The notes beneath the pieces were generated by a model. That model saw only the letters and a list, made by a program, of their open reading frames with translations, was not told where the DNA came from and made no database searches. From the NCBI RefSeq assembly GCF_018310535.1, contig NZ_CP074102.1:8122001-8186000 (forward strand): a stretch of 64,000 bases of DNA. The letters are read 5' to 3'. Within the stretch, counting starts at the first letter, position 1. The number at the start of each line of letters is the position of its first letter. This DNA comes from Streptomyces mirabilis. Lineage in GTDB: Bacteria; Actinomycetota; Actinomycetes; Streptomycetales; Streptomycetaceae. The translations under genes and the position numbers were made by a program. Shown piece after piece: positions 1 through 64,000 of this stretch.

Positions 1-542
1 TACTGATGATCATCGCGGGGCACGAGACCACGCTCAACCTCCTCACCAACGCCGTACGGGCGCTCTGCGGCCATCGGGACCAGCTGGAGCTGGTCATGAA
101 GGGCGAGGGCGGGGTGGGCTGGGCGGACGTGGTCGAGGAGACCCTGCGCTGGGACGCGCCCGTCAGCTACTTCCCCTTCCGCTATCCGGTGCGGGACCTG
201 ACCGTCGACGGCACGGTGATCCCCAAGGGGACGCCCGTGCTGGCCGGTTACTCGGCGGCGGGGCGCGACCCGGCCGTGCACGGTCCGGACGCCGACCGCT
301 TCGACGTCACCCGGCCCGGCAGGCCCGGCGCCGCCCGGCACCTCTCCCTCGGCCACGGCGCCCACTACTGCCTCGGTGCCCCGCTGGCGCGCATGGAGGC
401 GACCATCGCCCTGGAGCGGCTGTTCACCCGCTTCCCCGACCTCGACCTCGCCGTGACGGAGGCGGAACTCTCCCGGCACTCCAGTTTCGTCGGCAACAGC
501 GTGCGGGCACTTCCGGTACGGCTCGGTACCTCCCACGGCTGA
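1..542 (+). CDS. Cytochrome P450, C-terminal part (5' end outside window)
   Basis: Haem-thiolate monooxygenase; only the last ~180 codons are in the window and the frame is open at base 1. The I-helix oxygen-activation motif AGHETT is at visible residues 4-9, the ExxR pair of helix K is E45/R48, and the haem-binding loop GHGAHYCLG carries the axial Cys122. Bacterial soluble P450s of this class are about 400 residues, so roughly 220 are missing upstream. It precedes an SDR-VOC-MFS operon in the same direction by 143 bp and may serve the same pathway. Substrate not predictable; redox partners are not visible here. Confidence 0.95.
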   Translation, partial: LMIIAGHETTLNLLTNAVRALCGHRDQLELVMKGEGGVGWADVVEETLRWDAPVSYFPFRYPVRDLTVDGTVIPKGTPVLAGYSAAGRDPAVHGPDADRFDVTRPGRPGAARHLSLGHGAHYCLGAPLARMEATIALERLFTRFPDLDLAVTEAELSRHSSFVGNSVRALPVRLGTSHG

Positions 543-685
543 CCGCGCGCATACCGCCGTACGACAGCGCGCCGCATACCAGCCATACGACACCGCGATG
601 CCCCTGCGCCGACCCTTTTCTTGTTCTGGGCAATGGCCGTCCCTACGCTGCCAGCACCGCACACGGGCGGTACTGGACAAGGGAC

Positions 686-1465
686 ATGGCAATCATGGGT
701 CGACTGGCCGGAAAAATCGCTTTCATCAGCGGAACGGGGGCCGGAATAGGGCGGGCCGCGGCCCAGGTATTCGCCGCGGAAGGCGCCACCGTATTCGGCT
801 GCGACCTCGATGCCGACGCCGCCGCGGAAACGGTGGAACTCGTCGAGAAGGCCGGCGGCGTCATGCGGTCCCTCGCCCCGGTGGACCTCTCCACCGAGGA
901 GGGCGCCCGCGAGTGGATCGACGCGGGCATCGAGGCCCTCGGCGGGATCGACATCCTCTACAACAACGCCTCCGCACTGCGGAACGGGCCGTTCGCGACC
1001 ATGCCGGCCGAGGACTGGTACTTCACCATCAAGAACGAGCTCGACATCCCCTACTTCTGCACGCAGGCGGCCTGGCCGCACCTGATCGCCCGCGGCGGCG
1101 GAGCCGTCCTCAACGTCGCCTCGGTGGCCGCCGTCCGGGGCGCCCCCTTCATGCCGATGGTCCCGCACGGCGCCGCCAAGGGCGGGGTGCTGGCGATGAG
1201 CAAGCACCTGTGCGCGGCCGGCGCCCCGCACCACATCCGGGTCAACACCATCGCCCCCGGCATGACCCGCACGGCCGCGACCGCGCCCTTCCTCGACGAC
1301 CCCGATGGACCGAAGGCGCAGCTGGAGGCGCGGATCCCGGTGGGCCGGGTGGGCGAGCCCGAGGACATCGCGCGCGCCGCCGCCTTCCTCTGCTCCGACG
1401 AGGCGGCGTTCGTCAACGGCGCCAACCTGATGGTCGACGGCGGCGACAGCGCGATGGCGGGCTGA
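686..1465 (+). CDS. Short-chain dehydrogenase/reductase with His in place of the catalytic Tyr
   Basis: A 259-residue classical SDR fold. The cofactor motif TGAGIG is at residues 17-22, NNAS follows at 93-96, and an active-site Ser is near 146. Where the family has YxxxK the sequence reads HGAAK (H161, K165), so the catalytic Tyr is His; activity may be altered or the substrate scope unusual. The C-terminus has the usual NGANLMVDGG cofactor-domain end. First gene of an operon: the VOC gene follows 6 bp after its stop and the MFS gene follows that. Family assignment is secure, the substrate unknown. Confidence 0.9.
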   Translation: MAIMGRLAGKIAFISGTGAGIGRAAAQVFAAEGATVFGCDLDADAAAETVELVEKAGGVMRSLAPVDLSTEEGAREWIDAGIEALGGIDILYNNASALRNGPFATMPAEDWYFTIKNELDIPYFCTQAAWPHLIARGGGAVLNVASVAAVRGAPFMPMVPHGAAKGGVLAMSKHLCAAGAPHHIRVNTIAPGMTRTAATAPFLDDPDGPKAQLEARIPVGRVGEPEDIARAAAFLCSDEAAFVNGANLMVDGGDSAMAG

Positions 1466-1471
1466 GCGCCG

Positions 1472-1885
1472 GTGACCGTCCGACTCGACCACGTGGGCGT
1501 CAACGTACGCGATCTGCCCGCCCAAACCATCTGGTACCAGGGGGCGTTCGGGCTCAGGACCGTCTTCGAGTTCACCCTCGAAGGACCCGGTCTGAGCGCC
1601 GTCGTCCTGGAACATCCGCACGGCTGGCGCGTCGAACTCCTCGCCAGGCCCGGATCCGCGCCGGGGCTGCGGGCCCCGGACCCGCTGACCGCCGCCCTCA
1701 CCGAGGGATACGGACACTTCGCGGTCACCACCCCCGAACTCGACCCCGTCTACGCGGCCTTGGTGGCGCACGGAGCGGGCGAGGCCATGAAACCGGGTCC
1801 TTCCCCCGAACCCGGTATTCGCATGGCCTGGGTCACCGACCCCGAGGGAAATCTCATCGAACTCATAGAGAAAAACGCAGAGTGA
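1472..1885 (+). CDS. VOC-superfamily (glyoxalase/bleomycin-resistance fold) protein
   Basis: A 137-residue single vicinal-oxygen-chelate module pair. Metal-ligand-like residues sit at the expected places: His in LDHVG near residue 6, Glu in VELLA near 51, His in GYGHF near 75 and Glu in LIELIE near 132. This is the H/E/H/E pattern of glyoxalase I and methylmalonyl-CoA epimerase type enzymes, so it is probably an isomerase or lyase rather than a pure binding protein. GTG start, 6 bp after the SDR stop; the transporter gene begins 11 bp after its stop, so it belongs to the same transcript. Substrate unknown. Confidence 0.85.
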   Translation: MTVRLDHVGVNVRDLPAQTIWYQGAFGLRTVFEFTLEGPGLSAVVLEHPHGWRVELLARPGSAPGLRAPDPLTAALTEGYGHFAVTTPELDPVYAALVAHGAGEAMKPGPSPEPGIRMAWVTDPEGNLIELIEKNAE

Positions 1886-1896
1886 GGGCACGCACG

Positions 1897-3441
1897 ATGA
1901 CGGATTCGATCTCCACGAGCTCTTTGAAGAAACTGGACCTCGGAACACTCATAGCCTGCTGTCTCGCAGTTGCCGCCGCGCAACTGTGCATTACCGTTCC
2001 GTCCCCCATCAATGGCGAAATCCAGGCTGCCTTCGGGGCGTCCGGTTCCCAGGTCGCCTGGGTCACGTCCGCCTTCATTCTCCCCACCGCCATTCTTGAA
2101 CTGAATTTCGGTGTGGTCGGAGACCTCTTCGGCCGCAAGCGCCTGCTGGTGCTCGGCGGGCTCGTCCTGGCGCTCGGCGAACTCCTCAACGCCACCTCCC
2201 AGAACATCACCATGATGTGGACCGGGCAGGCGCTGGCCGGTATCGGCGCCGCGGCGCTCTTCCCCAGTTCCCTCGCGGTCATCGCGGCCGCGACCCCGGA
2301 CGGGAAGGACCGTGCCAAGGCGGTCTCCACCTGGGCGCTCAGCATCTCCCTCGCCTCCGCTGTGGGACCGCTGTCCTCAGGTGTGCTCGCCACCGTCGCC
2401 GACTTCCGCTGGGCGTTCGTGCCGCCCGTCGTCCTCGGCCTGGCGGTCGCCGTCGCCTGCTGGAAACTGGTCACCGACTCCAAGGCCCCCGAGGGCCGCG
2501 CCCTGGACTGGCCGGGCCAGATCACCATCGCCGTCGGCCTCACCGCCCTGCTCTGGGGCATCATCGAGGGCGGCGACCGCGGCTGGGGCAGCGCGGCGAT
2601 CGTCGGCGCGCTGGCCCTCGCGGCGGTGGCTCTCGTCGGCTTCGTCGTCGCCGAGACCCGCGCCGCCTCACCCATGTTCAACCTGGACCTGCTGAGGATC
2701 CCGTCCTTCGCCGCGGCGGCCGTCGTCGCCCTGGCCGGCATGTTCGGCTTCATCGGCACCGCGTACTGCGTCTCCATCCGCCTCGGCGCCGTGATGCATC
2801 TGAGCGCGCTGCGCGCCGGCATGCCGTTCGTGATCCTCCAGCTGATCCCGCTGCTCCTGGCACCGGTGCTCAGCAGGATGCTCACCCGCGTCGACGCCCG
2901 CTGGCTCCTGATGGGCGGCCTGCTGCCGATGGCCGCGGGACAGTTCTGGATCGCCGCGCTGCCCATCACCACGACCTCCCTCGCCGCCTTCATCGGCCCG
3001 GTGCTGCTGCTCGGCGTCGGTTTCATCTGCGTCGTCTCCTCACTGACCTCGGCCGCCGTGAACGCCGTACCGATCCACATGACCGGCATGGCCAGTGGTG
3101 CCACCAGCCTGGTCCGCGAGTTCGGCCAGGGCCTCGGCCCGGCCGTCATCAGCACCATCGCGATGAGCGCCGCGTCCGCCGCCCTGGTGGGCAAGCTCAA
3201 CGGCCCGGACGCCGGCATGGAGGCCGCCGCGGGCCCGCTCGCCGTCGTCAACGCGGGCAGCGACAGCGCCAGGGCCGCCGCGCAGACCGCGCTCGGCCAC
3301 GGCATGGCCCTCGGCGTGGTGATCTGCGGCTGCGCCTCCCTGCTCGGTGCGCTGGTCACCCTCCTGCTGGTGCGCAAGAACACCGCCCGAGCGGCGGTCG
3401 GCGCCACCGGTGAGCCGTCGGTGCGGACGGCTACCGCCTAG
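1897..3441 (+). CDS. MFS transporter, DHA2 (EmrB/QacA-like) family
   Basis: A 514-residue integral membrane protein. Its hydrophobic segments and length fit the 14-helix DHA2 group of drug:proton antiporters. Helix 1 begins about residue 14 (LGTLIACCLAVAAAQL), and the conserved loop 2-3 motif appears as GVVGDLFGRKRLLVLGG near residues 68-84. It is last in the SDR-VOC-MFS operon and is followed 11 bp later by a strong palindromic terminator. The role is probably export or uptake of the substrate or product handled by the two upstream enzymes. ATG chosen: it lies directly after the VOC stop, although the frame stays open much further upstream. Confidence 0.92.
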   Translation: MTDSISTSSLKKLDLGTLIACCLAVAAAQLCITVPSPINGEIQAAFGASGSQVAWVTSAFILPTAILELNFGVVGDLFGRKRLLVLGGLVLALGELLNATSQNITMMWTGQALAGIGAAALFPSSLAVIAAATPDGKDRAKAVSTWALSISLASAVGPLSSGVLATVADFRWAFVPPVVLGLAVAVACWKLVTDSKAPEGRALDWPGQITIAVGLTALLWGIIEGGDRGWGSAAIVGALALAAVALVGFVVAETRAASPMFNLDLLRIPSFAAAAVVALAGMFGFIGTAYCVSIRLGAVMHLSALRAGMPFVILQLIPLLLAPVLSRMLTRVDARWLLMGGLLPMAAGQFWIAALPITTTSLAAFIGPVLLLGVGFICVVSSLTSAAVNAVPIHMTGMASGATSLVREFGQGLGPAVISTIAMSAASAALVGKLNGPDAGMEAAAGPLAVVNAGSDSARAAAQTALGHGMALGVVICGCASLLGALVTLLLVRKNTARAAVGATGEPSVRTATA

Positions 3442-3451
3442 CGCGGATCGT

Positions 3452-3489
3452 CACGAAGAGGCCGGGACCCGGGTCCCGGCCTCTTCGTG
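3452..3489 (+). terminator. Perfect 38-bp palindromic terminator after the MFS gene
   Basis: CACGAAGAGGCCGGGACCC is followed immediately by its exact reverse complement, giving 19-bp perfect arms. It starts 11 bp after the MFS stop codon. There is no T-tract, as is common for Streptomyces terminators. It isolates the MFS operon from the sigma-factor operon and should work in either direction. Confidence 0.85.
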
Positions 3490-3498
3490 TGCCCGGGG

Positions 3499-3525
3499 TG
3501 TCGATTCGTCGCGGTCCCGTTCGTC
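3499..3525 (+). promoter_or_regulatory. Candidate ECF42-dependent promoter (TGTCGA - 17 bp - CGTC)
   Basis: TGTCGA lies at 3499-3504 and CGTC at 3522-3525, 17 bp apart, with the start codon of the first DGPF gene 38 bp further on. As I recall, published ECF42 promoters carry TGTCGA at -35 and CG(A/T)C at -10, and these sigma factors control their own DGPF operons. The match, the spacing and the position immediately upstream of an operon encoding such a sigma factor agree. Confidence 0.7.
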
Positions 3526-3563
3526 GGTGGGGTGTAGGAAGTTCATGAGCACCGGGAGGAACC

Positions 3564-4301
3564 ATGAAGTACATGCTGCTGGTCTGCGGCGACGACACGG
3601 CTGACGCCTCCGGCATGGCACCCGTCGAACCCTGGGTCGAGGAGCTCGGCGCCGAACGGGGCGTGCGGCTGCACGGCCACCGCCTCAGCGATCCCGCCGA
3701 CGCCGTCACCGTACGGGTCCGCGGCGGCGAGGTGCTGCGCACCGACGGGCCGTTCGCGGAGACGAAGGAGTACGTCGCCGGATACGACATCCTCGAGTGC
3801 GACAGTATGGAAGAGGCTATCGAGGCGGCCGCCGAGCACCCCGTGGCATCCGTGGGGGCCATGGAGGTGCGCGCGTTCTGGGAGGACGAGGACGCCGAGG
3901 GGGAGATCCGCCGACTCGACGACGAGCTGACGGCGGCCTTCCGTGAGCGGGACGTCGACCGATGGCTGGCCTGCTACACGCCGGACACGGAGGTGTTCCA
4001 CCCGATGAGCGGCCTGGAGGAAAGCGGAACCGACGCCCTCCGCAAGGCCCAGGAGTGGTTCTACTCCACCGTGACCGGGCCCGTGCGCCGCGAGGTGCTC
4101 GCCTTCCGTCTCCGCGTCGACGAGAGCGTCGCCTTCAGCCACGGGCTGGTCCGGATCCGGGGCACGTTCACCACGGGCGAGCCGCTCGACAGCACAGTGC
4201 GCGTGACGACCGGCTACCGTGCCGTGGGAGACCGTTGGCTGATCGCCCACGAGCACGCGTCGGTCCCGTTCGACGCGGGCATCGAGGAGGTCCGGTCATG
4301 A
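3564..4301 (+). CDS. DGPF/YCII-domain protein fused to a SnoaL-like domain
   Basis: A 245-residue two-domain protein. Residues 1-113 are a YCII-related (DGPF) domain with the diagnostic DGPFAETKEYVAGYD near 56-70. Residues ~115-245 form an NTF2/SnoaL-like domain (SgcJ/EcaC type) containing FRERDVDRWLACY and a C-terminal RWLIAHEHAS. DGPF proteins accompany ECF42 sigma factors and may act as sensors or modulators, but their biochemistry is unsettled. The SnoaL fusion is noteworthy because SnoaL domains normally appear fused to ECF41 sigma factors. GGGAGGA precedes the ATG. Its stop overlaps the next start (ATGA). Confidence 0.85.
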   Translation: MKYMLLVCGDDTADASGMAPVEPWVEELGAERGVRLHGHRLSDPADAVTVRVRGGEVLRTDGPFAETKEYVAGYDILECDSMEEAIEAAAEHPVASVGAMEVRAFWEDEDAEGEIRRLDDELTAAFRERDVDRWLACYTPDTEVFHPMSGLEESGTDALRKAQEWFYSTVTGPVRREVLAFRLRVDESVAFSHGLVRIRGTFTTGEPLDSTVRVTTGYRAVGDRWLIAHEHASVPFDAGIEEVRS

Positions 4302-4639
4302 AGTACGTCCTGTTCATCTGCACCCCCGTCGGCGGCGAGGAGCTGAGCCCCGCCGAGATCGCCGACGACCCCCGCTTCACCTCGTACATTGACGAGGTCC
4401 GAAGCCGCGACATCGTCAAGGGCGGCGCACGGCTGCGGCCCTCCACCGACGCCACCACCGTCCGTGTCCAGGGCGACGAAGTCCTGCTCACCGACGGGCC
4501 GTTCGTGGAGTCCAAGGAGTACGTGGCCGGCTTCGACCTCATCGAGGTCGCCGACCTCGACGAGGCCATCGCGCTCGCGTCCCGGCATCCGGCGGCGCTG
4601 GGCGGCGGCTCGGTCGAGGTGCGGCCGGTCTGGGAGTGA
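4298..4639 (+). CDS. DGPF/YCII-family protein
   Basis: A 113-residue stand-alone YCII-related protein with DGPFVESKEYVAGFD near residues 67-81, closely similar to the N-terminal half of the preceding protein, so the two probably arose by duplication. It starts at an ATG overlapping the upstream stop, and its own stop overlaps the GTG of the sigma factor, so all three genes are translationally coupled. Partner, regulator or substrate-binding protein of the ECF42 sigma factor is the likely role; no enzymatic activity is inferred. Confidence 0.88.
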   Translation: MKYVLFICTPVGGEELSPAEIADDPRFTSYIDEVRSRDIVKGGARLRPSTDATTVRVQGDEVLLTDGPFVESKEYVAGFDLIEVADLDEAIALASRHPAALGGGSVEVRPVWE

Positions 4640-5895
4640 ACGACATCGGTGACGTGGAGGCGGCGGTCGCCGCCGCCTTCCGCGAGGAATGGGGCCAGGT
4701 CGTCGCCACCCTGATCCGGGTGACCGGCGACTGGGACCTCGCCGAGGAGTGCGCGCAGGACGCCTTCGCGCAGGCCCTGGACCGGTGGCGGCGCGACGGA
4801 GTGCCGAGCCGCCCCGGCGCCTGGCTGACCACGACCGCACGCCACCGGGCCCTGGACGTGCTGCGCCGCGAGGCGGTGGGGGCCCAGAAACTGCGGGAGG
4901 TGGCCGTGCTGGCGCGGGACGACGGGCCCTGCGACCCGGAGTACGACGGCGACGACAGCGGCGTCCGCGACGACCGTCTGCGTCTGATCTTCACCTGCTG
5001 CCACCCGGCGCTCCCCATCGAGGCCCGGGTGGCACTGACCCTGCGCACCCTCGCCGGGCTCACCACCCCCGAGATCGCCCGCGCCTTCCTGGTGCCCGAG
5101 GCGACCATGGCGCAGCGCCTGGTGCGCGCCAAACGGAAGATCCGCAACGCCGGCATCCCCTACCGCGTACCGCCCGCGCATCTGCTGCCCGAACGCACCA
5201 CCGGCGTTCTCGGCGTGGTCTACCTGCTCTTCAACGAGGGGTACGCCGCCACGTCCGGCGCCGATCTGGTGCGTACGAACCTCTGCGCGGAGGCCATCCG
5301 GCTCGCCCGTGTCCTGGCCCGCCTGATGCCCGACGAACCCGAGGTGCTCGGTCTGCTGGCCCTCCTGCTGCTGCACGACGCCCGGCGTGCCACCCGGGTG
5401 GACCCGACGGGCGAGCTGGTGACGCTGGAGGACCAGGACCGTACGGCCTGGGACAGGTCCGCCGTCGACGAGGGCGCCGCCCTCCTGGAGACCGCACTGC
5501 GCCGCGGACGCCCGGGGCCCTACCAGATCCAGGCCGCCATCGCCGCCTGCCACACCACCGCCGCGACGGCCGGGGACACGGACTGGGCCGACATCGCCGC
5601 GCTGTACGGGGAACTGGCGCGTTTCGTGCCCTCCGCCGTGGTGCGGCTCAACCGTGCGGTGGCGGTGGGCATGTCCGAGGGCCCGGAAGCGGGGCTGGCG
5701 CTCGTCGCGGAGCTGGAGCGGGAGGGCGAGCTGGACGGCTACCACCTGCTGCCCGCCACCCGCGCGGACCTGCTGCGACGGATGGGACGCCCGGTGGAGG
5801 CGGCCGAGGCGTACGCCCGGGCGCTGGAGCTCGTGGAGAACGCGGCCGAGCGGCGCTTTCTGGAGAAGCGGCTCGCGGAGTGCCGATCGGCGTAG
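4636..5895 (+). CDS. ECF sigma factor with C-terminal TPR-like extension (ECF42 group)
   Basis: At 419 residues this is about twice a normal ECF sigma factor. Region 2 spans roughly residues 10-75 (GDWDLAEECAQDAFAQAL, then TTTARHRALDVLRRE) and region 4 roughly 120-180 (LAGLTTPEIARAFLVPEATMAQRL). The remaining ~230 residues are the helical, TPR-like extension of this group, including VVYLLFNEGYAA and several ARAL/AEAY helices. No anti-sigma gene is adjacent; in ECF42 the extension is thought to replace one. GTG start overlaps the DGPF stop. Probably activates the candidate promoter at 3499-3525. Confidence 0.93.
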   Translation: MNDIGDVEAAVAAAFREEWGQVVATLIRVTGDWDLAEECAQDAFAQALDRWRRDGVPSRPGAWLTTTARHRALDVLRREAVGAQKLREVAVLARDDGPCDPEYDGDDSGVRDDRLRLIFTCCHPALPIEARVALTLRTLAGLTTPEIARAFLVPEATMAQRLVRAKRKIRNAGIPYRVPPAHLLPERTTGVLGVVYLLFNEGYAATSGADLVRTNLCAEAIRLARVLARLMPDEPEVLGLLALLLLHDARRATRVDPTGELVTLEDQDRTAWDRSAVDEGAALLETALRRGRPGPYQIQAAIAACHTTAATAGDTDWADIAALYGELARFVPSAVVRLNRAVAVGMSEGPEAGLALVAELEREGELDGYHLLPATRADLLRRMGRPVEAAEAYARALELVENAAERRFLEKRLAECRSA

Positions 5896-5929
5896 GACCG
5901 TCCGCGGCGACCGTCTCCGGACCGGGTGG

Positions 5930-6700
5930 TCACACCGAGTCGAGCGCGTTCGTGATCGCCTTCACGCCGCCGTGCGCCGAGTAGCCGCCGTCCACGGTGA
6001 TCTCGGCGCCGTTCACGTAGGACGACTCGTCGGAGAGCAGATACACGACCAGCGGCGCGACCTCCTCGCAGCTGCCCGGGCGGCCCTGCGGAGTCATCGA
6101 GAGGTGCGCCCGCGTGAAGACCGGGTTCGCCGTCGCCATCAGGGGGGTCTCGATGTAGCCGGGGTGGATGAGGTTCGTACGGATGCCGCGCGGTGCCAGT
6201 TCCAGCGCGGCCACCTTCGACAGGCCCCGCAGCGCCCACTTGCTCGCCGTGTACGCGACCGCGTGATGGGCGGTGAGAGCGGCCACCGAGCCGACGTTCA
6301 CGATCGAGGACCCGGGGGGCATCAGCGGGGCGAGGGCCTGGACGCCGAGCATCGGGCCGGTGGTGTTCACCGCGAACGCCCGGTTCCAGTCGGCGAGTTC
6401 CACCGCGCCGAGACGGGCCCGCATGGGGATCCCGGCGTTGTTGACGAGCCCGTGCACGGCCTCCAGTGAGCTCGCCAGGGCCGCCCAGTCGTCCGGGGAC
6501 GACACGTCCAGGTGGTGGTAGCGCACGTCGAGGCCGTCGGTGCGCAGGGCGGCGGCGAGCTTCTCGCCGGGCTCGTCGAGGACGTCCGTGGCGACCACCG
6601 AGGCCCCCTCGTGGGCCGCCGCCGCCACCTCCACGGCTCCCTGGCCCTGTGCGGCTCCGGTGATGACGACGGTACGACCGGCCAGGCGCGTGCGGCTCAC
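5930..6700 (-). CDS. Short-chain dehydrogenase/reductase
   Basis: A 256-residue classical SDR. It has TGAAQGQG near residues 14-21, NNAG near 86-89, active-site Ser in NVGSVAAL and a canonical YTASK. The C-terminus ends with a typical NGAEITVDGGYSAHGG tail. I start at the GTG preceded by GGAGGAAG; an in-frame TTG four codons upstream lacks a ribosome site. It is the last gene of the minus-strand catabolic arm, 36 bp beyond the LysR stop. Probably oxidises or reduces an alcohol/ketone intermediate of that pathway. Confidence 0.9.
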   Translation of the reverse strand: MSRTRLAGRTVVITGAAQGQGAVEVAAAAHEGASVVATDVLDEPGEKLAAALRTDGLDVRYHHLDVSSPDDWAALASSLEAVHGLVNNAGIPMRARLGAVELADWNRAFAVNTTGPMLGVQALAPLMPPGSSIVNVGSVAALTAHHAVAYTASKWALRGLSKVAALELAPRGIRTNLIHPGYIETPLMATANPVFTRAHLSMTPQGRPGSCEEVAPLVVYLLSDESSYVNGAEITVDGGYSAHGGVKAITNALDSV

Positions 6701-6736
6701 GGCTTCCTCCAAGGGGGCGTGGGTTCGCTCCCCACG

Positions 6737-7717
6737 CTAGGAAACCGGGGCCGGCTCCGGAAACGCATGTTCGCCATGGCTGGCATTCACGCCGACGATC
6801 TCCGCGGGCGCGGGATCGTCCAGCGACGCGCCCACCTTGCGGACCGTCTCCCGCAGCCACCGGTGCGCGGGATCCGCGTGCCGGTTGTGGTGCCAGTACA
6901 TGGCCTCCACGAGCGGCACGTCCGGGAACGGCGTCGGTACGACGGCACAGCGGGCGAAGCCCTCGTAGCGTCGGGCGAGCCGCTCGGGCACCAGGGCGAC
7001 CAGGTCGGTGCCGCTCACCAGGAACGGCAGCACGTTGAAGCCGGGCGTGCTGACCTGCACCCTGGGCGTGATGCCGAGCGTCTCCAGCTGGCGGTCGGCG
7101 GGTGTGAGCTTGCCGATGCCGCACGCCGCGTGCGGCATCTCCGCCAGGTCACGCAGGACGAGCCGCCCGTCCACCAGGCGCGGGTTGTCGGGGTCGACGA
7201 GACACACGAACCGGTCGTGCATCACGGCCTCGCTGACGCCCGGCAGCTGGTACCCGAGCGGCACGATCATCAGGTCGTGACAGCGCAGATGGGTCTCCGT
7301 CTCCAGCTGCCCGTCCACGATGGGGTGGAAGTCGATACGGACGCCCGGCGCCTCCTGCGCGATGGCCCGCAGCAGCGGCTCCACGAACACCGTCATCACA
7401 TAGTCCGACATCACCACCGAGAAGCGCTGCCGGCTGCGTGCGGGCTCGAAGTGCCGGGTCAGCGAGAGTGCCTCCTCGGCCTTGTGCAGGGAGGCCTGGA
7501 CGACCGGCAGCAGGCGCTCCGCGAGCGGCGTCAGCTCGTACTCACGCCCCACCCGCACCAGCAGCTCGTCGTTGAAGTGCCGCCGCAGCCGGGCCAGTGA
7601 GCCGCTCATCGCGGACTGGCTGGTGGACAGCCGCACCCCCGCGTGGGTGACGTTCTTCTCCTCCAGGAGGGCTTCCAGCGCCACCAGGAGATTCAGGTCG
7701 ATCGCTCCGAGACCCAT
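6737..7717 (-). CDS. LysR-family regulator, NodD/NahR-like
   Basis: A 326-residue LysR protein. The N-terminal winged HTH covers residues ~5-65 (VALEALLEEKNVTHAGVRL, then TSQSAMSGSLARLRRHF), followed by the effector-binding domain. The start DLNLLVALEALL and the segment VMSDYVMTVFVEPLLR resemble the NodD/NahR subgroup, whose members often respond to aromatic compounds. The ATG at 7717 is preceded by GGAAGGAG, so the longer upstream frame is discarded. It lies in the same direction as, and 154 bp after, the FAH-family gene and is the obvious candidate regulator for both catabolic arms. Confidence 0.93.
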   Translation of the reverse strand: MGLGAIDLNLLVALEALLEEKNVTHAGVRLSTSQSAMSGSLARLRRHFNDELLVRVGREYELTPLAERLLPVVQASLHKAEEALSLTRHFEPARSRQRFSVVMSDYVMTVFVEPLLRAIAQEAPGVRIDFHPIVDGQLETETHLRCHDLMIVPLGYQLPGVSEAVMHDRFVCLVDPDNPRLVDGRLVLRDLAEMPHAACGIGKLTPADRQLETLGITPRVQVSTPGFNVLPFLVSGTDLVALVPERLARRYEGFARCAVVPTPFPDVPLVEAMYWHHNRHADPAHRWLRETVRKVGASLDDPAPAEIVGVNASHGEHAFPEPAPVS

Positions 7718-7871
7718 GTGTGTCTCCTTCCGGCCGCGTCGTTGAAGCTCGGTGAAACGGGAGCGTAACGACCGGGTTCCCGCCGAGGAAGGGTCCGGGA
7801 GGCAACTCACAGGGATCCGATGGCAGCCATCGGATCCCCGGATGTGTGCAGGTCGAAAGGGGTACGGAGGG

Positions 7872-8828
7872 TTACGGCCGGGGCGTACGGCCGCGTTTGC
7901 GGGCCCGTGGCAGGTACACGTCCGTGCGCCCGGGGACGATCCGGTTGGAGACGCTGCCGAGGCGCTCCACGGTGAGCGTCACCTCGTCGCCGGGCTTCAG
8001 GGGCGGCGGCGTACGTTCCCCGACGCGCCCCCAGAACTCCGCGAGCGCCCCCCAGCCGCAGGTGCCCGAGCCGAGGATGTCGCCGGGGCGCACCCAGGTG
8101 TCGCGGGCGGCGTAGGCGACCATCTCCTCGAAGGTCCAGGAGACGTTGGCGAGGGTGTCGCGGCCGATCAGCTCGCCGTTGAGGGCGACCGTCATCTCCA
8201 GGTCGAGGAAGCCGTCCGGGTCGCGCCGGTCCGCCACCTCGTCGGCCGTGACCAGATACGGGCCGAGGGTGTTCGCGAAGTCCTTGCCCTTGGAGAAGCC
8301 GAGCCCGAGGTTCTTCTCCGGTTTCTGCAGATCGCGCGCCGACCAGTCGTTGAAGACGAGATAGCCGACGATGTGCTCGCGGGCCCGCTGGGGCGTGAGG
8401 TCCCGGCCCGCACGGCCGACGACCGCGCCCACCTCCAGCTCGAAGTCGAGCACCGAGCAGCCCGCCGGTACCGGAACGTCGTCGTGCGCGCCGTAGGCCG
8501 CGTGCGGGTTGGTGAAGTAGAAGTTCGGCGCCCGATACCACTCCTCGGGCACCTGCTCCAGACCGTCCAGCGACTTGGCGACACCCTCGATGTGCGCCTC
8601 GAAACCGACGAAGTCCCGGATGGACGGCGGCTTCAGCGGGGGCAGCAGCCGTACCTGATCCACCGTCAAGTCGCTCTCGACGGAGAGCGCTTCGCTGCCG
8701 GCGGCATGCAGCGCCTCCTGTTCGACGAGCGACAGGACGGTGGTGCCGGGCGGCAGCGGATGGATGATCCCCTCCTGGACGACCCCGGCGCGCTCCACGC
8801 CCTCGTACGCGTATGTCGTGAACCGCAT
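7872..8828 (-). CDS. Fumarylacetoacetate hydrolase-family protein (minus arm)
   Basis: A 318-residue FAH-family enzyme, the fold that hydrolyses or decarboxylates acyl-pyruvates and 2-oxo-dienoates in aromatic breakdown. The metal-binding signature is visible as DFELEVGAVVGRAG near residues 125-138, with FVGFEAHIEG upstream and NDWSARDLQKPE near 160-171, a common arrangement in FAH enzymes. Its ATG is 3 bp after the stop of the BBE-type oxidase gene. A second FAH-family gene stands in the plus arm (13877-14890), so the pathway may need two different C-C hydrolase or isomerase steps. Confidence 0.92.
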   Translation of the reverse strand: MRFTTYAYEGVERAGVVQEGIIHPLPPGTTVLSLVEQEALHAAGSEALSVESDLTVDQVRLLPPLKPPSIRDFVGFEAHIEGVAKSLDGLEQVPEEWYRAPNFYFTNPHAAYGAHDDVPVPAGCSVLDFELEVGAVVGRAGRDLTPQRAREHIVGYLVFNDWSARDLQKPEKNLGLGFSKGKDFANTLGPYLVTADEVADRRDPDGFLDLEMTVALNGELIGRDTLANVSWTFEEMVAYAARDTWVRPGDILGSGTCGWGALAEFWGRVGERTPPPLKPGDEVTLTVERLGSVSNRIVPGRTDVYLPRARKRGRTPRP

Positions 8829-8831
8829 GCC

Positions 8832-10214
8832 CTATCGCTCCCAGTCGTTGGTGTTGGTGACGGTCCCGGCGCTCAGATGGCCCACGAAGAGGCCCTTCGG
8901 GTCGCGAGCCGCCCGGATCTCCCGAAGCCGCTCCCACTGCGCGTCACCCATGAACCTCAGCTGCCGCACGGTGAAGTCGGAGTCCCCGAGGTACTGGCCC
9001 GCGGTCACCGGCCGCATCGCCGCCATCGCCTCGTCGAGCCAGCCGCGCAGTTCGGCGTCGCGCCCGGGATCGTCGTGGATGACGTAGGTGGCGCAGTAGA
9101 TCTCGGACTGCAAGGAGAAGGCCATGTCCGGGAGTTCACGCAGCGGGGCCATCGAGAACCAGATGGTGAAGGTCTGCCGGGTCGGCTGCTCGGTGAACGC
9201 CTTCCGGATCGCCGGCACGACCTCGTCGGCGGACCCGGTCAGCCAGGCGTTGTCGACGAGATAGCGGTGCCCCTCGGGGTTGGCGAGACGCTGGCCCTGA
9301 AGCTGCTCGGCGAGGGTCGTCGGCTGCGCCTCGATCCGCAACAGCGCCCGGTCCGCGTACGGGTTGGCGTGCAGCGGGGCCAGTGCCTCGGCGGCCTGCT
9401 CGGCGGTGTCGGTCATCGACACGCCCGTGACCAGCAGCACCGGCCCGTCCCCGGCGGGCGGGGTCTGTGTCAGGGCGACGATCTCGACCAGGTCGGAGAC
9501 GGTGTGGTGCATGCCGTGCAGCCAGGTCATGACCTCGTCGAAGAGGGCGAGCGGGTACGCGTACACGGTGTGCGCCAGATGTTTCGGCAGCGGGCGGGTG
9601 CGCAGATGGAAGCGGGTCACGACCCCGAAGAACCCCGGGCCCGCGCCGCGCGCCGCCCAGAACAGGTCGCTGTGGTCCGTCTCGTCCGCACGCACCAGTT
9701 CGCCCTCGGCGGTGACGACGTCGATCGCGACGACGTTCTCGGCCGCCCAGCCCCAGCCGCGCGCGTTCCAGCCCTGCCCGCCCTGGAGCAGAAAGCCGCC
9801 GATGCCGACGGAGGGACAGTGCCCGCCGTTGAAGAAACGCCCGAACTCCCCCAGATACGGGTTGAGTTCGTCGCCGCCCTTGACGCCCGGGGCCGCCGTC
9901 ACGATCCCGGTCCGCGGGTCGTACGTCATCTCGCGCAGGCCCCCGAGGTCGATCAGCAGCGCGTCCTCGCGCACCGACCAGGCGGCCCAGCTGTGCCCGC
10001 CGGAGCGGACGGCGACCTGCCACCCCCGTTCCAGGGCGAGTCGTACCCCGTCGACGACGTCCTGTTCGGACGCGGCCGTCAGCACGGCGGCGGGGGTGCG
10101 GTCCGACGGGCGGCGGGCGTTGAAGACCCTGCCGAAACACGCCTCCTCGAAGTCCTCGTCGCCGGGGAAGTGGAGGGCGCCTGAGAAACGGTCGATGCGC
10201 ACGCTCGTACTCAC
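8832..10214 (-). CDS. FAD-linked oxidase, berberine-bridge-enzyme type
   Basis: A 460-residue PCMH-type FAD oxidase with a C-terminal BBE domain. The flavin-attaching His is in VRSGGHSWAAWS near residue 75. The second attachment Cys of bicovalent BBE enzymes is missing (the loop reads GGQGWNARGWG), so a single covalent link is expected. The C-terminal region WERLREIRAARDPKGLF is the BBE end motif. It probably oxidises a phenol, alcohol or amine-adjacent carbon with oxygen. GTG start overlaps the stop of the cyclase-family gene (GTGA). Cytoplasmic: no signal peptide seen. Confidence 0.92.
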   Translation of the reverse strand: MSTSVRIDRFSGALHFPGDEDFEEACFGRVFNARRPSDRTPAAVLTAASEQDVVDGVRLALERGWQVAVRSGGHSWAAWSVREDALLIDLGGLREMTYDPRTGIVTAAPGVKGGDELNPYLGEFGRFFNGGHCPSVGIGGFLLQGGQGWNARGWGWAAENVVAIDVVTAEGELVRADETDHSDLFWAARGAGPGFFGVVTRFHLRTRPLPKHLAHTVYAYPLALFDEVMTWLHGMHHTVSDLVEIVALTQTPPAGDGPVLLVTGVSMTDTAEQAAEALAPLHANPYADRALLRIEAQPTTLAEQLQGQRLANPEGHRYLVDNAWLTGSADEVVPAIRKAFTEQPTRQTFTIWFSMAPLRELPDMAFSLQSEIYCATYVIHDDPGRDAELRGWLDEAMAAMRPVTAGQYLGDSDFTVRQLRFMGDAQWERLREIRAARDPKGLFVGHLSAGTVTNTNDWER

Positions 10215-11179
10215 TTGATCGCGATCGGATTGACAGGGGCGCCCACCGCGCCGGTGACCGGCAGCGGCGCCGCGATCAGCAGGAACTCATGGACACCGTC
10301 GGCGGCGCAGTCCTCGGCCAGCTCCTCCAGGTCCCACATCTCGCCCAGCGGGAGGCCCATGTTGGGGATCGCGATCTGGTGCAGCGGGGACATCGCCGGC
10401 TGGGCGAACTCGTACGGGCGTACTTCGAGCCCCCAGGTGTCGGAGGCGATCGCGGCGATCTCCGTACGGTGCAGCCAGCCGAGCGTGGTGAAGGAGAGGC
10501 CCGGGGCGTCCCCGGCGGCGTACCCACCCCACGCGCCGAGTCGCCGTACCCGCCCCAACTGCCCGGTCCTGACGAGGACCAGATCGCCGCGCCGTACGGA
10601 CGAGGTGGCGCCCTGCGCCTCGATCGTGGCGCGCAGATGCTCCTCCAGGATCGGGAAACCGTCCGGGAGCTCGCCGTGTTCGTCGCCGACCGCGCGGCCC
10701 ACGTCGAGCAGGACCCCGCGCCCGGTGAAGGCGTCCTTCATGTGCTCGATGCCGGTGACCGAGTCCCCGTCGCCGTTGACGATGGTGCACGGACGGCCGT
10801 TCCAGGCCCGCTTGTTGTCGTAGATGTGTCCGAGGCCGTCCCACTGGGTGGAGGCCTGGAGCGGCATCACGACATGGTCGTCGGCGCCCCCGAAGCCGTG
10901 CGGGAAGCCCTGCGTCCCGGCGGCCGCGTCCGAACCGGTGTCCTTCATGTAGTGGACGGGGTTGATCCGGCCACGGAAACCGCGCTGTGGGCCCCTCTCG
11001 TTGAACTCCTGGGAGAGCGAGAACGACCGGCCCCGCCGGACCAGGCCCGCCGCGTGCGCCCGTATCGCGTCGTCGATGAAATTGAGCGTGCCCAGCACGT
11101 CGTCCTCACCCCAACGGCCCCAGTTCCGGTAGGCGGAACGGGCTTTGGCGAGCTCTTCCTCAATCGGACCCAGGCTCAT
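10211..11179 (-). CDS. Cyclase-family (PF04199) hydrolase
   Basis: A 322-residue member of the family that includes kynurenine formamidase, isatin hydrolase and polyketide cyclase-like enzymes. The family metal-site motif HxGTHxDxPxH appears in a variant form as STQWDGLGHIY near residues 90-100: the Asp and last His are kept and the first His is Gln, as in the longer ~320-residue subgroup. It probably hydrolyses an amide or lactone or opens a ring. The ATG overlaps the amidohydrolase stop (ATGA). Substrate inferred only from the surrounding aromatic-type genes. Confidence 0.88.
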   Translation of the reverse strand: MSLGPIEEELAKARSAYRNWGRWGEDDVLGTLNFIDDAIRAHAAGLVRRGRSFSLSQEFNERGPQRGFRGRINPVHYMKDTGSDAAAGTQGFPHGFGGADDHVVMPLQASTQWDGLGHIYDNKRAWNGRPCTIVNGDGDSVTGIEHMKDAFTGRGVLLDVGRAVGDEHGELPDGFPILEEHLRATIEAQGATSSVRRGDLVLVRTGQLGRVRRLGAWGGYAAGDAPGLSFTTLGWLHRTEIAAIASDTWGLEVRPYEFAQPAMSPLHQIAIPNMGLPLGEMWDLEELAEDCAADGVHEFLLIAAPLPVTGAVGAPVNPIAIK

Positions 11180-12180
11180 CGAGTACGTCCATTCTGTAGC
11201 AGGTCGAGAGCGTTGCCCCCGGCGACGGCGACACGGTCGGCCGGGGACAGCCCGGCGGCGTCCAGCCGGGCCACCGGGTCCTCGACGCCCATGTCGAAAG
11301 GGTGATCGGTGCCGAGGACCACCCGGTCCGCGCCGACCTCCTCGACCAGATGGCGCAGGCCGCCCGGGGTGTAGACGAGCGCGTCGAACCACATGCGGCG
11401 CAGATACGCGCTCGGCGGCTCCGCGCAGCCGCGCGCGTCCTCGCGCACGTGCCAGGCGTGGTCGGAACGGCCGATGTACGTCGGCAGATAGCCCCCGCCG
11501 TGCGCGGCGACGAGCTTGAGTCGCGGGAAGCGGTCCAGGACACCGGTGAAGATGAGGTGCGAGAGCGCGACCGTCGTCTCGACGGGCTGCCCGACCGTGT
11601 TGCCGAGGTAGTGCGTGGCCAGCCGTTCGCCGAGCGAGCAGCCCCAGGGGTGCACGAAGACGACCGCGCCGAGCTCCTCGGCCCGCTGCCACACCGGGTC
11701 GTGCGCCGGGTCCGCGAGCTCCCGTCCGTCCACGGTCGTGGACACGCTGATTCCGTACAGGCCGTACTCCGTGACCGCCTTGTCGAGGAGCGCGACCGCG
11801 AGGTCCGGATGCTGGAGCGGGACCGTGCCCATGCCGTAGAGCCGCTCCGGCGCGACCGCGCAGTGCGCGGCCACGGCCTCGTTGACCGTGTGCGCCAGGC
11901 GTATGCCGAGATCCGCGTCCGCCCAGTAGTGGTGCATTGGCATCGGGCCGACCACCTGGAGGTCGACACCCATCGCGTCCAGGTCGGCGAGCCTGGTCGT
12001 GACGTCCGTCAACTTCGGAGCGAGGCGCTGGAGTTGGGCGCGGTTGGCTGCCAGTGACGTGGGGGAGTGCGCCCGCTGTTCGTTGGCCAGCTCGGCGGCC
12101 AGGCCGGGCGTGCCCGCGCACAGCGCGTCGGCGGCGGGAACGGCGAGGTGACCGTGGAAGTCCACGACGGGAACGTTCAT
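11176..12180 (-). CDS. Amidohydrolase_2 / ACMSD-like metal-dependent decarboxylase or hydrolase
   Basis: A 334-residue TIM-barrel amidohydrolase. Metal ligands are visible: HxH at H9/H11 (VDFHGHL), His in FVHPWGCS, His in VAAHGGGYLP and Asp in LGTDHPFDMG. This is the set of 2-amino-3-carboxymuconate semialdehyde, gamma-resorcylate and 5-carboxyvanillate decarboxylases, so removal of a carboxyl group from an aromatic or ring-opened acid is the leading idea. It is coupled at both ends, sharing ATGA with the monooxygenase stop upstream and with the cyclase start downstream. Confidence 0.9.
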   Translation of the reverse strand: MNVPVVDFHGHLAVPAADALCAGTPGLAAELANEQRAHSPTSLAANRAQLQRLAPKLTDVTTRLADLDAMGVDLQVVGPMPMHHYWADADLGIRLAHTVNEAVAAHCAVAPERLYGMGTVPLQHPDLAVALLDKAVTEYGLYGISVSTTVDGRELADPAHDPVWQRAEELGAVVFVHPWGCSLGERLATHYLGNTVGQPVETTVALSHLIFTGVLDRFPRLKLVAAHGGGYLPTYIGRSDHAWHVREDARGCAEPPSAYLRRMWFDALVYTPGGLRHLVEEVGADRVVLGTDHPFDMGVEDPVARLDAAGLSPADRVAVAGGNALDLLQNGRTR

Positions 12181-13301
12181 GCGGCGGCCGTCAGGTAGTC
12201 CAGGGTCTCCGACATGATCCGGCCGGGGTCCGCGCCGGGCGTCTCCGGATGGATCTCCCAGTCGGCGAGGCGCAGCGAGTTCTCCAGCACCACCCGCACC
12301 CGGGGCAGCCGGCGCGCCATGAAGGTGTCGAGCGCCTTGTCGAGCGGCGCCCCGCCGGTGACGAGTTCCGCGAGCACGACCGCGTCCTCGGCGCACATCG
12401 CGGCGCCCTGCGCGATCAGCGGCGGGCAGGCGTGCGCGGCGTCCCCGATGATCACCGTACGGCCCCGGTACCAGGGCTCGTCGACGAGGATCGCCTCGAT
12501 CCACCGGTAGTCGACCGGGGCGTCGTCCGGCAGCGAGGCGAGGATCCTGCCCCATGTGCCGCCGTACCCGGCGCCGCGCTCGCGCAGCAGCGACAGCGGG
12601 GCGCGCGGGCCGATCAGCGAGGCGTCGAGGTTCTCGTCGAGCAGGTAGGCGTAGCACCGGTCGGGCGAGATGGGGCTGTAGCCGGCCTTGTAGCGCGGGC
12701 CACCGTAGTACACCTCCGCGCAGTCCATCTCGGGCGGGCGCTGCGCGACCACCCGGAAGATCGACATACCCACCGGGCGGGGCCTGGTGGTGATCCCGAT
12801 CAGCTGCCGCATCCGCGAGTTGATGCCGTCGGCGCCGACCACGAGGTCGTAGCGGCCGCTGGTGCCGTCGGTGAACGTGACGTCCACATGGCCGGGGGAC
12901 TGGTCGAGCTTCGCCACGCTCAGCGCCAGCCGGACACGTACCCCCTGCGCGTAGACCGCGTCGCACAGCGCGTCCTGCAGGTGCGAGCGCAGCGCGCCCG
13001 CCGTCGACGGCAGCTCGGCACCGCCGGTGTGCGGGGTGCGCAGCTCGGCGAGCAGTCCGCCGTCGGCCCGGCGCAGCCGCATCACGTCGAACGGGACGGC
13101 GCGGGCGAGCACCCGGTCGAGCACGCCCACCGAGCGCAGCGCCTTGAGCGCGTTGCCCTGGACGGTGATGCCGTGGCCCACACCGAACCACTGGGGCGAT
13201 ACCTCGGCGAGTTCGACCTCGGCGCCCCGCTGGGCGAGCGCGAGCGACAGCACGCTACCGGTGATGCCGCCGCCGACGACGAGCACCTTGTGTACGGGCA
13301 T
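12177..13301 (-). CDS. FAD-dependent aromatic hydroxylase-type monooxygenase
   Basis: A 374-residue class A flavoprotein monooxygenase (p-hydroxybenzoate/salicylate hydroxylase type). It shows the dinucleotide motif VVGGGITGS at residues 8-16, the DG motif LVVGADGINSR near 155-165 and the GD motif VIIGDAAHACPP near 282-293. NAD(P)H-dependent ring hydroxylation is the typical reaction. The start MPVHK is preceded by AAGGA, so the 42 extra upstream codons are discarded. It follows the ABM gene by 41 bp and is coupled to the amidohydrolase gene. Confidence 0.92.
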   Translation of the reverse strand: MPVHKVLVVGGGITGSVLSLALAQRGAEVELAEVSPQWFGVGHGITVQGNALKALRSVGVLDRVLARAVPFDVMRLRRADGGLLAELRTPHTGGAELPSTAGALRSHLQDALCDAVYAQGVRVRLALSVAKLDQSPGHVDVTFTDGTSGRYDLVVGADGINSRMRQLIGITTRPRPVGMSIFRVVAQRPPEMDCAEVYYGGPRYKAGYSPISPDRCYAYLLDENLDASLIGPRAPLSLLRERGAGYGGTWGRILASLPDDAPVDYRWIEAILVDEPWYRGRTVIIGDAAHACPPLIAQGAAMCAEDAVVLAELVTGGAPLDKALDTFMARRLPRVRVVLENSLRLADWEIHPETPGADPGRIMSETLDYLTAAA

Positions 13302-13342
13302 GGGCGATCCTTGCGAACGTAGGAGAAGAAGGAGGGGTGCGG

Positions 13343-13648
13343 TCAGGCGGTGAAGCGGTCGCCGAGCGTGCGGTAGTGCTCGACGGCGGGTGGCGCGGCG
13401 AAGAACGGGCCCACCAGGGCGCGCCACCGCTGGAAGCGCTCGGAGCTGCGGAAGCCGACCGTGTGCGCCTCCACGGACGTCCAGCCGACCAGCAGCAGAT
13501 AGCTGTCCGGGCGCTCCTCGCAGCGCAGCAGCTCCGTCCAGCGGAACCCGTCCGCCTCGGCGAGCACCTCGCGGGCCTTGTCGAAGACGGCCTCGAAAAC
13601 TCGCTCACGACCGGCTTCCACGGTCAGCTCGGCATGCTCGACGATCAC
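13343..13648 (-). CDS. Antibiotic-biosynthesis-monooxygenase (ABM) domain protein
   Basis: A 101-residue single ABM-domain (dimeric ferredoxin-like alpha-beta barrel) protein. HAELTVEAGRERVFEAVFDKA, a central LRCEERPDSYLLLVGW strand pair and the terminal FAAPPAVEHY match the family. Members are cofactor-free oxygenases of quinol-type substrates or partner subunits. GTG start with GAGGAG seven bases upstream. First gene of the minus arm, facing the plus arm across a 228-bp divergent promoter region. Confidence 0.85.
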   Translation of the reverse strand: MIVEHAELTVEAGRERVFEAVFDKAREVLAEADGFRWTELLRCEERPDSYLLLVGWTSVEAHTVGFRSSERFQRWRALVGPFFAAPPAVEHYRTLGDRFTA

Positions 13649-13672
13649 ACTCGCTCCTCAGGTCCGATGGTG

Positions 13673-13690
13673 CTCCGAGCCTGCTCGGAG
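13673..13690. promoter_or_regulatory. Palindromic operator candidate between the two catabolic arms
   Basis: CTCCGAGC-CT-GCTCGGAG is a perfect 8+2+8 inverted repeat 25 bp upstream of the ABM start and inside the only divergent promoter region of the locus. A weaker repeat, CGTTG-N6-CAACG, follows at 13694-13709. Either could bind the locus regulator. No consensus promoter could be assigned confidently. Confidence 0.5.
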
Positions 13691-13876
13691 GGTCGTTGCA
13701 GGGTCAACGGATCGAGGCATCGGCAAGGGGGACGTCATCCATCCCGTACGACGATGGGCCGCTGATCACACGGCCTCCGGCCCCCTGATGGCAGGCATCG
13801 CGGATCGTCATTTCCGCCCCGCCCCCGCGCTGCCTAGCGTCGACGGCAAGCCACCCGCCGTACGAGGAGACCGCCC

Positions 13877-14890
13877 GTGTCCGACCGACTTCCCTCCCCC
13901 AAGTTCTCGGCTGCGCTCGAACAGGGAGGGACCCCCATCACCGGACCGTTCGCCCTCGGCACCTTCGGGGACGGCTCACGGGTCTTCCCGGGCCTGGTCG
14001 TCGGGCCCCGGGTACGTGACTTGTCCGACCTGGCCCCGTCCCTGCGCGCGGTCGTCGAGGACTGGGAGGCCCTCTTCCCGCGCCTGGTCGACCTTGCCCA
14101 GGAGGCCGCCGACGCCTGGCACGACCTCGCCGACCTGCGCGTCCTCGCCCCCATCGAGCCCGGCCAGATCCTGCAGAGCGGCGCCAACTACCGCAAGCAC
14201 GTGGTGGACCTGGTCGCCGCCGAGAAGGAGAGCGTGCACGGTGCCACGCCCGAGGAGGCCCGCGCGGACGCCGAGCGGATGATGGACGAGCGGATCCGCA
14301 GCGGCGTCCCGTACGTCTTCCTCGGCTCGCCCCGCGCGATCTGCGGCCCGTACGACGACATCGTGCTGCCCGCGTTCGGTGAACAGCACGACTGGGAGCT
14401 CGAACTCGCCCTCGTCATCGGCAGGACGGGCAAGAACATCCTGGTCGAGGACGCGATGTCGTACGTCGCCGCCTACACCATCTGCAACGACCTCACCACC
14501 CGCGACCGGCTCTACCGGCCCGACCTCAAGGCCATCGGCACCGACTGGTTCACCGCCAAGAACGCCGACACCTTCCTGCCGACCGGCCCCTTCCTCGTAC
14601 CGGCCGCCTTCGTCGGCAACCCCACCGAAGACGCGGACGTCCGGATCACCCTGCGCCACAACGGAGTCGTGCGCCAGGACGAGTCCACCAAGGACATGAT
14701 CTTCGACATTCCCCGGCTCATCGCCTATGTCTCCACGACCACCACCCTGCGCCCCGGTGACCTGCTGCTCACCGGTTCCCCGGCGGGCAACGGCGCGCAC
14801 TGGGGCGTCTTCCTCAAACCCGGAGACGTCATGGAGGCGGAAATCACGGGCCTCGGCCACCAGCGCAACACCGTCAGGAGCGGACAGTGA
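13877..14890 (+). CDS. Fumarylacetoacetate hydrolase-family protein (plus arm)
   Basis: A 337-residue FAH-family enzyme. Key segments are GANYRKHVVD near residues 102-111, the metal-binding WELELALVIGRTG near 173-185, and a C-terminal LRPGDLLLTGSPAGNG. The family covers acylpyruvate hydrolases, 2-oxo-hept-3-ene-dioate hydratases and beta-diketone hydrolases. GTG start; GAGGAGA lies just upstream. First gene of the plus arm; its stop overlaps the GTG of the dioxygenase gene. It differs clearly in sequence from the minus-arm FAH protein, so the two are not recent duplicates. Confidence 0.92.
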   Translation: MSDRLPSPKFSAALEQGGTPITGPFALGTFGDGSRVFPGLVVGPRVRDLSDLAPSLRAVVEDWEALFPRLVDLAQEAADAWHDLADLRVLAPIEPGQILQSGANYRKHVVDLVAAEKESVHGATPEEARADAERMMDERIRSGVPYVFLGSPRAICGPYDDIVLPAFGEQHDWELELALVIGRTGKNILVEDAMSYVAAYTICNDLTTRDRLYRPDLKAIGTDWFTAKNADTFLPTGPFLVPAAFVGNPTEDADVRITLRHNGVVRQDESTKDMIFDIPRLIAYVSTTTTLRPGDLLLTGSPAGNGAHWGVFLKPGDVMEAEITGLGHQRNTVRSGQ

Positions 14891-15828
14891 CCAGCACCTT
14901 CCAGCCCATCACCCACCTCCGCCATGTCGACCTGGCCGTACCGGACTTCGCCAGGCAACGCACCTTCTACGGCACCACCTGGGGCCTGACCGAGGTCGCC
15001 GGCGACACCGGGATCGCCTTCTTCGCCGCCGAGGGCAGCCCCGAGCAGTACATCGTCCGCATCCGCGAGGACGAGCGGAAGCGGATGGACCTGGTCGCCT
15101 TCGGCGCCCTCTCGCCGGCCGCCGTGGACGAGCTGCATCTGCGCCTCGGGCGGTCCGGAGTCCAACTCATCGGCGAACCGGGGACGTTGGACACGCCCGG
15201 CGGCGGCTACGGCTTCCGCTTCTTCGACCCGGACGGCCGGGTCGTGGAGGTGTCCGCCGACGTCGAGACGCGCGCACACCGCAGGATCGAGGAGCGCGAG
15301 GCGATCCCGGTGCGCCTCTCGCACTGCGTGGTCAACTCCCAGGACCCGGAAGGGCTGCGGGACTTCTACGTCCGGCACCTCGGCTTCCGGCTCACCGACA
15401 CCCTGTACTCGGCGCACATGGGCGACCTCATGTACTTCCTGCGGTGCAGCCCGCTCCACCACTCCTTCGCCATCGCGCGCGGCCCCCATGTCTCCCTGCA
15501 CCACGCCTCGTTCGAGATGCGCGGAGTGGAGGAGTACATGCGCGGTACGGGGCGGGCGCTGCGCGCCGGTACCCGGCTCACCTGGGGCCCCGGCCGCCAT
15601 CTCGCGGGCGACAACACCTTCTCCTACTTCCACGACCCGCACGGCAACACGGTCGAGTACACGACCGAACTCGCGGTCCTGGAGGAGGACCTGTGGCACC
15701 CGGGCCGCCACGACGTGGACGATCCGATCACCCAGGACCAGTGGGGCACCGCGGACCCGATGAGCGAGTCGGTCGCCAAGGAGCAGTTCAACGACCCCGA
15801 CGTGCTGTTCGTCGCACCCCCCGTGTAG
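14887..15828 (+). CDS. Two-domain VOC protein, type I extradiol dioxygenase-like
   Basis: At 313 residues it has the size of ring-cleaving extradiol dioxygenases such as 2,3-dihydroxybiphenyl dioxygenase, with two VOC repeats (residues ~10-125 and ~143-260). A full metal triad is visible in the C-terminal repeat: H146 (RLSHCV), a His near 206 (LHHASF) and E257 (TVEYTTE). These positions fit the iron ligands of BphC-type enzymes. Meta cleavage of a catechol-like intermediate is therefore plausible and would feed the FAH-family hydrolase encoded just upstream. GTG start overlaps the upstream stop. Confidence 0.85.
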   Translation: MTSTFQPITHLRHVDLAVPDFARQRTFYGTTWGLTEVAGDTGIAFFAAEGSPEQYIVRIREDERKRMDLVAFGALSPAAVDELHLRLGRSGVQLIGEPGTLDTPGGGYGFRFFDPDGRVVEVSADVETRAHRRIEEREAIPVRLSHCVVNSQDPEGLRDFYVRHLGFRLTDTLYSAHMGDLMYFLRCSPLHHSFAIARGPHVSLHHASFEMRGVEEYMRGTGRALRAGTRLTWGPGRHLAGDNTFSYFHDPHGNTVEYTTELAVLEEDLWHPGRHDVDDPITQDQWGTADPMSESVAKEQFNDPDVLFVAPPV

Positions 15829-15868
15829 CCGTCGACCGCCGTCAACCACCCGCAGAGAGGTCGCAGTT

Positions 15869-17170
15869 GTGGCAACGATCCTGAAACACGCCGTACCGGG
15901 GGCGGAGGTCACCGTCTCGCTCGACCAGGTCCGCGAGACCGTGGCGGGCGTCATCGCGGACGTCCGCGAGCGCGGCGACGCGGCCGTGCGCGCGTACTCC
16001 GAGAAGTTCGACCGGTGGAGTCCCGACGCCTTCCGGCTCTCCGCCGAGGAGATCGAGAAGATCGTCGCCTCGGTCCCGCGGCAGGTCATCGACGACATCC
16101 GCTTCGTCCAGGACCAGGTGCGCTCCTTCGCCCGCCACCAGCTCGACTCGATGGGCGAGTTCGAGGTGGAGACCCTGCCGGGCGTCAGGCTCGGGCAGAA
16201 ACACATCCCGGTGCGGGCGGCCGGCGCCTACATCCCCGGCGGCCGTTACCCGCTCACCGCGTCCGCGCACATGACCATCGTCACGGCGAAGGTCGCGGGC
16301 GTGCCACGGGTCGTCGCCTGTACGCCCCCGATCCACGGCGAGATCCCCGCGGCCACCGTCGCCGCCGCGCACCTCGCGGGCGCGGACGAGATCTGGCTGC
16401 TGGGCGGGGTGCAGGCCGTGGCCGCGATGGCCGTCGGCACGGACACGATGGAGCCGGTGAACCTGATCGCCGGTCCGGGCAACGCCTATGTCGCCGAGGC
16501 CAAGCGCCAGCTGTTCGGCGAGATCGGCATCGACCTCTTCGCGGGCCCGACGGAGATCCTGGTCCTCGCCGACAGCGCCGCCGACCCCTTCGTGTGCGCC
16601 GTCGACCTGCTCTCCCAGGCCGAGCACGGCCCCGACTCCCCGGCCGTCCTGATCACCACCTCCCGCGAGATCGCCGAGAAGACCATCGCGGAGGTCGAGC
16701 GGCTCCTGCCGGGCATGCCCACACGCGATTTCGCGGGGCCTGCCTGGCGCGACCACGGGCAGGTGCATGTCGTGGACTCCCTCGACGAGCTGTACGCGCT
16801 CGCCGACGCGTTCGCCTTCGAGCACGTCGAGGTCCTGACCGCCGAGCCGCGCGAGGCCCTGCGCAGGATGACGCAGTACGGCGCGCTCTTCCTGGGTGAG
16901 GGCACCTGTGTGTCCTTCGGCGACAAGGTCATCGGCACGAACCATGTGCTGCCGACCCGGGGCGCCGCCCGCTACACGGGCGGCCTGTGGGTGGGGAAGT
17001 ACCTCAAGACGGTCACCTACCAGGAGGTCACGGACACCGGCTCGGGGGCGCTGCTCGGCCGGCTGTGCGGGCGCGCCTCACGCGTCGAGTTGTTCGAGGG
17101 GCACGCCCGCTCCGGTGACGTACGGGCGGCGAAGGCCGCGGGCGACGAACTGCCGTGGAACAACGCATGA
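15869..17170 (+). CDS. Histidinol-dehydrogenase-family NAD-dependent dehydrogenase
   Basis: A 433-residue HisD-family protein. Characteristic segments are AGAYIPGGRYPLTASA near residues 116-131, GPGNAYVAEAKRQLFG near 205-220 and the zinc-site segment SQAEHGPDSPAVL near 249-261. No other his gene is nearby and the setting is catabolic, so it is more likely one of the paralogues that oxidise other alcohols (for example HpsN-like dehydrogenases) to acids in two NAD-linked steps. GTG start 40 bp after the dioxygenase stop; its stop overlaps the ATG of the following SDR. Confidence 0.88.
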   Translation: MATILKHAVPGAEVTVSLDQVRETVAGVIADVRERGDAAVRAYSEKFDRWSPDAFRLSAEEIEKIVASVPRQVIDDIRFVQDQVRSFARHQLDSMGEFEVETLPGVRLGQKHIPVRAAGAYIPGGRYPLTASAHMTIVTAKVAGVPRVVACTPPIHGEIPAATVAAAHLAGADEIWLLGGVQAVAAMAVGTDTMEPVNLIAGPGNAYVAEAKRQLFGEIGIDLFAGPTEILVLADSAADPFVCAVDLLSQAEHGPDSPAVLITTSREIAEKTIAEVERLLPGMPTRDFAGPAWRDHGQVHVVDSLDELYALADAFAFEHVEVLTAEPREALRRMTQYGALFLGEGTCVSFGDKVIGTNHVLPTRGAARYTGGLWVGKYLKTVTYQEVTDTGSGALLGRLCGRASRVELFEGHARSGDVRAAKAAGDELPWNNA

Positions 17171-17937
17171 CCCTCCACGGGCGTACGGCGCTGATCACGG
17201 GCGGCGGCGGACCGCTGGGGCGGGCCTTCGCGCTCGCCCTGGCGCGTGCCGGGGTCCGGGTGGTCCTCGTCGGCCGGGGCGAGCGGGCCCTCGCCGACGC
17301 GGCGGCGCTGGTGGCCGAGGAGGGTGGAGGGGCCCGTACGGCGGTGTGTGACGTCTCCGACCCGGAGTCGGTGCGCGCCCTGGCCCTCGAACTCGCCGAC
17401 GAGGAGGTGTCGTTGCTCGTCAACAACGCCGGAGTCGCGGGACCGGTGCGGCAGCTGACCGACATTGAGCCGCAGGAGTGGGACGAGGTGTTCGCCGCCA
17501 ACGTCCGCGGGGTGTACCTGATGTGCCGGGCCTTCCTGCCGCCCATGATCGCGGCCGGACGTGGTGACATCGTCAACATCGCCTCCGTGAGCGGAAAGCG
17601 GCCTCTGCTGAACCGCACCCCGTACACCGCCTCCAAGATGGCGCTCCTCGGTCTGACCCGGACGCTGGCGGGCGAGGTCGGACCATACGGCGTCGCGGTC
17701 AACTCCCTTTCCCCGGGGCCGGTTCGAGGTCCGCGCATGGACCGCAACTTCCGGCTGACGGCCGAGCTGACCGGTACGAGCGTCGAGGCCGCCGAGCGGG
17801 ACTTCGCCTCGCGCGCCGCGCTGGGCCGGCTCGTGGAGGAGGACGAGGTCGCCCGGGCGCTGGTGGCGATGCTCGCGATGCCGGGACTGTGCGGGGCGGA
17901 CATCGACCTGTCGGCGGGGATGATCGCCCCGGCGTAG
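17167..17937 (+). CDS. Short-chain dehydrogenase/reductase (plus arm)
   Basis: A 256-residue SDR with GGGGPLGRAFA near residues 13-23 (a glycine-rich variant of the cofactor motif), NNAG, active-site Ser in NIASVSG and canonical YTASK. The C-terminal end is CGADIDLSAGMIAPA. The ATG overlaps the HisD-like stop, so the two dehydrogenases are co-translated and may act in sequence. It is the last gene of the plus arm and is followed by a hairpin. Substrate unknown. Confidence 0.9.
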   Translation: MTLHGRTALITGGGGPLGRAFALALARAGVRVVLVGRGERALADAAALVAEEGGGARTAVCDVSDPESVRALALELADEEVSLLVNNAGVAGPVRQLTDIEPQEWDEVFAANVRGVYLMCRAFLPPMIAAGRGDIVNIASVSGKRPLLNRTPYTASKMALLGLTRTLAGEVGPYGVAVNSLSPGPVRGPRMDRNFRLTAELTGTSVEAAERDFASRAALGRLVEEDEVARALVAMLAMPGLCGADIDLSAGMIAPA

Positions 17938-17974
17938 TCCCAGGCGCGGGGAGCACGGTGCGGCGAGCACGTGG

Positions 17975-17998
17975 GGCGGACGGTCCAGGCCGTCCGCC
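17975..17998 (+). terminator. Stem-loop terminator of the plus catabolic arm
   Basis: GGCGGACGG-TCCAGG-CCGTCCGCC forms a 9-bp perfect stem with a 6-nt loop, 37 bp after the SDR stop. An outer pairing (ACGGTGCGG with CCGCACCGT, about 17955-18006) could extend it. No T-run. The remaining ~240 bases up to the beta-helix gene hold no gene. Confidence 0.7.
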
Positions 17999-18245
17999 GC
18001 ACCGTCGTGCGTTCCTCGTCGGCTCGTCTGTGACCACGCTGTGTGACGGCCATGAACCGGGCCGCACGATCTGAGACATCGCCCTCCCGTATGTGTCCGC
18101 AAGGCGACTACTCCCTTGTGTCCAGGGCTGATTCACTTTCCCACGCGCACCTCTGGTGCCTCCGCCCGAGCCGTCGCCCCCTTGAATCCGACGGCCGGCC
18201 GGTCACGCTGCGCGACGACGCACTCGATCTCTGGGAAGGCATGCA

Positions 18246-20159
18246 ATGACGCTGATCACCCGACGTTCGTTCCTGATCGCCGGTACGGCCACGGCCGGAG
18301 CCCTGCTCGTCCCGGCGGCCCCCGCCCTGGCGGCGGGGCCCACGGCGAAGACGACCAAGGCGGACAAGATCTCCGTGGGGGCCGGCGAGACCTACCAGCT
18401 CTCGGCGACCACGCGCGTGAGCGAGCTGTCCATGGCCGAAGGCGGAAAGGTCACCGCGCCCGACGGGTACAGCGTCACCCTCACCGTCGACGGGGTCGAG
18501 ATCGGGCAGCTCCTCACCGAGACGGGTGGAACCGAGACGCTGATCTCCGCCGGCACCTACCAGGGCGACATCGTGCTCACCGTGGCGGAAGCCAACGCGG
18601 TCACCTATCAGACCGTCACCTTTCCCTTCCGGCAGGCCCTTTACGTGGGCGCCGACGGCGTGGACCGCGGCAAGTCCGTCCTGTCCGCAGTCGTCGGCGG
18701 CACGCTCACCGACACCCTCGCCCGCAACGTCGCGATCACCTCCACCGGCGAGTGCTTCGACGGTGTCTTCGTGAAGAACGGCACCTACACGCTCAAGAGC
18801 CCCGCCATCTCCCTCACGGGCAACGGGCGTTGCGACTTCGCGGGATACGGCGCCGCGGTCGTCGGCACCGGCTCGGCCACGACGCTCGTCGTGGACGGTG
18901 CCAGGATCACCAACAAGGGGGTGGTGCGCACGACGGTCATCGCGGACGACGGCGCCAACGTCATCGTGAAGAACTCCCGCCTGCGGGCCCACAACGGCAC
19001 GTTGCCCGCCGACTACCAGGCGACCGTGGAGACTCCGTACATGGAGTCCGTGCCGTGGATGCTCGGCCTGGACGGCGACGTCCGCGCCACCAACCTCATC
19101 GGCGCCGGCACCAAGGCGACGTACATCAACTCGACCGTGCAGTCGGAGACCTGGGGAGCCCTGTCGGTGGAGGGCGGCAGCGGGCTCCAGCTGACGGCGA
19201 TCAACAGCAGCGTCGGCAACACGGGAACGTACGGCTATGGCACCTACGCCATCGGGGACGCCACCGTCCGCGTGCTCGGCTCGCAGTTCGATGTCGGCTC
19301 CTACGCCACCATCTGCGCGGGCCCGGCCGCCTCGATCCACTACGGCGACAGCACTCGCGAAGCCGTCGCGGCACTCAACTCCTCGCTCGGCCTCGGACTG
19401 ACCAAGGCCGAACTGGCGGCCATCCCGGCCCGGATCACGGTCGTCAACTCGGGCCACTTCGGATTCATGTTCTTCGGCACCGGAACACTGAAGGTGGACG
19501 GCGGCACGGTCATCACCTCCGCGCAGACCACCTTCCTCAACAAGGGCCAGCAGACCTCGATCACGGTGGACGGATCGGAGGGTGCGCAGCTCAACCCCGG
19601 CAACGGGATCATCCTGCAGATGATCGAGAGCGACGACCCGGGCCCGGTGAACGTCGACGGCAAGATGATGAACGTCGGCGTCTACACCGAGCCCACGGGC
19701 GACCCCGCCAAGGACGCCTCCTTCGACCCGGCCTCGGTCCACACGGCCGACGGCGCCGCCACCTTCACTTCCATCGCGCTGGCGGGCGACTTCTACAACG
19801 GCATGCGCGCGGGCAAGAACATGGTCCTCACCTTCGAGGACTCGACCGTGCAGGGCGTCATCTCGGCCACGAAGGCCGAGCACCGCGTCAGCACGATCGA
19901 CTCCTCGAACTTCTACGAGCTGGGTCAGGTCACCAACACCGTCCAACCCGCCGTCAACAACGGCGTGATCGTCCAGCTGAACAGCGGCTCGGCCTGGACC
20001 GTGACCGGCACCTCGTATCTGACCAGGCTGACCGTCGCCGCCGATGCGGCGGTGCGGGCGGCGAGCGGCAAGTCCGTGACCATGACGGTCGACGGCACGC
20101 AGACGGCCATCGAGGCGGGAGGCGACTACTCCGGCGCGATCGTCCTCACGGTCGGCTGA
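18246..20159 (+). CDS. Tat-exported right-handed beta-helix protein
   Basis: A 637-residue secreted protein. The N-terminus TRRSFLIAG followed by a hydrophobic stretch and PALAA is a Tat signal peptide with cleavage near residue 29. The rest is rich in short beta-strand repeats with Asn/Gly/Thr turns (for example ATTLVVDGARITNKGVVRTT) and fits a parallel beta-helix of the pectate-lyase/adhesin type. Residues ~48-113 and the last ~60 residues share a module (SVTLTVDG...GTYQGDIVLTV versus SVTMTVDG...GDYSGAIVLTV) that caps both ends. GGGAAGG precedes the ATG. No catalytic motif was recognised; function unknown. Confidence 0.75.
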   Translation: MTLITRRSFLIAGTATAGALLVPAAPALAAGPTAKTTKADKISVGAGETYQLSATTRVSELSMAEGGKVTAPDGYSVTLTVDGVEIGQLLTETGGTETLISAGTYQGDIVLTVAEANAVTYQTVTFPFRQALYVGADGVDRGKSVLSAVVGGTLTDTLARNVAITSTGECFDGVFVKNGTYTLKSPAISLTGNGRCDFAGYGAAVVGTGSATTLVVDGARITNKGVVRTTVIADDGANVIVKNSRLRAHNGTLPADYQATVETPYMESVPWMLGLDGDVRATNLIGAGTKATYINSTVQSETWGALSVEGGSGLQLTAINSSVGNTGTYGYGTYAIGDATVRVLGSQFDVGSYATICAGPAASIHYGDSTREAVAALNSSLGLGLTKAELAAIPARITVVNSGHFGFMFFGTGTLKVDGGTVITSAQTTFLNKGQQTSITVDGSEGAQLNPGNGIILQMIESDDPGPVNVDGKMMNVGVYTEPTGDPAKDASFDPASVHTADGAATFTSIALAGDFYNGMRAGKNMVLTFEDSTVQGVISATKAEHRVSTIDSSNFYELGQVTNTVQPAVNNGVIVQLNSGSAWTVTGTSYLTRLTVAADAAVRAASGKSVTMTVDGTQTAIEAGGDYSGAIVLTVG

Positions 20160-20221
20160 GTAGCCCGGGGCGTCCGAGGCCGAGGCCTGGCGGGCGATGA
20201 CCGACGCATATCCTCTCCCGC

Positions 20222-20914
20222 ATGGTTGATCGTCGTACGGTTGATGTGGGAGGGGTCCGGCTCGTCTGCCAGGTGTGGGGCCAGGAGTCCGCTCCGCCGC
20301 TCGTCCTGTTGCACGCGGTCGGCGAGGACAGCACCGACTGGGCCGAGGTGATGCCCGCTCTCGCCCGCGGGCGACGGGTGTACGCCCTCGATCTGCGCGG
20401 CCACGGACGGAGCGACTGGCCGGGGGAGTACTCGCTCGAACTCATGCGTGCCGATGTGCTCCGGTTCCTCGACGTGCTGGGACTCGGCACGGTGGACCTG
20501 ATCGGACACTCCATGGGCGGGGTCGTGGCCTACCTGCTCGCGCAGGAGCGACCCGAGCGGGTGAGCCGGCTCGTCCTGGAGGACGTGCCGGTTCCGCGGC
20601 CTCGCGAGAAGACCACTCCGACCAGGCCGGACGGCGAGCTCACCTTCGACTGGGACATGGTGAGGGCCATCAGAAGGCAGATCGACACGCCCGACCCGGC
20701 GTGGCTCGAGGGACTGAGCAGGATCACCGCCGACACACTGGTGCTGGCCGGCGGACCGGGCAGCCATGTGCCCCAGGACGGCATCGCCGAGCTCGCCCGC
20801 CGCGTCCCCGGCGGGCGAGTCGTCACGATCCCTGTCGGACACCTCATCCACAGCGCGGCGCCGCAGGCGTTCACGGAGGCGGTGTGCGCGTTCCTGGACG
20901 AGGACAGGCCCTAG
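20222..20914 (+). CDS. Alpha/beta-hydrolase
   Basis: A 230-residue alpha/beta-hydrolase. The nucleophile elbow is GHSMGG with Ser97, the oxyanion segment LLHAVGEDSTDW lies near residues 29-40, DLRGHGRSDWPG is at 57-68, and the C-terminal His is in VGHLIHS. It is somewhat shorter than usual (~260-280) because the cap region is small. No signal peptide. It is convergent with the GH13 gene, whose stop overlaps its own by four bases. Substrate unknown; esterase or C-C hydrolase are both possible. Confidence 0.9.
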   Translation: MVDRRTVDVGGVRLVCQVWGQESAPPLVLLHAVGEDSTDWAEVMPALARGRRVYALDLRGHGRSDWPGEYSLELMRADVLRFLDVLGLGTVDLIGHSMGGVVAYLLAQERPERVSRLVLEDVPVPRPREKTTPTRPDGELTFDWDMVRAIRRQIDTPDPAWLEGLSRITADTLVLAGGPGSHVPQDGIAELARRVPGGRVVTIPVGHLIHSAAPQAFTEAVCAFLDEDRP

Positions 20915-22506
20915 CGGCCGGGGCCCAGGTCGAAGATCCCGTACGCGAAACCCTCGGCGGTGATCGTGGAGCCGTTCACCGTGACCCCGTCGGCCTCTAC
21001 CGGCGTCCCGGCGCGAGCACCGTCGTAGGCGTAACTCGCCTTCTGTTCCTGTGGGTTGATGATCACGAGGTACCTTCCGCCGCGCAGGTACACGAACGGA
21101 TGGCCGGCGTGCAGCACCTCCACCGAGCCCTGGGAGCCGAGCTGCGGGGTGTGGGTGCGCAGGGTGACGAGGCGGCGTACGAGGTGGAGGAGCGAGGTCT
21201 CGTCGGCGCGCTGGGCGGCGACGGTCGGGCGGGTGGATGACGGGTCGACGGGGAGGTAGAGGCGGTCCGGCGCGGCGGTGGAGAATCCGGCGTTCGGGCC
21301 CTCGTCCCACTGCATCGGTGTGCGGGAGCCCGCGCGGTTGTAGCGGGGACCGAGGACGCTGCCCTCCTGGTCGGGCAGGCCCGGAAGGTAGCGCATGCCG
21401 ATCTCGTCGCCGTAGTAGATCGCCGGGAGCGTCGGCCAGGTGAGCTGGAACGCGAAGGCGGCGGGCAGTTGCTCGGGTGTGCGCGGGCCGCAGTTGAGGC
21501 GGGAGAAGTCGTGGTTGGCGGTGGGCAGGGAGATGAAGCCGCTCGCGCCGAGCGCGGTGGACGCCTTCTCCCAGGCATCGAGGAAGGGGCGCGGCGAACC
21601 CCGGCCGCTGCGGTCGAAGAAGCAGTCGAGCGGGTCCCAGCTCTCGTTGACCGTCCCCTCGCCGTTGCTCCACAGCGAGCGCAGGGCGAGGCCGTCGGTG
21701 GGGCCGCCGAACTGGAGGAAGAAGTCCGCGTGGAAGCCCGCCGGGACGGACACCTCCGGCTCGCCCCACTCCGAGAGCAGCACCGCGTCCGGATGCGCGT
21801 CGTCCAGCCAGTGGCGCAACTCGGCCCAGACCTTGGCGGTTTCCGTCTTGTCCGTGTCGTCCTTGACGAGCGAGGCGGCCATGTCGACACGGAAGCCGGA
21901 CAGGCCGAGCCCCAGCCAGTGGTCCATGATCGTGCGCAGCGCCGCCCGGTTGGCGCGCGGCCCCTCGGCGTCGACCGGCAGGCGCCAGGGCTCGGCCGGA
22001 TTCGCCCGCGTGTAGCCGAAGTTGAGAGCGGGCTGGAAGGTGAAGAAGTTCGGCAGGTACGCGCCCGGGCGGGTGCCGGGAGAGGGGACGAAGCCGTCGG
22101 GACGGCCCTCGGACGCCCAGATGTACCGGTCGTCGGCCGGATCGTTCGCGGCGGCCTCGAACCACGGGTGCTCGTCGGAGGTGTGCCCTGCCACGAGATC
22201 CAGCAGGACCCGGATGCCGCGCCGACCCGCCTCGTCGACCAGCTTGGCCAGGTCGTCAAGGGAGCCGTAGCGGGGTGCGACGGCCAGGTAGTCGCTGACG
22301 TCGTACCCGGCGTCGCGGAACGGTGAGACGAAGCACGGGTTCAGCCACACGGTGTTCACGCCCAGCCACGCGAGGTGGTCGAGGCGCTCGGCGATCCCGT
22401 TGAAGTCGCCGATGCCGTCGCCGTCGGAGTCGGCGAAGGACTGCGGATAGATCTGGTAGAAGACGGCGTCGGCCAGCCAGACGGGGGCAGGACGGAACGA
22501 AGTCAT
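20911..22506 (-). CDS. Glycoside hydrolase family 13 alpha-glucosidase/oligo-1,6-glucosidase-like
   Basis: A 531-residue cytoplasmic GH13 enzyme. All three catalytic carboxylates are visible: nucleophile D208 (GFRVDMA), acid/base E246 (LLSEWGE) and the transition-state stabiliser D333 (NHDFSR). The N-terminus (WLADAVFYQIYPQSFADSDGDGIGDF) is typical of alpha-glucosidases and trehalose-synthase-like enzymes. No signal peptide, so it acts on imported oligosaccharides. The ATG at 22506 starts the homologous region; the frame is open another 360 codons upstream on that strand but that part is antisense to the methyltransferase gene. No LacI-type regulator is adjacent. Confidence 0.92.
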   Translation of the reverse strand: MTSFRPAPVWLADAVFYQIYPQSFADSDGDGIGDFNGIAERLDHLAWLGVNTVWLNPCFVSPFRDAGYDVSDYLAVAPRYGSLDDLAKLVDEAGRRGIRVLLDLVAGHTSDEHPWFEAAANDPADDRYIWASEGRPDGFVPSPGTRPGAYLPNFFTFQPALNFGYTRANPAEPWRLPVDAEGPRANRAALRTIMDHWLGLGLSGFRVDMAASLVKDDTDKTETAKVWAELRHWLDDAHPDAVLLSEWGEPEVSVPAGFHADFFLQFGGPTDGLALRSLWSNGEGTVNESWDPLDCFFDRSGRGSPRPFLDAWEKASTALGASGFISLPTANHDFSRLNCGPRTPEQLPAAFAFQLTWPTLPAIYYGDEIGMRYLPGLPDQEGSVLGPRYNRAGSRTPMQWDEGPNAGFSTAAPDRLYLPVDPSSTRPTVAAQRADETSLLHLVRRLVTLRTHTPQLGSQGSVEVLHAGHPFVYLRGGRYLVIINPQEQKASYAYDGARAGTPVEADGVTVNGSTITAEGFAYGIFDLGPGR

Positions 22507-22560
22507 GAACGGGACCCTAGACCGGCGCCCGGGGCGCGCGCTGCCCCTAAGCTGAGGGCG

Positions 22561-23403
22561 ATGTTCACCCCGCAAGGTCCCACCCTCCGCGAACTGGCCG
22601 CGCAGGCCCTGTCCTCCGTCGAGCACGGCTATGACCTGCTCGCACCCAAGTTCGACCACACGCCGTTCCGGACTCCGGACGCGATCCTCGACGCCGTGGC
22701 CCGTGCACTGGGCCCCATCGGCCCGTTCGACCACGGTCTCGACCTGTGCTGCGGCACGGGCGCGGGCATGGAGGTGCTGAGCGAACTGTGCCGGGAGAGG
22801 GTCATCGGGGTCGACATCAGCGCGGGGATGCTGGCCGTGGGGCGGGAGCGGGCGGGTGCGAGGGAACCGAAGCGTACGGAAGCGGACGCGCCGGGGGTCG
22901 TGCGCCCCGGATCGCACGAGGGCGTGGACCGGGGGACGTCGCCGCGCCACGCATGGGTACGGGGTGACGCGCGTGCCCTGCCTTTCGGCCCCGTCTTCGA
23001 TCTCGTCGTCAGCTTCGGCGCGTTCGGGCACTTCCTGCCGCGCGAGCTGCCGGGTCTGTTCGGCCAGGTCCACTCCGTACTGCGACCGGGCGGGCGCTTC
23101 GCGTTCCCGGTCACGGCCCCGCCGCGTCCGAGTTCGCCCTGGTATTGGGCCCTGTTGGGCTTCGACGCGGCGATGCGGGTGCGCAACGCCGTCTGGCGGC
23201 CGCCGTTCGTCATGTACTACCGGGCGTTCCGGCTCGGCGACGTACAGCGGGAGCTGAGGCGGGCGGGGTTCGAGGTGGAGCTCCTGGCACTGCCCGAGTT
23301 CGGGTGGCGGCGTGACGGCAGTCCGCGATGCCGGATGGTGGTGGCCACCCGAAGCGGCGGCGCCTCCTCCGCCGCTTCGGATGCCGCTTCCGGTTCCGGC
23401 TGA
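22561..23403 (+). CDS. Class I SAM-dependent methyltransferase
   Basis: A 280-residue methyltransferase. Motif I is LDLCCGTGAGMEVL near residues 60-73, the acidic strand-2 residue is in VIGVDIS, and VVSFGAFGHF plus SVLRPGGRFAFP form the post-motif region. A ~30-residue insert rich in charged residues (about 100-130) separates strand 2 from strand 3. The C-terminus ends in a low-complexity Ser/Ala/Gly tail encoded by a perfect hairpin. It is divergent from the GH13 gene with 54 bp between. Acceptor substrate unknown. Confidence 0.88.
   Translation: MFTPQGPTLRELAAQALSSVEHGYDLLAPKFDHTPFRTPDAILDAVARALGPIGPFDHGLDLCCGTGAGMEVLSELCRERVIGVDISAGMLAVGRERAGAREPKRTEADAPGVVRPGSHEGVDRGTSPRHAWVRGDARALPFGPVFDLVVSFGAFGHFLPRELPGLFGQVHSVLRPGGRFAFPVTAPPRPSSPWYWALLGFDAAMRVRNAVWRPPFVMYYRAFRLGDVQRELRRAGFEVELLALPEFGWRRDGSPRCRMVVATRSGGASSAASDAASGSG
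23349..23380 (+). terminator. Perfect stem-loop inside the 3' end of the methyltransferase gene
   Basis: CCGAAGCGGCGG and CCGCCGCTTCGG form 12-bp perfect arms around an 8-nt loop, 23 bp before the stop codon. Being inside the coding region it creates the odd Ser/Ala tail. It probably serves as the terminator for this gene and for the convergent pseudogene. Confidence 0.6.
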
Positions 23404-23422
23404 CCCGCGCTGTCCCGGGAGG

Positions 23423-23692
23423 TCAGGCGAAGCGGCGGACGAACTCCAGCGCGGTGTCGGCGACCTCCTGCCAGCCGCGGTCGATGGCCAGTGCGTGGCC
23501 ACGGTTCGGGATCTCCGTGATCTCGGTGACGCCCGGGTTTCCGCGTTGGCGAAGCCGTAGCGGAACTGGTCGAAGGTGCGCGGCACACCGGTCCCAGCCG
23601 CTCGGCAGCAGCCACAGGCCGTGGACGAAGACGACCGGGACGCGGTCCGTGGCGTTGGCCCGCTCGATCCGCTGTGCGTCGTTGGTGGTCAT
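23423..23692 (-). pseudogene. Alpha/beta-hydrolase pseudogene with large internal deletions
   Basis: The N-terminus (MTTNDAQRIERANATDRV, then VVFVHGLWLLPSGWDRC) and the C-terminus (GNPGVTEITEIPNRGHALAID, then GWQEVADTALEFVRRF) of a well-known ~280-residue actinobacterial hydrolase are both present. Only about 30 codons separate them, and a third piece of the same protein (RTFDQFRYGFANAE) appears in another frame between. The nucleophile elbow and most of the core are missing. I therefore read a gene that has suffered two deletions and frame loss. Its remaining length is 89 codons. Confidence 0.8.
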
Positions 23693-23757
23693 GTCTCGAA
23701 GCCAGTCCCGTACGGCGCTCCCGGGATCTGTCACATGACTGCATCCTCGGACCGGGG

Positions 23758-24498
23758 TCACCCCGCCGCCGGCAGCGTGAACTCGTAGACGAGGGCGTCC
23801 TGTTGCGCCTCCACCACCAGTTCGGTGATCTCCAGGGGCCGGTCGTACTGGTCGTGCACGCGCCGGGTGACCCGCACGGACTGCGGGAGCCGTGTGATCG
23901 CGTCCCGGTGGTGCAGGGTCAGTCCGGCCTTGCGCATCCAGTCGTACGCCCGCCGCAGCTGCGCCGACGCGGCGCCGTCCGCGCGGTCGCGGTAGCGGGC
24001 GAGTTCCTCGACCTCGGTCACGGCGACGGCGGAGAACGAGGTGACGGCCGTTCGCAGTCCGCTGCCGTCCGCCGCGGCCGACTCGTAGCGATGGACGAGG
24101 GTCGGCCGGGCCGGCGCGAGCCCCAGTGCCTCGGCGTGCTCGGGCGGGGGAGCCTCCCAGGTGACGCTGGCGCGGTGGACGGCGCAGGGCTCGGCGGTGT
24201 GTGCGCCGACGGGGAAGTCGAGCGAGGGGATGTGCTCGGCGGTGGTGCCGGTCAGGGTTGCGTGGCTGCCGCGCCGGTCGGTGGAGACGAGGCCGTCTCG
24301 CCGCAGCCGCTGCAGCGCCTGCCGTACCGTCTCGCGGCTGACGCCGAAGCGCGTGGCCAACTCCCTTTCCCCCGGGAGTCGTTCACCGGGCGGAATGGTC
24401 CCGTCGCGCAGCTCGCCGAGCAGTTGTGCGGCGATCCGCGCGTAACGGGGCTCCTGGTCGGACGGGTGGGTGCCGGATGGACTGGTGGTGCGGGCCAT
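23758..24498 (-). CDS. GntR-family regulator with UTRA domain (HutC subfamily)
   Basis: A 246-residue regulator. The winged HTH covers residues ~15-80 (YARIAAQLLGELRDGTIPPGE, LPGERELATRFGVSRETVRQ, ALQRLRRDGLVST), followed by a UTRA effector domain (~95-240) ending VYEFTLPAAG. The ATG at 24498 has AGGAGG seven bases upstream; a longer frame to 24600 is rejected. Its target may have been the neighbouring hydrolase, now decayed. UTRA regulators usually sense small metabolites such as sugars or amino-acid breakdown products; the ligand here is unknown. Confidence 0.92.
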   Translation of the reverse strand: MARTTSPSGTHPSDQEPRYARIAAQLLGELRDGTIPPGERLPGERELATRFGVSRETVRQALQRLRRDGLVSTDRRGSHATLTGTTAEHIPSLDFPVGAHTAEPCAVHRASVTWEAPPPEHAEALGLAPARPTLVHRYESAAADGSGLRTAVTSFSAVAVTEVEELARYRDRADGAASAQLRRAYDWMRKAGLTLHHRDAITRLPQSVRVTRRVHDQYDRPLEITELVVEAQQDALVYEFTLPAAG

Positions 24499-24678
24499 GT
24501 CCGCGCCTCCTGCGAGGTGACCGTGGTGAGCGGGGTGATCGTGCTGATCGTGGTGACAAGACGTAGCCGTGCGGGCTCTGTGCGCCACCAGATCTAGCAT
24601 TGGTCTAAACCACGGGGGAAGAGCGGTCGGACGGTTCGGCCGGTTTCAGCCCGCACCCACCAGGCGTCGCGGGAGCGC

Positions 24679-25845
24679 TCAGAGTGCGCTGTACAGGGCG
24701 TCCACAAGCGCCATCTTCCTTGGGTCGTCGGCGATGTGGGGGCCCATCCGGTTCATGACGTACCCCAGGGAGAGGCCCGACTCCGGGTCGGCGAGACCGC
24801 AGGAGCCGCCGAAGCCGTCGTGTCCGAAAGCCCTCGGGTTGGGGCCGTACGAGCCATTGGGTCCACTCAGCCACAGCCCGAGGCCGGCTTCCGTCTCGTG
24901 CTCGAACCCGGCGCCGAGCACCAGGTCCCGGCAGCTGCCCTGCCCCTCGCGCACCCGTTCCGCGGCCTCCGGGGAGAGCACCTGTCGGGAGCCGTACGCC
25001 CCGCGCCCGGCGAAGATCCCGTACAGCGCCGCGACCGCGCGGGCCGTGCCGTGGCCGTTGGCCGCCGGTATCTCGGCAGCCCGCCACCCGGCCGTGTTGG
25101 CCTCGGTGGCGCCGACCAGCGGGTTGGTGAGGGCGGCCACCGCCGCGGGCGCCAACTGGGCGAAGATCGCCGCCTGTTCACTGCTCGACGCGACCGGCGG
25201 ATGCACCAGCTCGGCCGCCCGGTCGGCCTCCTTCTCCGGCAGCCCGATGGTGAAGTCGATTCCGAGTGGCCCGGTCACCTCCCGCTCGAGGAACGCGCCA
25301 GGCCGCAGCCCGGAGACGCGCCGCACCACCTCTCCCACCAGATGGCCGAAGGTGAGCGCGTGGTACCCGGACCGGGTCCCCGGCTCCCACCAGGGTTCCT
25401 GCGCCGCCAGCCGCTCGACGGTCAGCTCCCAGTCGCAGAGCTGGGCCAGATCGTGCGGCTCGCGCAGCCCGGCCAGCCCCGCGCGGTGCGACAGCAGATG
25501 CCGTACGAGCACGGACTCCTTGCCCGCCGCCGCGAACTCCGGCCAGTACGCGGCCACCGGGGCGTCGAAGTCGAGCAGCCCGCGATCGGCCAGGATGTGC
25601 GCGCACAGCGAGGTCGGCCCCTTGGACGTCGACCAGACGTTGACCAGCGTGTCGCGCTCCCAGGGCCGGGTGCGCGCCGCGTCGGCCCAACCGCCCCACA
25701 GGTCGACCACCGTCTCGCCGTCGAGCGTGACGGTCACGGCCGCGCCGAGCTCGTCGCGGCCTTGGAAGTTCTCCTCGAACGCGGTGCGCACCGCCGCGAA
25801 GCGGGCGTCGCAGTGGCCGTGAACATGCGGCGCGGGCTGGGTCAT
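24679..25845 (-). CDS. Serine hydrolase, beta-lactamase/esterase (class C-like) family
   Basis: A 388-residue penicillin-binding-like hydrolase. The SxxK motif is S72-T-S-K75 (VWSTSKGP), the Tyr motif is in RSGYHALTFG near residue 167, and the third motif is GHDGFGG near residue 355. No signal peptide, so it is an intracellular esterase-like member of the family (EstB type) rather than a resistance enzyme. ATG chosen with GGAGG five bases upstream; another in-frame ATG lies six codons earlier. It stands alone, 180 bp from the GntR gene. Confidence 0.9.
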   Translation of the reverse strand: MTQPAPHVHGHCDARFAAVRTAFEENFQGRDELGAAVTVTLDGETVVDLWGGWADAARTRPWERDTLVNVWSTSKGPTSLCAHILADRGLLDFDAPVAAYWPEFAAAGKESVLVRHLLSHRAGLAGLREPHDLAQLCDWELTVERLAAQEPWWEPGTRSGYHALTFGHLVGEVVRRVSGLRPGAFLEREVTGPLGIDFTIGLPEKEADRAAELVHPPVASSSEQAAIFAQLAPAAVAALTNPLVGATEANTAGWRAAEIPAANGHGTARAVAALYGIFAGRGAYGSRQVLSPEAAERVREGQGSCRDLVLGAGFEHETEAGLGLWLSGPNGSYGPNPRAFGHDGFGGSCGLADPESGLSLGYVMNRMGPHIADDPRKMALVDALYSAL

Positions 25846-26042
25846 GGGACCTCCGTCATCCATCGGGACTCCGGACCCGAACGTACCGACTGGTCGGACT
25901 GGAGGGAAGCGGTGTGACGGCATCCGTCTTCCGTACGTGTCGCGTCGCCCGTCGTCCCTTCACCGCGGCATCTTCCTAATGTCACCCAACACCCCTACGC
26001 TGCACGTCGGTTGACCACCGAGACACAGGAGGCAGGGGGAAC

Positions 26043-27092
26043 ATGCGCAGACATGTGAGGGTGTTGACGCGTACCGGGATCGCGGTGGCGACGGCGGGAG
26101 CCCTCGCCCTGACTACGGCCCCCGGCGCCACCGCCGCGGACCTCTCGTACTCCGCCAGCACCTCGGTCGGCGTCCACAACTCCTACGACAAGGCCAAGTA
26201 CACGTACTTCGCCGACGCGCTGGACTCCGGCGCCGGAATGCTCGAACTCGACGTGTGGACCAATGTGTTCGGCGCCTCCTGGCGCGTCTCGCACAGCAAT
26301 CCGATCGGCAACGACAACAACTGCGAGAACGCGGCGAACGCCTCCGAACTGCGCACCAAGTCCCGCAACCGCGACCTCGCCGGCTGCCTCTCCGACATCA
26401 AGGCCTGGCACGACGCACACCCAGGCCACCGGCCGATCCAGCTGAAGATCGAGATGAAGGACGGCTTCCAGGCCAACAACGGCCGCGGCCCCGCCCAGCT
26501 GGACGCCCTGCTCACGGCGAAGCTCGGCGACGCCCTGCTGCGCCCCGCCGACATCGTCGGCTCCCACGGCGACCTCGACTCGGCCGTACGCGCCGACGGC
26601 TGGCCCGCCCGCTCGGCCCTCGCGGGCAAGTTCATGGTCGAGCTGATCCCCGGAACCGTCGAGGAGGGCAACCCCCTCGACTCGCTCTGGACCGACCGTG
26701 AGTACGCCACCTACCTCCGCGACCTCGCCGCGGCCGGGCGCCTGCGCGAGGCGGCCGCCTTCCCCGCCGTGCACAACGCGGCCACGGGCGACCCGCGCAC
26801 CCGCTACACGGACCCGACCATCCGCCCCTGGTTCGTGATCTTCGACGGCGACGCCGCCACCTACGCGAACGGCACCATCGACACCGCCTGGTACGACGAC
26901 CGCCACTACCTCGTCGTCATGACCGACGGCCAGAACGTGCCCCCGGCCATCGACGCCACCAACCCCACCCAGGCCCAGGCCCTCGACCGCGTCGCCCTCC
27001 TCGCCCGACAGCACGCCAGCGTGGTCTCGGCGGACTGGTACCCCCTGCCCGCGGTCCTGTCGACGGTCGTACCGCGCGGGACGGCGGGCTGA
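26043..27092 (+). CDS. Secreted PI-PLC-like phosphodiesterase (Ca-dependent type)
   Basis: A 349-residue exported protein. A Sec signal peptide covers residues 1-32 (hydrophobic ATAGALALTTAPGATAA). The mature part is a TIM-barrel phospholipase C X-domain-like enzyme. Catalytic His candidates are in SVGVHNSYDK near residue 45 and WRVSHSNPIG near 82, and acidic metal-site residues lie in LELDVW and LKIEMKDGF. The sequence IGNDNNCENAANASELR is typical of the actinobacterial subgroup annotated as calcium-dependent phosphoinositide-specific PLC. AGGAGGCAGGGGG precedes the ATG. It ends 28 bp before the convergent esterase gene. Confidence 0.85.
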   Translation: MRRHVRVLTRTGIAVATAGALALTTAPGATAADLSYSASTSVGVHNSYDKAKYTYFADALDSGAGMLELDVWTNVFGASWRVSHSNPIGNDNNCENAANASELRTKSRNRDLAGCLSDIKAWHDAHPGHRPIQLKIEMKDGFQANNGRGPAQLDALLTAKLGDALLRPADIVGSHGDLDSAVRADGWPARSALAGKFMVELIPGTVEEGNPLDSLWTDREYATYLRDLAAAGRLREAAAFPAVHNAATGDPRTRYTDPTIRPWFVIFDGDAATYANGTIDTAWYDDRHYLVVMTDGQNVPPAIDATNPTQAQALDRVALLARQHASVVSADWYPLPAVLSTVVPRGTAG

Positions 27093-27120
27093 GCACCGGC
27101 CGTCACCCCTCCACGGCGCG

Positions 27121-28086
27121 TCAGAGGTACGCGGGCAGCCAGGCCAGCTTGGCCGCCTCCTGGTAGGGGCCGCCGCCCTCGTGATCGTTGAAGTCGTAGA
27201 CCTCGATCTTCTTGTCCGCGTGGTCCCAGGCGTTGAAGGCCGCGAAGATCGTGGAGGGCGGGCAGGTCTGGTCCTCCAGCGCGACCGAGAAGAGGGCCGG
27301 CGCCCGCCCGCGCGCCGCGAAGTGCACCCCGTCGAAGTAGGACAGCGTGCGCAGGACGTCCTCGGTGCGGCCGCGGTGGGTCTTGAGGTAGCTGCCGATC
27401 TCCCGGTACGGGTGCCGGTCCGTCAGCGTCGTCGCACGCGGGAAGTCGCACAGGAACGGCACGTCGGGCGCGATCGCGGCCAGGTCGGGGACCAGACCGC
27501 CCACCGCGATGGTGATCCCGCCGCCCTGACTGCCGCCGACGGCCGCCATGCGCTCCGCGTCGACCAGCGGATGCGAGCGGGCCGCCTCCACCGCGCGCAC
27601 ACCGTCCGTGAACACCCGGCGGTAGTAGTAGTTCTCAGGGGCGTCGATGCCACGGGTCATGTAGCCGGGGTACGCGGGCGCGCTGCCCACCGGGTCCGGG
27701 GTCTCACCGCCGCCCCAGGCGCTGCCCTGGCCACGGGTGTCCATCACGAAGTGCGCGAAGCCTGCCGAGGCCCACAGCAGATGCGTGTGCGAGAGGCCGC
27801 GACCGCCGCCGTATCCGACGAACTCGACGACCGCGGCCAGGGGGGAGTTCGCCCAGGCGGGCAGCGTGAGCCAGCCCTTGACCGGGTGCCCGCCGAACCC
27901 GGCGAAGGTCACGTCGTACACCTTGACCGTCTTGAGCGGTGTCTCGACGGGTTCGAAGCGGGCGTCGAGGTCGTGCTCACGCGCCTCCTGGAGGGTCTTG
28001 GCCCAGAAGGTGCCGAAGTCCTCGGGCTCGGCGGACGCGCTGCGGTATTCGCGAAGTTCGTCGAGGGGGAGGTCGAACAGGGCCAT
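27121..28086 (-). CDS. CE7-family acetylxylan esterase / cephalosporin-C deacetylase
   Basis: A 321-residue intracellular acetyl esterase. The nucleophile motif is GGSQGG with Ser186, the acid Asp is in LEDQTCPP near residue 268 and the catalytic His in NDHEGGG near 299. RGQG near residues 118-121 is the family-specific oxyanion segment. Full length for CE7 (318-330). The ATG at 28086 follows AAAGGTGG; 13 extra upstream codons are discarded. It deacetylates xylo-oligosaccharides and other acetyl esters. No xylan genes are adjacent. Confidence 0.93.
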   Translation of the reverse strand: MALFDLPLDELREYRSASAEPEDFGTFWAKTLQEAREHDLDARFEPVETPLKTVKVYDVTFAGFGGHPVKGWLTLPAWANSPLAAVVEFVGYGGGRGLSHTHLLWASAGFAHFVMDTRGQGSAWGGGETPDPVGSAPAYPGYMTRGIDAPENYYYRRVFTDGVRAVEAARSHPLVDAERMAAVGGSQGGGITIAVGGLVPDLAAIAPDVPFLCDFPRATTLTDRHPYREIGSYLKTHRGRTEDVLRTLSYFDGVHFAARGRAPALFSVALEDQTCPPSTIFAAFNAWDHADKKIEVYDFNDHEGGGPYQEAAKLAWLPAYL

Positions 28087-28468
28087 GAAGGACCACCTTT
28101 TGACGTCACGGGTGCGGATGATCACACCGTACGTGTGACGCCGGAGGGCCGCCAGACCTCCCTTCGGTCAGACACCGGGGCCGTGGGCCCGGGCCACGGA
28201 CCAACCGCAGTCACGGCGCCCGGCCCGGTCGTCCTCACTCTTGCGCGACCAGCGGTTGGCGTTCACGGCGACCTCCTTCGCGCCGGCCCCGACGCGGCGT
28301 CGGGCGGGCGAGCGTCACGCTAGGAAGCGCCGTCCCGCCGTGCCACGTCACGCGTGCACAGTCGCGCCGCCGGACGCGCCGCCGGGGCCGACGGGAGCCG
28401 TTGCGGTGCACAAGTGGGCGGGCGCACCCCCTCACCGGTGCACAGTCCGCCGTCGGTGAGAGGCGAGC
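28087..28468. other. Intergenic region, 382 bp, no gene
   Basis: No reading frame with recognisable protein or good ribosome site was found. The word GTGCACA occurs three times (28354, 28406, 28438). It presumably contains the promoter of the esterase gene and the 3' end of the regulator transcript. Confidence 0.5.
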
Positions 28469-30358
28469 TCAGGCGGGCGGCAGGAAGGGGCGGCCGGTGC
28501 CGGCGTGCAGCGCGAATGCCAACGGGCGTACGCCGCTGAGCGCCTGCTCGTGCTCGTTCCCGTCGAGTGCCTCCGTCTCGTCCGGGCCCACCGGCAGGTC
28601 GCGCTGGATCAGCGGTGCGGCGGCCCGCAGGTGACTGCGCACCGTCACCGGCGCCAGGTCCAGCGCGGCGGCCGTCCGCGCGGTGTGGGTGTCGTTCTCC
28701 AGCCAGACCCGGAGCGTGCGCAGCAGATCACGGCGGTCGGCCCGCAACGGCTCGAGGAACGAGTCGGCCCAGGCACGGACCTCCGGAGCGGACACCATCG
28801 CGCTGAAGTCGACCCCCGGGTCCGCCGAGTGCGCGTCGTGCCCGTACTTCACGACGACCTGGAGCGCCGTCGAGACCACCACCCGGTTCAGGACCTGGCC
28901 GCGGTCGAGGCCGAGCAGACCGAAGCCCTTGCTGATGCGGTGCGTCACCGTGTTGCGGTGGATGCCGAGCAGTCTGCCGACGGCCGTGTGCGGGAACTCG
29001 AGCCCCAACTCCAGTGTCCGTACGAGCTGTTCGCGCTGCCCGGCCGGGAGGGTGAGCACCGGGCGCAGCAGTGTGCCCGCCCACCGCCGGGCCGCGGCCG
29101 GCGGCAGGACGTCCATCAGGTCGGGACGCTGTTCGGCGAGCGCGACCCGGCCGGGCAACCGGCGCGCCGTCAGGAGGGTGCCGGCCGCCTGCGTGTAGGC
29201 GTCCGCCACACCGCTCAGCGCGTGCACCCGGCTGCCGCCCATGCAGTGCCCGGGCAGTGCGGCGACGACCGCCTCCAGCGCGCGGCGCACACCGTCCGGA
29301 GCGTCCTCGTCCGTCTGGAGCGGATCGACCACGATCAGGTGATTGAACACCGGGCACCGCGCCAGAAGCGCCCGTCCGGCGAGCGCGTCCTCCGCCCGCC
29401 GGAGCGCCACCTCGCGGTCCTCCCGCGCGCAGTCGATCACATGGACACGCACCGACTCGGTCGCCAGCAGCCCCGGCGCGAGGCCGGCCAGCACGCGCTG
29501 GGCCGCCACCTCCTCACCCACCATCAGCAGTTGCAGGACGCTCAGCTGCACCTCACGCCGGGTCTCCGCCAGTTGGTCCCGCAACCGAGTCCGGTCGATG
29601 AGACCCAGCGCCTTCGCCGCATGCCCCAACAACTCGGTGCGCACGTCGTCGAGCGGACGGCGGGCGGTCACCGACAGCACCGCGCCGGAACCGGCGGCGC
29701 TCAGAGGGAGCGACTCCGTGTGCGTCCGGGCGGAGGCGGTGCGAGGGGGCCGCCGAGTGAGGATGTCGGGCGCCGCGGCCAGTACACCGCGCAGGGGATC
29801 ACTGACCACCACATCGGCGTCCACGGCGGCCGCCAGCCAGTCCGCGATCCGCCGCATCGCCTCCGTGTCCGCGTCCGTGTCCCTGTTCGCGTCGGCGAGC
29901 CGGTCCGGAAGCCGGTTCAGCAGCGCGGTGAGCTGATCGGCGTGCCATTCGGCCTGCCGGTAGCGGTACTCGCGCAGCCGCGGGATCAGTTCGTGCCAGT
30001 CGCGCAGCTCCTTCGTCGTGGTCAGCAGCGGTACGCCGAGGCGGACGGCCGAGCTGCGGATCACCACCGGAACGGACTGCGCGCCGTGCTGCCCGACCAC
30101 CACGGCGAGTCCGGCGGCCCGCTGCCGCGACAGCTCACGCAGCAACGGCTCGACCCCCTCGTGCACGGACGTCCGCCCGGAAATCCAGAAGTCACCGATC
30201 ACCACCAGCGCGTCCCTCACGTCACCCAGCGAGCCGCCCGCGGTCGCGGCCAGGGACAGGGCGCGTACGGAATCGACCGCGCGGTCGGCCATCGGCCCCC
30301 CGTTGACGAACCGAAGACAGAAGTCGGGCTCCTCGCACAGGTTGATCAGCGTGGGCAT
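28469..30358 (-). CDS. PucR-family transcriptional regulator with two C-terminal HTH units
   Basis: A 629-residue regulator. Residues ~1-125 resemble a PucR N-terminal sensor, the centre is GAF-like or CdaR-GGDEF-like, and two DNA-binding units follow. The first is HTAVGRLLGIHRNTVTHRIS near residues 490-509, the usual HTH_30. The second is HTARTAAALDLAPVTVRSHL near 580-599. A tandem pair is uncommon; most PucR proteins have only one. The ATG at 30358 has GGAAGGA six bases upstream, so the 44 extra upstream codons are dropped. It is separated from the membrane-protein gene by 141 bp. Regulon unknown. Confidence 0.88.
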   Translation of the reverse strand: MPTLINLCEEPDFCLRFVNGGPMADRAVDSVRALSLAATAGGSLGDVRDALVVIGDFWISGRTSVHEGVEPLLRELSRQRAAGLAVVVGQHGAQSVPVVIRSSAVRLGVPLLTTTKELRDWHELIPRLREYRYRQAEWHADQLTALLNRLPDRLADANRDTDADTEAMRRIADWLAAAVDADVVVSDPLRGVLAAAPDILTRRPPRTASARTHTESLPLSAAGSGAVLSVTARRPLDDVRTELLGHAAKALGLIDRTRLRDQLAETRREVQLSVLQLLMVGEEVAAQRVLAGLAPGLLATESVRVHVIDCAREDREVALRRAEDALAGRALLARCPVFNHLIVVDPLQTDEDAPDGVRRALEAVVAALPGHCMGGSRVHALSGVADAYTQAAGTLLTARRLPGRVALAEQRPDLMDVLPPAAARRWAGTLLRPVLTLPAGQREQLVRTLELGLEFPHTAVGRLLGIHRNTVTHRISKGFGLLGLDRGQVLNRVVVSTALQVVVKYGHDAHSADPGVDFSAMVSAPEVRAWADSFLEPLRADRRDLLRTLRVWLENDTHTARTAAALDLAPVTVRSHLRAAAPLIQRDLPVGPDETEALDGNEHEQALSGVRPLAFALHAGTGRPFLPPA

Positions 30359-30499
30359 GGCGTCCTTCCCGTGTCGATGGCGCACCGGCCGCTGTCGACA
30401 GTAGGCGCGTCCACCGCCGGACCGCAGTACGGGGTGCGTGAAAAGGACGCAGGACGGCTGATACCCCTCCGCCATCAAGACGGGTGGCATCCCCCGCCG

Positions 30500-31084
30500 T
30501 CAAGCCGTGTGCCGTCGCCACTTGGGCCCCGTACACGCCCAGTCCCGCTCCCACTCGGCCAGCCGGCGACGCGCGGCGATCCGCCATACGGCGAAATGCC
30601 AGGCGAGTACGACGGTCACGACCCCCGCGGCGGTCGACGCGCCCGTCGTCAGCGCGTGTTGCCAGACCGCGCCGGCGCTCACCGGCGGACCGACGTTCCG
30701 GCCGCGCGCATCTAGCCAGACGGCGACGCGGTCGCCCCGCTGCCCGCCCGCGGGGACCAGGGCCTCGCCGGTCCGCGGCCCCTTGCCCGGCTCGGTCCAG
30801 CGCACCTTCACCCGGAAGGTGAGCAGCCTGGCACCCTGCGGCGAGGGCACGGCCGCGGGCGCGGTCTCGACGAGTACGGCGCTGACCCGGTGCCGCTCGG
30901 CCCGCTGCGCCGCCGCCCGTGCCTGCGCGCTGTCGTACCGCCACCACCCCACAGCGGCTCCGGCCAGTGGCGCACCGACGAACAACAGCACGGCGACGGC
31001 CAGTACCGTCCACGCCTCGACGACGTCCGAGCGGCGGCGCAGCGGATTGCGGCGCCAGCGCCAACCGCGTACCCGGGTACGCAT
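30500..31084 (-). CDS. Two-helix membrane protein, Rv1733c-like
   Basis: A 194-residue protein with an Arg-rich start (MRTRVRGWRWRRNPLRRRSD), a first transmembrane helix at ~25-47, an extracytoplasmic domain of ~90 residues and a second helix at ~145-167. It ends with a basic cytoplasmic tail. This is the layout of the Rv1733c family, common in Streptomyces and of unknown function (the Mycobacterium member is a dormancy-regulon antigen). A strong GAGGAGGTGAAG ribosome site precedes the ATG. It is divergent from the universal-stress-protein gene, a pairing that fits a stress or dormancy response. Confidence 0.82.
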   Translation of the reverse strand: MRTRVRGWRWRRNPLRRRSDVVEAWTVLAVAVLLFVGAPLAGAAVGWWRYDSAQARAAAQRAERHRVSAVLVETAPAAVPSPQGARLLTFRVKVRWTEPGKGPRTGEALVPAGGQRGDRVAVWLDARGRNVGPPVSAGAVWQHALTTGASTAAGVVTVVLAWHFAVWRIAARRRLAEWERDWACTGPKWRRHTA

Positions 31085-31329
31085 CTTCACCTCCTCGCCT
31101 CCACGGCCTTGCCCGCGGAGGGCCGAACGAACCCCCGCACCGGGACGATTCGGCTCACCCGGCGTGACTGATCCGTGCCTCCTGTGGAACCCGCGAACCA
31201 CTCCGCGCAGCGAACAGGAGCCACCATGACCTGTGCCCATCCAGCAGCACTCGACGCGCACTGGCGCGTAACCGACCCCCGTACGAACGGCAGTTGCCCG
31301 AGGTCGCACCCCCAAGGAAGGCGGGAGCC

Positions 31330-32145
31330 ATGAGCACCGGCACGTGGACGATCACCGTGGGCATCGACGGCTCGCGGCCCAGCCTGGACGCGGCCGACTG
31401 GGCCGCCCGCGAGGCGCAGCGCCGCCGGCTCCCCCTGCGGCTGCTGCACGCGGGGACCGAACAGGCCGTCTTCGGCCGCGTCTGCGACGCCGACGTTCCC
31501 GCCGGGCGCACCCGCGCCGCACTCGACCGGGCCGCCATCGAACTCTCCTACGCCCACCCGGCCTTGGACATCATCGCCCGCCGCACCGCGACACCGGCGG
31601 TCCCGGCACTGCTGGCCGCGGCCGTCGAGGCGGAGACACTGGTCCTCGGCTCGCGCGGCCGTACGGGGAGCGCGGGGTTCCCGGTCGGCTCGGTCGCCCT
31701 CGGCGTCGCGGCCCGCGCCGACCGCCCGGTCGTGCTGGTGCGCGCGGGCGAACTCCCCGAGGACGAACGGATGCCCGTCGTCGACGGCTCATCGCCGACT
31801 ACGGCGCCCTACCTGCCGGTCGTCCTCGGACTCGATCCGGACGCCTCGGCCGACGATCTGATCGGCTACGCCTTCGACACGGCCGCCGTCCGCTCGGCGC
31901 CGCTGCACGTGGTGCACCCGTGGATCGTGCCGACCAGCACGCTGCGGCCGTGGCGCGACAGGTTCCCCGGGACCACGGTCAGCGAGCACCGCGTCGACGG
32001 CGATCCCGGCGCCCGTCTGCTGGAGGCGTCCGCGCGGGCCGGTCTGATGGTCGTCGGGCGCCGCACGGGCCGGGGTCCGGGTCGCGCCGCGCGATCGCTG
32101 ATCCGGCACGCCGGCTGCCCGGTGGCGGTCGTGTCGCACGACTGA
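31330..32145 (+). CDS. Universal stress protein, tandem UspA domains
   Basis: A 271-residue cytoplasmic protein of two Usp domains (residues ~1-142 and ~155-271). The first has the full ATP-binding signature GSRGRTGSAGFPVGSVA (G-2x-G-9x-G-S). The second is degenerate (GRRTGRGPGRAARSL), so probably only one domain binds nucleotide. ATG chosen with AAGGAAGG upstream. It faces away from the Rv1733c-like gene and converges with the flavin-reductase gene. Actinobacterial tandem Usp proteins respond to hypoxia and starvation. Confidence 0.9.
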   Translation: MSTGTWTITVGIDGSRPSLDAADWAAREAQRRRLPLRLLHAGTEQAVFGRVCDADVPAGRTRAALDRAAIELSYAHPALDIIARRTATPAVPALLAAAVEAETLVLGSRGRTGSAGFPVGSVALGVAARADRPVVLVRAGELPEDERMPVVDGSSPTTAPYLPVVLGLDPDASADDLIGYAFDTAAVRSAPLHVVHPWIVPTSTLRPWRDRFPGTTVSEHRVDGDPGARLLEASARAGLMVVGRRTGRGPGRAARSLIRHAGCPVAVVSHD

Positions 32146-32169
32146 CCGGGTTCGACGAGTGAGGACGTC

Positions 32170-32929
32170 TCAGCCGAAGCGTTCGATACGAATGCGGTCC
32201 ACCGGCTGCCCGGCCTCCACCAGCAGCCGCGAGGCGTGCTCCGCGAACCCGTTGGAGCCGCACACATAGGCCTCCCAGCCACCGGGCGGCCGCTCGGCCA
32301 GCAGCGGTGCCAGATGTGCCGCATCGAGCCGTCCCACGGCCGTCCCCTCGGGGGCGGTGCGCGTGAAGACGGGCGTGGTCTCGGCGCCGTACTCCCGCGC
32401 GTAGATGAGCTCTTCGGGGCCGCGCGCGGAGACGAGCAGCCGCAGCGGCACGTCCAGCGCGCGGGCGCGGTGGTGGCGCAGCATCGACATCAGCGGTACG
32501 ACACCGGAGCCCGCGCCCACGAGCAGCGCGGGCCGGTCGCCGGGCCAGGCGAAGAATCCGCTGAGCGGGCCGCGCACCTCGACCGAGTCACCGGGCTTCG
32601 CCACCGTGTGGAACCAGCCGGAGACCTCGCCGCCCTCGACGTGGTCGAGGGTGAGTTCGATGTGCCCGGTGTCTTCGGGCGGCGACGCGAGGGAGTAGTG
32701 ACGCTGCGCCACATAACCGTCCTGGGCGGTCAGCCGCAGCATCAGGTGCTGCCCGGGCAGATGCCCCGCCCACTCCGGCACCGCGAAGCGGAACGTGGCG
32801 GCGCCCGGCGTCTCCCGGCGGATCTCGGTGAGCGTGGCGGTCTGCCAGGTGGCGGCGGCCCGGTTGCTCACCGCGATCCGCCCGGGCACGGCGAACCGGG
32901 TGGGGGGTACGAACGTGTCGGTCATCGTC

Positions 32930-32937
<8 letters not shown>
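32170..32937 (-). CDS. FAD/NAD(P)-binding reductase of the ferredoxin-reductase family, no iron-sulfur domain
   Basis: A 255-residue two-domain flavin reductase. The FAD motif RHYS is at residues 79-82, the NAD-site motif LLVGAGSGVVPLMSMLR near 140-156, and the C-terminal YVCGSNGF Cys near 230. The plant-type 2Fe-2S domain found in many relatives is missing, so electrons should pass directly to a protein partner. Its GTG start lies inside the end of the molybdopterin-oxidoreductase gene (8-bp overlap); an ATG four codons later is the alternative. The overlap argues that it reduces that molybdoenzyme. Confidence 0.88.
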
Positions 32938-33535
<598 letters not shown>

Positions 33536-33601
33536 GGCGGTGGTGCCTCCAGGCCGTCGGGTGCGGCGGCCCGCGGCCGAGCGTGATCGGTGCGTACGCA
33601 G

Positions 33602-33632
33602 TCAACCGTACGTGGCGGTTCAACCGTACGTG
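33602..33632. repeat. Direct repeat TCAACCGTACGTG x2 upstream of the molybdoenzyme gene
   Basis: The 13-bp word occurs at 33602-33614 and 33620-33632, an 18-bp period, within the 243-bp divergent region between the molybdoenzyme gene and the quinone-oxidoreductase gene. Each copy contains the palindrome CGTACG. Possible regulator site or duplicated promoter element. Confidence 0.5.
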
Positions 33633-33778
33633 ACCGCGGGCCGTGCTCCGGGCCCGGGCGCGGTCCCGATCATTGCGGCCGTATGAACTCTCCCAGGACC
33701 CGGGAATAGCCGCGCCGTGATCTTCCTTGCCGATAGTGCCGCCCGTGGCGGTGACGGCGGAGGAGAGTGAGGAAGCAG

Positions 33779-34699
33779 ATGCCCAAGGCGTACGTCTTCA
33801 CCCGGTACGGCGGACCGGAGACCGAGGCCCTGGTGGAGCAGGACCGGCCGAGCCCGGGCCCCGGCCAGGTACTCGTGGCGGTCCGCGCGGCGGGCGTGAA
33901 CCCCGTCGACTGGAAGCAGCGGACCGGATACGCCCGCCCCGGCGCAGGGCCCCGCGAGCTCCCCGCAGTCCTCGGCAACGAGGTCGCGGGCGTCGTCGAG
34001 GAGCTCGGTCCCGACGTGACCGGGTTCACCGTGGGGGACGAGGTCTTCGGCAACCCGGTGGCCGGCGGATACGCCGAGTACGCCCTGCTGCCGACCGCGG
34101 TCACCGCCCAGAAGCCCGCCGCGCTCTCCTTCACGGACGCGGCGGCCCTGCCCGTCGCCGCGGCGACGGCGTACGACGGGATCTACCAGCTCGGCCTGCC
34201 CTCCGGCGCCACCGTGCTGATCACCGGTGCGGGCGGTGGCGTCGGCGTCGTGGCCACGCAGATCGCGCGCGCTCTCGGGCTCACCGTGGTCGGCGTCGCG
34301 AGCGAGGGCAAGAAGGACTTCGTCGAGGAGCTCGGGGCCGTACACGTCCCGTCGGGGCCGGATCTGGCCGAGCGGGTGCGGGCCGCCGCGCCGGACGGCG
34401 TGGACGCCGTGTTCGACCTGGTCGGGGGCGAGGTGCTGGAAGCCGCGGCGACCTTGCTGGACGACCGTACGAAGCTGATCACCGGTGCCGACCGGGAGAC
34501 GGCCGCCCGGCTCGGGGGCGGACCCGTCGAACGCGCCCGCACCGCCGCCGTCCTCGACGAGGTGGCGCGCCTGGTGGTCGACGGCCGGCTGAGGCCCTTC
34601 GTGACGCGGACCTTCCCCCTCGACCGGGCCGCCGAGGCGCTGCGCACGGTCGAGGACGGCCACGCCCGAGGCAAGATCGTGATCGAGGTCACCCGATGA
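33779..34699 (+). CDS. NADP-dependent quinone oxidoreductase, MDR superfamily
   Basis: A 306-residue zinc-free medium-chain dehydrogenase/reductase. AGVNPVDWKQRTG near residues 37-49 and LGNEVAGVVEELG near 64-76 are the catalytic-domain signatures. ITGAGGGVGVVATQIARALG near 146-165 is the nucleotide-binding motif. Typical length (~305-320) and no zinc-binding Cys. Likely reduces quinones or enones. The ATG is chosen with GAGGAGAG upstream. The stop overlaps the GNAT start (ATGA). Confidence 0.92.
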   Translation: MPKAYVFTRYGGPETEALVEQDRPSPGPGQVLVAVRAAGVNPVDWKQRTGYARPGAGPRELPAVLGNEVAGVVEELGPDVTGFTVGDEVFGNPVAGGYAEYALLPTAVTAQKPAALSFTDAAALPVAAATAYDGIYQLGLPSGATVLITGAGGGVGVVATQIARALGLTVVGVASEGKKDFVEELGAVHVPSGPDLAERVRAAAPDGVDAVFDLVGGEVLEAAATLLDDRTKLITGADRETAARLGGGPVERARTAAVLDEVARLVVDGRLRPFVTRTFPLDRAAEALRTVEDGHARGKIVIEVTR

Positions 34700-35448
34700 G
34701 CGACCGTCGCCTCACGAGCCCCCGTCCGCCGGCCGGCGCCACGCACCCGCTGGACAACCCCGCCCTCGCCTCGCTGACCGGCCCGCACGCCCACTTCGCC
34801 GAACGCCGGGGCAGCGTCCTGCGCTATCCCGTGGACGTGTCGCCGTGGCTGGCCCTGCCCGACCACCCGACCGACGACGACTGGGCGGACCTCGCCGCCC
34901 TCGTCGGCCCCGGCGGCGAGGCCCCGCTGGCCGGTTTCAACGGGCCGACCCCGGAAGGCTGGGAGGTGGCCTTCAGCCTGGACGGCGTCCAGCTCGTCGA
35001 CGACGGACTCGCCGCGGCGCCGGCCGCCGAAGCGGTGCGGCTCGGCTCCGCGGACGTACCCGAGATGCTGGACCTGGTGGAGCGCACCAGGCCCGGCCCC
35101 TTTCTGCCGCGCACCGTCGAGCTCGGCACCTATCTCGGCATCCGGCGCGGCGGCGCGCTGATCGCCATGGCGGGGGAGCGGCTGCACCCGCCGGGCTGGA
35201 CCGAGATCAGCGCGGTCTGCACCGACCCGGGCTTCCGCGGCGAGGGGCTCGCCTCCCGCCTGATCCTGGCCGTGGCGCACGGCATCCGCGAACGCGGCGA
35301 GACCCCCTTCCTGCACACCGCCGCGAGCAACACCAACGCCATCCGGCTCTACGAGTCCCTGGGCTTCAAGCTGCGCCGCAGCACCCGGTTCATGGCGGCA
35401 CGGGTTCCGGAGCACCTGACGGACGGCCAGGCCGTGGGGGTCCGTTGA
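34696..35448 (+). CDS. GNAT-family N-acetyltransferase
   Basis: A 250-residue protein. The C-terminal ~140 residues are a GNAT domain with motif A visible as VCTDPGFRGEGLASRLILAV (R/Q-x-x-G-x-G/A type) near residues 176-195 and motif B as NTNAIRLYESLGF near 214-226. The N-terminal ~110 residues are a second, degenerate GNAT-like half, as in other FR47-like bacterial proteins. Translationally coupled to the quinone oxidoreductase. Acceptor unknown; it may detoxify an amine or act on a protein. Confidence 0.88.
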   Translation: MSDRRLTSPRPPAGATHPLDNPALASLTGPHAHFAERRGSVLRYPVDVSPWLALPDHPTDDDWADLAALVGPGGEAPLAGFNGPTPEGWEVAFSLDGVQLVDDGLAAAPAAEAVRLGSADVPEMLDLVERTRPGPFLPRTVELGTYLGIRRGGALIAMAGERLHPPGWTEISAVCTDPGFRGEGLASRLILAVAHGIRERGETPFLHTAASNTNAIRLYESLGFKLRRSTRFMAARVPEHLTDGQAVGVR

Positions 35449-35479
35449 CCGCTCCCGAATGGCCTTCGGTGGTGAAGCC

Positions 35480-35938
35480 TCAGCCCCCGGAGGCCTTCGC
35501 GGTGGGCGGCGCCCCGGCCGCCGCCGTGTTGTACCGCACCAGATAGGCGGCGAACCGCTCCAGGTCCGCCGCCGGCCAGTCCGCGAGCCGCTCACGGAAC
35601 GCGATCCGGCGGCTGTCGGTGACCTGGGCGAGGATGCGGGTGCCCGCCTCCGTCAGCTGGAGCACCTGCACCCGGTGGTCCTCGGGGTCGACTCGGCGTT
35701 CGATGAGCCCGGCCCGCTCCAGGGCCGCCACTTGCCGGCTCACCGTGGACTTGTCCAAGGCATAGTGCGCGGCGAGGTCGGTGGCACGACAGCCGCCGCT
35801 CTCCTCCAGATGACCCAGCAGGGTGTACGAGACCAGCGACAGCTCCGGATGCATCCGCCCCGCCGAGGCCCGGGCGCGGCGGGCGAAGGCCGTCATCTCG
35901 CGCTGGATGGTCTCGACGGACGCGTCGGCTGCACTCAC
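35480..35938 (-). CDS. MarR-family transcriptional regulator
   Basis: A 152-residue winged-HTH protein. It has the recognition region CRATDLAAHYALDKSTVSRQ near residues 49-68, the wing RRVDPEDHRVQVLQLT near 80-95, and a C-terminal dimerisation helix. I start at the GTG preceded by GGAAGGAG; an in-frame ATG nine codons upstream has no ribosome site and lies inside the probable operator. It likely represses itself and, judging by a shared operator word, the fadH gene 1.3 kb away. MarR proteins of this kind usually respond to aromatic or lipophilic compounds. Confidence 0.9.
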   Translation of the reverse strand: MSAADASVETIQREMTAFARRARASAGRMHPELSLVSYTLLGHLEESGGCRATDLAAHYALDKSTVSRQVAALERAGLIERRVDPEDHRVQVLQLTEAGTRILAQVTDSRRIAFRERLADWPAADLERFAAYLVRYNTAAAGAPPTAKASGG

Positions 35939-35955
35939 GGGAGCTCCTTCCCTCT

Positions 35956-35975
35956 CTAGTTGCATAGTACAACTT
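35956..35975. promoter_or_regulatory. MarR operator candidate in front of its own gene
   Basis: AGTTG-CATAGTA-CAACT (35959-35975) is an imperfect palindrome immediately upstream of the MarR ribosome site. It shares the exact 11-mer CTAGTTGCATA (35956-35966) with the fadH upstream palindrome at 37164-37177. Confidence 0.6.
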
Positions 35976-36227
35976 GGTGGCCCGCGGCAGGCGGAGGCTT
36001 GGCGGTCCGCGACCGGCGGAGGCGAGGCAGGGCCTCCGTCGCCGTCCGGCCCTTCCTGTAAGGTGACCGTCCTGGCTGCGGACCATCCCAGCCCGGGAGT
36101 TGCCGAGGAGGTGAGACCCATTACCGCTGTGTCAGGTCGGGTGCTCTCATCTCAGGACCCTGCGGATCGCCGCCAGTAGGTGACCGCGAGAGCGCCCTTC
36201 GGCTCACCGAAAGGCTTCTCGGCTCTC

Positions 36228-37010
36228 ATGCCCCCTGTTTCCGATTCCGTTGTCGCCGCGCTCCGCTCCGCGGGCTGTGTCTTCGCCGAGGACGAGGCGG
36301 AGTTGATCCTCTCCACCGCCCGCACCCCGGACGAGGTCACCGCCATGGTGGACCGTCGTGTCTCGGGACTTCCCCTCGAACACGTCCTCGGCTGGGCCGG
36401 GTTCCACGGCCTGCGCATCCTCGTCGAGCCGGGTGTCTTCGTACCCCGCCGCCGCACCGAGTTCCTCGTCGACCAGGCCGTGGCTCGCGCGCGCGGCGCC
36501 TCCCTCGTCGTGGACCTGTGCTGCGGCTCCGGCGCGGTGGGCGCCGCACTGGCCGCCGCCCTCGGCGGCCCCGAACTGCACGCCGCGGACATCGACCCGG
36601 CCGCCGTGCGCTGCGCGCGCCGCAACGTCGCACCCTTCGGCGGGCACGTCCACCAGGGCGACCTGTTCGAGGCGCTGCCGGACACCCTGCGCGGCCGTGT
36701 CGACGTCCTCACCGCCAACGTGCCGTACGTTCCCACGCACGAGGTCGGCCTGCTGCCCCCGGAAGCCCGCGACCATGAGCCGCTCGTCGCCCTCGACGGC
36801 GGCGCGGACGGCCTCGACATCCTGCGCCGTGTCACCGCCGAGGCGCCCCGCTGGCTGGCCCCGGGCGGCTGCCTCCTGGTCGAGACCAGTGAGCGCCAGG
36901 CACCCGCGGCCGTCGAGGCCTTCGCCCGCGGCGGCCTGACCGCCACGCTGGCCGTCTGCGACGAGCTGTACGCGAACGTGGTGATCGGCACCAGGTCCCG
37001 GGCGGCCTGA
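36228..37010 (+). CDS. PrmC/HemK-like protein N5-glutamine methyltransferase
   Basis: A 260-residue SAM-dependent methyltransferase. Motif I is VVDLCCGSGAVGAALAAALG near residues 94-113 and the substrate-binding NPPY motif appears as NVPYVPTHEVG near 164-174. The N-terminal helical region EHVLGWAGFHGLRILVEPGVFVPR (in two parts) matches PrmC-type enzymes. It is probably a paralogue of the release-factor methyltransferase rather than PrmC itself, because NPPY is altered and no prfA is adjacent. ATG at 36228 chosen; a GTG at 36180 is possible. Confidence 0.83.
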   Translation: MPPVSDSVVAALRSAGCVFAEDEAELILSTARTPDEVTAMVDRRVSGLPLEHVLGWAGFHGLRILVEPGVFVPRRRTEFLVDQAVARARGASLVVDLCCGSGAVGAALAAALGGPELHAADIDPAAVRCARRNVAPFGGHVHQGDLFEALPDTLRGRVDVLTANVPYVPTHEVGLLPPEARDHEPLVALDGGADGLDILRRVTAEAPRWLAPGGCLLVETSERQAPAAVEAFARGGLTATLAVCDELYANVVIGTRSRAA

Positions 37011-37047
37011 CCCGCGAGGCGGGCTCGGCGAGCGCCCGGGCCCGCCC

Positions 37048-37139
37048 GTCGCCATGGAACGGGGCCTGCCGTCGCCACGGAGCGGGGTCGGCCGTCGCCA
37101 CGGAGCGGGGTCGGCCGTCGCCACGGAGCGGGGTCGGCT
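37048..37139. repeat. Four 23-bp tandem repeats
   Basis: GTCGCCACGGAGCGGGGTCGGCC occurs at 37071-37093 and 37094-37116, again at 37117-37139 with only the last base changed, and in a more diverged form at 37048-37070. The array fills most of the space between the PrmC-like gene and the fadH operator. No gene lies in it. Confidence 0.9.
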
Positions 37140-37163
37140 CTCGTCAAGTGACCTCCGCCATTG

Positions 37164-39248
<2,085 letters not shown>

Positions 39249-39312
39249 CCGGGCGAGCCGCGGCCGGGCGGTAGCGCCCGGGGCCTCGGTCCGGCGTCCC
39301 TAGGATGACCCC

Positions 39313-39906
39313 ATGTCACTCCCGCACGCGATCCTCACCGCCCTGCTCGAGAAGCCGTCGTCGGGCCTCGAACTGACCCGGAGGTTCGACAAGTCGATCG
39401 GCTACTTCTGGTCGGCGACGCATCAGCAGATCTATCGCGAGCTGGGAAGACTGGAGTCCGAGGGCTACATCCGCGCCCTGCCGTCCGAACAGCCGGCCCG
39501 GGGGCAGAAGAAGAGCTACGAGGTGCTACCGGCGGGCCGCGACGAACTGGCCCGCTGGACCTCGGCATCCCAGGACCCCAGGCCCATGCGGGACACGATG
39601 CTGCTGCGGCTGCGCGCCTCGGCCGTCGTCGGCACCGCGGGCATCGAGACGGACCTGCGCCGCCATCTCGACCTGCACCAAAGGCAGTTGTCCGAGTACG
39701 AGCAGATCCAGAAGCGCGACTTCCCGCCCGGCAAGGATGCCCCCCAGGACCGGCTGCGGCATCTGGTGCTGCGGGCCGGAATCGACCTGGAGACCTTCTG
39801 GACCCAATGGCTGACCCATGCGCTGGACGAGTTCGAGCACCTCGACGAGCAGTCACCCGCACCCGAAGCCGTGCCTGATGCCGTGCCTGAAGACGTACGC
39901 GAATAG
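39313..39906 (+). CDS. PadR-family transcriptional regulator
   Basis: A 197-residue PadR protein. The winged HTH is in residues 1-80 (HAILTALLEKPSSGLELTRR, then HQQIYRELGRLESEGYIRAL), followed by the long C-terminal helical Vir domain with ETDLRRHLDLHQRQLSEYEQ. The C-terminus carries a small Pro/Ala/Glu repeat (EAVPDAVPEDV). It follows fadH by 64 bp in the same direction and may be cotranscribed, giving fadH two candidate regulators in the region (MarR and PadR). Confidence 0.9.
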   Translation: MSLPHAILTALLEKPSSGLELTRRFDKSIGYFWSATHQQIYRELGRLESEGYIRALPSEQPARGQKKSYEVLPAGRDELARWTSASQDPRPMRDTMLLRLRASAVVGTAGIETDLRRHLDLHQRQLSEYEQIQKRDFPPGKDAPQDRLRHLVLRAGIDLETFWTQWLTHALDEFEHLDEQSPAPEAVPDAVPEDVRE

Positions 39907-39929
39907 GGGCCGTCCTTTCGACCGGAGTC

Positions 39930-39963
39930 GGCCGTCCAACGGACCGGAGTCGGACGGACGGCC
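39930..39963 (+). terminator. Possible stem-loop after the padR gene
   Basis: GGCCGTCC (39930-39937) and GGACGGCC (39956-39963) pair across an 18-nt loop, 24 bp after the PadR stop and 30 bp before the convergent secreted-protein stop. The 12-mer GACCGGAGTCGG is also duplicated here (39920, 39942). Confidence 0.4.
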
Positions 39964-39992
39964 GCCGGTGCGACGGAGTCCGGGATCGGAGC

Positions 39993-40559
39993 TCAGAGCC
40001 GGTGGGGCTTGGCCCGGCGGCGCAGGAACCAGGCCGTCGCCACGACGCCCGACGTCACCAGCGCGCCGCCGCCCACCAGCGTGGCGGTCCTGTAGTCCTT
40101 GGTGGCCCCGCCGAGACCGCCCAGCACGCCGCGCGACGGCGAGGAGGGCAAGGAGGTCGAGGAGATTCTGGGGGGCGTGGAGATTCTGGGGACCGCGCTG
40201 GTCGAGACGATGATCGACTGCGTACCGGCCGTCGTCCCGTCCTGGCAGACCACGATGACGGTATAGGTGCCGGCGCTGACGTTGGACCAGACCGCCGACT
40301 GAGTGGTGCTCGTTCCGGACAACGGCATCTGGCGGCCTTGGGAGAAGTTCACCTGCCCACTGGCGAGCAGCGAGGCGCCGCCGAAACTACTGCCTTTGCT
40401 CGGGCAGGAATTGGTGGTGACCGAGACGCTGGACCCGCTGGTGCTCACCGAGATCCCCGAACCGAAGGCGGCGGCCGACGGAGCGGTCAGGGTGAGCGGA
40501 AGCGCAGCGACGGCGGTCACGGTCAGGCCGGAGCGGAGAAATATCTGAGAAGTACGCAT
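39993..40559 (-). CDS. Secreted, C-terminally membrane-anchored small protein
   Basis: A 188-residue protein with an N-terminal signal peptide (LTVTAVAALPLTLTAPSAAA, cleavage near residue 31). It has a Ser/Thr-rich mature domain with two Cys (TNSCPSKG and VVCQDG) that could form a disulphide, a Pro/Ser linker, and a C-terminal transmembrane helix with a basic tail (TSGVVATAWFLRRRAKPHRL). It is displayed on the cell surface; no LPxTG sortase motif is seen. The ATG follows GGAGGG at a good distance. Function unknown; the domain looks Ig-like in composition. Confidence 0.78.
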   Translation of the reverse strand: MRTSQIFLRSGLTVTAVAALPLTLTAPSAAAFGSGISVSTSGSSVSVTTNSCPSKGSSFGGASLLASGQVNFSQGRQMPLSGTSTTQSAVWSNVSAGTYTVIVVCQDGTTAGTQSIIVSTSAVPRISTPPRISSTSLPSSPSRGVLGGLGGATKDYRTATLVGGGALVTSGVVATAWFLRRRAKPHRL

Positions 40560-40747
40560 AGGACTGCCCTCCAGCGGCACGGTTGGCGGTACATCCCATG
40601 CGCCGCCGAGGATTGGAAAGGCCCGTGCTGCCTCAGGGAGAGCCAATGCGCCCTGGGCTCGGGGCGCACGTGGACGGGGACCGGGCAGGTGACGAATTCG
40701 TTCGTCCGGCGGATGAATCCCGCGTTTTGCGGGTGATTCTCTCTGCG

Positions 40748-40833
40748 GTGATGACAGATGACAGATGACAGATGACGGGTGACAGATGGCGAAATCTGTC
40801 ATCTGCTATCTGTCATCTGCTATCCGTCATCAC
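40748..40833. terminator. Long hairpin built from ATGACAG repeats, overlapping the LysR stop
   Basis: A left arm (40748-40787) and right arm (40794-40833), each 40 nt, pair at 33 of 40 positions around the loop GGCGAA. The arms are themselves made of the 7-bp tandem word ATGACAG/CTGTCAT. The right arm contains the stop codon of the LysR gene, so it is probably its terminator, with an unusually long stem and low GC for this genome. Confidence 0.75.
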
Positions 40834-41762
40834 CACGCGCGGCCCGCCTGCAGCAGCCGCTCCCGGACGACCGCCACGTGCGGGTTGTCCGACGCACCCG
40901 GCCGCTGGGTGAGGTAGCCGGTGTTGATGGGCGGTTCCTCGGGGGACAGCAGGGGCACCAGGGCACCGGAGGCCAGTGCTTCGAGGCACAGATAGCGGGG
41001 GAGCACGGTGATCCCGGCGCCCGCGACCACCGCGGCCAGCACGCCCCGCAGGTCGGGCACAGTGATCGAGGCCTGGCCGGTCAGTCGTACGCCGAACACG
41101 TGCCGCCAGTAGCGCCGGGCGATGGGCAGATCCTCGGCGTAGGTCACCAGGGGTGCCCCGTGCAGCGCGGCGGGCCCCTCGGCCGCCACCCGGGCCGGGT
41201 CGACGCGCTCGGCCCACGACGGGGCGGCGACGAGCACGAACTCCTCGTCCATCAGCGGCACGGCGGTCAGGGTGCGGCCGCGCGGCCGGGTCGTGGCGAT
41301 GACCAGGTCGAAGCGGCCGCCGCGCAGCCCGGCCAGCAGCTCGTCGGTGAGGCCGGGAGTGACGCGCAGACGTACGCCCTGTGCGGTCAGCGGCGCCAGA
41401 GCGGGCAGGACGCGTGTGCACAGCAGCTCGGCCGGGCCTGCCAGGTGCACCGGGTCCGGTGGCTGGTCGGCGCCGGCCCCGCGGCGGTCCGCGACCGCCG
41501 CGAGCGCGTCCAGGGGCGCCGCGACTTCCGCGGCCAGTTCGTCGGCCACCGACGTGGGCACCACACCTCGTGGCTGCCGTTCGAACAGCTCCCGTCCCAG
41601 TTGCTCCTCCAGTGACCGCATCTGCGTCGTCACCGTCGGCTGGGACAGACCGAGCAGCCGCGCGGCGGCCGTGAACGACCCCGCGCGGTGCACGGCGAGG
41701 AAGGTGCGCAGCAGGGAGATGTCCAGGGGAGCCGTCGAGGTATCGGGTTCGCTATGGGGCAC
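40830..41762 (-). CDS. LysR-family regulator
   Basis: A 310-residue LysR protein. The HTH is in residues ~14-75 (LLRTFLAVHRAGSFTAAARL, LGLSQPTVTTQMRSLEEQLG, RELFERQPRGVVPT), followed by a periplasmic-binding-like effector domain to the end. GTG start at 41762; no better start is seen downstream, although the ribosome site is weak. The adjacent genes (surface protein and FnIII lipoprotein) are not enzymes, so the regulated target is not obvious. Its stop codon lies inside a long hairpin. Confidence 0.9.
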   Translation of the reverse strand: MPHSEPDTSTAPLDISLLRTFLAVHRAGSFTAAARLLGLSQPTVTTQMRSLEEQLGRELFERQPRGVVPTSVADELAAEVAAPLDALAAVADRRGAGADQPPDPVHLAGPAELLCTRVLPALAPLTAQGVRLRVTPGLTDELLAGLRGGRFDLVIATTRPRGRTLTAVPLMDEEFVLVAAPSWAERVDPARVAAEGPAALHGAPLVTYAEDLPIARRYWRHVFGVRLTGQASITVPDLRGVLAAVVAGAGITVLPRYLCLEALASGALVPLLSPEEPPINTGYLTQRPGASDNPHVAVVRERLLQAGRAW

Positions 41763-41783
41763 AGGGGTGAGCCTACGGTTCGC

Positions 41784-42785
41784 CTATTTCGCAGTGCCCG
41801 CATTCCCGCCCGTGGCGGAGCCCGTCGTCACCGTCCGCTCCACGGAGAACCCGCCCCAGGTGCCGTCCGGCAGCTTCGCCCTGATCCGCACCCGGTACGC
41901 GACCCCGGCCTCCCGTCCCACGTAGAAGCTGTAGGTGGCCCTGCCGCTGGGCGGTGTGCCGCCCCAGACGAGCGAGGTCGCCTGTCGTCCGTCCAGGTCG
42001 ATCCGGTACTCGGTGATCACTCCGTCCGTCCGCGGTGGCAGCCAGGAAAGGTCGAGGTAGTACGCCCCGTCCGTGCGGTGGGAGGTCGCGCGGAACCCGG
42101 TCGGCGCGGTGCCGCGGCCGTCGTCCGCGCCCGGCGCGGTGGTGAGCCGGACGGCGGCGCTCGCGGGGGAGAGGTTGTCCGCCGCGTCGCGGGCTCGCAC
42201 GGTGAAGGCGTACGCGGTGCCGGGCCTCAGCCCGGTGACGACGGTCGCCGTCTGTCCGCCGCCCACGCTGTGGATCTTCGAGCCGCCCTGGTAGACGTCG
42301 TACGAGACCACGCCCCGGGAGTCCGTCGACGCCGACCACTCCAGCTGGGCCGCCCGGCTCCCGACCGCCCTGCCGTGCGGGTGTCCGGGGCGGGTCGGGG
42401 GCGTGCGGTCGGCGGCGACCTCGACCGGTGTGGTGGCGCGCACCGGCTCGCTGGGCGGTCCGGGGTTCCCGTCGGCGTTCAGCGCCCGGACCGTGAAGAC
42501 GTACTTCGTGGACGGGACCAGTCTGGTGACGTCCACCATGTGTTCGTCGCCGGGCACCCGCTCGACCCGTGTGGTGCCGCGGTACACCTCGTAGCCGGTG
42601 ACCTTCACGTCCCCCGAGATGCGGTTCCACATGACGTGCACGCTGGTCGCGCTGCCCGCCGTCGCGGTGACCCCCATCGGGGCCGGGGGCAGCCGCTCGC
42701 CCCCGGCGTCGGCTCCCGCACCTCCTCCGCACGCGGTGAGGACGAGCAGTGAGCCGCAGATCAACCCAAGGGAAACGCGTCGCAC
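41784..42785 (-). CDS. Fibronectin type III lipoprotein
   Basis: A 333-residue lipoprotein. The signal peptide VRRVSLGLICGSLLVL ends in the lipobox LTAC with Cys18, after which comes a Gly-rich spacer and three FnIII domains (about 35-130, 135-225 and 230-330). These are recognised by repeats such as VTGYEVYRGTTRVERVPG, VVSYDVYQGGSKIHSVGGGQ and ITEYRIDLDGRQ. GTG start with GGGAAGG eight bases upstream; 20 further in-frame codons upstream are rejected. FnIII arrays in actinomycetes sit on secreted carbohydrate-active enzymes; here they stand alone, presumably as a binding or scaffold protein. A GH75 gene is divergent. Confidence 0.87.
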   Translation of the reverse strand: MRRVSLGLICGSLLVLTACGGGAGADAGGERLPPAPMGVTATAGSATSVHVMWNRISGDVKVTGYEVYRGTTRVERVPGDEHMVDVTRLVPSTKYVFTVRALNADGNPGPPSEPVRATTPVEVAADRTPPTRPGHPHGRAVGSRAAQLEWSASTDSRGVVSYDVYQGGSKIHSVGGGQTATVVTGLRPGTAYAFTVRARDAADNLSPASAAVRLTTAPGADDGRGTAPTGFRATSHRTDGAYYLDLSWLPPRTDGVITEYRIDLDGRQATSLVWGGTPPSGRATYSFYVGREAGVAYRVRIRAKLPDGTWGGFSVERTVTTGSATGGNAGTAK

Positions 42786-43150
42786 AGGTCTGCCTTCCCT
42801 CGACGGGATTGGTCTGTACCTATAAGACACGGATGACGCGGCCACATCAAGGGGGCGGTGGCCGTTCGTCGGACCGTCCTCGGGCTACGTATGCTGATGG
42901 CTGACGCGGTGTGAACTCGCCCTCTTGTCAGGGGAGTTCGTACCCACGGCGCGGACCGCTGTCGTCGCTGATGCCGCGCCGGCGAGGGCGGTCGAGAGGC
43001 CCGGGTCGACCACGGCTCGGGCCCTCGGCCGCAATGCACCCGCCGGGCCCGCTGTGCACCGTCCGGCCCCTTCCCGGTGGACGCATCGTCAGAAGCACGC
43101 CAAATTTTGCTAAATGACCGTCAATGTCCCCCATGAGAGGGTCTCTTATC
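42786..43150. other. Divergent intergenic region, 365 bp
   Basis: Holds the promoters of the FnIII lipoprotein and chitosanase genes. An AT-rich patch CAAATTTTGCTAAATG at 43101-43116 stands out from the GC-rich background 35 bp upstream of the chitosanase start and may be part of its promoter. No gene seen. Confidence 0.45.
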
Positions 43151-43837
43151 GTGCGTGTTCAGTCGCTGACGCTGGCCGCGGCCGGCGTGGCCCTGCTCGC
43201 TCCCGCCCCGTTTCCCGCCGCCCGTCCGAGCCCGCCCGTGGCGGTGCGGGAGGGGAAGGTGCGCGCCGCCGATCTGCTCGCCAAGGTCCGTGACTGCGTG
43301 CCCGTCTCGAAGGGGCGCTATCGCTCCGACGCCGGCGCCCGCGCCGAGATTCCCGTCTGCGGCGCGCGGGGTGCGGTGTTCTGGAAGGCCGACATGGACA
43401 TCGACTGCGACGGCCGCCCCGGAATCCTGTGCAACGGGCGGACCGACTCGCTCTTCTCCGGGACCACCGCGTATCAGCAGTCCGACGGGCGGTACCTGAG
43501 CGCCGAGACCCTCCCGTACGTCGTCGTGCCCACACCCAGTGGCATCTGGGACCACCGCGCCCATGGCATTCGCGGCGGCTCGGTGGCCGCGGTGATCTAC
43601 CAGGACCGGGTCCAGTACGCCGTGGTCGGCGACACCGGACCGCGCGAAATCATCGGCGAGGCCTCGTACGCCACGGCCAAGGCGCTCGGCATCCGCCCCG
43701 ACCCGCACGGCGGCGGGGCGAGCTCCGGGGTCACCTACATCGCCTTCAAGAACTCCCGGGTGTCGCCCATCGAGGATCACGAGGCAGCCGTGACGGCGGG
43801 TGAACGGCTGGCCCGGGAGTTCGTGCGCAGCGGTTGA
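43151..43837 (+). CDS. Glycoside hydrolase family 75 chitosanase
   Basis: A 228-residue secreted endo-chitosanase. A signal peptide covers residues 1-26 (SLTLAAAGVALLAPAPFPAA). GH75 signatures are FWKADMDIDCDGRPG near residues 77-91, which carries an essential Asp, and the C-terminal VVGDTGPREIIGEAS near 159-173, which carries a second acidic residue. Several Cys suggest disulphides. I choose the GTG preceded by GAGAGGG; ATG codons at 43124 and 43133 lack ribosome sites. It hydrolyses chitosan outside the cell. The family is mainly fungal and actinobacterial. Confidence 0.88.
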   Translation: MRVQSLTLAAAGVALLAPAPFPAARPSPPVAVREGKVRAADLLAKVRDCVPVSKGRYRSDAGARAEIPVCGARGAVFWKADMDIDCDGRPGILCNGRTDSLFSGTTAYQQSDGRYLSAETLPYVVVPTPSGIWDHRAHGIRGGSVAAVIYQDRVQYAVVGDTGPREIIGEASYATAKALGIRPDPHGGGASSGVTYIAFKNSRVSPIEDHEAAVTAGERLAREFVRSG

Positions 43838-43874
43838 GCGGCCGCGGTGTCGGTTGCATCAGGACCCAAGGCCG

Positions 43875-44639
43875 TCAGACCGCCGCCCAGCCGTTGTCGA
43901 CGGGCAGGATGGCGCCGTTGATGTTGCTCGCCGCGTCCGAGGCGAGGAACAGGATGGCGGCGGCCTGCTCCTCGGCCTCGGCCGCGGTGCCCACATTGCC
44001 CATGTACGAGGCGAGGACCTGCGGGCCGAGGGCGTCGCGGTCGGCGTCCACGGTGATGGCGGTCTTCGTGCCGCCGGGGGCGATGGCGTTGGCCCGAATG
44101 CCCTTGTCGCGGTACGTCACGGCGAGGGACTTGGTGAGACCCGCGATGCCGTGCTTCGAGGCGGTGTACGCGGCGCCCGCGGCGCTGCCGCGCAGGCTCG
44201 CCTCGGAAGCGGTGTTCACGATGGAGCCCTTGCCGGCCTCCAGCATGTGAGGCAGCACCGACCGGGTGAGCAGGAAGGGAGCGGTGAGGTTGACCCGGAT
44301 GACCCGCTCCCACTCCGCGTCGCCGACCTCACCGACCGCCGACATGCGGTCCATGATCCCGGCGTTGTTGACCAGCACGTCCACCCCGCCGAACTGCTCC
44401 ACGGCGGTCGTGGTCACCCGGTCGACCACGGTCTGCTCGCTGAGGTCGCCCGTCACGGCCACGGCGGTGCCGCCGGCCGCTGCTATCTCCTTGACGACCT
44501 TCTCGGCGCCCTCGGCGTTGAGGTCGGCCACGAGGACCCGGGCGCCCTCCGCGGCGAAGGCCAGGGCGGTGGCCCGTCCGATTCCGGAGCCCGCTCCGGT
44601 GACGATGACGCTGCGGCCGGCCAGTCCAGTGGTGCTCAT
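43875..44639 (-). CDS. Short-chain dehydrogenase/reductase
   Basis: A 254-residue classical SDR with TGAGSGIGRA near residues 13-22, NNAG near 91-94, Ser in NTASEAS and canonical YTASK, and the usual C-terminal NGAILPVDNGW. It is divergent from a TetR gene with a strong palindrome between them, so it is probably repressed by that TetR and induced by its own substrate or a toxic relative. The ATG at 44639 is chosen because 26 upstream in-frame codons run through that operator. Confidence 0.92.
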   Translation of the reverse strand: MSTTGLAGRSVIVTGAGSGIGRATALAFAAEGARVLVADLNAEGAEKVVKEIAAAGGTAVAVTGDLSEQTVVDRVTTTAVEQFGGVDVLVNNAGIMDRMSAVGEVGDAEWERVIRVNLTAPFLLTRSVLPHMLEAGKGSIVNTASEASLRGSAAGAAYTASKHGIAGLTKSLAVTYRDKGIRANAIAPGGTKTAITVDADRDALGPQVLASYMGNVGTAAEAEEQAAAILFLASDAASNINGAILPVDNGWAAV

Positions 44640-44695
44640 GACGTGCTCCCAGAAGTGCGTGCGTAGGGCGACGAGGTCGTCGCGCACACAGTACG

Positions 44696-44722
44696 ACTTA
44701 ATGTCTCTCAATGACATAAAGT
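44696..44722. promoter_or_regulatory. TetR operator candidate between SDR and TetR genes
   Basis: ACTTAATGTC (44696-44705) and GACATAAAGT (44713-44722) form an inverted repeat with 9 of 10 matching positions and a 7-bp centre. It is AT-rich against a GC-rich background and lies in the 161-bp divergent region, as expected for a TetR site controlling both genes. Confidence 0.75.
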
Positions 44723-44800
44723 CTGGGGCCGTTTTCGAGATCGTTAGAATCGCGGCAGCCCCGGGCGGCCGCCGCCCGTCGTCGAGTCGAGGAGTCGTCA

Positions 44801-45466
44801 GTGCCGGACGGCGCGATCACCGAACCACCCGGCCGGGGCGGCGGCCGTACGGGCCGGCCGCCGCTTACCGAGCAGCGCAAGGCCGAGATCCGGCTGGAGA
44901 TCGCCCGCGCCGCGGTGGAACTGTTCGTCGCCCAAGGGGTGGCCGCGACCACCGGAGAGCAGATCGGGCAGGCTGTCGGTGTCTCCGCGCGGACCGTGTG
45001 GCGTTACTTTCCGAGCAAGGAAAGCTGCGTGAGCCCGCTGTTCGCCGCCGGGATCGACGCGATAGCCGCCTCGCTGCGGGAATGGCGCTCCGGTCGGCCG
45101 CTCGAGGACGCCCTGGAACGGGCGGCCACGACCGGCGACCCCGCGATGCCCCGACCGCACCTTCCAAAGATCCGGGCGCTGATGAGACTGACCCGGACCG
45201 AGCCGGGCCTGCGTGCCGTCTGGCTCCAGGCGCACGACGAGGCTGAGCCTGCCTTCGCCCGTGCCCTTGCCGACCGGGCCGGCCTGCCCGCCGTCGACCT
45301 GCGCTCGGAGATCCAGGCCGCCATGCTCAACAGCGCCCTGCGTACGGCGGTCGAGCACTACGCGTGGCGCACGGACGAGGAGCAGCCCGACCCCGCGGTG
45401 GCGGAGGCCGAACTGGTGTCGACCGTGCGCTCGGCCCTCGCCATCGTCGCGGAAGGGCTCGCCTGA
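44801..45466 (+). CDS. TetR-family transcriptional regulator
   Basis: A 221-residue TetR protein. The HTH is at residues ~27-73 (IARAAVELFVAQGVAATTGE, QIGQAVGVSARTVWRYFPSK) with the family-specific TVWRYFPSKE helix end. The C-terminal ligand domain is alpha-helical. GTG start with GAGGAG seven bases upstream. It is divergent from the SDR gene and likely binds the palindrome at 44696-44722. Ligand unknown. Confidence 0.92.
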   Translation: MPDGAITEPPGRGGGRTGRPPLTEQRKAEIRLEIARAAVELFVAQGVAATTGEQIGQAVGVSARTVWRYFPSKESCVSPLFAAGIDAIAASLREWRSGRPLEDALERAATTGDPAMPRPHLPKIRALMRLTRTEPGLRAVWLQAHDEAEPAFARALADRAGLPAVDLRSEIQAAMLNSALRTAVEHYAWRTDEEQPDPAVAEAELVSTVRSALAIVAEGLA

Positions 45467-45525
45467 GGGCTGGGCCGGGCGCCGCTCGACCGCGGTCGGC
45501 GCCCGGCCGACGAGGCCTTCGCGCG

Positions 45526-45631
45526 CCTGCACCCAGACCTTCGTGTCCCTGCACTGAGACCTTCCGGCCCCTGCACCAGCACCTTCCGCCCCCGGCACTC
45601 ACACTTTCTGGCCCCTGCCCTCACGCCTTCC
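45526..45631. repeat. Five imperfect 22-bp tandem repeats at the 3' end of dhaM
   Basis: Units beginning CCTGCAC and containing ACCTTC start at 45526, 45548, 45570, 45592 and 45614 with a constant 22-bp period (first units about 70-80% alike). The last unit runs into the end of the dhaM coding sequence, whose stop is at 45621. No gene otherwise occupies 45467-45620. Confidence 0.8.
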
Positions 45632-46046
45632 GGTAGGTGTACGCCTCCGTGGCCGCCGCCTCGACGGCCGCGAGGTCGGCTCCCGTCGAGGCCGTGACGA
45701 CCGCGGCCACCGCGCCCTCGACGAAGGGCGCGTCCACCAGGCGGCTGTTGTCGGGGAGCTCGTCCCCCTCCGCCAGCAGGGCCTTCACGGTGAGGACCGC
45801 GCTGCCCAGGTCGGTGAGCACGGCGACCCCGGCGCCGCGGTCCACCGAGGCGGCCGCCGCGGAGATCAGCTCGGCGCTGGTGCCGAGACCGCCGTCCACC
45901 GTGCCGCCGGCCGCGGCGACGGGAGCGGTCGTGTCGCCGCCCGCGAGTCGCGTCGCCAGCTCGGCCACCGAGACGGCGACGGCGGCGCTGTGGGAGACCA
46001 GCACGATGCCGACGAGGTTGTCCGTACTGCCCGGGGATTCATTCAT
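45621..46046 (-). CDS. dhaM: PTS-dependent dihydroxyacetone kinase, phosphotransferase subunit DhaM
   Basis: A 141-residue EIIA-type domain. The phosphorylated His is H19 in VLVSHSAAVA, followed by the Gly/Ala-rich core with TDLGSAVLTVKALL. Unlike the Escherichia coli protein it lacks HPr and EI-like domains and must receive phosphate from the general PTS encoded elsewhere. It rephosphorylates the ADP held by DhaL. Its ATG overlaps the end of dhaL by 8 bp, the third gene of a dhaK-dhaL-dhaM operon. Its 3' end is invaded by the 22-bp repeats. Confidence 0.92.
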   Translation of the reverse strand: MNESPGSTDNLVGIVLVSHSAAVAVSVAELATRLAGGDTTAPVAAAGGTVDGGLGTSAELISAAAASVDRGAGVAVLTDLGSAVLTVKALLAEGDELPDNSRLVDAPFVEGAVAAVVTASTGADLAAVEAAATEAYTYRKA

Positions 46047-46638
46047 CGGAGGCCTCCAGGAGCGCGCCGATCAGCAGGGACGAGGACGTGGCACCCGGAT
46101 CCTGGTGGCCGATACTGCGCTCGCCCAGATAGCTGGCCCGGCCCTTGCGGGCCTGGAGCGGTGTCGTCGCGACGGCGCCCTCCTCGGCGGCCGTCTTCGC
46201 CGCGGCGAAGGACTCGGCGAGCGCGTCCACCGCGGGCACCAGCGCGTCGATCATGGTCTTGTCGCCGGGCGCGGCTCCGCCCAGCGCCATCACCGCGTCC
46301 ACGCCCTCGCGCAACGCGTCCGTGAACTGTTCCTCGGTGACCTCCGCGGCGTCCCCCAGAGCCTTGCCCGTACGGCGGAGCAAGGTGCCGTACAAGGGCC
46401 CCGACGCGCCGCCGACCGTAGAGATCAGCCGGCGTCCGGCGAGGGTGAGAACGGCACCGGGAGTGTCCGGCGCCTCCTTCTCCAGCGAGACCACCACGGC
46501 GGTGAACCCGCGCTGCAGATTGCTGCCGTGGTCGGCGTCGCCGATCGGCGAGTCCAGAGCGGTGAGCCGCTCCGCCTCGCGGTCCACGGACGCGGCGATC
46601 GCCGTCATCCAACGGCGGAAGAACTCGGCGTCGAGCAC
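46039..46638 (-). CDS. dhaL: Dihydroxyacetone kinase ADP-binding subunit DhaL
   Basis: A 199-residue all-alpha nucleotide-binding subunit. The Mg-chelating Asp cluster is in LDSPIGDADHGSNLQRGF near residues 30-47, and TVGGASGPLYGTLLRR near 78-93 plus GDKTMIDAL near 124-132 are conserved. GTG start preceded by AAGGAG; a further 48 in-frame codons upstream overlap the intergenic space and the end of dhaK and are rejected. It binds ADP permanently, phosphorylated by DhaM, and transfers phosphate to dihydroxyacetone on DhaK. Confidence 0.94.
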   Translation of the reverse strand: MLDAEFFRRWMTAIAASVDREAERLTALDSPIGDADHGSNLQRGFTAVVVSLEKEAPDTPGAVLTLAGRRLISTVGGASGPLYGTLLRRTGKALGDAAEVTEEQFTDALREGVDAVMALGGAAPGDKTMIDALVPAVDALAESFAAAKTAAEEGAVATTPLQARKGRASYLGERSIGHQDPGATSSSLLIGALLEASDE

Positions 46639-46706
46639 AGAATCTCCTTGCGTGGTACGAACGTTGACCGGGCGGAACGGCGACATCACGCCGATGCCGC
46701 CGGGGT

Positions 46707-47699
46707 TCACGCGCCCCAGCGCAACGCGGGCGTCTTCACCGGCGCGTCCCACAGCCGCAGCAGCTCCTCGTCCACCTGGCACAGCGTCACCGAGGCGCCC
46801 GCCATGTCCAGCGAGGTGACGTAGTTCCCGACCAGCGTGCGTGCCACGGGTACCCCGCGTTCGGTGAGCACCCGCTGCACCTCCGCGTGGAACCCGTACA
46901 GCTCCAGGAGCGGCGTCGCGCCCATGCCGTTGACCAGCAACAGGACGGGATTGCGCGGGTTCAGGTCCTCCAGGATCGCGTGCACCGAGAAGTCGGCGAT
47001 CTCGTGCGAGGTCATCATCGCGCGCCGCTCCCGGCCCGGCTCGCCGTGGATGCCGACGCCGAGCTCCAGCTCCCCGGGCGGGAGGTCGAAGGTGGGGCTG
47101 CCCTTGGCCGGCGTGGTGCAGGCGCTCAGTGCGACACCGAAGCTGCGGGAGTTCTCGTTGACCTGCCGGGCCAGTGCCTGTACCCGCTCCAGCGGGGCGC
47201 CCTCCTCGGCCGCGGCGCCCGCGATCTTCTCCACGAACAGGGTCGCGCCGGTGCCGCGCCGCCCGGCGGTGTACAGACTGTCGGTGACGGCGACGTCGTC
47301 ATTGACGAGGACCTTCGCCACCTGGATGCCCTCGTCCTCGGCGAGCTCGGCCGCCATGTCGAAGTTGAGCACGTCCCCCGTGTAGTTCTTCACGATGAAC
47401 AGCACGCCCGCGCCGCTGTTCACGGCCGCCGCCGCGCGCAGCATCTGGTCCGGCACCGGTGACGTGAAGACCTCGCCCGGACAGGCAGCCGACAGCATCC
47501 CGGGGCCCACGAAACCGCCGTGCAGCGGTTCGTGCCCCGACCCGCCGCCGGAGACGAGTCCCACCCTGCCGGGTACCGGCGCGTCCCGCCGTACGATCAC
47601 CCTGTTGTCCACATCCACCGTCAGCTCGGGATGCGCGGCCGCCATACCCCGCAGCGCGTCCGCGACCACCGTCTCCGCCACGTTGATGAGCATCTTCAC
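46707..47699 (-). CDS. dhaK: Dihydroxyacetone kinase substrate-binding subunit DhaK
   Basis: A 330-residue subunit that binds dihydroxyacetone covalently through a hemiaminal to His, here H218 in GVGIHGEPG. Other family segments are VSGGGSGHEPLHGGFVG near residues 49-65 and VKNYTGDVLNFDMA near 103-116. GTG start two codons before an ATG, with AGGAGG five bases upstream of the GTG. First gene of the dha operon; a 68-bp gap precedes dhaL. Makes dihydroxyacetone phosphate for glycolysis, probably during glycerol or dihydroxyacetone use. Confidence 0.95.
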   Translation of the reverse strand: MKMLINVAETVVADALRGMAAAHPELTVDVDNRVIVRRDAPVPGRVGLVSGGGSGHEPLHGGFVGPGMLSAACPGEVFTSPVPDQMLRAAAAVNSGAGVLFIVKNYTGDVLNFDMAAELAEDEGIQVAKVLVNDDVAVTDSLYTAGRRGTGATLFVEKIAGAAAEEGAPLERVQALARQVNENSRSFGVALSACTTPAKGSPTFDLPPGELELGVGIHGEPGRERRAMMTSHEIADFSVHAILEDLNPRNPVLLLVNGMGATPLLELYGFHAEVQRVLTERGVPVARTLVGNYVTSLDMAGASVTLCQVDEELLRLWDAPVKTPALRWGA

Positions 47700-48978
47700 G
47701 GGTACCTCCTGGTGAGACTAATGGATGAGCCTCTGACCCCTACTTTCGCAGGTCAGACCACGTTGGGTTGGCTAATGATCTCGGCGGTTCGTGTCGGTCG
47801 GAAGCGGGTTGCGGCGGTACTGATGCTGACCTGTTGCTGACTTTGGTGACAGGGGGTCCGACGTGGCTGGCATGCATACGGATCGACCCGAGAAGCCTGC
47901 TCCGGGAAGTATCGGCGCCGGGGATGCGGGGATCGTCTGTGCGGATGCGAACGGAAACGTCTGCGGCTGTCCGGCTGCCGGGCGAACCCCGCCCTCGGGG
48001 CGGACTGTGGAGACACTGTCCGACGGAGTGTTCGTCGGAGGCGCGGAGAGCTCCGGCGCGAGTGTAGTAAGCACTTCGTGTCTCGATCCCAGGCTCGGCG
48101 TGTTCCCCATTCCATGCAGGCCTGGTGGTGGAGCAGTCTGTTGCGGCCCGCTGAACCGAGCATCCCCGAAATTCTGGCTGGCTGCCAGATGTCGTGAAGG
48201 GGGTCGGAGGGCAGGGTGGCCGCAGCCCTGGGGGGTGCATTCGGTGGTGGGGATCGTCGCCCGGTGGAACTTCATCGGGCGCTCCCGGCGGGGCATCGAA
48301 CAGGACCGGAAGGACTGGACGGAGGGGACTCGCTTCGGTGAGGTACACGGCTGCGGGGGCGCCCCGCTGCCCGCACCGGAAGTCCCACCGCTGTCGCGGG
48401 GTCGAGTGCGTTGACCTGCGGTCATGCTTTGGAGCGGGCATCCGGGAGTCCTGGGTGGTGCCCCCTGGGCACGAGTGATCAGGGGGAGAGGCGCGTCTCG
48501 TGGTGGTCGAACCGGGCCGGACTGCAGCGTGCAGGCGAAGGCGTCTGCGACCAGGTCTGATCAGACACGGCCCATCAGGTCGTCAGTGATGCCGATACCC
48601 GGCGGGTCGTCGCCGGATCGCTGGGTTGTCCCGGCGGCGGTTGGAAGCGCGCAGAAAGCGGCCCGAAGCGCGCCCGGCTCGCCCGGAGATCTTCGGGGGC
48701 GATGCCGGTCGGGCCAGGCGCTGTGAACCGGCTCTCTGGCGTCGTGGGTGGCCCCGGACACGGGTGGGTGGTGACCAGGCCGTCGTGAGGCTCGCCGACG
48801 CCTGACCACTTTGCCGCGTCCTCACCAGTTCCGATGGAAACATCGGGTGGTACCACGCTCGCCGCTTGCCCCGAACCGGCCGCGGCTTCGCCGGCAGCGG
48901 GAGTCCGGCCCGGTTGCCGGCCGCCAATTCCACGGGCCGATCGCTCGGCGGCCGGTGGCGGAGGGGCTTGTGCCGGTT
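47700..48978. other. 1.28-kb region without a convincing gene
   Basis: Open frames exist on both strands (for example 47863-48414 plus and 47740-48441 minus) but their translations are low-complexity Pro/Arg/Gly-rich, match no family I know, lack ribosome sites and overlap one another. The base composition is a little less GC-skewed at third positions than in neighbours. It probably is decayed or non-coding DNA, possibly a former mobile element; it must also include the dhaK promoter. Confidence 0.55.
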
Positions 48979-49863
48979 CTACGGGTGCATCGCGGTGGTG
49001 AAGTACCACAGCAGGTAGGCCGCCATGACGAGCGTGACCGGCACGCCGACGAGGAGGCGGATCAGCAGGATGACGGTCCTGGCCCACGGTCGCCCCGTGC
49101 CTGTCGCGAAGTCGGGCCTGGCGGGGTCGTAGGAGATCTCGATCTCGTAGTGCCCCAACTGCGGGCCGGCGCGGTGGATTTCGTGAGTGGCGCCGGCGGT
49201 GTCGGTGAAGCGGTATATCCGGGCGCCGTGCGAGTTGTCGTCCTCCCCGGGCACGTAGGCCACGAATGTGGCGACGGTGGTCACGCCGTAACGGTGCAGC
49301 AGCCACCAGGTCACCGTGGCGCGCCACGTGCCGCGGGCGACGGCGCAGCCGAACACAAGCCCCGCAAAGGTGCCGGCCCACAGCTTGGCGAGGGACCCGT
49401 CGCCCGCCAGTGCGGGGAGCAGCAGGCCGACGGCGAACAGGCAGGTGAGCGCGCCACAGGCCCACCACTCGTCCGTGGACAGGAACGGTCTGCACGGTGT
49501 CCTGGGCATGAATGGGCGCTCCGCCGCCTTCACCAGGGCCGCGCCGTTGATGCGTCTTTCGGCCTCGTCCCGTTGCGGCACGGCCGCGTTGACGGAGTGC
49601 GCGAAGGCCTCCACCGCCTCGGTGCTGCGGGAGCCGATCGCGCAGACCGTTGTCGCGTCGGCTCCGGTGGCCGCCGATTTCAGCCGGATTTCGGCAGTCG
49701 GGCGCTTGCTCCTGGCGACATGGACGGTCTCGATCGCGGCGAGGGGAATGACCAGCCGGATCCCTGCCCGGTCCAGCACGACGGCCTCGCTCTGCAGGTG
49801 CGCGGTTCCGCCTCTGCCACGCAACATGGTTCCGGGCGCAGGCTTCGCATCTCTCACAGCCAT
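48979..49863 (-). CDS. Membrane protein of unknown function (DUF3592-like end)
   Basis: A 294-residue protein. Residues 1-110 look like a soluble PH-like domain (VVLDRAGIRLVIPLAAIETV), then come two transmembrane helices (~138-155, ~160-178). A beta-rich domain follows with EDDNSHGARIYRFTDTAGATH, reminiscent of DUF3592 proteins, and a last helix at ~268-290. The ATG has GGTGG upstream; a TTG five codons earlier is possible. No partner can be named. The downstream side is the empty region. Confidence 0.68.
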   Translation of the reverse strand: MAVRDAKPAPGTMLRGRGGTAHLQSEAVVLDRAGIRLVIPLAAIETVHVARSKRPTAEIRLKSAATGADATTVCAIGSRSTEAVEAFAHSVNAAVPQRDEAERRINGAALVKAAERPFMPRTPCRPFLSTDEWWACGALTCLFAVGLLLPALAGDGSLAKLWAGTFAGLVFGCAVARGTWRATVTWWLLHRYGVTTVATFVAYVPGEDDNSHGARIYRFTDTAGATHEIHRAGPQLGHYEIEISYDPARPDFATGTGRPWARTVILLIRLLVGVPVTLVMAAYLLWYFTTAMHP

Positions 49864-50014
49864 GACTGGGTCCACCAATGGTCAACTGGGTTCTTTTTTG
49901 TGGGAGTTGAAGTCAACTCCAGAGCAGCGCGGCGTCAGGCCGCGAGCGATTGCAGAGCCTGCCCGGACGGCACCCGCGCCGCGCTGAACCGGCTGTGAGC
50001 GACCGAAGTCGGGG

Positions 50015-50869
50015 TCATCGGTTCTGCCACAGCCGCACCGTGCGGTCGAGGCCGCCGGAGGCCAGGGTCCTGCCGTCCGGGCTGAAGGCCACCGTTGTCA
50101 CCTTGTCGGTGTGGCCGGTGAGGGTGTCGATGGGGACGAGGTCGAGTGTGCTCGAGTCCCACAGCCGCACGGTCCTGTCCTCGCTGCCGGTGGCCAGGGT
50201 GTCTCCGTCCGGGCTGAACGCCACCGTCGTCACCGCGCCGGTGTGGCCGGTGAGCGTGGCGGTGACGGTGCCTGTCACGTAGTCCCACACCCGCACGATG
50301 TTGTCGGCGCTGCCCGTGGCCATGATGTAGCCGACCCGCCCGAACGCGACCGATGTGAAGCCGTGCCTGCGCGGGGCTTCGAGGGTGGCGTCGACGGTCC
50401 GAGTGAGCAAGTCCCACAGCCGCACCGGGCTTTCGGTGAGGTCCGCGCTGCCGGTGACCAGGGTCAGGCCGTCCGGGCTGAAGGCCACCTTTGTCAGGTC
50501 TTCGACGTGGTCGGCCCAGGGGGTGGTGGCGGTGCCCTCGGCCACGTCCCACAACCGCAGCGTGCTGCCGGTGCCCCGGGCCCCGGACAGCCCGGCGGCC
50601 AGCGTCTTGCCGTCCGGACTGAACGCCACGCTGTCGGCGTGGCCGTCGAGGACGGTGAGCGTGGCCTTGCGGGGGTCGGCGGCGTCGTCGGCTCTGGACT
50701 CGATCACTGTGAGCGGGACGGCGACGGCGGTCGCTCCGAGGGCGGCGAGCAGCAGCGTGCGGCGCCGCACCTTGGCGGGGGGCTTCACCGGCGGTCGGCC
50801 GGGTTGCGGTTGCGTCCCACCAGCCGTCGTGGTGGAAGTGTTGATATCCGCGGGTTCGACGGAATCCAT
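50015..50869 (-). CDS. WD40-repeat protein with N-terminal membrane anchor
   Basis: A 284-residue protein: a Pro-rich cytoplasmic start, one transmembrane helix (~37-57, LLLAALGATAVAVPLTVI) and five WD40 blades. The blades show VAFSPDGKTLAAG, VAFSPDGLTLVTGS, VAFGRVGYIMATGS, VAFSPDGDTLATGS and VAFSPDGRTLASGG, each followed by a VRLWD-like strand end. Five blades do not close a normal seven-bladed propeller, so it may be truncated or dimerise. WD40 blades in Streptomyces often follow a kinase or a helicase-like region; none is present here. Start ATG 50869, ribosome site weak. Confidence 0.85.
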   Translation of the reverse strand: MDSVEPADINTSTTTAGGTQPQPGRPPVKPPAKVRRRTLLLAALGATAVAVPLTVIESRADDAADPRKATLTVLDGHADSVAFSPDGKTLAAGLSGARGTGSTLRLWDVAEGTATTPWADHVEDLTKVAFSPDGLTLVTGSADLTESPVRLWDLLTRTVDATLEAPRRHGFTSVAFGRVGYIMATGSADNIVRVWDYVTGTVTATLTGHTGAVTTVAFSPDGDTLATGSEDRTVRLWDSSTLDLVPIDTLTGHTDKVTTVAFSPDGRTLASGGLDRTVRLWQNR

Positions 50870-50890
50870 CCGCGCACACCCAATCCTCGA

Positions 50891-50920
50891 GAACGGGAGC
50901 AGTACGAACGGGAGCGGTAC
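50891..50920. repeat. Two 15-bp direct repeats upstream of the WD40 gene
   Basis: GAACGGGAGCAGTAC (50891-50905) and GAACGGGAGCGGTAC (50906-50920) are adjacent, 22 bp upstream of the WD40 start on the minus strand, where a promoter would lie. Could be a regulator-binding direct repeat. Confidence 0.4.
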
Positions 50921-50975
50921 AGGGGTACGTGTGGGGCCGTGCGAAGGGGAGTCGGGAACGACAGCGGCAGCGGGC

Positions 50976-51956
50976 TCATCCCGGCCGAACGGCTCCGCCG
51001 ACGAGGGCGGTCGCGGCGTCCGCGCAGCCCCACGCCAAGGTGACTCCGGCGCCTCCGTGACCGTAGTTGTGGACCATCCGTTTCACCCTGCCCGGCGGTC
51101 GGGCGTCGGCCTCCAGCCGGACGCCGCCGTTTCGATGGGGCCGCAGGCCCACCTGGTGGCCGAGGACCGGGGCGCCTGCTAGTTCCGGGAGCAGTTCGGT
51201 GCAGCGGCGCAGGATCGCGGCCGCGGTGGCCGGGGACGGGGTGGTGTCCCACTCCCCGACCTCGAACGTGCCCCCGAGGACGATGTCCGTGCTGCGGGGG
51301 TGGACGTAGGTGTAGCCGTCGGCGTTGTCCTCGTCACGCACGGACGTGTGCAGCCCCGGGTTGGCGACGAGCACCACCTGCCCCCGCACCGGCAGCACCT
51401 CGGTGTCCCCGCACAGAGCGCGGGCACCCAGGCCGGAGGCGTTCACCACCGAAAGAGCCCATACGCCCGCCTGTTCCAGGGCGTCGATACGGTGACGGAT
51501 CAGCGTGCCGCCCGCCGCCGACAAGCTCTGCTGGAGCCAGGGGAGGTAGCGGGACATCTCCACGGACGGAACGGTGAACGCCCAGCCCGTGGTGAAGGTG
51601 GCCCGTAGCTCCTCCTTTCGCAGGGCGCGGAGGTCGGGGAGGGCGGCGGCCCACCAGGGGACGTCGGAGGCCTCGCCGCGCAGCAGCATCCGGGTGGGGC
51701 GCATGACCACGCCGGGTACCCCGTTCGCCGCCTGGCGGGCGAACTCGTCGTAGGTGTGGGTGGCCCAGTCCAGTACACGAGGTTCGAACCGGGTGCGGGT
51801 CGGGTACCAGACGGCCGCCGCGACCGAGGACGTCGTCTCGGCCGACGGCTCGGCCGTGACCACGGCAACGCGGGCACCGGCCTGCTGCAGGCGCAGTGCG
51901 GTGGTGAGCCCGATGACCCCGGCGCCGACGACGACCGCGTCGAACCTGTCGCCCAT
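50976..51956 (-). CDS. D-amino-acid oxidase, FAD-dependent
   Basis: A 326-residue DAO-family flavoprotein. The FAD motif VVVGAGVIGLTTALRL is at residues 8-23, followed by SSVAAAVWYPTR near 42-53. The active-site and C-terminal segments are VGLRPHRNGGVRLE near 265-278 and VHNYGHGGAGVTLAWGCA near 293-310, both highly characteristic. It deaminates D-amino acids to 2-oxo acids with hydrogen peroxide. The ATG at 51956 follows GGGAGAGG. No peroxisomal-type signal, of course, and no signal peptide: cytoplasmic. Divergent from a LysR gene. Confidence 0.93.
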   Translation of the reverse strand: MGDRFDAVVVGAGVIGLTTALRLQQAGARVAVVTAEPSAETTSSVAAAVWYPTRTRFEPRVLDWATHTYDEFARQAANGVPGVVMRPTRMLLRGEASDVPWWAAALPDLRALRKEELRATFTTGWAFTVPSVEMSRYLPWLQQSLSAAGGTLIRHRIDALEQAGVWALSVVNASGLGARALCGDTEVLPVRGQVVLVANPGLHTSVRDEDNADGYTYVHPRSTDIVLGGTFEVGEWDTTPSPATAAAILRRCTELLPELAGAPVLGHQVGLRPHRNGGVRLEADARPPGRVKRMVHNYGHGGAGVTLAWGCADAATALVGGAVRPG

Positions 51957-52041
51957 GCCTCTCCCTTGATCGCAGAACCGTGCGATTCTCACTGTCGATG
52001 GGGAGTTGACGACCTGTCCAAGACCAGTCATGTTCAATGCC

Positions 52042-52056
52042 ATAAGCAGTGCTTAT
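52042..52056. promoter_or_regulatory. LysR box between D-amino-acid oxidase and LysR genes
   Basis: ATAAGCA-G-TGCTTAT is a perfect 7+1+7 palindrome containing the classical T-N11-A pattern, 9 bp upstream of the LysR ATG in a 109-bp divergent region. It fits an autoregulatory LysR site. Confidence 0.7.
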
Positions 52057-52065
52057 AGTTGACGG

Positions 52066-53001
52066 ATGGACTTGCGGCGGCTGCGGTACTTCCTCGTGCT
52101 GGCGGAGGAGTTGAACTTCACGCGGGCCGCGCACCGGCTGCACATCGCCCAGCCCGCTCTGAGTCAGCAGATCAGGGCGCTGGAAAGGGAGATTGGCGCT
52201 CCACTGCTCGAACGCGGCAACCGGAGCTGCCGGTTGACCGTCGTCGGTGAGGTCGTGGCCCGCGAGGCCGGCGAACTGTTGGCCCATGCAGCCGCGTCGC
52301 AGGAACGGATCCGTGCGGCCGTCGGCGGACGGCAGGGGCAGCTGCGCCTGGCCCTGACCCGCTCCGCCCGCGGTGGCCCCGTCGACGCCCTCCTTGCCGC
52401 GTTCCGTACCCTCCATCCGGACGTGGATCTCGTCGTACGGACCGGGTGGACCGCGCACAACATCACCGAGCTGCTGGCCGGCAGGCTGGATGCCGCCTTC
52501 GTACGGCCCCCGCTGGACGACGTGGGCCTGGAGTGCCGGCACATCGCCCGCGAGGAACTCCTCGTGGCTGTCCCCGCTGATCATCCTCTCGCCCGCGAAC
52601 GCAGGGTCACCCGCGGGCGCATCGCCGCCGAACCCGTGATTCTCTGGCCGCGCGAGAACGCCCCCGGAATGCACGACCTGATCTCCCAGCAGCTGTGGCC
52701 CGACGGCGGGCCGCGCATCGTGCGGGAAGAACCCGACGACGAGCAACTCCTCCTCAGCGTCGCCGCGGGCACCGGCATCGCCCCGGTGCCCGAGGGGCGT
52801 GCTCGTGCGCTGCGTATACCAGGGGTGCGGCTCAAGCGCGTGACCGCACCCATGCCCACCGTGGACCTCGCCCTGGCCCACCAGTCGGCAAGCGCCGCGC
52901 CGGCACTGAGAGGGCTCCTCGGCCTCGTCGACGCCCTGGCCGGGCCGTCGGCCGACGGACGTCGGCTACCGCCCGATCGGCAGGTTCATGATCCAGCGTA
53001 G
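52066..53001 (+). CDS. LysR-family regulator
   Basis: A 311-residue LysR protein of the BenM/CatM-like branch by its start (LRRLRYFLVLAEELNFTRAA, then HRLHIAQPALSQQIRALERE). The C-terminal effector domain runs from ~90 to 300 with TGWTAHNITELLAGRLDAAF. It stands divergent from the D-amino-acid oxidase gene, and the palindrome just before its start codon is a likely binding site, so it probably regulates that oxidase. Downstream is a 460-bp region without genes. Confidence 0.92.
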   Translation: MDLRRLRYFLVLAEELNFTRAAHRLHIAQPALSQQIRALEREIGAPLLERGNRSCRLTVVGEVVAREAGELLAHAAASQERIRAAVGGRQGQLRLALTRSARGGPVDALLAAFRTLHPDVDLVVRTGWTAHNITELLAGRLDAAFVRPPLDDVGLECRHIAREELLVAVPADHPLARERRVTRGRIAAEPVILWPRENAPGMHDLISQQLWPDGGPRIVREEPDDEQLLLSVAAGTGIAPVPEGRARALRIPGVRLKRVTAPMPTVDLALAHQSASAAPALRGLLGLVDALAGPSADGRRLPPDRQVHDPA

Positions 53002-53461
53002 ACAATTCGACGCCGTGGCCCCTTACCCCCAACAGCCACAGATGCTTTTGCCCGGCGAAGTGGGGCGGAGCCTCCGTGCGTTGGAAAGGGAATCCGCTGC
53101 GCGCGAGTTCGATGCCCCGCTCCGAGCCGGCGCGATCGGCTCGGTAACCTGTGCCGTTTTTTCATCAGTGGCGGATTCGGGACGCGTTCGGGACGCAAGG
53201 ATCGGAACGGACTGACAAAGACGAAGGGATGCCGACACTCCGCACTGCTTGCTTCTGACCAGTACAAACGTCAAAGATCGACGTTGATCGACAAGGCCCG
53301 CCAAGATCCCGAATGGACTCATGATCCCTCGGTCGTGCGCCCCCAACCACCTGGTCACCCGCACTTTCGTCTACCCGGAGGCGGGGGAGGAGGGCCATGA
53401 GCACTGAGCACCCAGGCCCGATCGAAAGCGCGTTCACACGTACCACTTAACATTCAGCGTG
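53002..53461. other. 460-bp region without a gene
   Basis: Several short overlapping frames exist, none with homology I recognise or a ribosome site. GC is visibly lower (for example GACAAAGACGAAGGGATG) than in the flanks, and the short word GGGACGC recurs near 53180-53205. It may be the left edge of the mobile-element zone that follows. Confidence 0.45.
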
Positions 53462-53893
53462 ATGAGCAGCCGGACGCAGCACACGGCCCGCGGCGCGTGG
53501 CGGACCACGCACACCGCGGCGCTCTGTCCTGCCCTGGCCGTGCTGCTGGCGGCTCTGGTGATATGTCTGGGGCCCGCGGCGCACGCCGCCAGCGGCGACC
53601 ACGTCACTGCCATGACCGGCGTTTCCCACGCGCAGATACAGACCGGCAGCCCGGCCGAGCACCACGTAATGCCGGCCGCGCACCCGGGGGGCTGTCCCTC
53701 CGGAGACGTGTGCTGCTCACCCGCCGTCCACGGTGCGGCAGCGGTGCTCGCCGCACCCGTGCACTCCCTGCCGGTGCTCCTGCCCCGCATGCCGAGCGTC
53801 CCCAGGCGGCAGGCCGGTCCCACGCTCCTCGCCAAGCCTCCGCCGGCTTCCAGTGCTCCCGATCTCCACGTCCTCCAGGTGCAGCGGACCTAG
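53462..53893 (+). CDS. Small membrane/secreted protein, DUF6153-like
   Basis: A 143-residue protein with one N-terminal hydrophobic segment (AALCPALAVLLAALVICLGP, ~20-40) and a His/Cys-containing region (AEHHVMPAAHPGGCPSGDVCC) that could bind a metal. A Pro-rich C-terminus ends LHVLQVQRT, typical of the DUF6153 family. These proteins accompany DUF305/DUF3105 and copper-handling genes in actinomycetes; function not established. The ATG is one codon after an in-frame GTG; ribosome site weak. Confidence 0.65.
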   Translation: MSSRTQHTARGAWRTTHTAALCPALAVLLAALVICLGPAAHAASGDHVTAMTGVSHAQIQTGSPAEHHVMPAAHPGGCPSGDVCCSPAVHGAAAVLAAPVHSLPVLLPRMPSVPRRQAGPTLLAKPPPASSAPDLHVLQVQRT

Positions 53894-54007
53894 ACGGATG
53901 GCATGGCGCAGTGGTGCTCACGCGTGCCCATGCGCCGAACGACATCCGTCCACCCCCTGCACCCACCGCCGCCGACGACATCGCGGCGGGGACAAGGACA
54001 CCCAGGC

Positions 54008-54664
54008 ATGCCCAACACGAGCAAGAAGCAGGTCGCCGCCGACCGCAAGGCCCGCATAGAGGCGATGCGCCGCGCGGAAAAGGCCCGCGAGCGCCGCAAC
54101 CGCGTCATCACCATCACGCTCAGTACGGTCATCGTCGCCGGACTCGCCGGCTGGGGCGCGTACGCCATCAACAACGCCAACGAGAAGAACGACCAGAAGG
54201 CCGCCGCCGCGGCGAAGCCGATAAGTGGCGAGAAGACTTGGGATGCGAAGAAGCTCACCCGCAACCACGTCCAGACCAAGGTCACCTACCCGATGAACCC
54301 ACCCGTCGGCGGCAACCACGCCCCGGTGTGGATGACCTGCAACGGCAACGTCTACACCAAGGCCATCGCCAACGAGAACGCCGTCCACTCCCTCGAACAC
54401 GGCGCGGTCTGGGTCACGTACAACGACAAGGTCACCCCGGCCGACATCAAGACCCTCGCCGGCAAGGTCTCCAAGACCCCCTACACGCTGATGAGCCCGG
54501 ACAAGACCGAGTCCGGGACGATCATGCTGTCGGCCTGGGGCCACCAGCTCAGCGTGAACACGGCCTCCGATCCGCGCGTCGAGCAGTTCCTCACCAAGTA
54601 CGTCCAGGGCGCGCAGACCCCCGAACCAGGTGCCGCCTGCACGAACGGACTGACCGCCTCATGA
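54008..54664 (+). CDS. DUF3105 membrane-anchored protein
   Basis: A 218-residue protein with a basic coiled N-terminus (KKQVAADRKARIEAMRRAEK), one transmembrane helix (~34-54) and an extracytoplasmic DUF3105 domain. The domain shows MNPPVGGNHAPVWMTCNGNVY near residues 97-117, VHSLEHGAVWVTY near 127-139 and a C-terminal GAACTNG. Conserved His and Cys suggest metal or redox binding. The ATG has AAGGAC upstream. Its stop overlaps the DUF305 start (ATGA), so the two proteins are made together. Confidence 0.88.
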   Translation: MPNTSKKQVAADRKARIEAMRRAEKARERRNRVITITLSTVIVAGLAGWGAYAINNANEKNDQKAAAAAKPISGEKTWDAKKLTRNHVQTKVTYPMNPPVGGNHAPVWMTCNGNVYTKAIANENAVHSLEHGAVWVTYNDKVTPADIKTLAGKVSKTPYTLMSPDKTESGTIMLSAWGHQLSVNTASDPRVEQFLTKYVQGAQTPEPGAACTNGLTAS

Positions 54665-55353
54665 CGGACATGACCGCCACCGCGCCGGACGAGACCGACC
54701 TGGGTGACGTATCCGACCGCAAGCCCGCTCTCACCCGCTGGCTGATCATCGGTGCGGCGGCCCTGGTCGCCGTCGTCCTGGCCCTCTCGTTGCTCGCCAT
54801 CACCGACAACGGCAACAACAAGTCAGTCGCCGTCCCCACGGCCGACTCCGCCGACGCCGGCTTCGCCCGCGACATGGCCGTCCACCACCAGCAGGCCGTC
54901 GAGATGGCCTACATCGTCCGCGACCGCACCACCGACGAGGACGTCCGCCGTCTCGCCTACGACATCGCCCAGACCCAGGCCAACCAGCGTGGCATGCTGC
55001 TCGGCTGGCTCTCCCTGTGGAACCTGCCCGCGACATCCCCCGACGGCTATATGACCTGGATGCCCATGGGTCACATGGGCCACCAGATGAAGGACGGCTC
55101 CCTCATGCCGGGCATGGCCACCAACACCGAGTTGAACCAACTCGGCATGCTCAACGGCAAACAGGCGGAGATCCTCTACCTCCAGCTCATGTACGACCAC
55201 CACATGGGCGGCATCGAGATGGCCCGCGCCTGCGCCCAGCAGTGCACGGTTCCCCAGGAGAAGAAACTCGCCCAGGGCATGGTCGACGCTCAGCAGTCGG
55301 AGATGAAGATCATGGCCGACCTGCTACGGGAACGCGGATCTGCACCGCGCTGA
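54661..55353 (+). CDS. DUF305 protein, membrane-anchored
   Basis: A 230-residue protein with one transmembrane helix (~28-48) and an extracytoplasmic four-helix-bundle DUF305 (ferritin-like) domain. It has the two family motifs FARDMAVHHQQAVEMA near residues 69-84 and LMYDHHMGGIEMARAC near 178-193, plus a Met/His-rich loop MTWMPMGHMGHQMKDG near 131-146. His/Met-rich loops of this type bind copper or other soft metals in related proteins. Coupled to DUF3105. The pair probably forms a surface metal-handling complex; the biochemical role is not established. Confidence 0.9.
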   Translation: MTDMTATAPDETDLGDVSDRKPALTRWLIIGAAALVAVVLALSLLAITDNGNNKSVAVPTADSADAGFARDMAVHHQQAVEMAYIVRDRTTDEDVRRLAYDIAQTQANQRGMLLGWLSLWNLPATSPDGYMTWMPMGHMGHQMKDGSLMPGMATNTELNQLGMLNGKQAEILYLQLMYDHHMGGIEMARACAQQCTVPQEKKLAQGMVDAQQSEMKIMADLLRERGSAPR

Positions 55354-55620
55354 CGTGTACGCCGCCACCGAGGGCTCGGATCGCTTGGTGATCCGGGCTC
55401 CTCCCGCACACCCGGCCAAGCCGCTGCAGCCACCGGCGCGGACGCGCGGACGAGGAGAAGCCGGCCCGGTGAGACGGAACAGCAGGCGCAGCGGTGCGAC
55501 GAGCCATCCGGCGAGACGGGGCGCGGCGCGTTCGCCGTACGCAAGCCACAGGTCGCGAAGCACCGCAGCGAGCAGGTGAGCGACGAACACGCCGGCAGGG
55601 ACATGCAGCCCATGTCATGC
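55354..55620 (-). pseudogene. Probable C-terminal scrap of an integral membrane protein
   Basis: On the minus strand a segment reading GLHVPAGVFVAHLLAAVLRD, then LWLAYGERAAPRLAGWLVAP, then LRLLF looks like the last transmembrane part and tail of an actinobacterial membrane protein usually found beside DUF305/DUF6153 genes. A stop lies just upstream of it in frame and no start of the protein exists. Nothing before or after fits a complete gene. Confidence 0.35.
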
Positions 55621-55734
55621 CCCATGGTCTCCGATCCCTCGTCGGCGCCGCCTGCAGTATGAGCACTTCTCGGTGTGCCTGTGCTCCTGGCTCGGACACC
55701 AGCGAGTAAGTGATCCGTCGGTAGGTTCCGGGGT

Positions 55735-55923
55735 TCACCGACAGCGGCGGGCGGCCGGGTCGCGCTCCGCGACATGCTGGGCGACTGCGTCGACGCCGGG
55801 CCGTGCGTAGCGTTCCAGGGACCGTACCGAGGCGTGGCGGGAGCGGGCCGGCAGCATCGGCGTGGACGCGGCGTCCTCCGTTTCGTGTGTCAGCGCACTG
55901 TGCCCGAGCCGGTGAAGGGAAGG
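55735..55923 (-). pseudogene. Tyrosine integrase C-terminal remnant
   Basis: The fragment LHRLGHSALTHETEDAASTP, MLPARSRHASVRSLERYARP, GVDAVAQHVAERDPAARR matches the C-terminus of Streptomyces tyrosine recombinases: the HxLRHS box appears as HRLGHS with the catalytic Arg changed to Gly, followed by the SRHxSVxxLxxYAR segment with the nucleophile Tyr. Its N-terminus is missing, cut where the CDF fragment begins on the other strand. It is therefore a dead piece of an integrative element. Confidence 0.7.
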
Positions 55924-55927
55924 CACC

Positions 55928-56092
55928 CAGAACCTGCTGTGCACCTACCTGGCCGCCGCCCTCTTGGCCGGTCTGCTCGCCAACGCGCTGTTCGGCCTGT
56001 GGTGGCTCGACCCGGTCGTGGGCCTGTTCGTCGCCGGCCTCGCGGTACGCGAGGGCGGCGAGTCCCGGCGCGGCGAGGAATGCGGCTGCTGA
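55928..56092 (+). pseudogene. Cation-diffusion-facilitator (CDF) transporter C-terminal remnant
   Basis: A 54-codon frame, with no start, reads QNLLCTYLAAALLAGLLANA, then LFGLWWLDPVVGLFVAGLAV, then REGGESRRGEECGC and a stop. The WWLDP segment and the final helix with an acidic/Cys tail are typical of the C-terminal membrane part of CDF heavy-metal transporters. The rest of the gene is lost; the 5' side is joined to the integrase remnant. Confidence 0.7.
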
Positions 56093-56280
56093 CGGCGCCC
56101 AGGTAAGCCGGTCACTCCCGCGCCCAAGGCCCCGGCCTGCTCGACAACGGCGGCCGGGGCTGACCTATATCCCGACCGTGGTCAAAGATTGTGGGCCGGT
56201 CGTCGGCGGGGACGGCCCGAACGGCCCCTTCTCCGGCCCTCTGCGCTGCGGGAGGGTGGTGAGCAGGCAAGGCGCGGCGG

Positions 56281-56303
56281 CCTCCGGTGACGCATTCCGG
56301 AGG
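56281..56303. promoter_or_regulatory. Inverted repeat upstream of the SHOCT gene
   Basis: CCTCCGG-N9-CCGGAGG, 37 bp upstream of the ATG, could be an operator or a small terminator from the debris region. Position fits control of the SHOCT-cupredoxin pair. No regulator gene is adjacent. Confidence 0.4.
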
Positions 56304-56339
56304 TGAGGCTTTGCCCACCAGTCGAAGAAGGCGATCGGC

Positions 56340-56618
56340 ATGATGTGGTACGACGGCGGCTGGGGCTGGGGCAGCTGGATCTTCATGGCCATCTTCATGG
56401 TGCTGTTCTGGGCACTGGTGATCGCCGGTATCGTCGCGCTCGTTCGCTACCTCACGGGCAGCCATCACGGCCACCAGGTCGGCCCGCCCCTCTCCTCCGG
56501 GGAGCCCGGCTGGGGAGGCAGGCGAGCCGAGGACTTGCTCTCCGAGCGGTTCGCCCGCGGGGAGATCGACGAGGACGAGTACAAACGCCGCCTTGCGCTG
56601 CTGCGGGAGCACCAGTGA
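56340..56618 (+). CDS. SHOCT-domain small membrane protein
   Basis: A 92-residue protein with a Trp/Gly-rich start (MMWYDGGWGWGSWIFM), one transmembrane helix (~13-36) and a C-terminal SHOCT motif (LLSERFARGEIDEDEYKRRL near residues 66-85). Such proteins are very commonly encoded beside copper and DUF305 genes in actinomycetes. GAAGAAGG precedes the ATG-ATG start. The stop overlaps the GTG start of the cupredoxin-like gene, so they are coupled. Confidence 0.88.
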   Translation: MMWYDGGWGWGSWIFMAIFMVLFWALVIAGIVALVRYLTGSHHGHQVGPPLSSGEPGWGGRRAEDLLSERFARGEIDEDEYKRRLALLREHQ

Positions 56619-57226
56619 CCGCCAAGCGCCGCCGCAGGGTGTGGCTGACCATCGCCGGGGCGCTGGCAGCCCTGGTCCTGGGCATCGCGACGACGGCAAC
56701 GCTCGCCGCCACGGGCGGCTTCCGCCACACCGCACCAGCGGGCTGGACGAAGTCGGGCGTACCGTGCAGCCCGCCCGCACTGTCAGGGCATGTGGTGGAC
56801 GTGACCGTCGGCGACATGATGGGCGCAATGACGGGAGGTCCTCATGGCCACACCCCCAGCGCCGGCCCTGGCTGGCACGGCATGGGCATGATGTGGCTGC
56901 GCACCACCCCGAGCACGGTCCCTGCCGGTACGGTGTCGCTGCGCGTGTTCAATGCCGGAGCCCTCACGCATGAGGTCGTCGTGCTCCCGCTGCCAGCCGG
57001 CCAAGCCGTCGGAGAGCGGCCCATCGGTGCCCAGGGACGCATCGCCGAAACCGGAAGCCTGGGCGAAGCCTCGCGCACCTGCGCTGCCGGGGAGGGCGAC
57101 GGCGTCACCTCCGGCGCCATGGCCTGGACCACGCTGACGCTCCAGCCCGGCCGCTACGAACTGGTGTGCAACCTCGTCGGCCACTATGCAGGCGGGATGT
57201 ACACCGAACTGGACGTCACACGGTGA
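56615..57226 (+). CDS. Membrane-anchored cupredoxin-like copper protein
   Basis: A 203-residue protein with an N-terminal signal/anchor helix (~8-33) and a beta-sandwich domain. Type-1 copper ligands can be placed: His in ALTHEVVVLPL near residue 115, and Cys, His and Met in the C-terminal loop VCNLVGHYAGGMY near 185-197. This H-C-H-M set resembles sulfocyanin or plastocyanin-type blue copper proteins. A Met/His/Gly-rich insert (GDMMGAMTGGPHGH, WHGMGMMW) may bind extra copper. GTG start overlaps the SHOCT stop. Likely an extracytoplasmic electron carrier or copper scavenger. Confidence 0.85.
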   Translation: MTAKRRRRVWLTIAGALAALVLGIATTATLAATGGFRHTAPAGWTKSGVPCSPPALSGHVVDVTVGDMMGAMTGGPHGHTPSAGPGWHGMGMMWLRTTPSTVPAGTVSLRVFNAGALTHEVVVLPLPAGQAVGERPIGAQGRIAETGSLGEASRTCAAGEGDGVTSGAMAWTTLTLQPGRYELVCNLVGHYAGGMYTELDVTR

Positions 57227-57545
57227 CGCTCAAACCGCCGGGGCCATGTGCCCTGTGGACCAAGGTGACATCGGCCGCCTGACAACGGCACGGCGCGCGC
57301 GGGACAGAGGAATGCAACTGCCCCAGAAGCGAAAGCTTGCCCAGGGCGTTGATGTGGCTGTTTGGAACCCCCGCCCCTCGGACGTGGCGCAAGTCTGCAG
57401 AGGAACCCCCGTCGGACCAGGGGACGGAGGCGGCCGTGGTTCACCTGGAGCAATGCGGCTGACCTGGGGAGACGCCGCGCGGCTCTACCCTCGGGCGAAG
57501 AGGGCGGGGCCCTTTCCGTCGGTAAGAAGCTCCGCTGCTCTCGTG
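57227..57545. other. Region without a gene
   Basis: No convincing coding frame; short frames on both strands are mutual shadows. It connects the copper-protein operon with the tRNA-like sequence. Confidence 0.45.
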
Positions 57546-57585
57546 TAATCCGTCGGCCTTGGGTTCGAGTCCCACCCGCGCCACC
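57546..57585 (+). tRNA. tRNA 3'-end-like remnant (T-arm and acceptor end)
   Basis: TTGGGTTCGAGTCCCAC has the exact shape of a tRNA T-arm with the invariant TTCGA loop, followed by CCGCGCC and ACC, as at a tRNA 3' end. A matching 5' half (GGCGCGG) and a paired anticodon stem cannot be found upstream, so it is not a working tRNA. Such 3' ends are left behind when an integrative element recombines at a tRNA gene. Confidence 0.45.
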
Positions 57586-57865
57586 GGAAGCACGACCTGA
57601 CCTGTGGAAACGCCCCCCGTGAGGTTCCGGAGCGTCAACTTCCGTCCACCGGAAAGGATCCGAGCATGTGGCGACAGAGCCGTGATGTTGGGGACAACGC
57701 GGGGACATCGGTACCCGGAAAGTGTCCGCGAGGAGCTGCGCCGAGGTGTGCCGGCTGATGCGGATCGAGGAGACCCCCGCGGCGACCAACGGCGCCGAGG
57801 GATCGCTCGAACTGTCTGCTGCGGACCAGGCGGGGTTGACACTGACGGGAACCTCACGGAGCAGA

Positions 57866-58030
57866 GAGCCGGTTGTCGGCCGTGAGGTCGCCGCGGACGC
57901 GCAGCACGCGGGTGCGGTGCCGGAACCGCCCGAACTCCAGAGGCCGGTCTGGCCGGCCTCGATCTCCACGACCACGTCGGGTATGACGGGCCGATAGTGC
58001 ATCGGGTCGGCGCCGGGCAGTCGGCCCACC
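57866..58030 (-). pseudogene. Frameshifted C-terminal remnant resembling an ATP-dependent DNA ligase
   Basis: On the minus strand one frame gives DPMHYRPVIPDVVVEIEAGQ and, after a one-base shift, the next gives LEFGRFRHRTRVLRVRGDLT. Joined, they look like the OB-fold end of actinobacterial ATP-dependent DNA ligases (VVxEVxAD...GRWRHxxRxxRxRxDL). No start and no intact upstream domain. Remaining bases up to 58333 hold no gene. Confidence 0.35.
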
Positions 58031-58333
58031 GTCCCGGGCGACTCCGCCTCCATGCCCCCGGTCGGCCGCAGCAGCAGGATCAGCTCGTGTTGTACCGCCT
58101 GGCCGAGGGCACCCCACGGCTCGCATCCGGCCGCCGCGCGGAAGGCCGAGGATGAGGCACTGGCCACGGGGCCGACGGCACGGAGTCGGGCCGCGAACGC
58201 CTGGGTCTTGGCGGTCGTGTCCTGGAGCAGGTCATGGGGGCCGCGTCTGTGCATGGGTGACGCCCGGGGCGCCGGTCGTCGGTGCAGGGCAGCGCACTCC
58301 ACAGGGGAGAGCGAACGCCCGCGTGACGAGATC

Positions 58334-58951
58334 TCAGCCGAGCAGGATGGCGCGGAGGTTGGGGACGAGGTGGCGGACGAGTTCGTCGTCCGGCATCTCG
58401 GCCAGAGGGCCACTCCTGAAGACGTACCGGGAGAAGGTCACCCCGATCAGATACGCGCCCACGGAGCCGACGCGTGCTTCGAGGTCCGGGCCGGGAATGA
58501 CATGCCGGTACATCTCCAGGCTCTCGTCCTGCATCGCTGCGAACAGCGACCTGGCCGCGTCCTCCTCCGAGGCCACCGCGCGGATCAGCGCGATGAACGG
58601 GTCGCTGCCCCCGCTCTCGGACATGCGGCGGACGTAGGAGCGCGCGACGCGCGTGGGCAGCGAGTTGGGATCGCCGGCCACCTCGGCCATCAGGTTCTGG
58701 GAGCTGGGAACCGCCGCGAGGAACAGCTGTTCCTTGGAGCCGAAGTGGCGGATCACGAGACCGTGGGTGACTCCGGCCCGGCGCGCGATGTCCCGGATGG
58801 TCGTCTTGGCGAAGCCTCGCTCGGCGAACGCGTCACGCGCCGCCTCCAGGATGGCCGCCCTGCGTACTTCCGGTTCCCTGGTGCGCTTCTTGATCGGGGC
58901 GGCGTCCTGGCCGCTCGCGGCAGGTGGCGTCTCGGCTGGTGATCCGGTCAT
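58334..58951 (-). CDS. TetR-family transcriptional regulator
   Basis: A 205-residue TetR protein. The HTH is at residues ~30-76 (AAILEAARDAFAERGFAKTT, IRDIARRAGVTHGLVIRHFG, SKEQLF), with an alpha-helical ligand domain after it. It is divergent from the YcaC-like hydrolase operon, and the 198-bp gap contains four copies of TTAGTGACC, so it very probably represses both directions. Ligand unknown. Confidence 0.92.
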   Translation of the reverse strand: MTGSPAETPPAASGQDAAPIKKRTREPEVRRAAILEAARDAFAERGFAKTTIRDIARRAGVTHGLVIRHFGSKEQLFLAAVPSSQNLMAEVAGDPNSLPTRVARSYVRRMSESGGSDPFIALIRAVASEEDAARSLFAAMQDESLEMYRHVIPGPDLEARVGSVGAYLIGVTFSRYVFRSGPLAEMPDDELVRHLVPNLRAILLG

Positions 58952-58991
58952 GCAGCAAGTGTACAGATGGTCACCTCAGAACAGCCCGCGT

Positions 58992-59009
58992 GGTCACTAA
59001 AGGGTGACC
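58992..59009. promoter_or_regulatory. TetR operator O1 near its own promoter
   Basis: GGTCACTAAAGGGTGACC contains GGTCAC-N6-GTGACC and one copy of the 9-mer TTAGTGACC on the minus strand (58992-59000), 41 bp upstream of the TetR start. It would control the regulator itself. Confidence 0.65.
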
Positions 59010-59062
59010 CTAGGTGAAATCGACACTGCTGTGGCTCATTCACCTGCGTCTTTTCAAACTTC

Positions 59063-59130
59063 TTAGTGACCAGTTGGACATTAGTGGCTCTCGGACGTAC
59101 TGTCGTTAGTGACCACTCGGTCACTAACGA
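59063..59130 (+). promoter_or_regulatory. Promoter and TetR operators of the YcaC-like operon
   Basis: Candidate -35 TTGGAC (59074-59079) and -10 TACTGT (59098-59103), 18 bp apart. TTAGTGACC overlaps the -35 flank at 59063-59071. A perfect palindrome, TCGTTAGTGACC-ACTC-GGTCACTAACGA (12-bp arms, 59103-59130), sits directly on the -10 and downstream. This arrangement is what steric repression by TetR would need. Confidence 0.75.
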
Positions 59131-59149
59131 ACGGAAGGGAAGTCCTGTC

Positions 59150-59794
59150 ATGGCCCCCGAGCCTCTGACCCCGGCCAACACCACCATCGTTCTCGTCGAC
59201 TACGCCGTCGGCTTTGCGAACCTCCTCGGTTCCCACGACCTCACGTCGCACATCCACAACGTCACCGGCCTGGCCAAGACCGCGAAGTGGTACGGGAGCG
59301 GCCTGGTCGTCACCAACGGCCAGTCCAGCAAGCCGTCCGGGCCGCTGTACCCGGAGCTGCTCGACGTCATCGGTGACGAGCCGGTCATCGAGCGCGCCAC
59401 CGACTTCAACGCCTTCCTCGACGAGCCGTTCGCCGAGGCGGTCCGTGCCGCGGGCCGCAAGAACCTGGTGATCGGCGGCATCGCCACCGACGGCTGCGTC
59501 CTGCAGACCGTGCTCGGCGGCCTGCGCGAGGGCTATCGCGTGCACGTGGCGGTGGACGCCTCCGCGAGCCTGACCACCGAGGCCCACGAGACGGCCATCC
59601 AGCGCATGGTCCAGGCCGGTGTCGTGCCGGTGACCTGGTTCTCGCTGGCGGCCGAGTTCCAGCTCGACCCCACGTTCCATGACGCTCCGCACCGGATGCG
59701 GCTGATGCAGGAGAACGTGCCGGCCATGGGCATGAGCGCCCGGTCGTACGTCAACGCCCTGCAGCAGGGCAAGCGCGCCGCCGCTGCCGTCTGA
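59150..59794 (+). CDS. Isochorismatase-like cysteine hydrolase, YcaC type
   Basis: A 214-residue cysteine hydrolase. The catalytic Asp is in VLVDYAVGF near residue 17 and the nucleophile Cys in ATDGCVLQT near 117. Where classical members have Lys the sequence reads VIERATDFNAF (Arg), a feature shared with the YcaC subgroup. FSLAAEFQLD follows. Probably hydrolyses an amide or similar small molecule. GGAAGGGA precedes the ATG. First gene of a three-gene operon under TetR control. Confidence 0.9.
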   Translation: MAPEPLTPANTTIVLVDYAVGFANLLGSHDLTSHIHNVTGLAKTAKWYGSGLVVTNGQSSKPSGPLYPELLDVIGDEPVIERATDFNAFLDEPFAEAVRAAGRKNLVIGGIATDGCVLQTVLGGLREGYRVHVAVDASASLTTEAHETAIQRMVQAGVVPVTWFSLAAEFQLDPTFHDAPHRMRLMQENVPAMGMSARSYVNALQQGKRAAAAV

Positions 59795-59859
59795 GCCGCC
59801 CCCCGATTCGCCGGCCCTCGGCCGCGCCTGAAGACGCCTCAAGACAAGGAGCCTCGTCC

Positions 59860-60612
59860 ATGAGCGACACCCCCGAAACCCAGCTGCTGTCCGGCAGGAC
59901 GGTGCTGGTGGCAGGCGCGACCGGGGGCATCGGCGAGGGAATGACCCTCGCGCTGCTCCAGCAGGGAGCCACCGTGGTGGCCGTCGGCCGCAGCGAAGAA
60001 CGGCTGGCCAAGCTCGCCGCCTACACAGGCGACGCCGGACCCGGCACCCTGCTCACGCACCCGGCCGACGTCGGAGCCCCCGACAGCCAGGCGGTACGAG
60101 ACCAGCTGTCGCGTTACGGCCCGCTGGACGGCGCCGTCGTCACGATCGGCGACTGGGGCAGCCCCGAGCGCACCGGGATCCTCGACCTCTCCGACGCCGA
60201 GTGGGAGGCGATGATCGCCTCGAACCTGACGAGTCACTTCCACGTGCTGCGCGCGCTGACTCCGCTGCTGTCGCCGTCCGGGGCGCTGGTGCACCTGAGC
60301 GGGTTCAGTGCGGAGATCCCGTACCCGTTCGCCGCGCTGGTGGGCGCCACGAACGCGGCGAAGAAGTCGCTGGTGCGATCCCTCACGGCCGAGCTGGGCG
60401 GCAACGGGCCGCGTGTCTACGAACTGATCATCGGCCCCGTCCGCACCCGCCCGCGGGCCGCAATCGGCGCGGACAGCCCTCAGTGGTACAGCGCCGAGGA
60501 CCTCGGGCGGCACGTGGGCCGGCTCGTCGCCGGCAGCGGGCCGTACGCCGAAGCCCCGCTCCAGTACCTGGTCACGCCCGCCCACGGCATACGGACGACC
60601 CCGCCGCTGTAG
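59860..60612 (+). CDS. SDR-fold protein lacking the catalytic Tyr and Lys
   Basis: A 250-residue SDR-fold protein with the cofactor motif AGATGGIGEG near residues 18-27 and a Ser in HLSGFSAE near 147. The YxxxK motif reads VGATN (V161, N165), so neither the Tyr nor the Lys is present at the usual places. It may bind cofactor without redox catalysis, or use other residues. It lies 65 bp after the hydrolase gene and 46 bp before the FAD oxidase gene in one transcript. Function open. Confidence 0.87.
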   Translation: MSDTPETQLLSGRTVLVAGATGGIGEGMTLALLQQGATVVAVGRSEERLAKLAAYTGDAGPGTLLTHPADVGAPDSQAVRDQLSRYGPLDGAVVTIGDWGSPERTGILDLSDAEWEAMIASNLTSHFHVLRALTPLLSPSGALVHLSGFSAEIPYPFAALVGATNAAKKSLVRSLTAELGGNGPRVYELIIGPVRTRPRAAIGADSPQWYSAEDLGRHVGRLVAGSGPYAEAPLQYLVTPAHGIRTTPPL

Positions 60613-60658
60613 CGGACAGCGGCCCCTCGAACAGCACTCGCACCCTGCGGAGGCAGCG

Positions 60659-62005
60659 ATGCGCACCACCGACACACCGTCCCGGTCCCCTTCCCTCGAC
60701 CTGCCCGAGCGCCTCGGCGCGGTCGCCGTACGTCCCGGAGACCGCCGCTACGACTCCGTACGGCACACCTACACCCGCCCCGGCTCACCGGGCGCGGTCC
60801 TCCTCGTCCGCAGTGCCGGGGACATCGCGGCAGCTCTGGCCCATGCCCGCGCCACCCAGGTGCCGTTGACCGCGCGCAGTGGCGGGCACGGCATCAGCGG
60901 ACGGTCCACCAACGACGGCGGGATCGTCGTCGACCTCTCCCGGCTCAACGCCGTAGAGGTCCTCGACAGCCGGTCCGCGCTGGTGCGCGCGGAGGCGGGG
61001 GCCCGCTGGGGCGAGGTCGCCGCGGCACTCGCGCCGTACGGCCTGGCCCTGTCCTCCGGAGACACCGGGGACGTCGGGGTCGGCGGGCTGGCCACCGCCG
61101 GCGGTATCGGCCTGATGTCCCGGCTGCACGGCCTGACCATCGACCACATGAGTGCCGCCGAACTCGTCCTGGCCGACGGATCCGTGGTGCGCACCGACGT
61201 CGAACACGACCCGGACCTGTTCTGGGCCGTACGCGGGGCGGGAGCCAACTTCGGGGTGGCGACGGCCTTCGAGTTCCAGGCCGAACCGGTGCGCGACGTG
61301 ACCGTCGCCGTGACCGTCCACGACGCCGCGGACACGGCCGCGTTCCTCACCCGATGGGGCGCAGCGGTTGAAGCAGCACCCCGCGCGGTCACCAGCTTCC
61401 TGACTCTCGTCACCGGTGCCGGCGGGAGAGCCGTCGCCCAGGCGATGACGGTGTACGCCGGCACGGACGCCACGGCGGTCCGCACGGCGCTCGCTCCCTT
61501 GCTGTCGGCCGGACGGGTGCTGCGCAACCAGGCCTTCGCCACCCCGTACCACCAGCTGCTGCCCGCCGGGCACGAGCCGCAGCATGCGCAGCAACCGCTG
61601 TCGGTGTCGCGCTCCGGGCTGGTGGACCACATCACCCCGCCCGCCGCCGAGCACATCACCGCGCTGCTGGAAACGGCCGGCATGGTGCAGCTGCGCTCGG
61701 TCGGCGGAGCGGTCAACGACGCACCGCCCGAGGCCATGGCCTACTCCCACCGCACCCAGAACTTCTCCCTGATGGCCGCCACCGTGCCCACACTGCGCGA
61801 CGACCTCGACCAGCGGTGGGAACGGCTCCACCCGCACCTGAACGGGCTCTACCTGAGCTTCGAGACGCGCACCGGACGGCAACAACTCGAGGACGCCTTT
61901 CCCGGTGCGGTCCTCGAACGGCTCATCGCGCTCAAGTCGCACTACGACCCCGACCACCTCTTCGACAACAACTTCGCCCTGCCGTCGGTGCGGTTCCCGC
62001 ACTGA
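60659..62005 (+). CDS. FAD-linked oxidase, PCMH/BBE type
   Basis: A 448-residue flavin oxidase. The FAD-attaching His is in ARSGGHGISGRS near residue 76, the glycine-rich FAD segment is GVGGLATAGGIGLMSRLHG near 138-156, and the C-terminal YDPDHLFDNNFALP is the BBE end motif. The second attachment Cys is missing, so the flavin is held by one bond. Oxygen-linked oxidation of an alcohol, phenol or sugar is likely. ATG with GGAGG upstream. Last gene of the TetR-controlled operon; mobile-element DNA starts within ~90 bp after its stop. Confidence 0.92.
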   Translation: MRTTDTPSRSPSLDLPERLGAVAVRPGDRRYDSVRHTYTRPGSPGAVLLVRSAGDIAAALAHARATQVPLTARSGGHGISGRSTNDGGIVVDLSRLNAVEVLDSRSALVRAEAGARWGEVAAALAPYGLALSSGDTGDVGVGGLATAGGIGLMSRLHGLTIDHMSAAELVLADGSVVRTDVEHDPDLFWAVRGAGANFGVATAFEFQAEPVRDVTVAVTVHDAADTAAFLTRWGAAVEAAPRAVTSFLTLVTGAGGRAVAQAMTVYAGTDATAVRTALAPLLSAGRVLRNQAFATPYHQLLPAGHEPQHAQQPLSVSRSGLVDHITPPAAEHITALLETAGMVQLRSVGGAVNDAPPEAMAYSHRTQNFSLMAATVPTLRDDLDQRWERLHPHLNGLYLSFETRTGRQQLEDAFPGAVLERLIALKSHYDPDHLFDNNFALPSVRFPH

Positions 62006-62040
62006 ATCCGAGGAGATGACCATCCGATGCCCACCTCGGG

Positions 62041-63039
62041 TTGCGTGGTCACACCCGCACCGGGACGCCGACACCTGGGTGGGCGGCGAGGACAGAGCTG
62101 CGCAACACCAGCTTCGTGCAGCTGCTGCTCAGCTCCGGGTTGCGACGGCAGGAAGGCGGGTCGCTGCTGACATTCGAGCTGCCGACGCAGCGCCTGCGCT
62201 ATGGCCGCTACTGCCACGGCCGCGTCGCTGGGGCGGTGACGAGGTCGAAGGCCAGCCGGGTCTTCTACGCCTCGGTGGACGCGGTCGGCCAGGTCGAGGC
62301 GTACATCGCCTCGGAGCGGGCGTGGGCGGTCCAGCGGGCCCAGGCCCAGGGCCGTTACGACCGTCTGCCGACGATACGACTGGTCACGAAGGTGACCCAC
62401 GGGTTGAGGCCGGCAGTGGAGTGGGTGGACCGCGACGGAGTGATCGGCGGCCAGGAACTGAGACGACTGGGCTGGCGTGAACGGCAGTGGCTGTTCTTGG
62501 AGGGTCCGGACGGTCCGGAACCGGCGTGGTTGTGGCTGTCCGAAGAGGGCCTGCCGATGGCTCCGGACCGGTGGAACGGCATCTTTCGCGCCGCGAACTT
62601 GCGCTGTGAGGAAGTCCTGCTCACGCCCGAGGAACGTGAGATCAAGCGGGACTTCCGGTTGGCGGAGATATGTGGCAAGAGCCCGTACGCAACACCGCAT
62701 GCCGCACGTCATTCGATGGCGCTCTACATGCTCATCCTGCTAAACGAGCTGATGACGTCCCGCTACGGGCTCACCGCGGCAGACCGGCGGGACTTCGCCC
62801 TACTGTTCGGCGACCCGTGGTGGCTGGTGAAGACGCTCTTGGGGCACTCGGACGTGGAGACAACGAAGCGGCACTACCTCGCGCCCGTTGCCCACCTGCA
62901 GCTGGAGTCGATCCTCGCCTCCGCGGAGACGACGGACGAGGGCCGCGACGCTGAGGACCTGGACAACATTTTCTCGCGGCTGGCCCGGGAGACGAGCGGC
63001 ATCCAGGACATCGACATCCTCCTCAAGGATGCTCCGTGA
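62041..63039 (+). pseudogene. N-terminally truncated tyrosine recombinase (catalytic domain kept)
   Basis: Homology to tyrosine recombinases begins about 62098 (LRNTSFVQLLLSSGLRRQEG) and continues to the stop. Catalytic residues can be placed: Arg in GLRRQE, the HxxR box in TPHAARHS, His in LLGHSDVETTKRHY, and the terminal Tyr in KRHYLAPV. The N-terminal core-binding domain is missing; the frame upstream of 62098 is unrelated and has no good start. It overlaps the next gene by four bases (GTGA), the arrangement of multi-recombinase mobile elements. The element was cut here. Confidence 0.75.
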
Positions 63040-64000
63040 GCGGGCGGGGACGGCGAGCCGTCCTGCCCCCGGCCGATCACCGCAGCGAGCCGCCGCTGGC
63101 GCCGGACGGGCTTGTGGTGACCGTGGGCAACAAGGCCGGCTACAAGATGGAGTTCAACTTCGCCGAGCTGCCCGTTGCCGGTCCGATGCAACGGTCCCTG
63201 GCGGTCGTTTTCACCGCCCAGTCGCGTCGCTGGAAGAGCCATAGCACCGCGAGGACCTCCTGGAAAAAGTTGATGATCTTCGCGCGGTTCCTGTCCGGGT
63301 TGGACCAACCGCCGCAGGATCTGGATGAGCTGACCGCGGCGATGCTCAAGCGCTGGCGAGCCCAGCATGTCGCCACAAACACCGGCAAGGTCACGCTGTC
63401 GTCGGTCCGCACGCTCTTGCAGAGGGACCCCCGGCTGGGCCGCGGGCCAGTGGCTGAGGAACTTGCCTGCCGCGTCCCCAAGCCCACGCCGAGCAAGCAG
63501 TCCTACGATGAGCCGGACCGCGAACGCGTGGTGCTGGCCGCACAGCGGCAGTTCCGGGCCGCACGGCTGCGGATCCGCGAGAACACCGAACTGCTGGAGC
63601 GGTGGCGGTCTGGCCAGCTGTCTGCGGACAGCCGTGAATGGCACCTCGGCCAGATCCTGGACCATCTCGCCCGCACGGGTGACGTCCCTCGCACCGTCCA
63701 GGGGGGCGTGAAGAACCGCCGTCTTTTGGGCCGCACAACGGGGGTCGAGTTGTTGTGGGGCCGGCTGTTTCTGACCCGCGGAGAACTGACTGCCCTGGCG
63801 GTCCTGTTGACCGACCGGTTCGGATGGAATCTGTCCGTCTACGACCGCATGCCGACCCCGACCAGAGCTCCGTCGGTCGGCGAGACGACGACCGTGACCT
63901 ACCAGGTTCAGGTCGAGAAACGCCGGGTGGGCGGCGGGCGCTGGTTCTCCACGGAGAACATCAGCGATTCGGGTGCCGACTCTCCCGGCCGGCTGATCAC
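63036..64000 (+). CDS. Second recombinase-associated protein, runs past the window end
   Basis: A GTG start overlapping the truncated integrase stop opens a frame of more than 320 codons that is still open at base 64000. The N-terminal part has SHSTARTSWKKLMIFARFLS followed by ELTAAMLKRWRAQHVATNTG and SSVRTLLQRDP, which looks like the SAM-like core-binding domain of a tyrosine recombinase. Charged helices with ERVVLAAQRQFRAARLRIRE follow. The catalytic part, if present, lies outside. It is probably a partner recombinase of the same mobile element. Confidence 0.65.
   Translation, partial: MSGRGRRAVLPPADHRSEPPLAPDGLVVTVGNKAGYKMEFNFAELPVAGPMQRSLAVVFTAQSRRWKSHSTARTSWKKLMIFARFLSGLDQPPQDLDELTAAMLKRWRAQHVATNTGKVTLSSVRTLLQRDPRLGRGPVAEELACRVPKPTPSKQSYDEPDRERVVLAAQRQFRAARLRIRENTELLERWRSGQLSADSREWHLGQILDHLARTGDVPRTVQGGVKNRRLLGRTTGVELLWGRLFLTRGELTALAVLLTDRFGWNLSVYDRMPTPTRAPSVGETTTVTYQVQVEKRRVGGGRWFSTENISDSGADSPGRLI

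Follow-up and report, generated by a model that had tools for sequence, protein, structure and literature searches.

What does a compact block of 12 genes at 5930-17937 of the window, the whole 64,000-nucleotide stretch of Streptomyces mirabilis DNA that we analyzed, allow its host to break down? The genes form two divergent, tightly packed operons, with intergenic spacing of -16 to +61 bp inside both and a single 228-bp divergent gap at 13649-13876. The initial annotation had described a tightly coupled, divergent catabolic locus for an unidentified aromatic or polycyclic acid, and Pfam confirmed every enzyme class that it named; the spacing bears out the coupling, and there is good support for a divergent locus that breaks down an aromatic compound. 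No finding spoke specifically for a polycyclic substrate or for an aromatic acid. We give a probability of about 0.5 to an inducible pathway that would open by meta cleavage the A ring of a phenolic of the flavonoid or chromone type, akin to Herbaspirillum fde and Variovorax ifc. From the genes, their order, conservation and families, and the active-site residues named below, we infer the substrate, every reaction, and the regulation. Of the NCBIfam matches listed for the 12 genes, just two exceeded their own cut-off (TIGR00069, hisD, and NF005313, the FAD hydroxylase). The starts of the cyclase, amidohydrolase, and hydroxylase genes were assigned manually, and long plus-strand ORFs within 10289-13765 were dropped as antisense shadows because they had no Pfam or NCBIfam match.

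Homologues of the dioxygenase (VOC) at 90-95% identity were found in 12 of the 294 other Streptomyces genomes searched, which makes the cluster more than a chance assembly, and the comparison across Streptomyces proposed in the initial annotation found the block syntenic in these 12, with qualifications region by region. All 12 genes are present in nine of the 12 regions, counting L052, where the cyclase aligns over 57% only, and L044, L047, and L055, where the fetched stretch ends within SDR1; the sequence fetched for L051 stops short of SDR1, the 6-kb contig L050 carries six of the genes, and L053 (G122) has lost most of the HisD gene through an in-frame deletion. The window genome itself holds a paralogous eight-gene core (type II), about 63 kb from the window cluster (type I) and followed by CoA-transferase A/B genes. 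A best VOC match of at least 60% was found in 109 of 295 Streptomyces genomes (~37%), a count that includes the window genome and the 12 others with type I, excludes 8 of the 117 VOC-matching genomes (hits of 41-43% only), and does not by itself show the core, which was examined in part of the loci only. All 17 short loci inspected contained FMO-AMH-VOC-FAH1, and four of six longer Streptomyces regions had the eight core genes, with SDR1 and the CoA-transferase not found in the other two; L056, L163, and L166 were also inspected for the core. In G401, from another class of the phylum, the core and the BBE oxidase accompany an FdeE-like FMO and a very divergent VOC.

The first reaction would be a hydroxylation beside a ring hydroxyl, at C8 of a 5,7-dihydroxy A ring, by an FdeE-like FAD-dependent aromatic hydroxylase (FMO, 12177-13301, minus strand; PF01494, FAD_binding_3). 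This protein passed NF005313 (386 bits, cut-off 372), a family labelled "hypothetical protein" in which membership does not fix the substrate; the family was also passed by a protein named by its source "naringenin degradation protein FdeE" (P0355, 550 bits) and by Ralstonia, Massilia, and Sphingobium FMOs, and failed by a 3-hydroxybenzoate hydroxylase control (177 bits). Identity to seven fde-like FMOs was 34-40% (Massilia 40%, the others 34-38%), with 239 bits against the Massilia protein by BLASTP, and the best FMO in the PDB reached only 79 bits by phmmer. In a tree used without two stray rows, the window and type II FMOs formed their own clade (99/98) beside, not inside, the fde-like group (95/95). 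To judge from its sequence, the window protein is an FdeE-type hydroxylase at the subfamily level only. H. seropedicae FdeE did not appear by name among the protein-search matches listed, and the comparison was made with relatives plus P0355.

Cleavage of C8-C8a by the VOC extradiol dioxygenase (14887-15828, plus strand; Glyoxalase/VOC by Pfam) would then give an acylpyruvate carried on a pyranone. The triad H146/H206/E257, proposed earlier, aligns with residues of catechol 2,3-dioxygenase (1mpy) that we take to be its Fe ligands, and was kept in 24 of 24 VOC sequences hand-picked for comparison; the alignment thus places in this protein the 2-His-1-Glu Fe site of extradiol dioxygenases. The family and the triad are shared with catechol 2,3-dioxygenase-type enzymes, whereas the window protein falls in a VOC group of its own. 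TIGR03211 (catechol 2,3-dioxygenase) matched it at 109 bits, below the cut-off of 320, and the closest solved chain, 3b59, has no function given. Against the FdeC-type VOC it aligned at 33% over 135 aa only, with a long branch separating the two, and by these comparisons it is not FdeC-type but of another lineage.

Pyruvate would be freed from the ring-fission product by FAH2 (13877-14890, plus strand; PF01557, 213 bits), an acylpyruvase-like hydrolase with HpaG-type NCBIfam matches below cut-off and HpaG and FAHD1-type relatives in the PDB. The remaining pyranone carboxyl would leave as CO2 through the ACMSD-like amidohydrolase (AMH, 11176-12180, minus strand; PF04909, Amidohydro_2), yielding 5-aryl-3-oxovalero-delta-lactone. 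AMH has no NCBIfam match; closest to it in the PDB are the ACMSD chains 4ofc and 2wm1 (178 bits), with FVHPW, AHGGG, and LGTD aligned, and its N-terminal HxH reads DFHGH, so all four ACMSD motifs (HxH, FVHPW, HGGG, GTD), presumably the metal site, are present. These motifs are common to both enzymes, whereas genomic setting and likely substrate differ. A cyclase-family hydrolase (10211-11179, minus strand) would open the delta-lactone. It has no NCBIfam match, is 68% identical to its paralogue, and exceeds the PF04199 cut-off, yet it reads QASTQWDGLGH in place of the family's usual metal motif, HxGTHxD.

SDR1 (5930-6712, minus strand; PF13561, 182 bits), a short-chain dehydrogenase whose start may be the TTG at 6712 or a codon further in and which is 61% identical to its paralogue p_SDR1, would convert the 5-hydroxy-3-oxo acid into a 3,5-dioxo acid, which FAH1 (7872-8828, minus strand; PF01557, FAA_hydrolase), a fumarylacetoacetase-like C-C hydrolase, would split into an aryl carboxylate, such as 4-hydroxybenzoate, and acetoacetate. 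Fumarylacetoacetase cleaves a 3,5-dioxo acid of its own. FAH1 alone of the two FAHs matched TIGR01266 (fumarylacetoacetase) at 64 bits, far under the cut-off of 375, its best NCBIfam match being another FAH family (83 bits), and it contains a DF-x5-H sequence that we liken to that of FAH. Acetoacetate as a product fits the CoA-transferase A/B genes that follow the type II core and an acetoacetate-CoA ligase in a Corynebacterium locus. The last two steps have no parallel in the literature searched, since the Herbaspirillum lactone, in the available portion of PMC10755750, is hydroxylated, opened, and decarboxylated to give a butenone rather than an aryl acid and acetoacetate. The genome also has pcaH, which exceeds its cut-off, and a gene resembling pobA (503 bits against a cut-off of 538.7); we counted these in favor of the proposed pathway, and likewise the G401 core.

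The literature searched contained two bacterial A-ring flavonoid pathways with known genes, both proteobacterial and, in the parts of PMC11069340 and PMC10755750 available, with post-cleavage steps partly without assigned genes. The latter, within the same limits, describes A-ring loss in Herbaspirillum and the very lactone, 5-aryl-3-oxovalero-delta-lactone, that we propose as an intermediate. The fde cluster of Herbaspirillum seropedicae SmR1 (FdeE, FdeC, FdeD) has in common with the window an FdeE-subfamily FAD hydroxylase, a VOC extradiol dioxygenase, and a LysR gene, and FAH- and cyclase-family genes, common in fde-like loci, are present here too, a likeness drawn from other proteobacterial fde-like loci and the literature rather than from Herbaspirillum sequences. 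In contrast, the window VOC belongs to another lineage and the cyclase to another subfamily, an ACMSD-like decarboxylase and a second FAH come in addition, none of the nine Rieske matches in the genome (partner FdeD) lies in the window, and by Pfam neither an FdeB-like alpha/beta hydrolase nor a cupin is among the 12 genes. In its gene content, the cluster is one that would work like the Herbaspirillum fde operon yet stands outside it, with no Rieske protein, FdeC-type dioxygenase, FdeB hydrolase, or cupin. In ifc of Variovorax V35 (IfcA, IfcB, IfcD), compared by description, an FAD 8-hydroxylase and VOC ring cleavage lead to a pyranone, as proposed here; the ifc step to the pyranone has no assigned gene, and IfcD cupins are absent from the cluster, with none among the 12 genes by Pfam.

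The 80 fde-like loci were gathered by a genome scan with a Massilia dioxygenase of the FdeC/catechol-2,3-dioxygenase lineage, not that of the window VOC, so they give fde context and do not sample the window VOC family in the named genomes. Relatives of AMH occurred in four of them, FAH2 in three, HisD in two, ABM in one, and ORF637 (see below) in two, and the cyclase had a relative at 60 bits in none. AMH (51-52%) and FAH2 (49%) relatives directly adjoin fde-like genes in L119 (POP-VOC-Rieske-FMO) and L141 (VOC-Rieske-FMO), such relatives of about 50% being from Massilia and Janthinobacterium; AMH relatives of 43-44% occur in both Oceanobacter loci, with FAH2 at 41% in L077. A Massilia locus with FMO, VOC, and Rieske genes also holds HisD and ABM relatives, and a Sphingobium row reads LysR-FMO-VOC-hydrolase-(hypothetical)-cyclase-FAH. 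Since the FMO shares its NCBIfam subfamily with a named FdeE and HisD, ABM, FAH2, and AMH have kin in or beside fde-like sets, the kind of pathway can be given a name, fde/ifc-like A-ring meta cleavage. For the exact set, the earlier "unidentified" and the accompanying statement that no described pathway has it both stand as far as the literature searched goes, the cluster being akin to the proteobacterial pathways yet seemingly built in another way. The papers listed in that literature showed no fde/ifc-like cluster from Streptomyces or other Actinobacteria; PMC11012174, one of them, concerns tyrosine catabolism in the part available.

The same meta-cleavage logic could act on another phenolic (an acyl-phloroglucinol, resorcinol lipid, coumarin, lignan, or microbial aromatic polyketide), with HisD, BBE, and SDR2 working on its side chain, which we consider possible, if rather doubtful. 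It would accommodate a related FMO-VOC pair near PKS genes in S. angustmyceticus (L041), an FMO-VOC pair in S. nigrescens, the mere 34-40% between the FMO and its fde-like counterparts, and the HISD-SDR2 pairs found elsewhere than in the cluster, in the company of cupin, hydrolase, and transporter genes. However, a number of the cluster's genes have kin within fde-like sets or next to them, and the FAH2-AMH-cyclase series suits the known flavonoid-derived lactone. Against the flavonoid reading itself we counted the L041 pair, the cyclase without its usual motif, the few cluster-gene relatives in the 80 fde-like loci, the VOC not of FdeC type, the missing Rieske, FdeB, and cupin genes, the divergent G401 VOC, the fumarylacetoacetase match of FAH1, which falls well short of the cut-off and is outscored by another family, and the lack of a flavonoid-specific gene (glycosidase or chalcone isomerase) among the 12.

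It is improbable that the locus serves a carboxylated catechol, a scheme resembling protocatechuate 2,3-cleavage or the kynurenine route, in which the FMO would make a dihydroxybenzoate-type ring, the VOC open it, and the ACMSD-like enzyme decarboxylate the semialdehyde. The closeness of AMH to ACMSD and the TIGR03211 match of the VOC are in keeping with it, but Pfam found no semialdehyde dehydrogenase, tautomerase, or aldolase among the 12 genes, and the cyclase and second FAH are left without explanation. Pathways for indole-acetate, resorcylate, and kynurenine were also considered and were put aside by the marker genes usual for each. A biosynthetic or tailoring role in secondary metabolism, suggested by the EncM-like oxidase, the ABM protein, and the PKS genes near a related FMO-VOC pair, is very unlikely given two C-C hydrolases, a decarboxylase-like protein, CoA-transferase genes after the paralogous core, and the absence from the 12 of any gene for a synthase, a carrier, or export.

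Returning to flavonoid A-ring cleavage, we suggest tentatively, at somewhat under even odds, that Actinobacteria own a complete pathway of this kind, built on another dioxygenase lineage, an ACMSD-like enzyme that decarboxylates the pyranone carboxylate, and a last reaction, like that of fumarylacetoacetase, with acetoacetate as a product; types I and II would serve different flavonoid classes, and in type I a decorated substrate would call for ABM, HisD, BBE, and SDR2 in addition, along with a secreted protein. If so, plant-associated Streptomyces would have an independent flavonoid pathway, possibly in up to ~37% of the sampled genomes provided that the VOC stands for the core, with testable enzymes and a regulator and a role in the root zone. 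It would also offer candidates for the fde and ifc steps without assigned genes, and might perhaps explain product loss in engineered flavonoid-making Streptomyces.

Inducibility would depend on the LysR-type regulator (6737-7810, minus strand; PF00126 and PF03466), which would control the 228-bp divergent promoter. It is 42% identical to its paralogue and 34% to the LysR beside the Sphingobium VOC cluster; the NodD/NahR-like label given to it earlier is weak, as its best NCBIfam matches were BsrA and LeuO, far below cut-off. Within the promoter, the block 13702-13745 is highly conserved in an alignment of 13 Streptomyces loci and has a single match in the window, its 21-bp core having one exact genome copy and one 3-mismatch site, and is likely a regulator site.

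The genes outside the core are probably extras that prepare a decorated substrate. These are the ABM-domain protein (13343-13648, minus strand; PF03992), 45% identical to the ABM gene of a Massilia fde-like locus; the BBE/EncM-like FAD oxidase (8832-10214, minus strand; PF01565, FAD_binding_4), with EncM at 111-113 bits among PDB relatives and a best of 130 bits; the histidinol-dehydrogenase-like NAD dehydrogenase HisD (15869-17170, plus strand; PF00815, 456 bits), whose TIGR00069 match is a family score and no proof of histidine synthesis, and which is 56% identical to a Massilia and 54% to a Novosphingobium pNL2 protein; and its partner SDR2 (17155-17937, plus strand; PF00106). The HISD-SDR2 pair was also found at 66-75% in L148-L150. 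Beyond the block, and absent from the initial annotation, ORF637 (18246-20159, plus strand; 637 aa) carries the Tat-type signal RRSFL and accompanies the cluster in all 12 cluster genomes at 75-84% (on a separate contig in G242), with homologues of 36% and 34% over ~600 aa in two Oceanobacter loci. It had no Pfam match over cut-off, and its AF2 model (mean pLDDT 52.5) predicts, with low confidence, a protein made largely of beta strands. Also beyond the cluster is an alpha/beta hydrolase at 20222-20914, followed at 20911-23586 by a GH13 enzyme, the only sugar-active gene seen near the cluster.

By Pfam family, the cluster at 5930-17937 comprises 12 genes in two divergent operons. The minus-strand operon reads ABM, FMO (an FAD-dependent aromatic hydroxylase), AMH (an ACMSD-like amidohydrolase), CYC (cyclase family, PF04199), BBE (an EncM-like FAD oxidase), FAH1, LysR and SDR1, and the plus-strand operon reads FAH2, VOC (an extradiol dioxygenase), HISD (histidinol-dehydrogenase-like) and SDR2, FAH1/FAH2 being FAH-family hydrolases and SDR1/SDR2 short-chain dehydrogenases. 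The divergent, tightly coupled arrangement described in the initial annotation was borne out, with intergenic spacings of -16 to 61 bp (-4 bp four times, -16, 3, 24, 40, 41 and 61 bp) and a divergent gap of 228 bp, and the extradiol triad claimed for VOC is present. Long opposite-strand ORFs over 10289-13765 were rejected as shadows. Just past the SDR1 end, 3564-5895 encodes a YCII/SnoaL-domain protein and a same-strand ECF sigma factor with DUF6596.

Comparison across Streptomyces, suggested in the initial annotation, covered 295 genomes including the window's own and found VOC at 90-95% identity in 12 others, all of whose regions were inspected. The complete 12-gene set is present in nine of these type I regions; in one of them only 57% of the cyclase aligns, and in three SDR1 is cut at the end of the stretch. 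The remaining three are a stretch that stops before SDR1, a 6-kb contig with six genes, and G122, where an in-frame deletion (L053, near 9759-9900) leaves only the N- and C-terminal ends of HISD, with its neighbours present; this deletion may be genuine or an assembly artefact. HISD reaches at least 91% identity in 11 of the 12 type I genomes and in none of the 282 others of the genus, and relatives at 67-75% occur in further genomes. An alignment of 13 loci revealed a highly conserved block in the divergent gap (13702-13745), which occurs once in the window and whose 21-bp core has a single exact occurrence in the genome.

FMO ties the cluster to loci resembling the naringenin degradation (fde) operon of Herbaspirillum seropedicae. 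It passes NCBIfam NF005313 (386 bits, cut-off 372), as do a source-named FdeE (550) and the FMOs of Ralstonia, Massilia and Sphingobium, while a 3-hydroxybenzoate hydroxylase scores 177. It is 34-40% identical to fde-like FMOs (n=7), and in the FMO tree type I and the paralogous type II sequences share a single clade (99/98) that lies next to the fde-like group (95/95), and the 3-hydroxybenzoate hydroxylase falls outside. Reference loci were called fde-like by the gene order POP-VOC-Rieske-FMO plus published statements on the Fde proteins (FdeC, Hsero_1005; FdeE, Hsero_1007; FdeD, a Rieske protein; parts consulted of PMC10755750, PMC8552027) and on the fde-like cluster of P. thivervalensis SC5 (in the part consulted of PMC8515041), a different strain from that of our locus L134. 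Within 3.5 kb of VOC, FMO was found in 67 and a Rieske gene in 71 of 80 such loci.

Relatives of other cluster genes are infrequent in these 80 loci (AMH 4, FAH2 3, HISD 2, ORF637 2, ABM 1). A Massilia fde-like locus has relatives of HISD (56%) and ABM (45%), those of AMH (51-52%) and FAH2 (49%) adjoin the fde-like genes of L119 (Massilia yuzhufengensis) and L141 (Janthinobacterium), and the two Oceanobacter loci carry relatives of AMH (43-44%, both) and FAH2 (41%, one).

On a 5,7-dihydroxy flavonoid, we infer that FMO and VOC would hydroxylate C8 and then cleave C8-C8a, giving an acylpyruvate from which FAH2, of the acylpyruvase/HpaG kind, could free pyruvate; AMH, with its metal motifs kept, could take off the remaining carboxyl, which would leave the 5-aryl-3-oxovalero-delta-lactone described in Herbaspirillum. 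CYC (10211-11179; one solved relative, 5ibz) could open the lactone, and SDR1 could oxidise the hydroxyl newly formed. The usual cyclase-family metal motif has histidines; CYC reads QASTQWDGLGH at that position, without the usual motif. FAH1, alone of the two FAHs, matches fumarylacetoacetase TIGR01266, well below cut-off, and could split the 3,5-dioxo acid into aryl carboxylate and acetoacetate. Acetoacetate as product is consistent with the CoA-transferase genes that follow the paralogous core and with an acetoacetate-CoA ligase in the Corynebacterium occultum locus. The genome also encodes pcaH, which exceeds its cut-off, and a pobA-like gene that narrowly misses its own. The steps past the lactone are our own proposal, since the Herbaspirillum lactone is said to proceed to a butenone (PMC10755750, in the part consulted; the original 2013 and 2016 papers as relayed by citing papers).

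The cluster is not an isoflavone (ifc) cluster like that of Variovorax, as it has no cupin. Nor is it an fde operon, because no Rieske partner, FdeC-type dioxygenase, FdeB-like hydrolase or cupin was found among its genes; moreover, its VOC is of a different lineage and its cyclase has no relative in the 80 fde-like loci. We found no actinobacterial version of an fde/ifc-like cluster in the literature searched. We read the cluster as a new form of aerobic A-ring meta cleavage; a flavonoid substrate has about even odds, the main rival being that the same cluster serves a different phenolic. These odds stayed the same after the NF005313 comparison and the FMO tree, a check that made the FMO connection firmer and also exposed the missing support for the route beyond the lactone.

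About 63 kb past SDR2, the same genome carries a paralogous core of LysR, FAH2, CYC, FMO, AMH, VOC, FAH1 and SDR1 at 42-68% identity, followed by CoA-transferase A/B genes (L056 4658-14228; G000:C1:8202657-8212227). The best-match VOC is at least 60% identical in 109 of the 295 genomes. FMO-AMH-VOC-FAH1 is present in all 17 short loci inspected, and four of six longer regions have all eight core genes and the CoA-transferase pair, the other two matching neither SDR1 nor the CoA-transferases. The core also occurs in Streptomyces NBC_01237 and in Nonomuraea gerenzanensis, the latter with no CoA-transferase match. In G401, which belongs to a different class of the phylum, the gene order is FMO-FAH2-MFS-AMH-CYC-BBE-FAH1-SDR1, and a very divergent VOC precedes it upstream. 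BBE has five matches at E 1e-90 in 396 genomes of the phylum, namely the window's own, one in G401 at 52%, and a further three at 40-41%, of which the one inspected (L154) has no other cluster gene. From this spread of core, BBE and extras, the eight-gene core looks like the older unit, to which the type I cluster would have added ABM, HISD and SDR2.

Apart from the cluster, HISD-SDR2 pairs 66-75% identical to the window's occur in L148-L150, near a cupin and an alpha/beta hydrolase (L148, L149), a LacI-type regulator (L148, L150) and an MFS transporter (L148), possibly a separate aromatic module. Related FMO-VOC pairs lie at L041 10832-12945 and L165 8766-10921; as the former, on an S. angustmyceticus plasmid, is close to styrene-monooxygenase-like and PKS genes, the pair may also be used in a biosynthetic setting.

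Downstream, ORF637 (18246-20159, 637 aa) carries a Tat-type signal, and none of its Pfam hits reaches the cut-off. It is present at 75-84% in all 12 type I Streptomyces genomes, in G242 on a separate contig, and elsewhere as fragments and 46-57% relatives. ORF637-like genes (34-36%) with a lipoprotein-like start lie beside the fde-like genes in both Oceanobacter loci.
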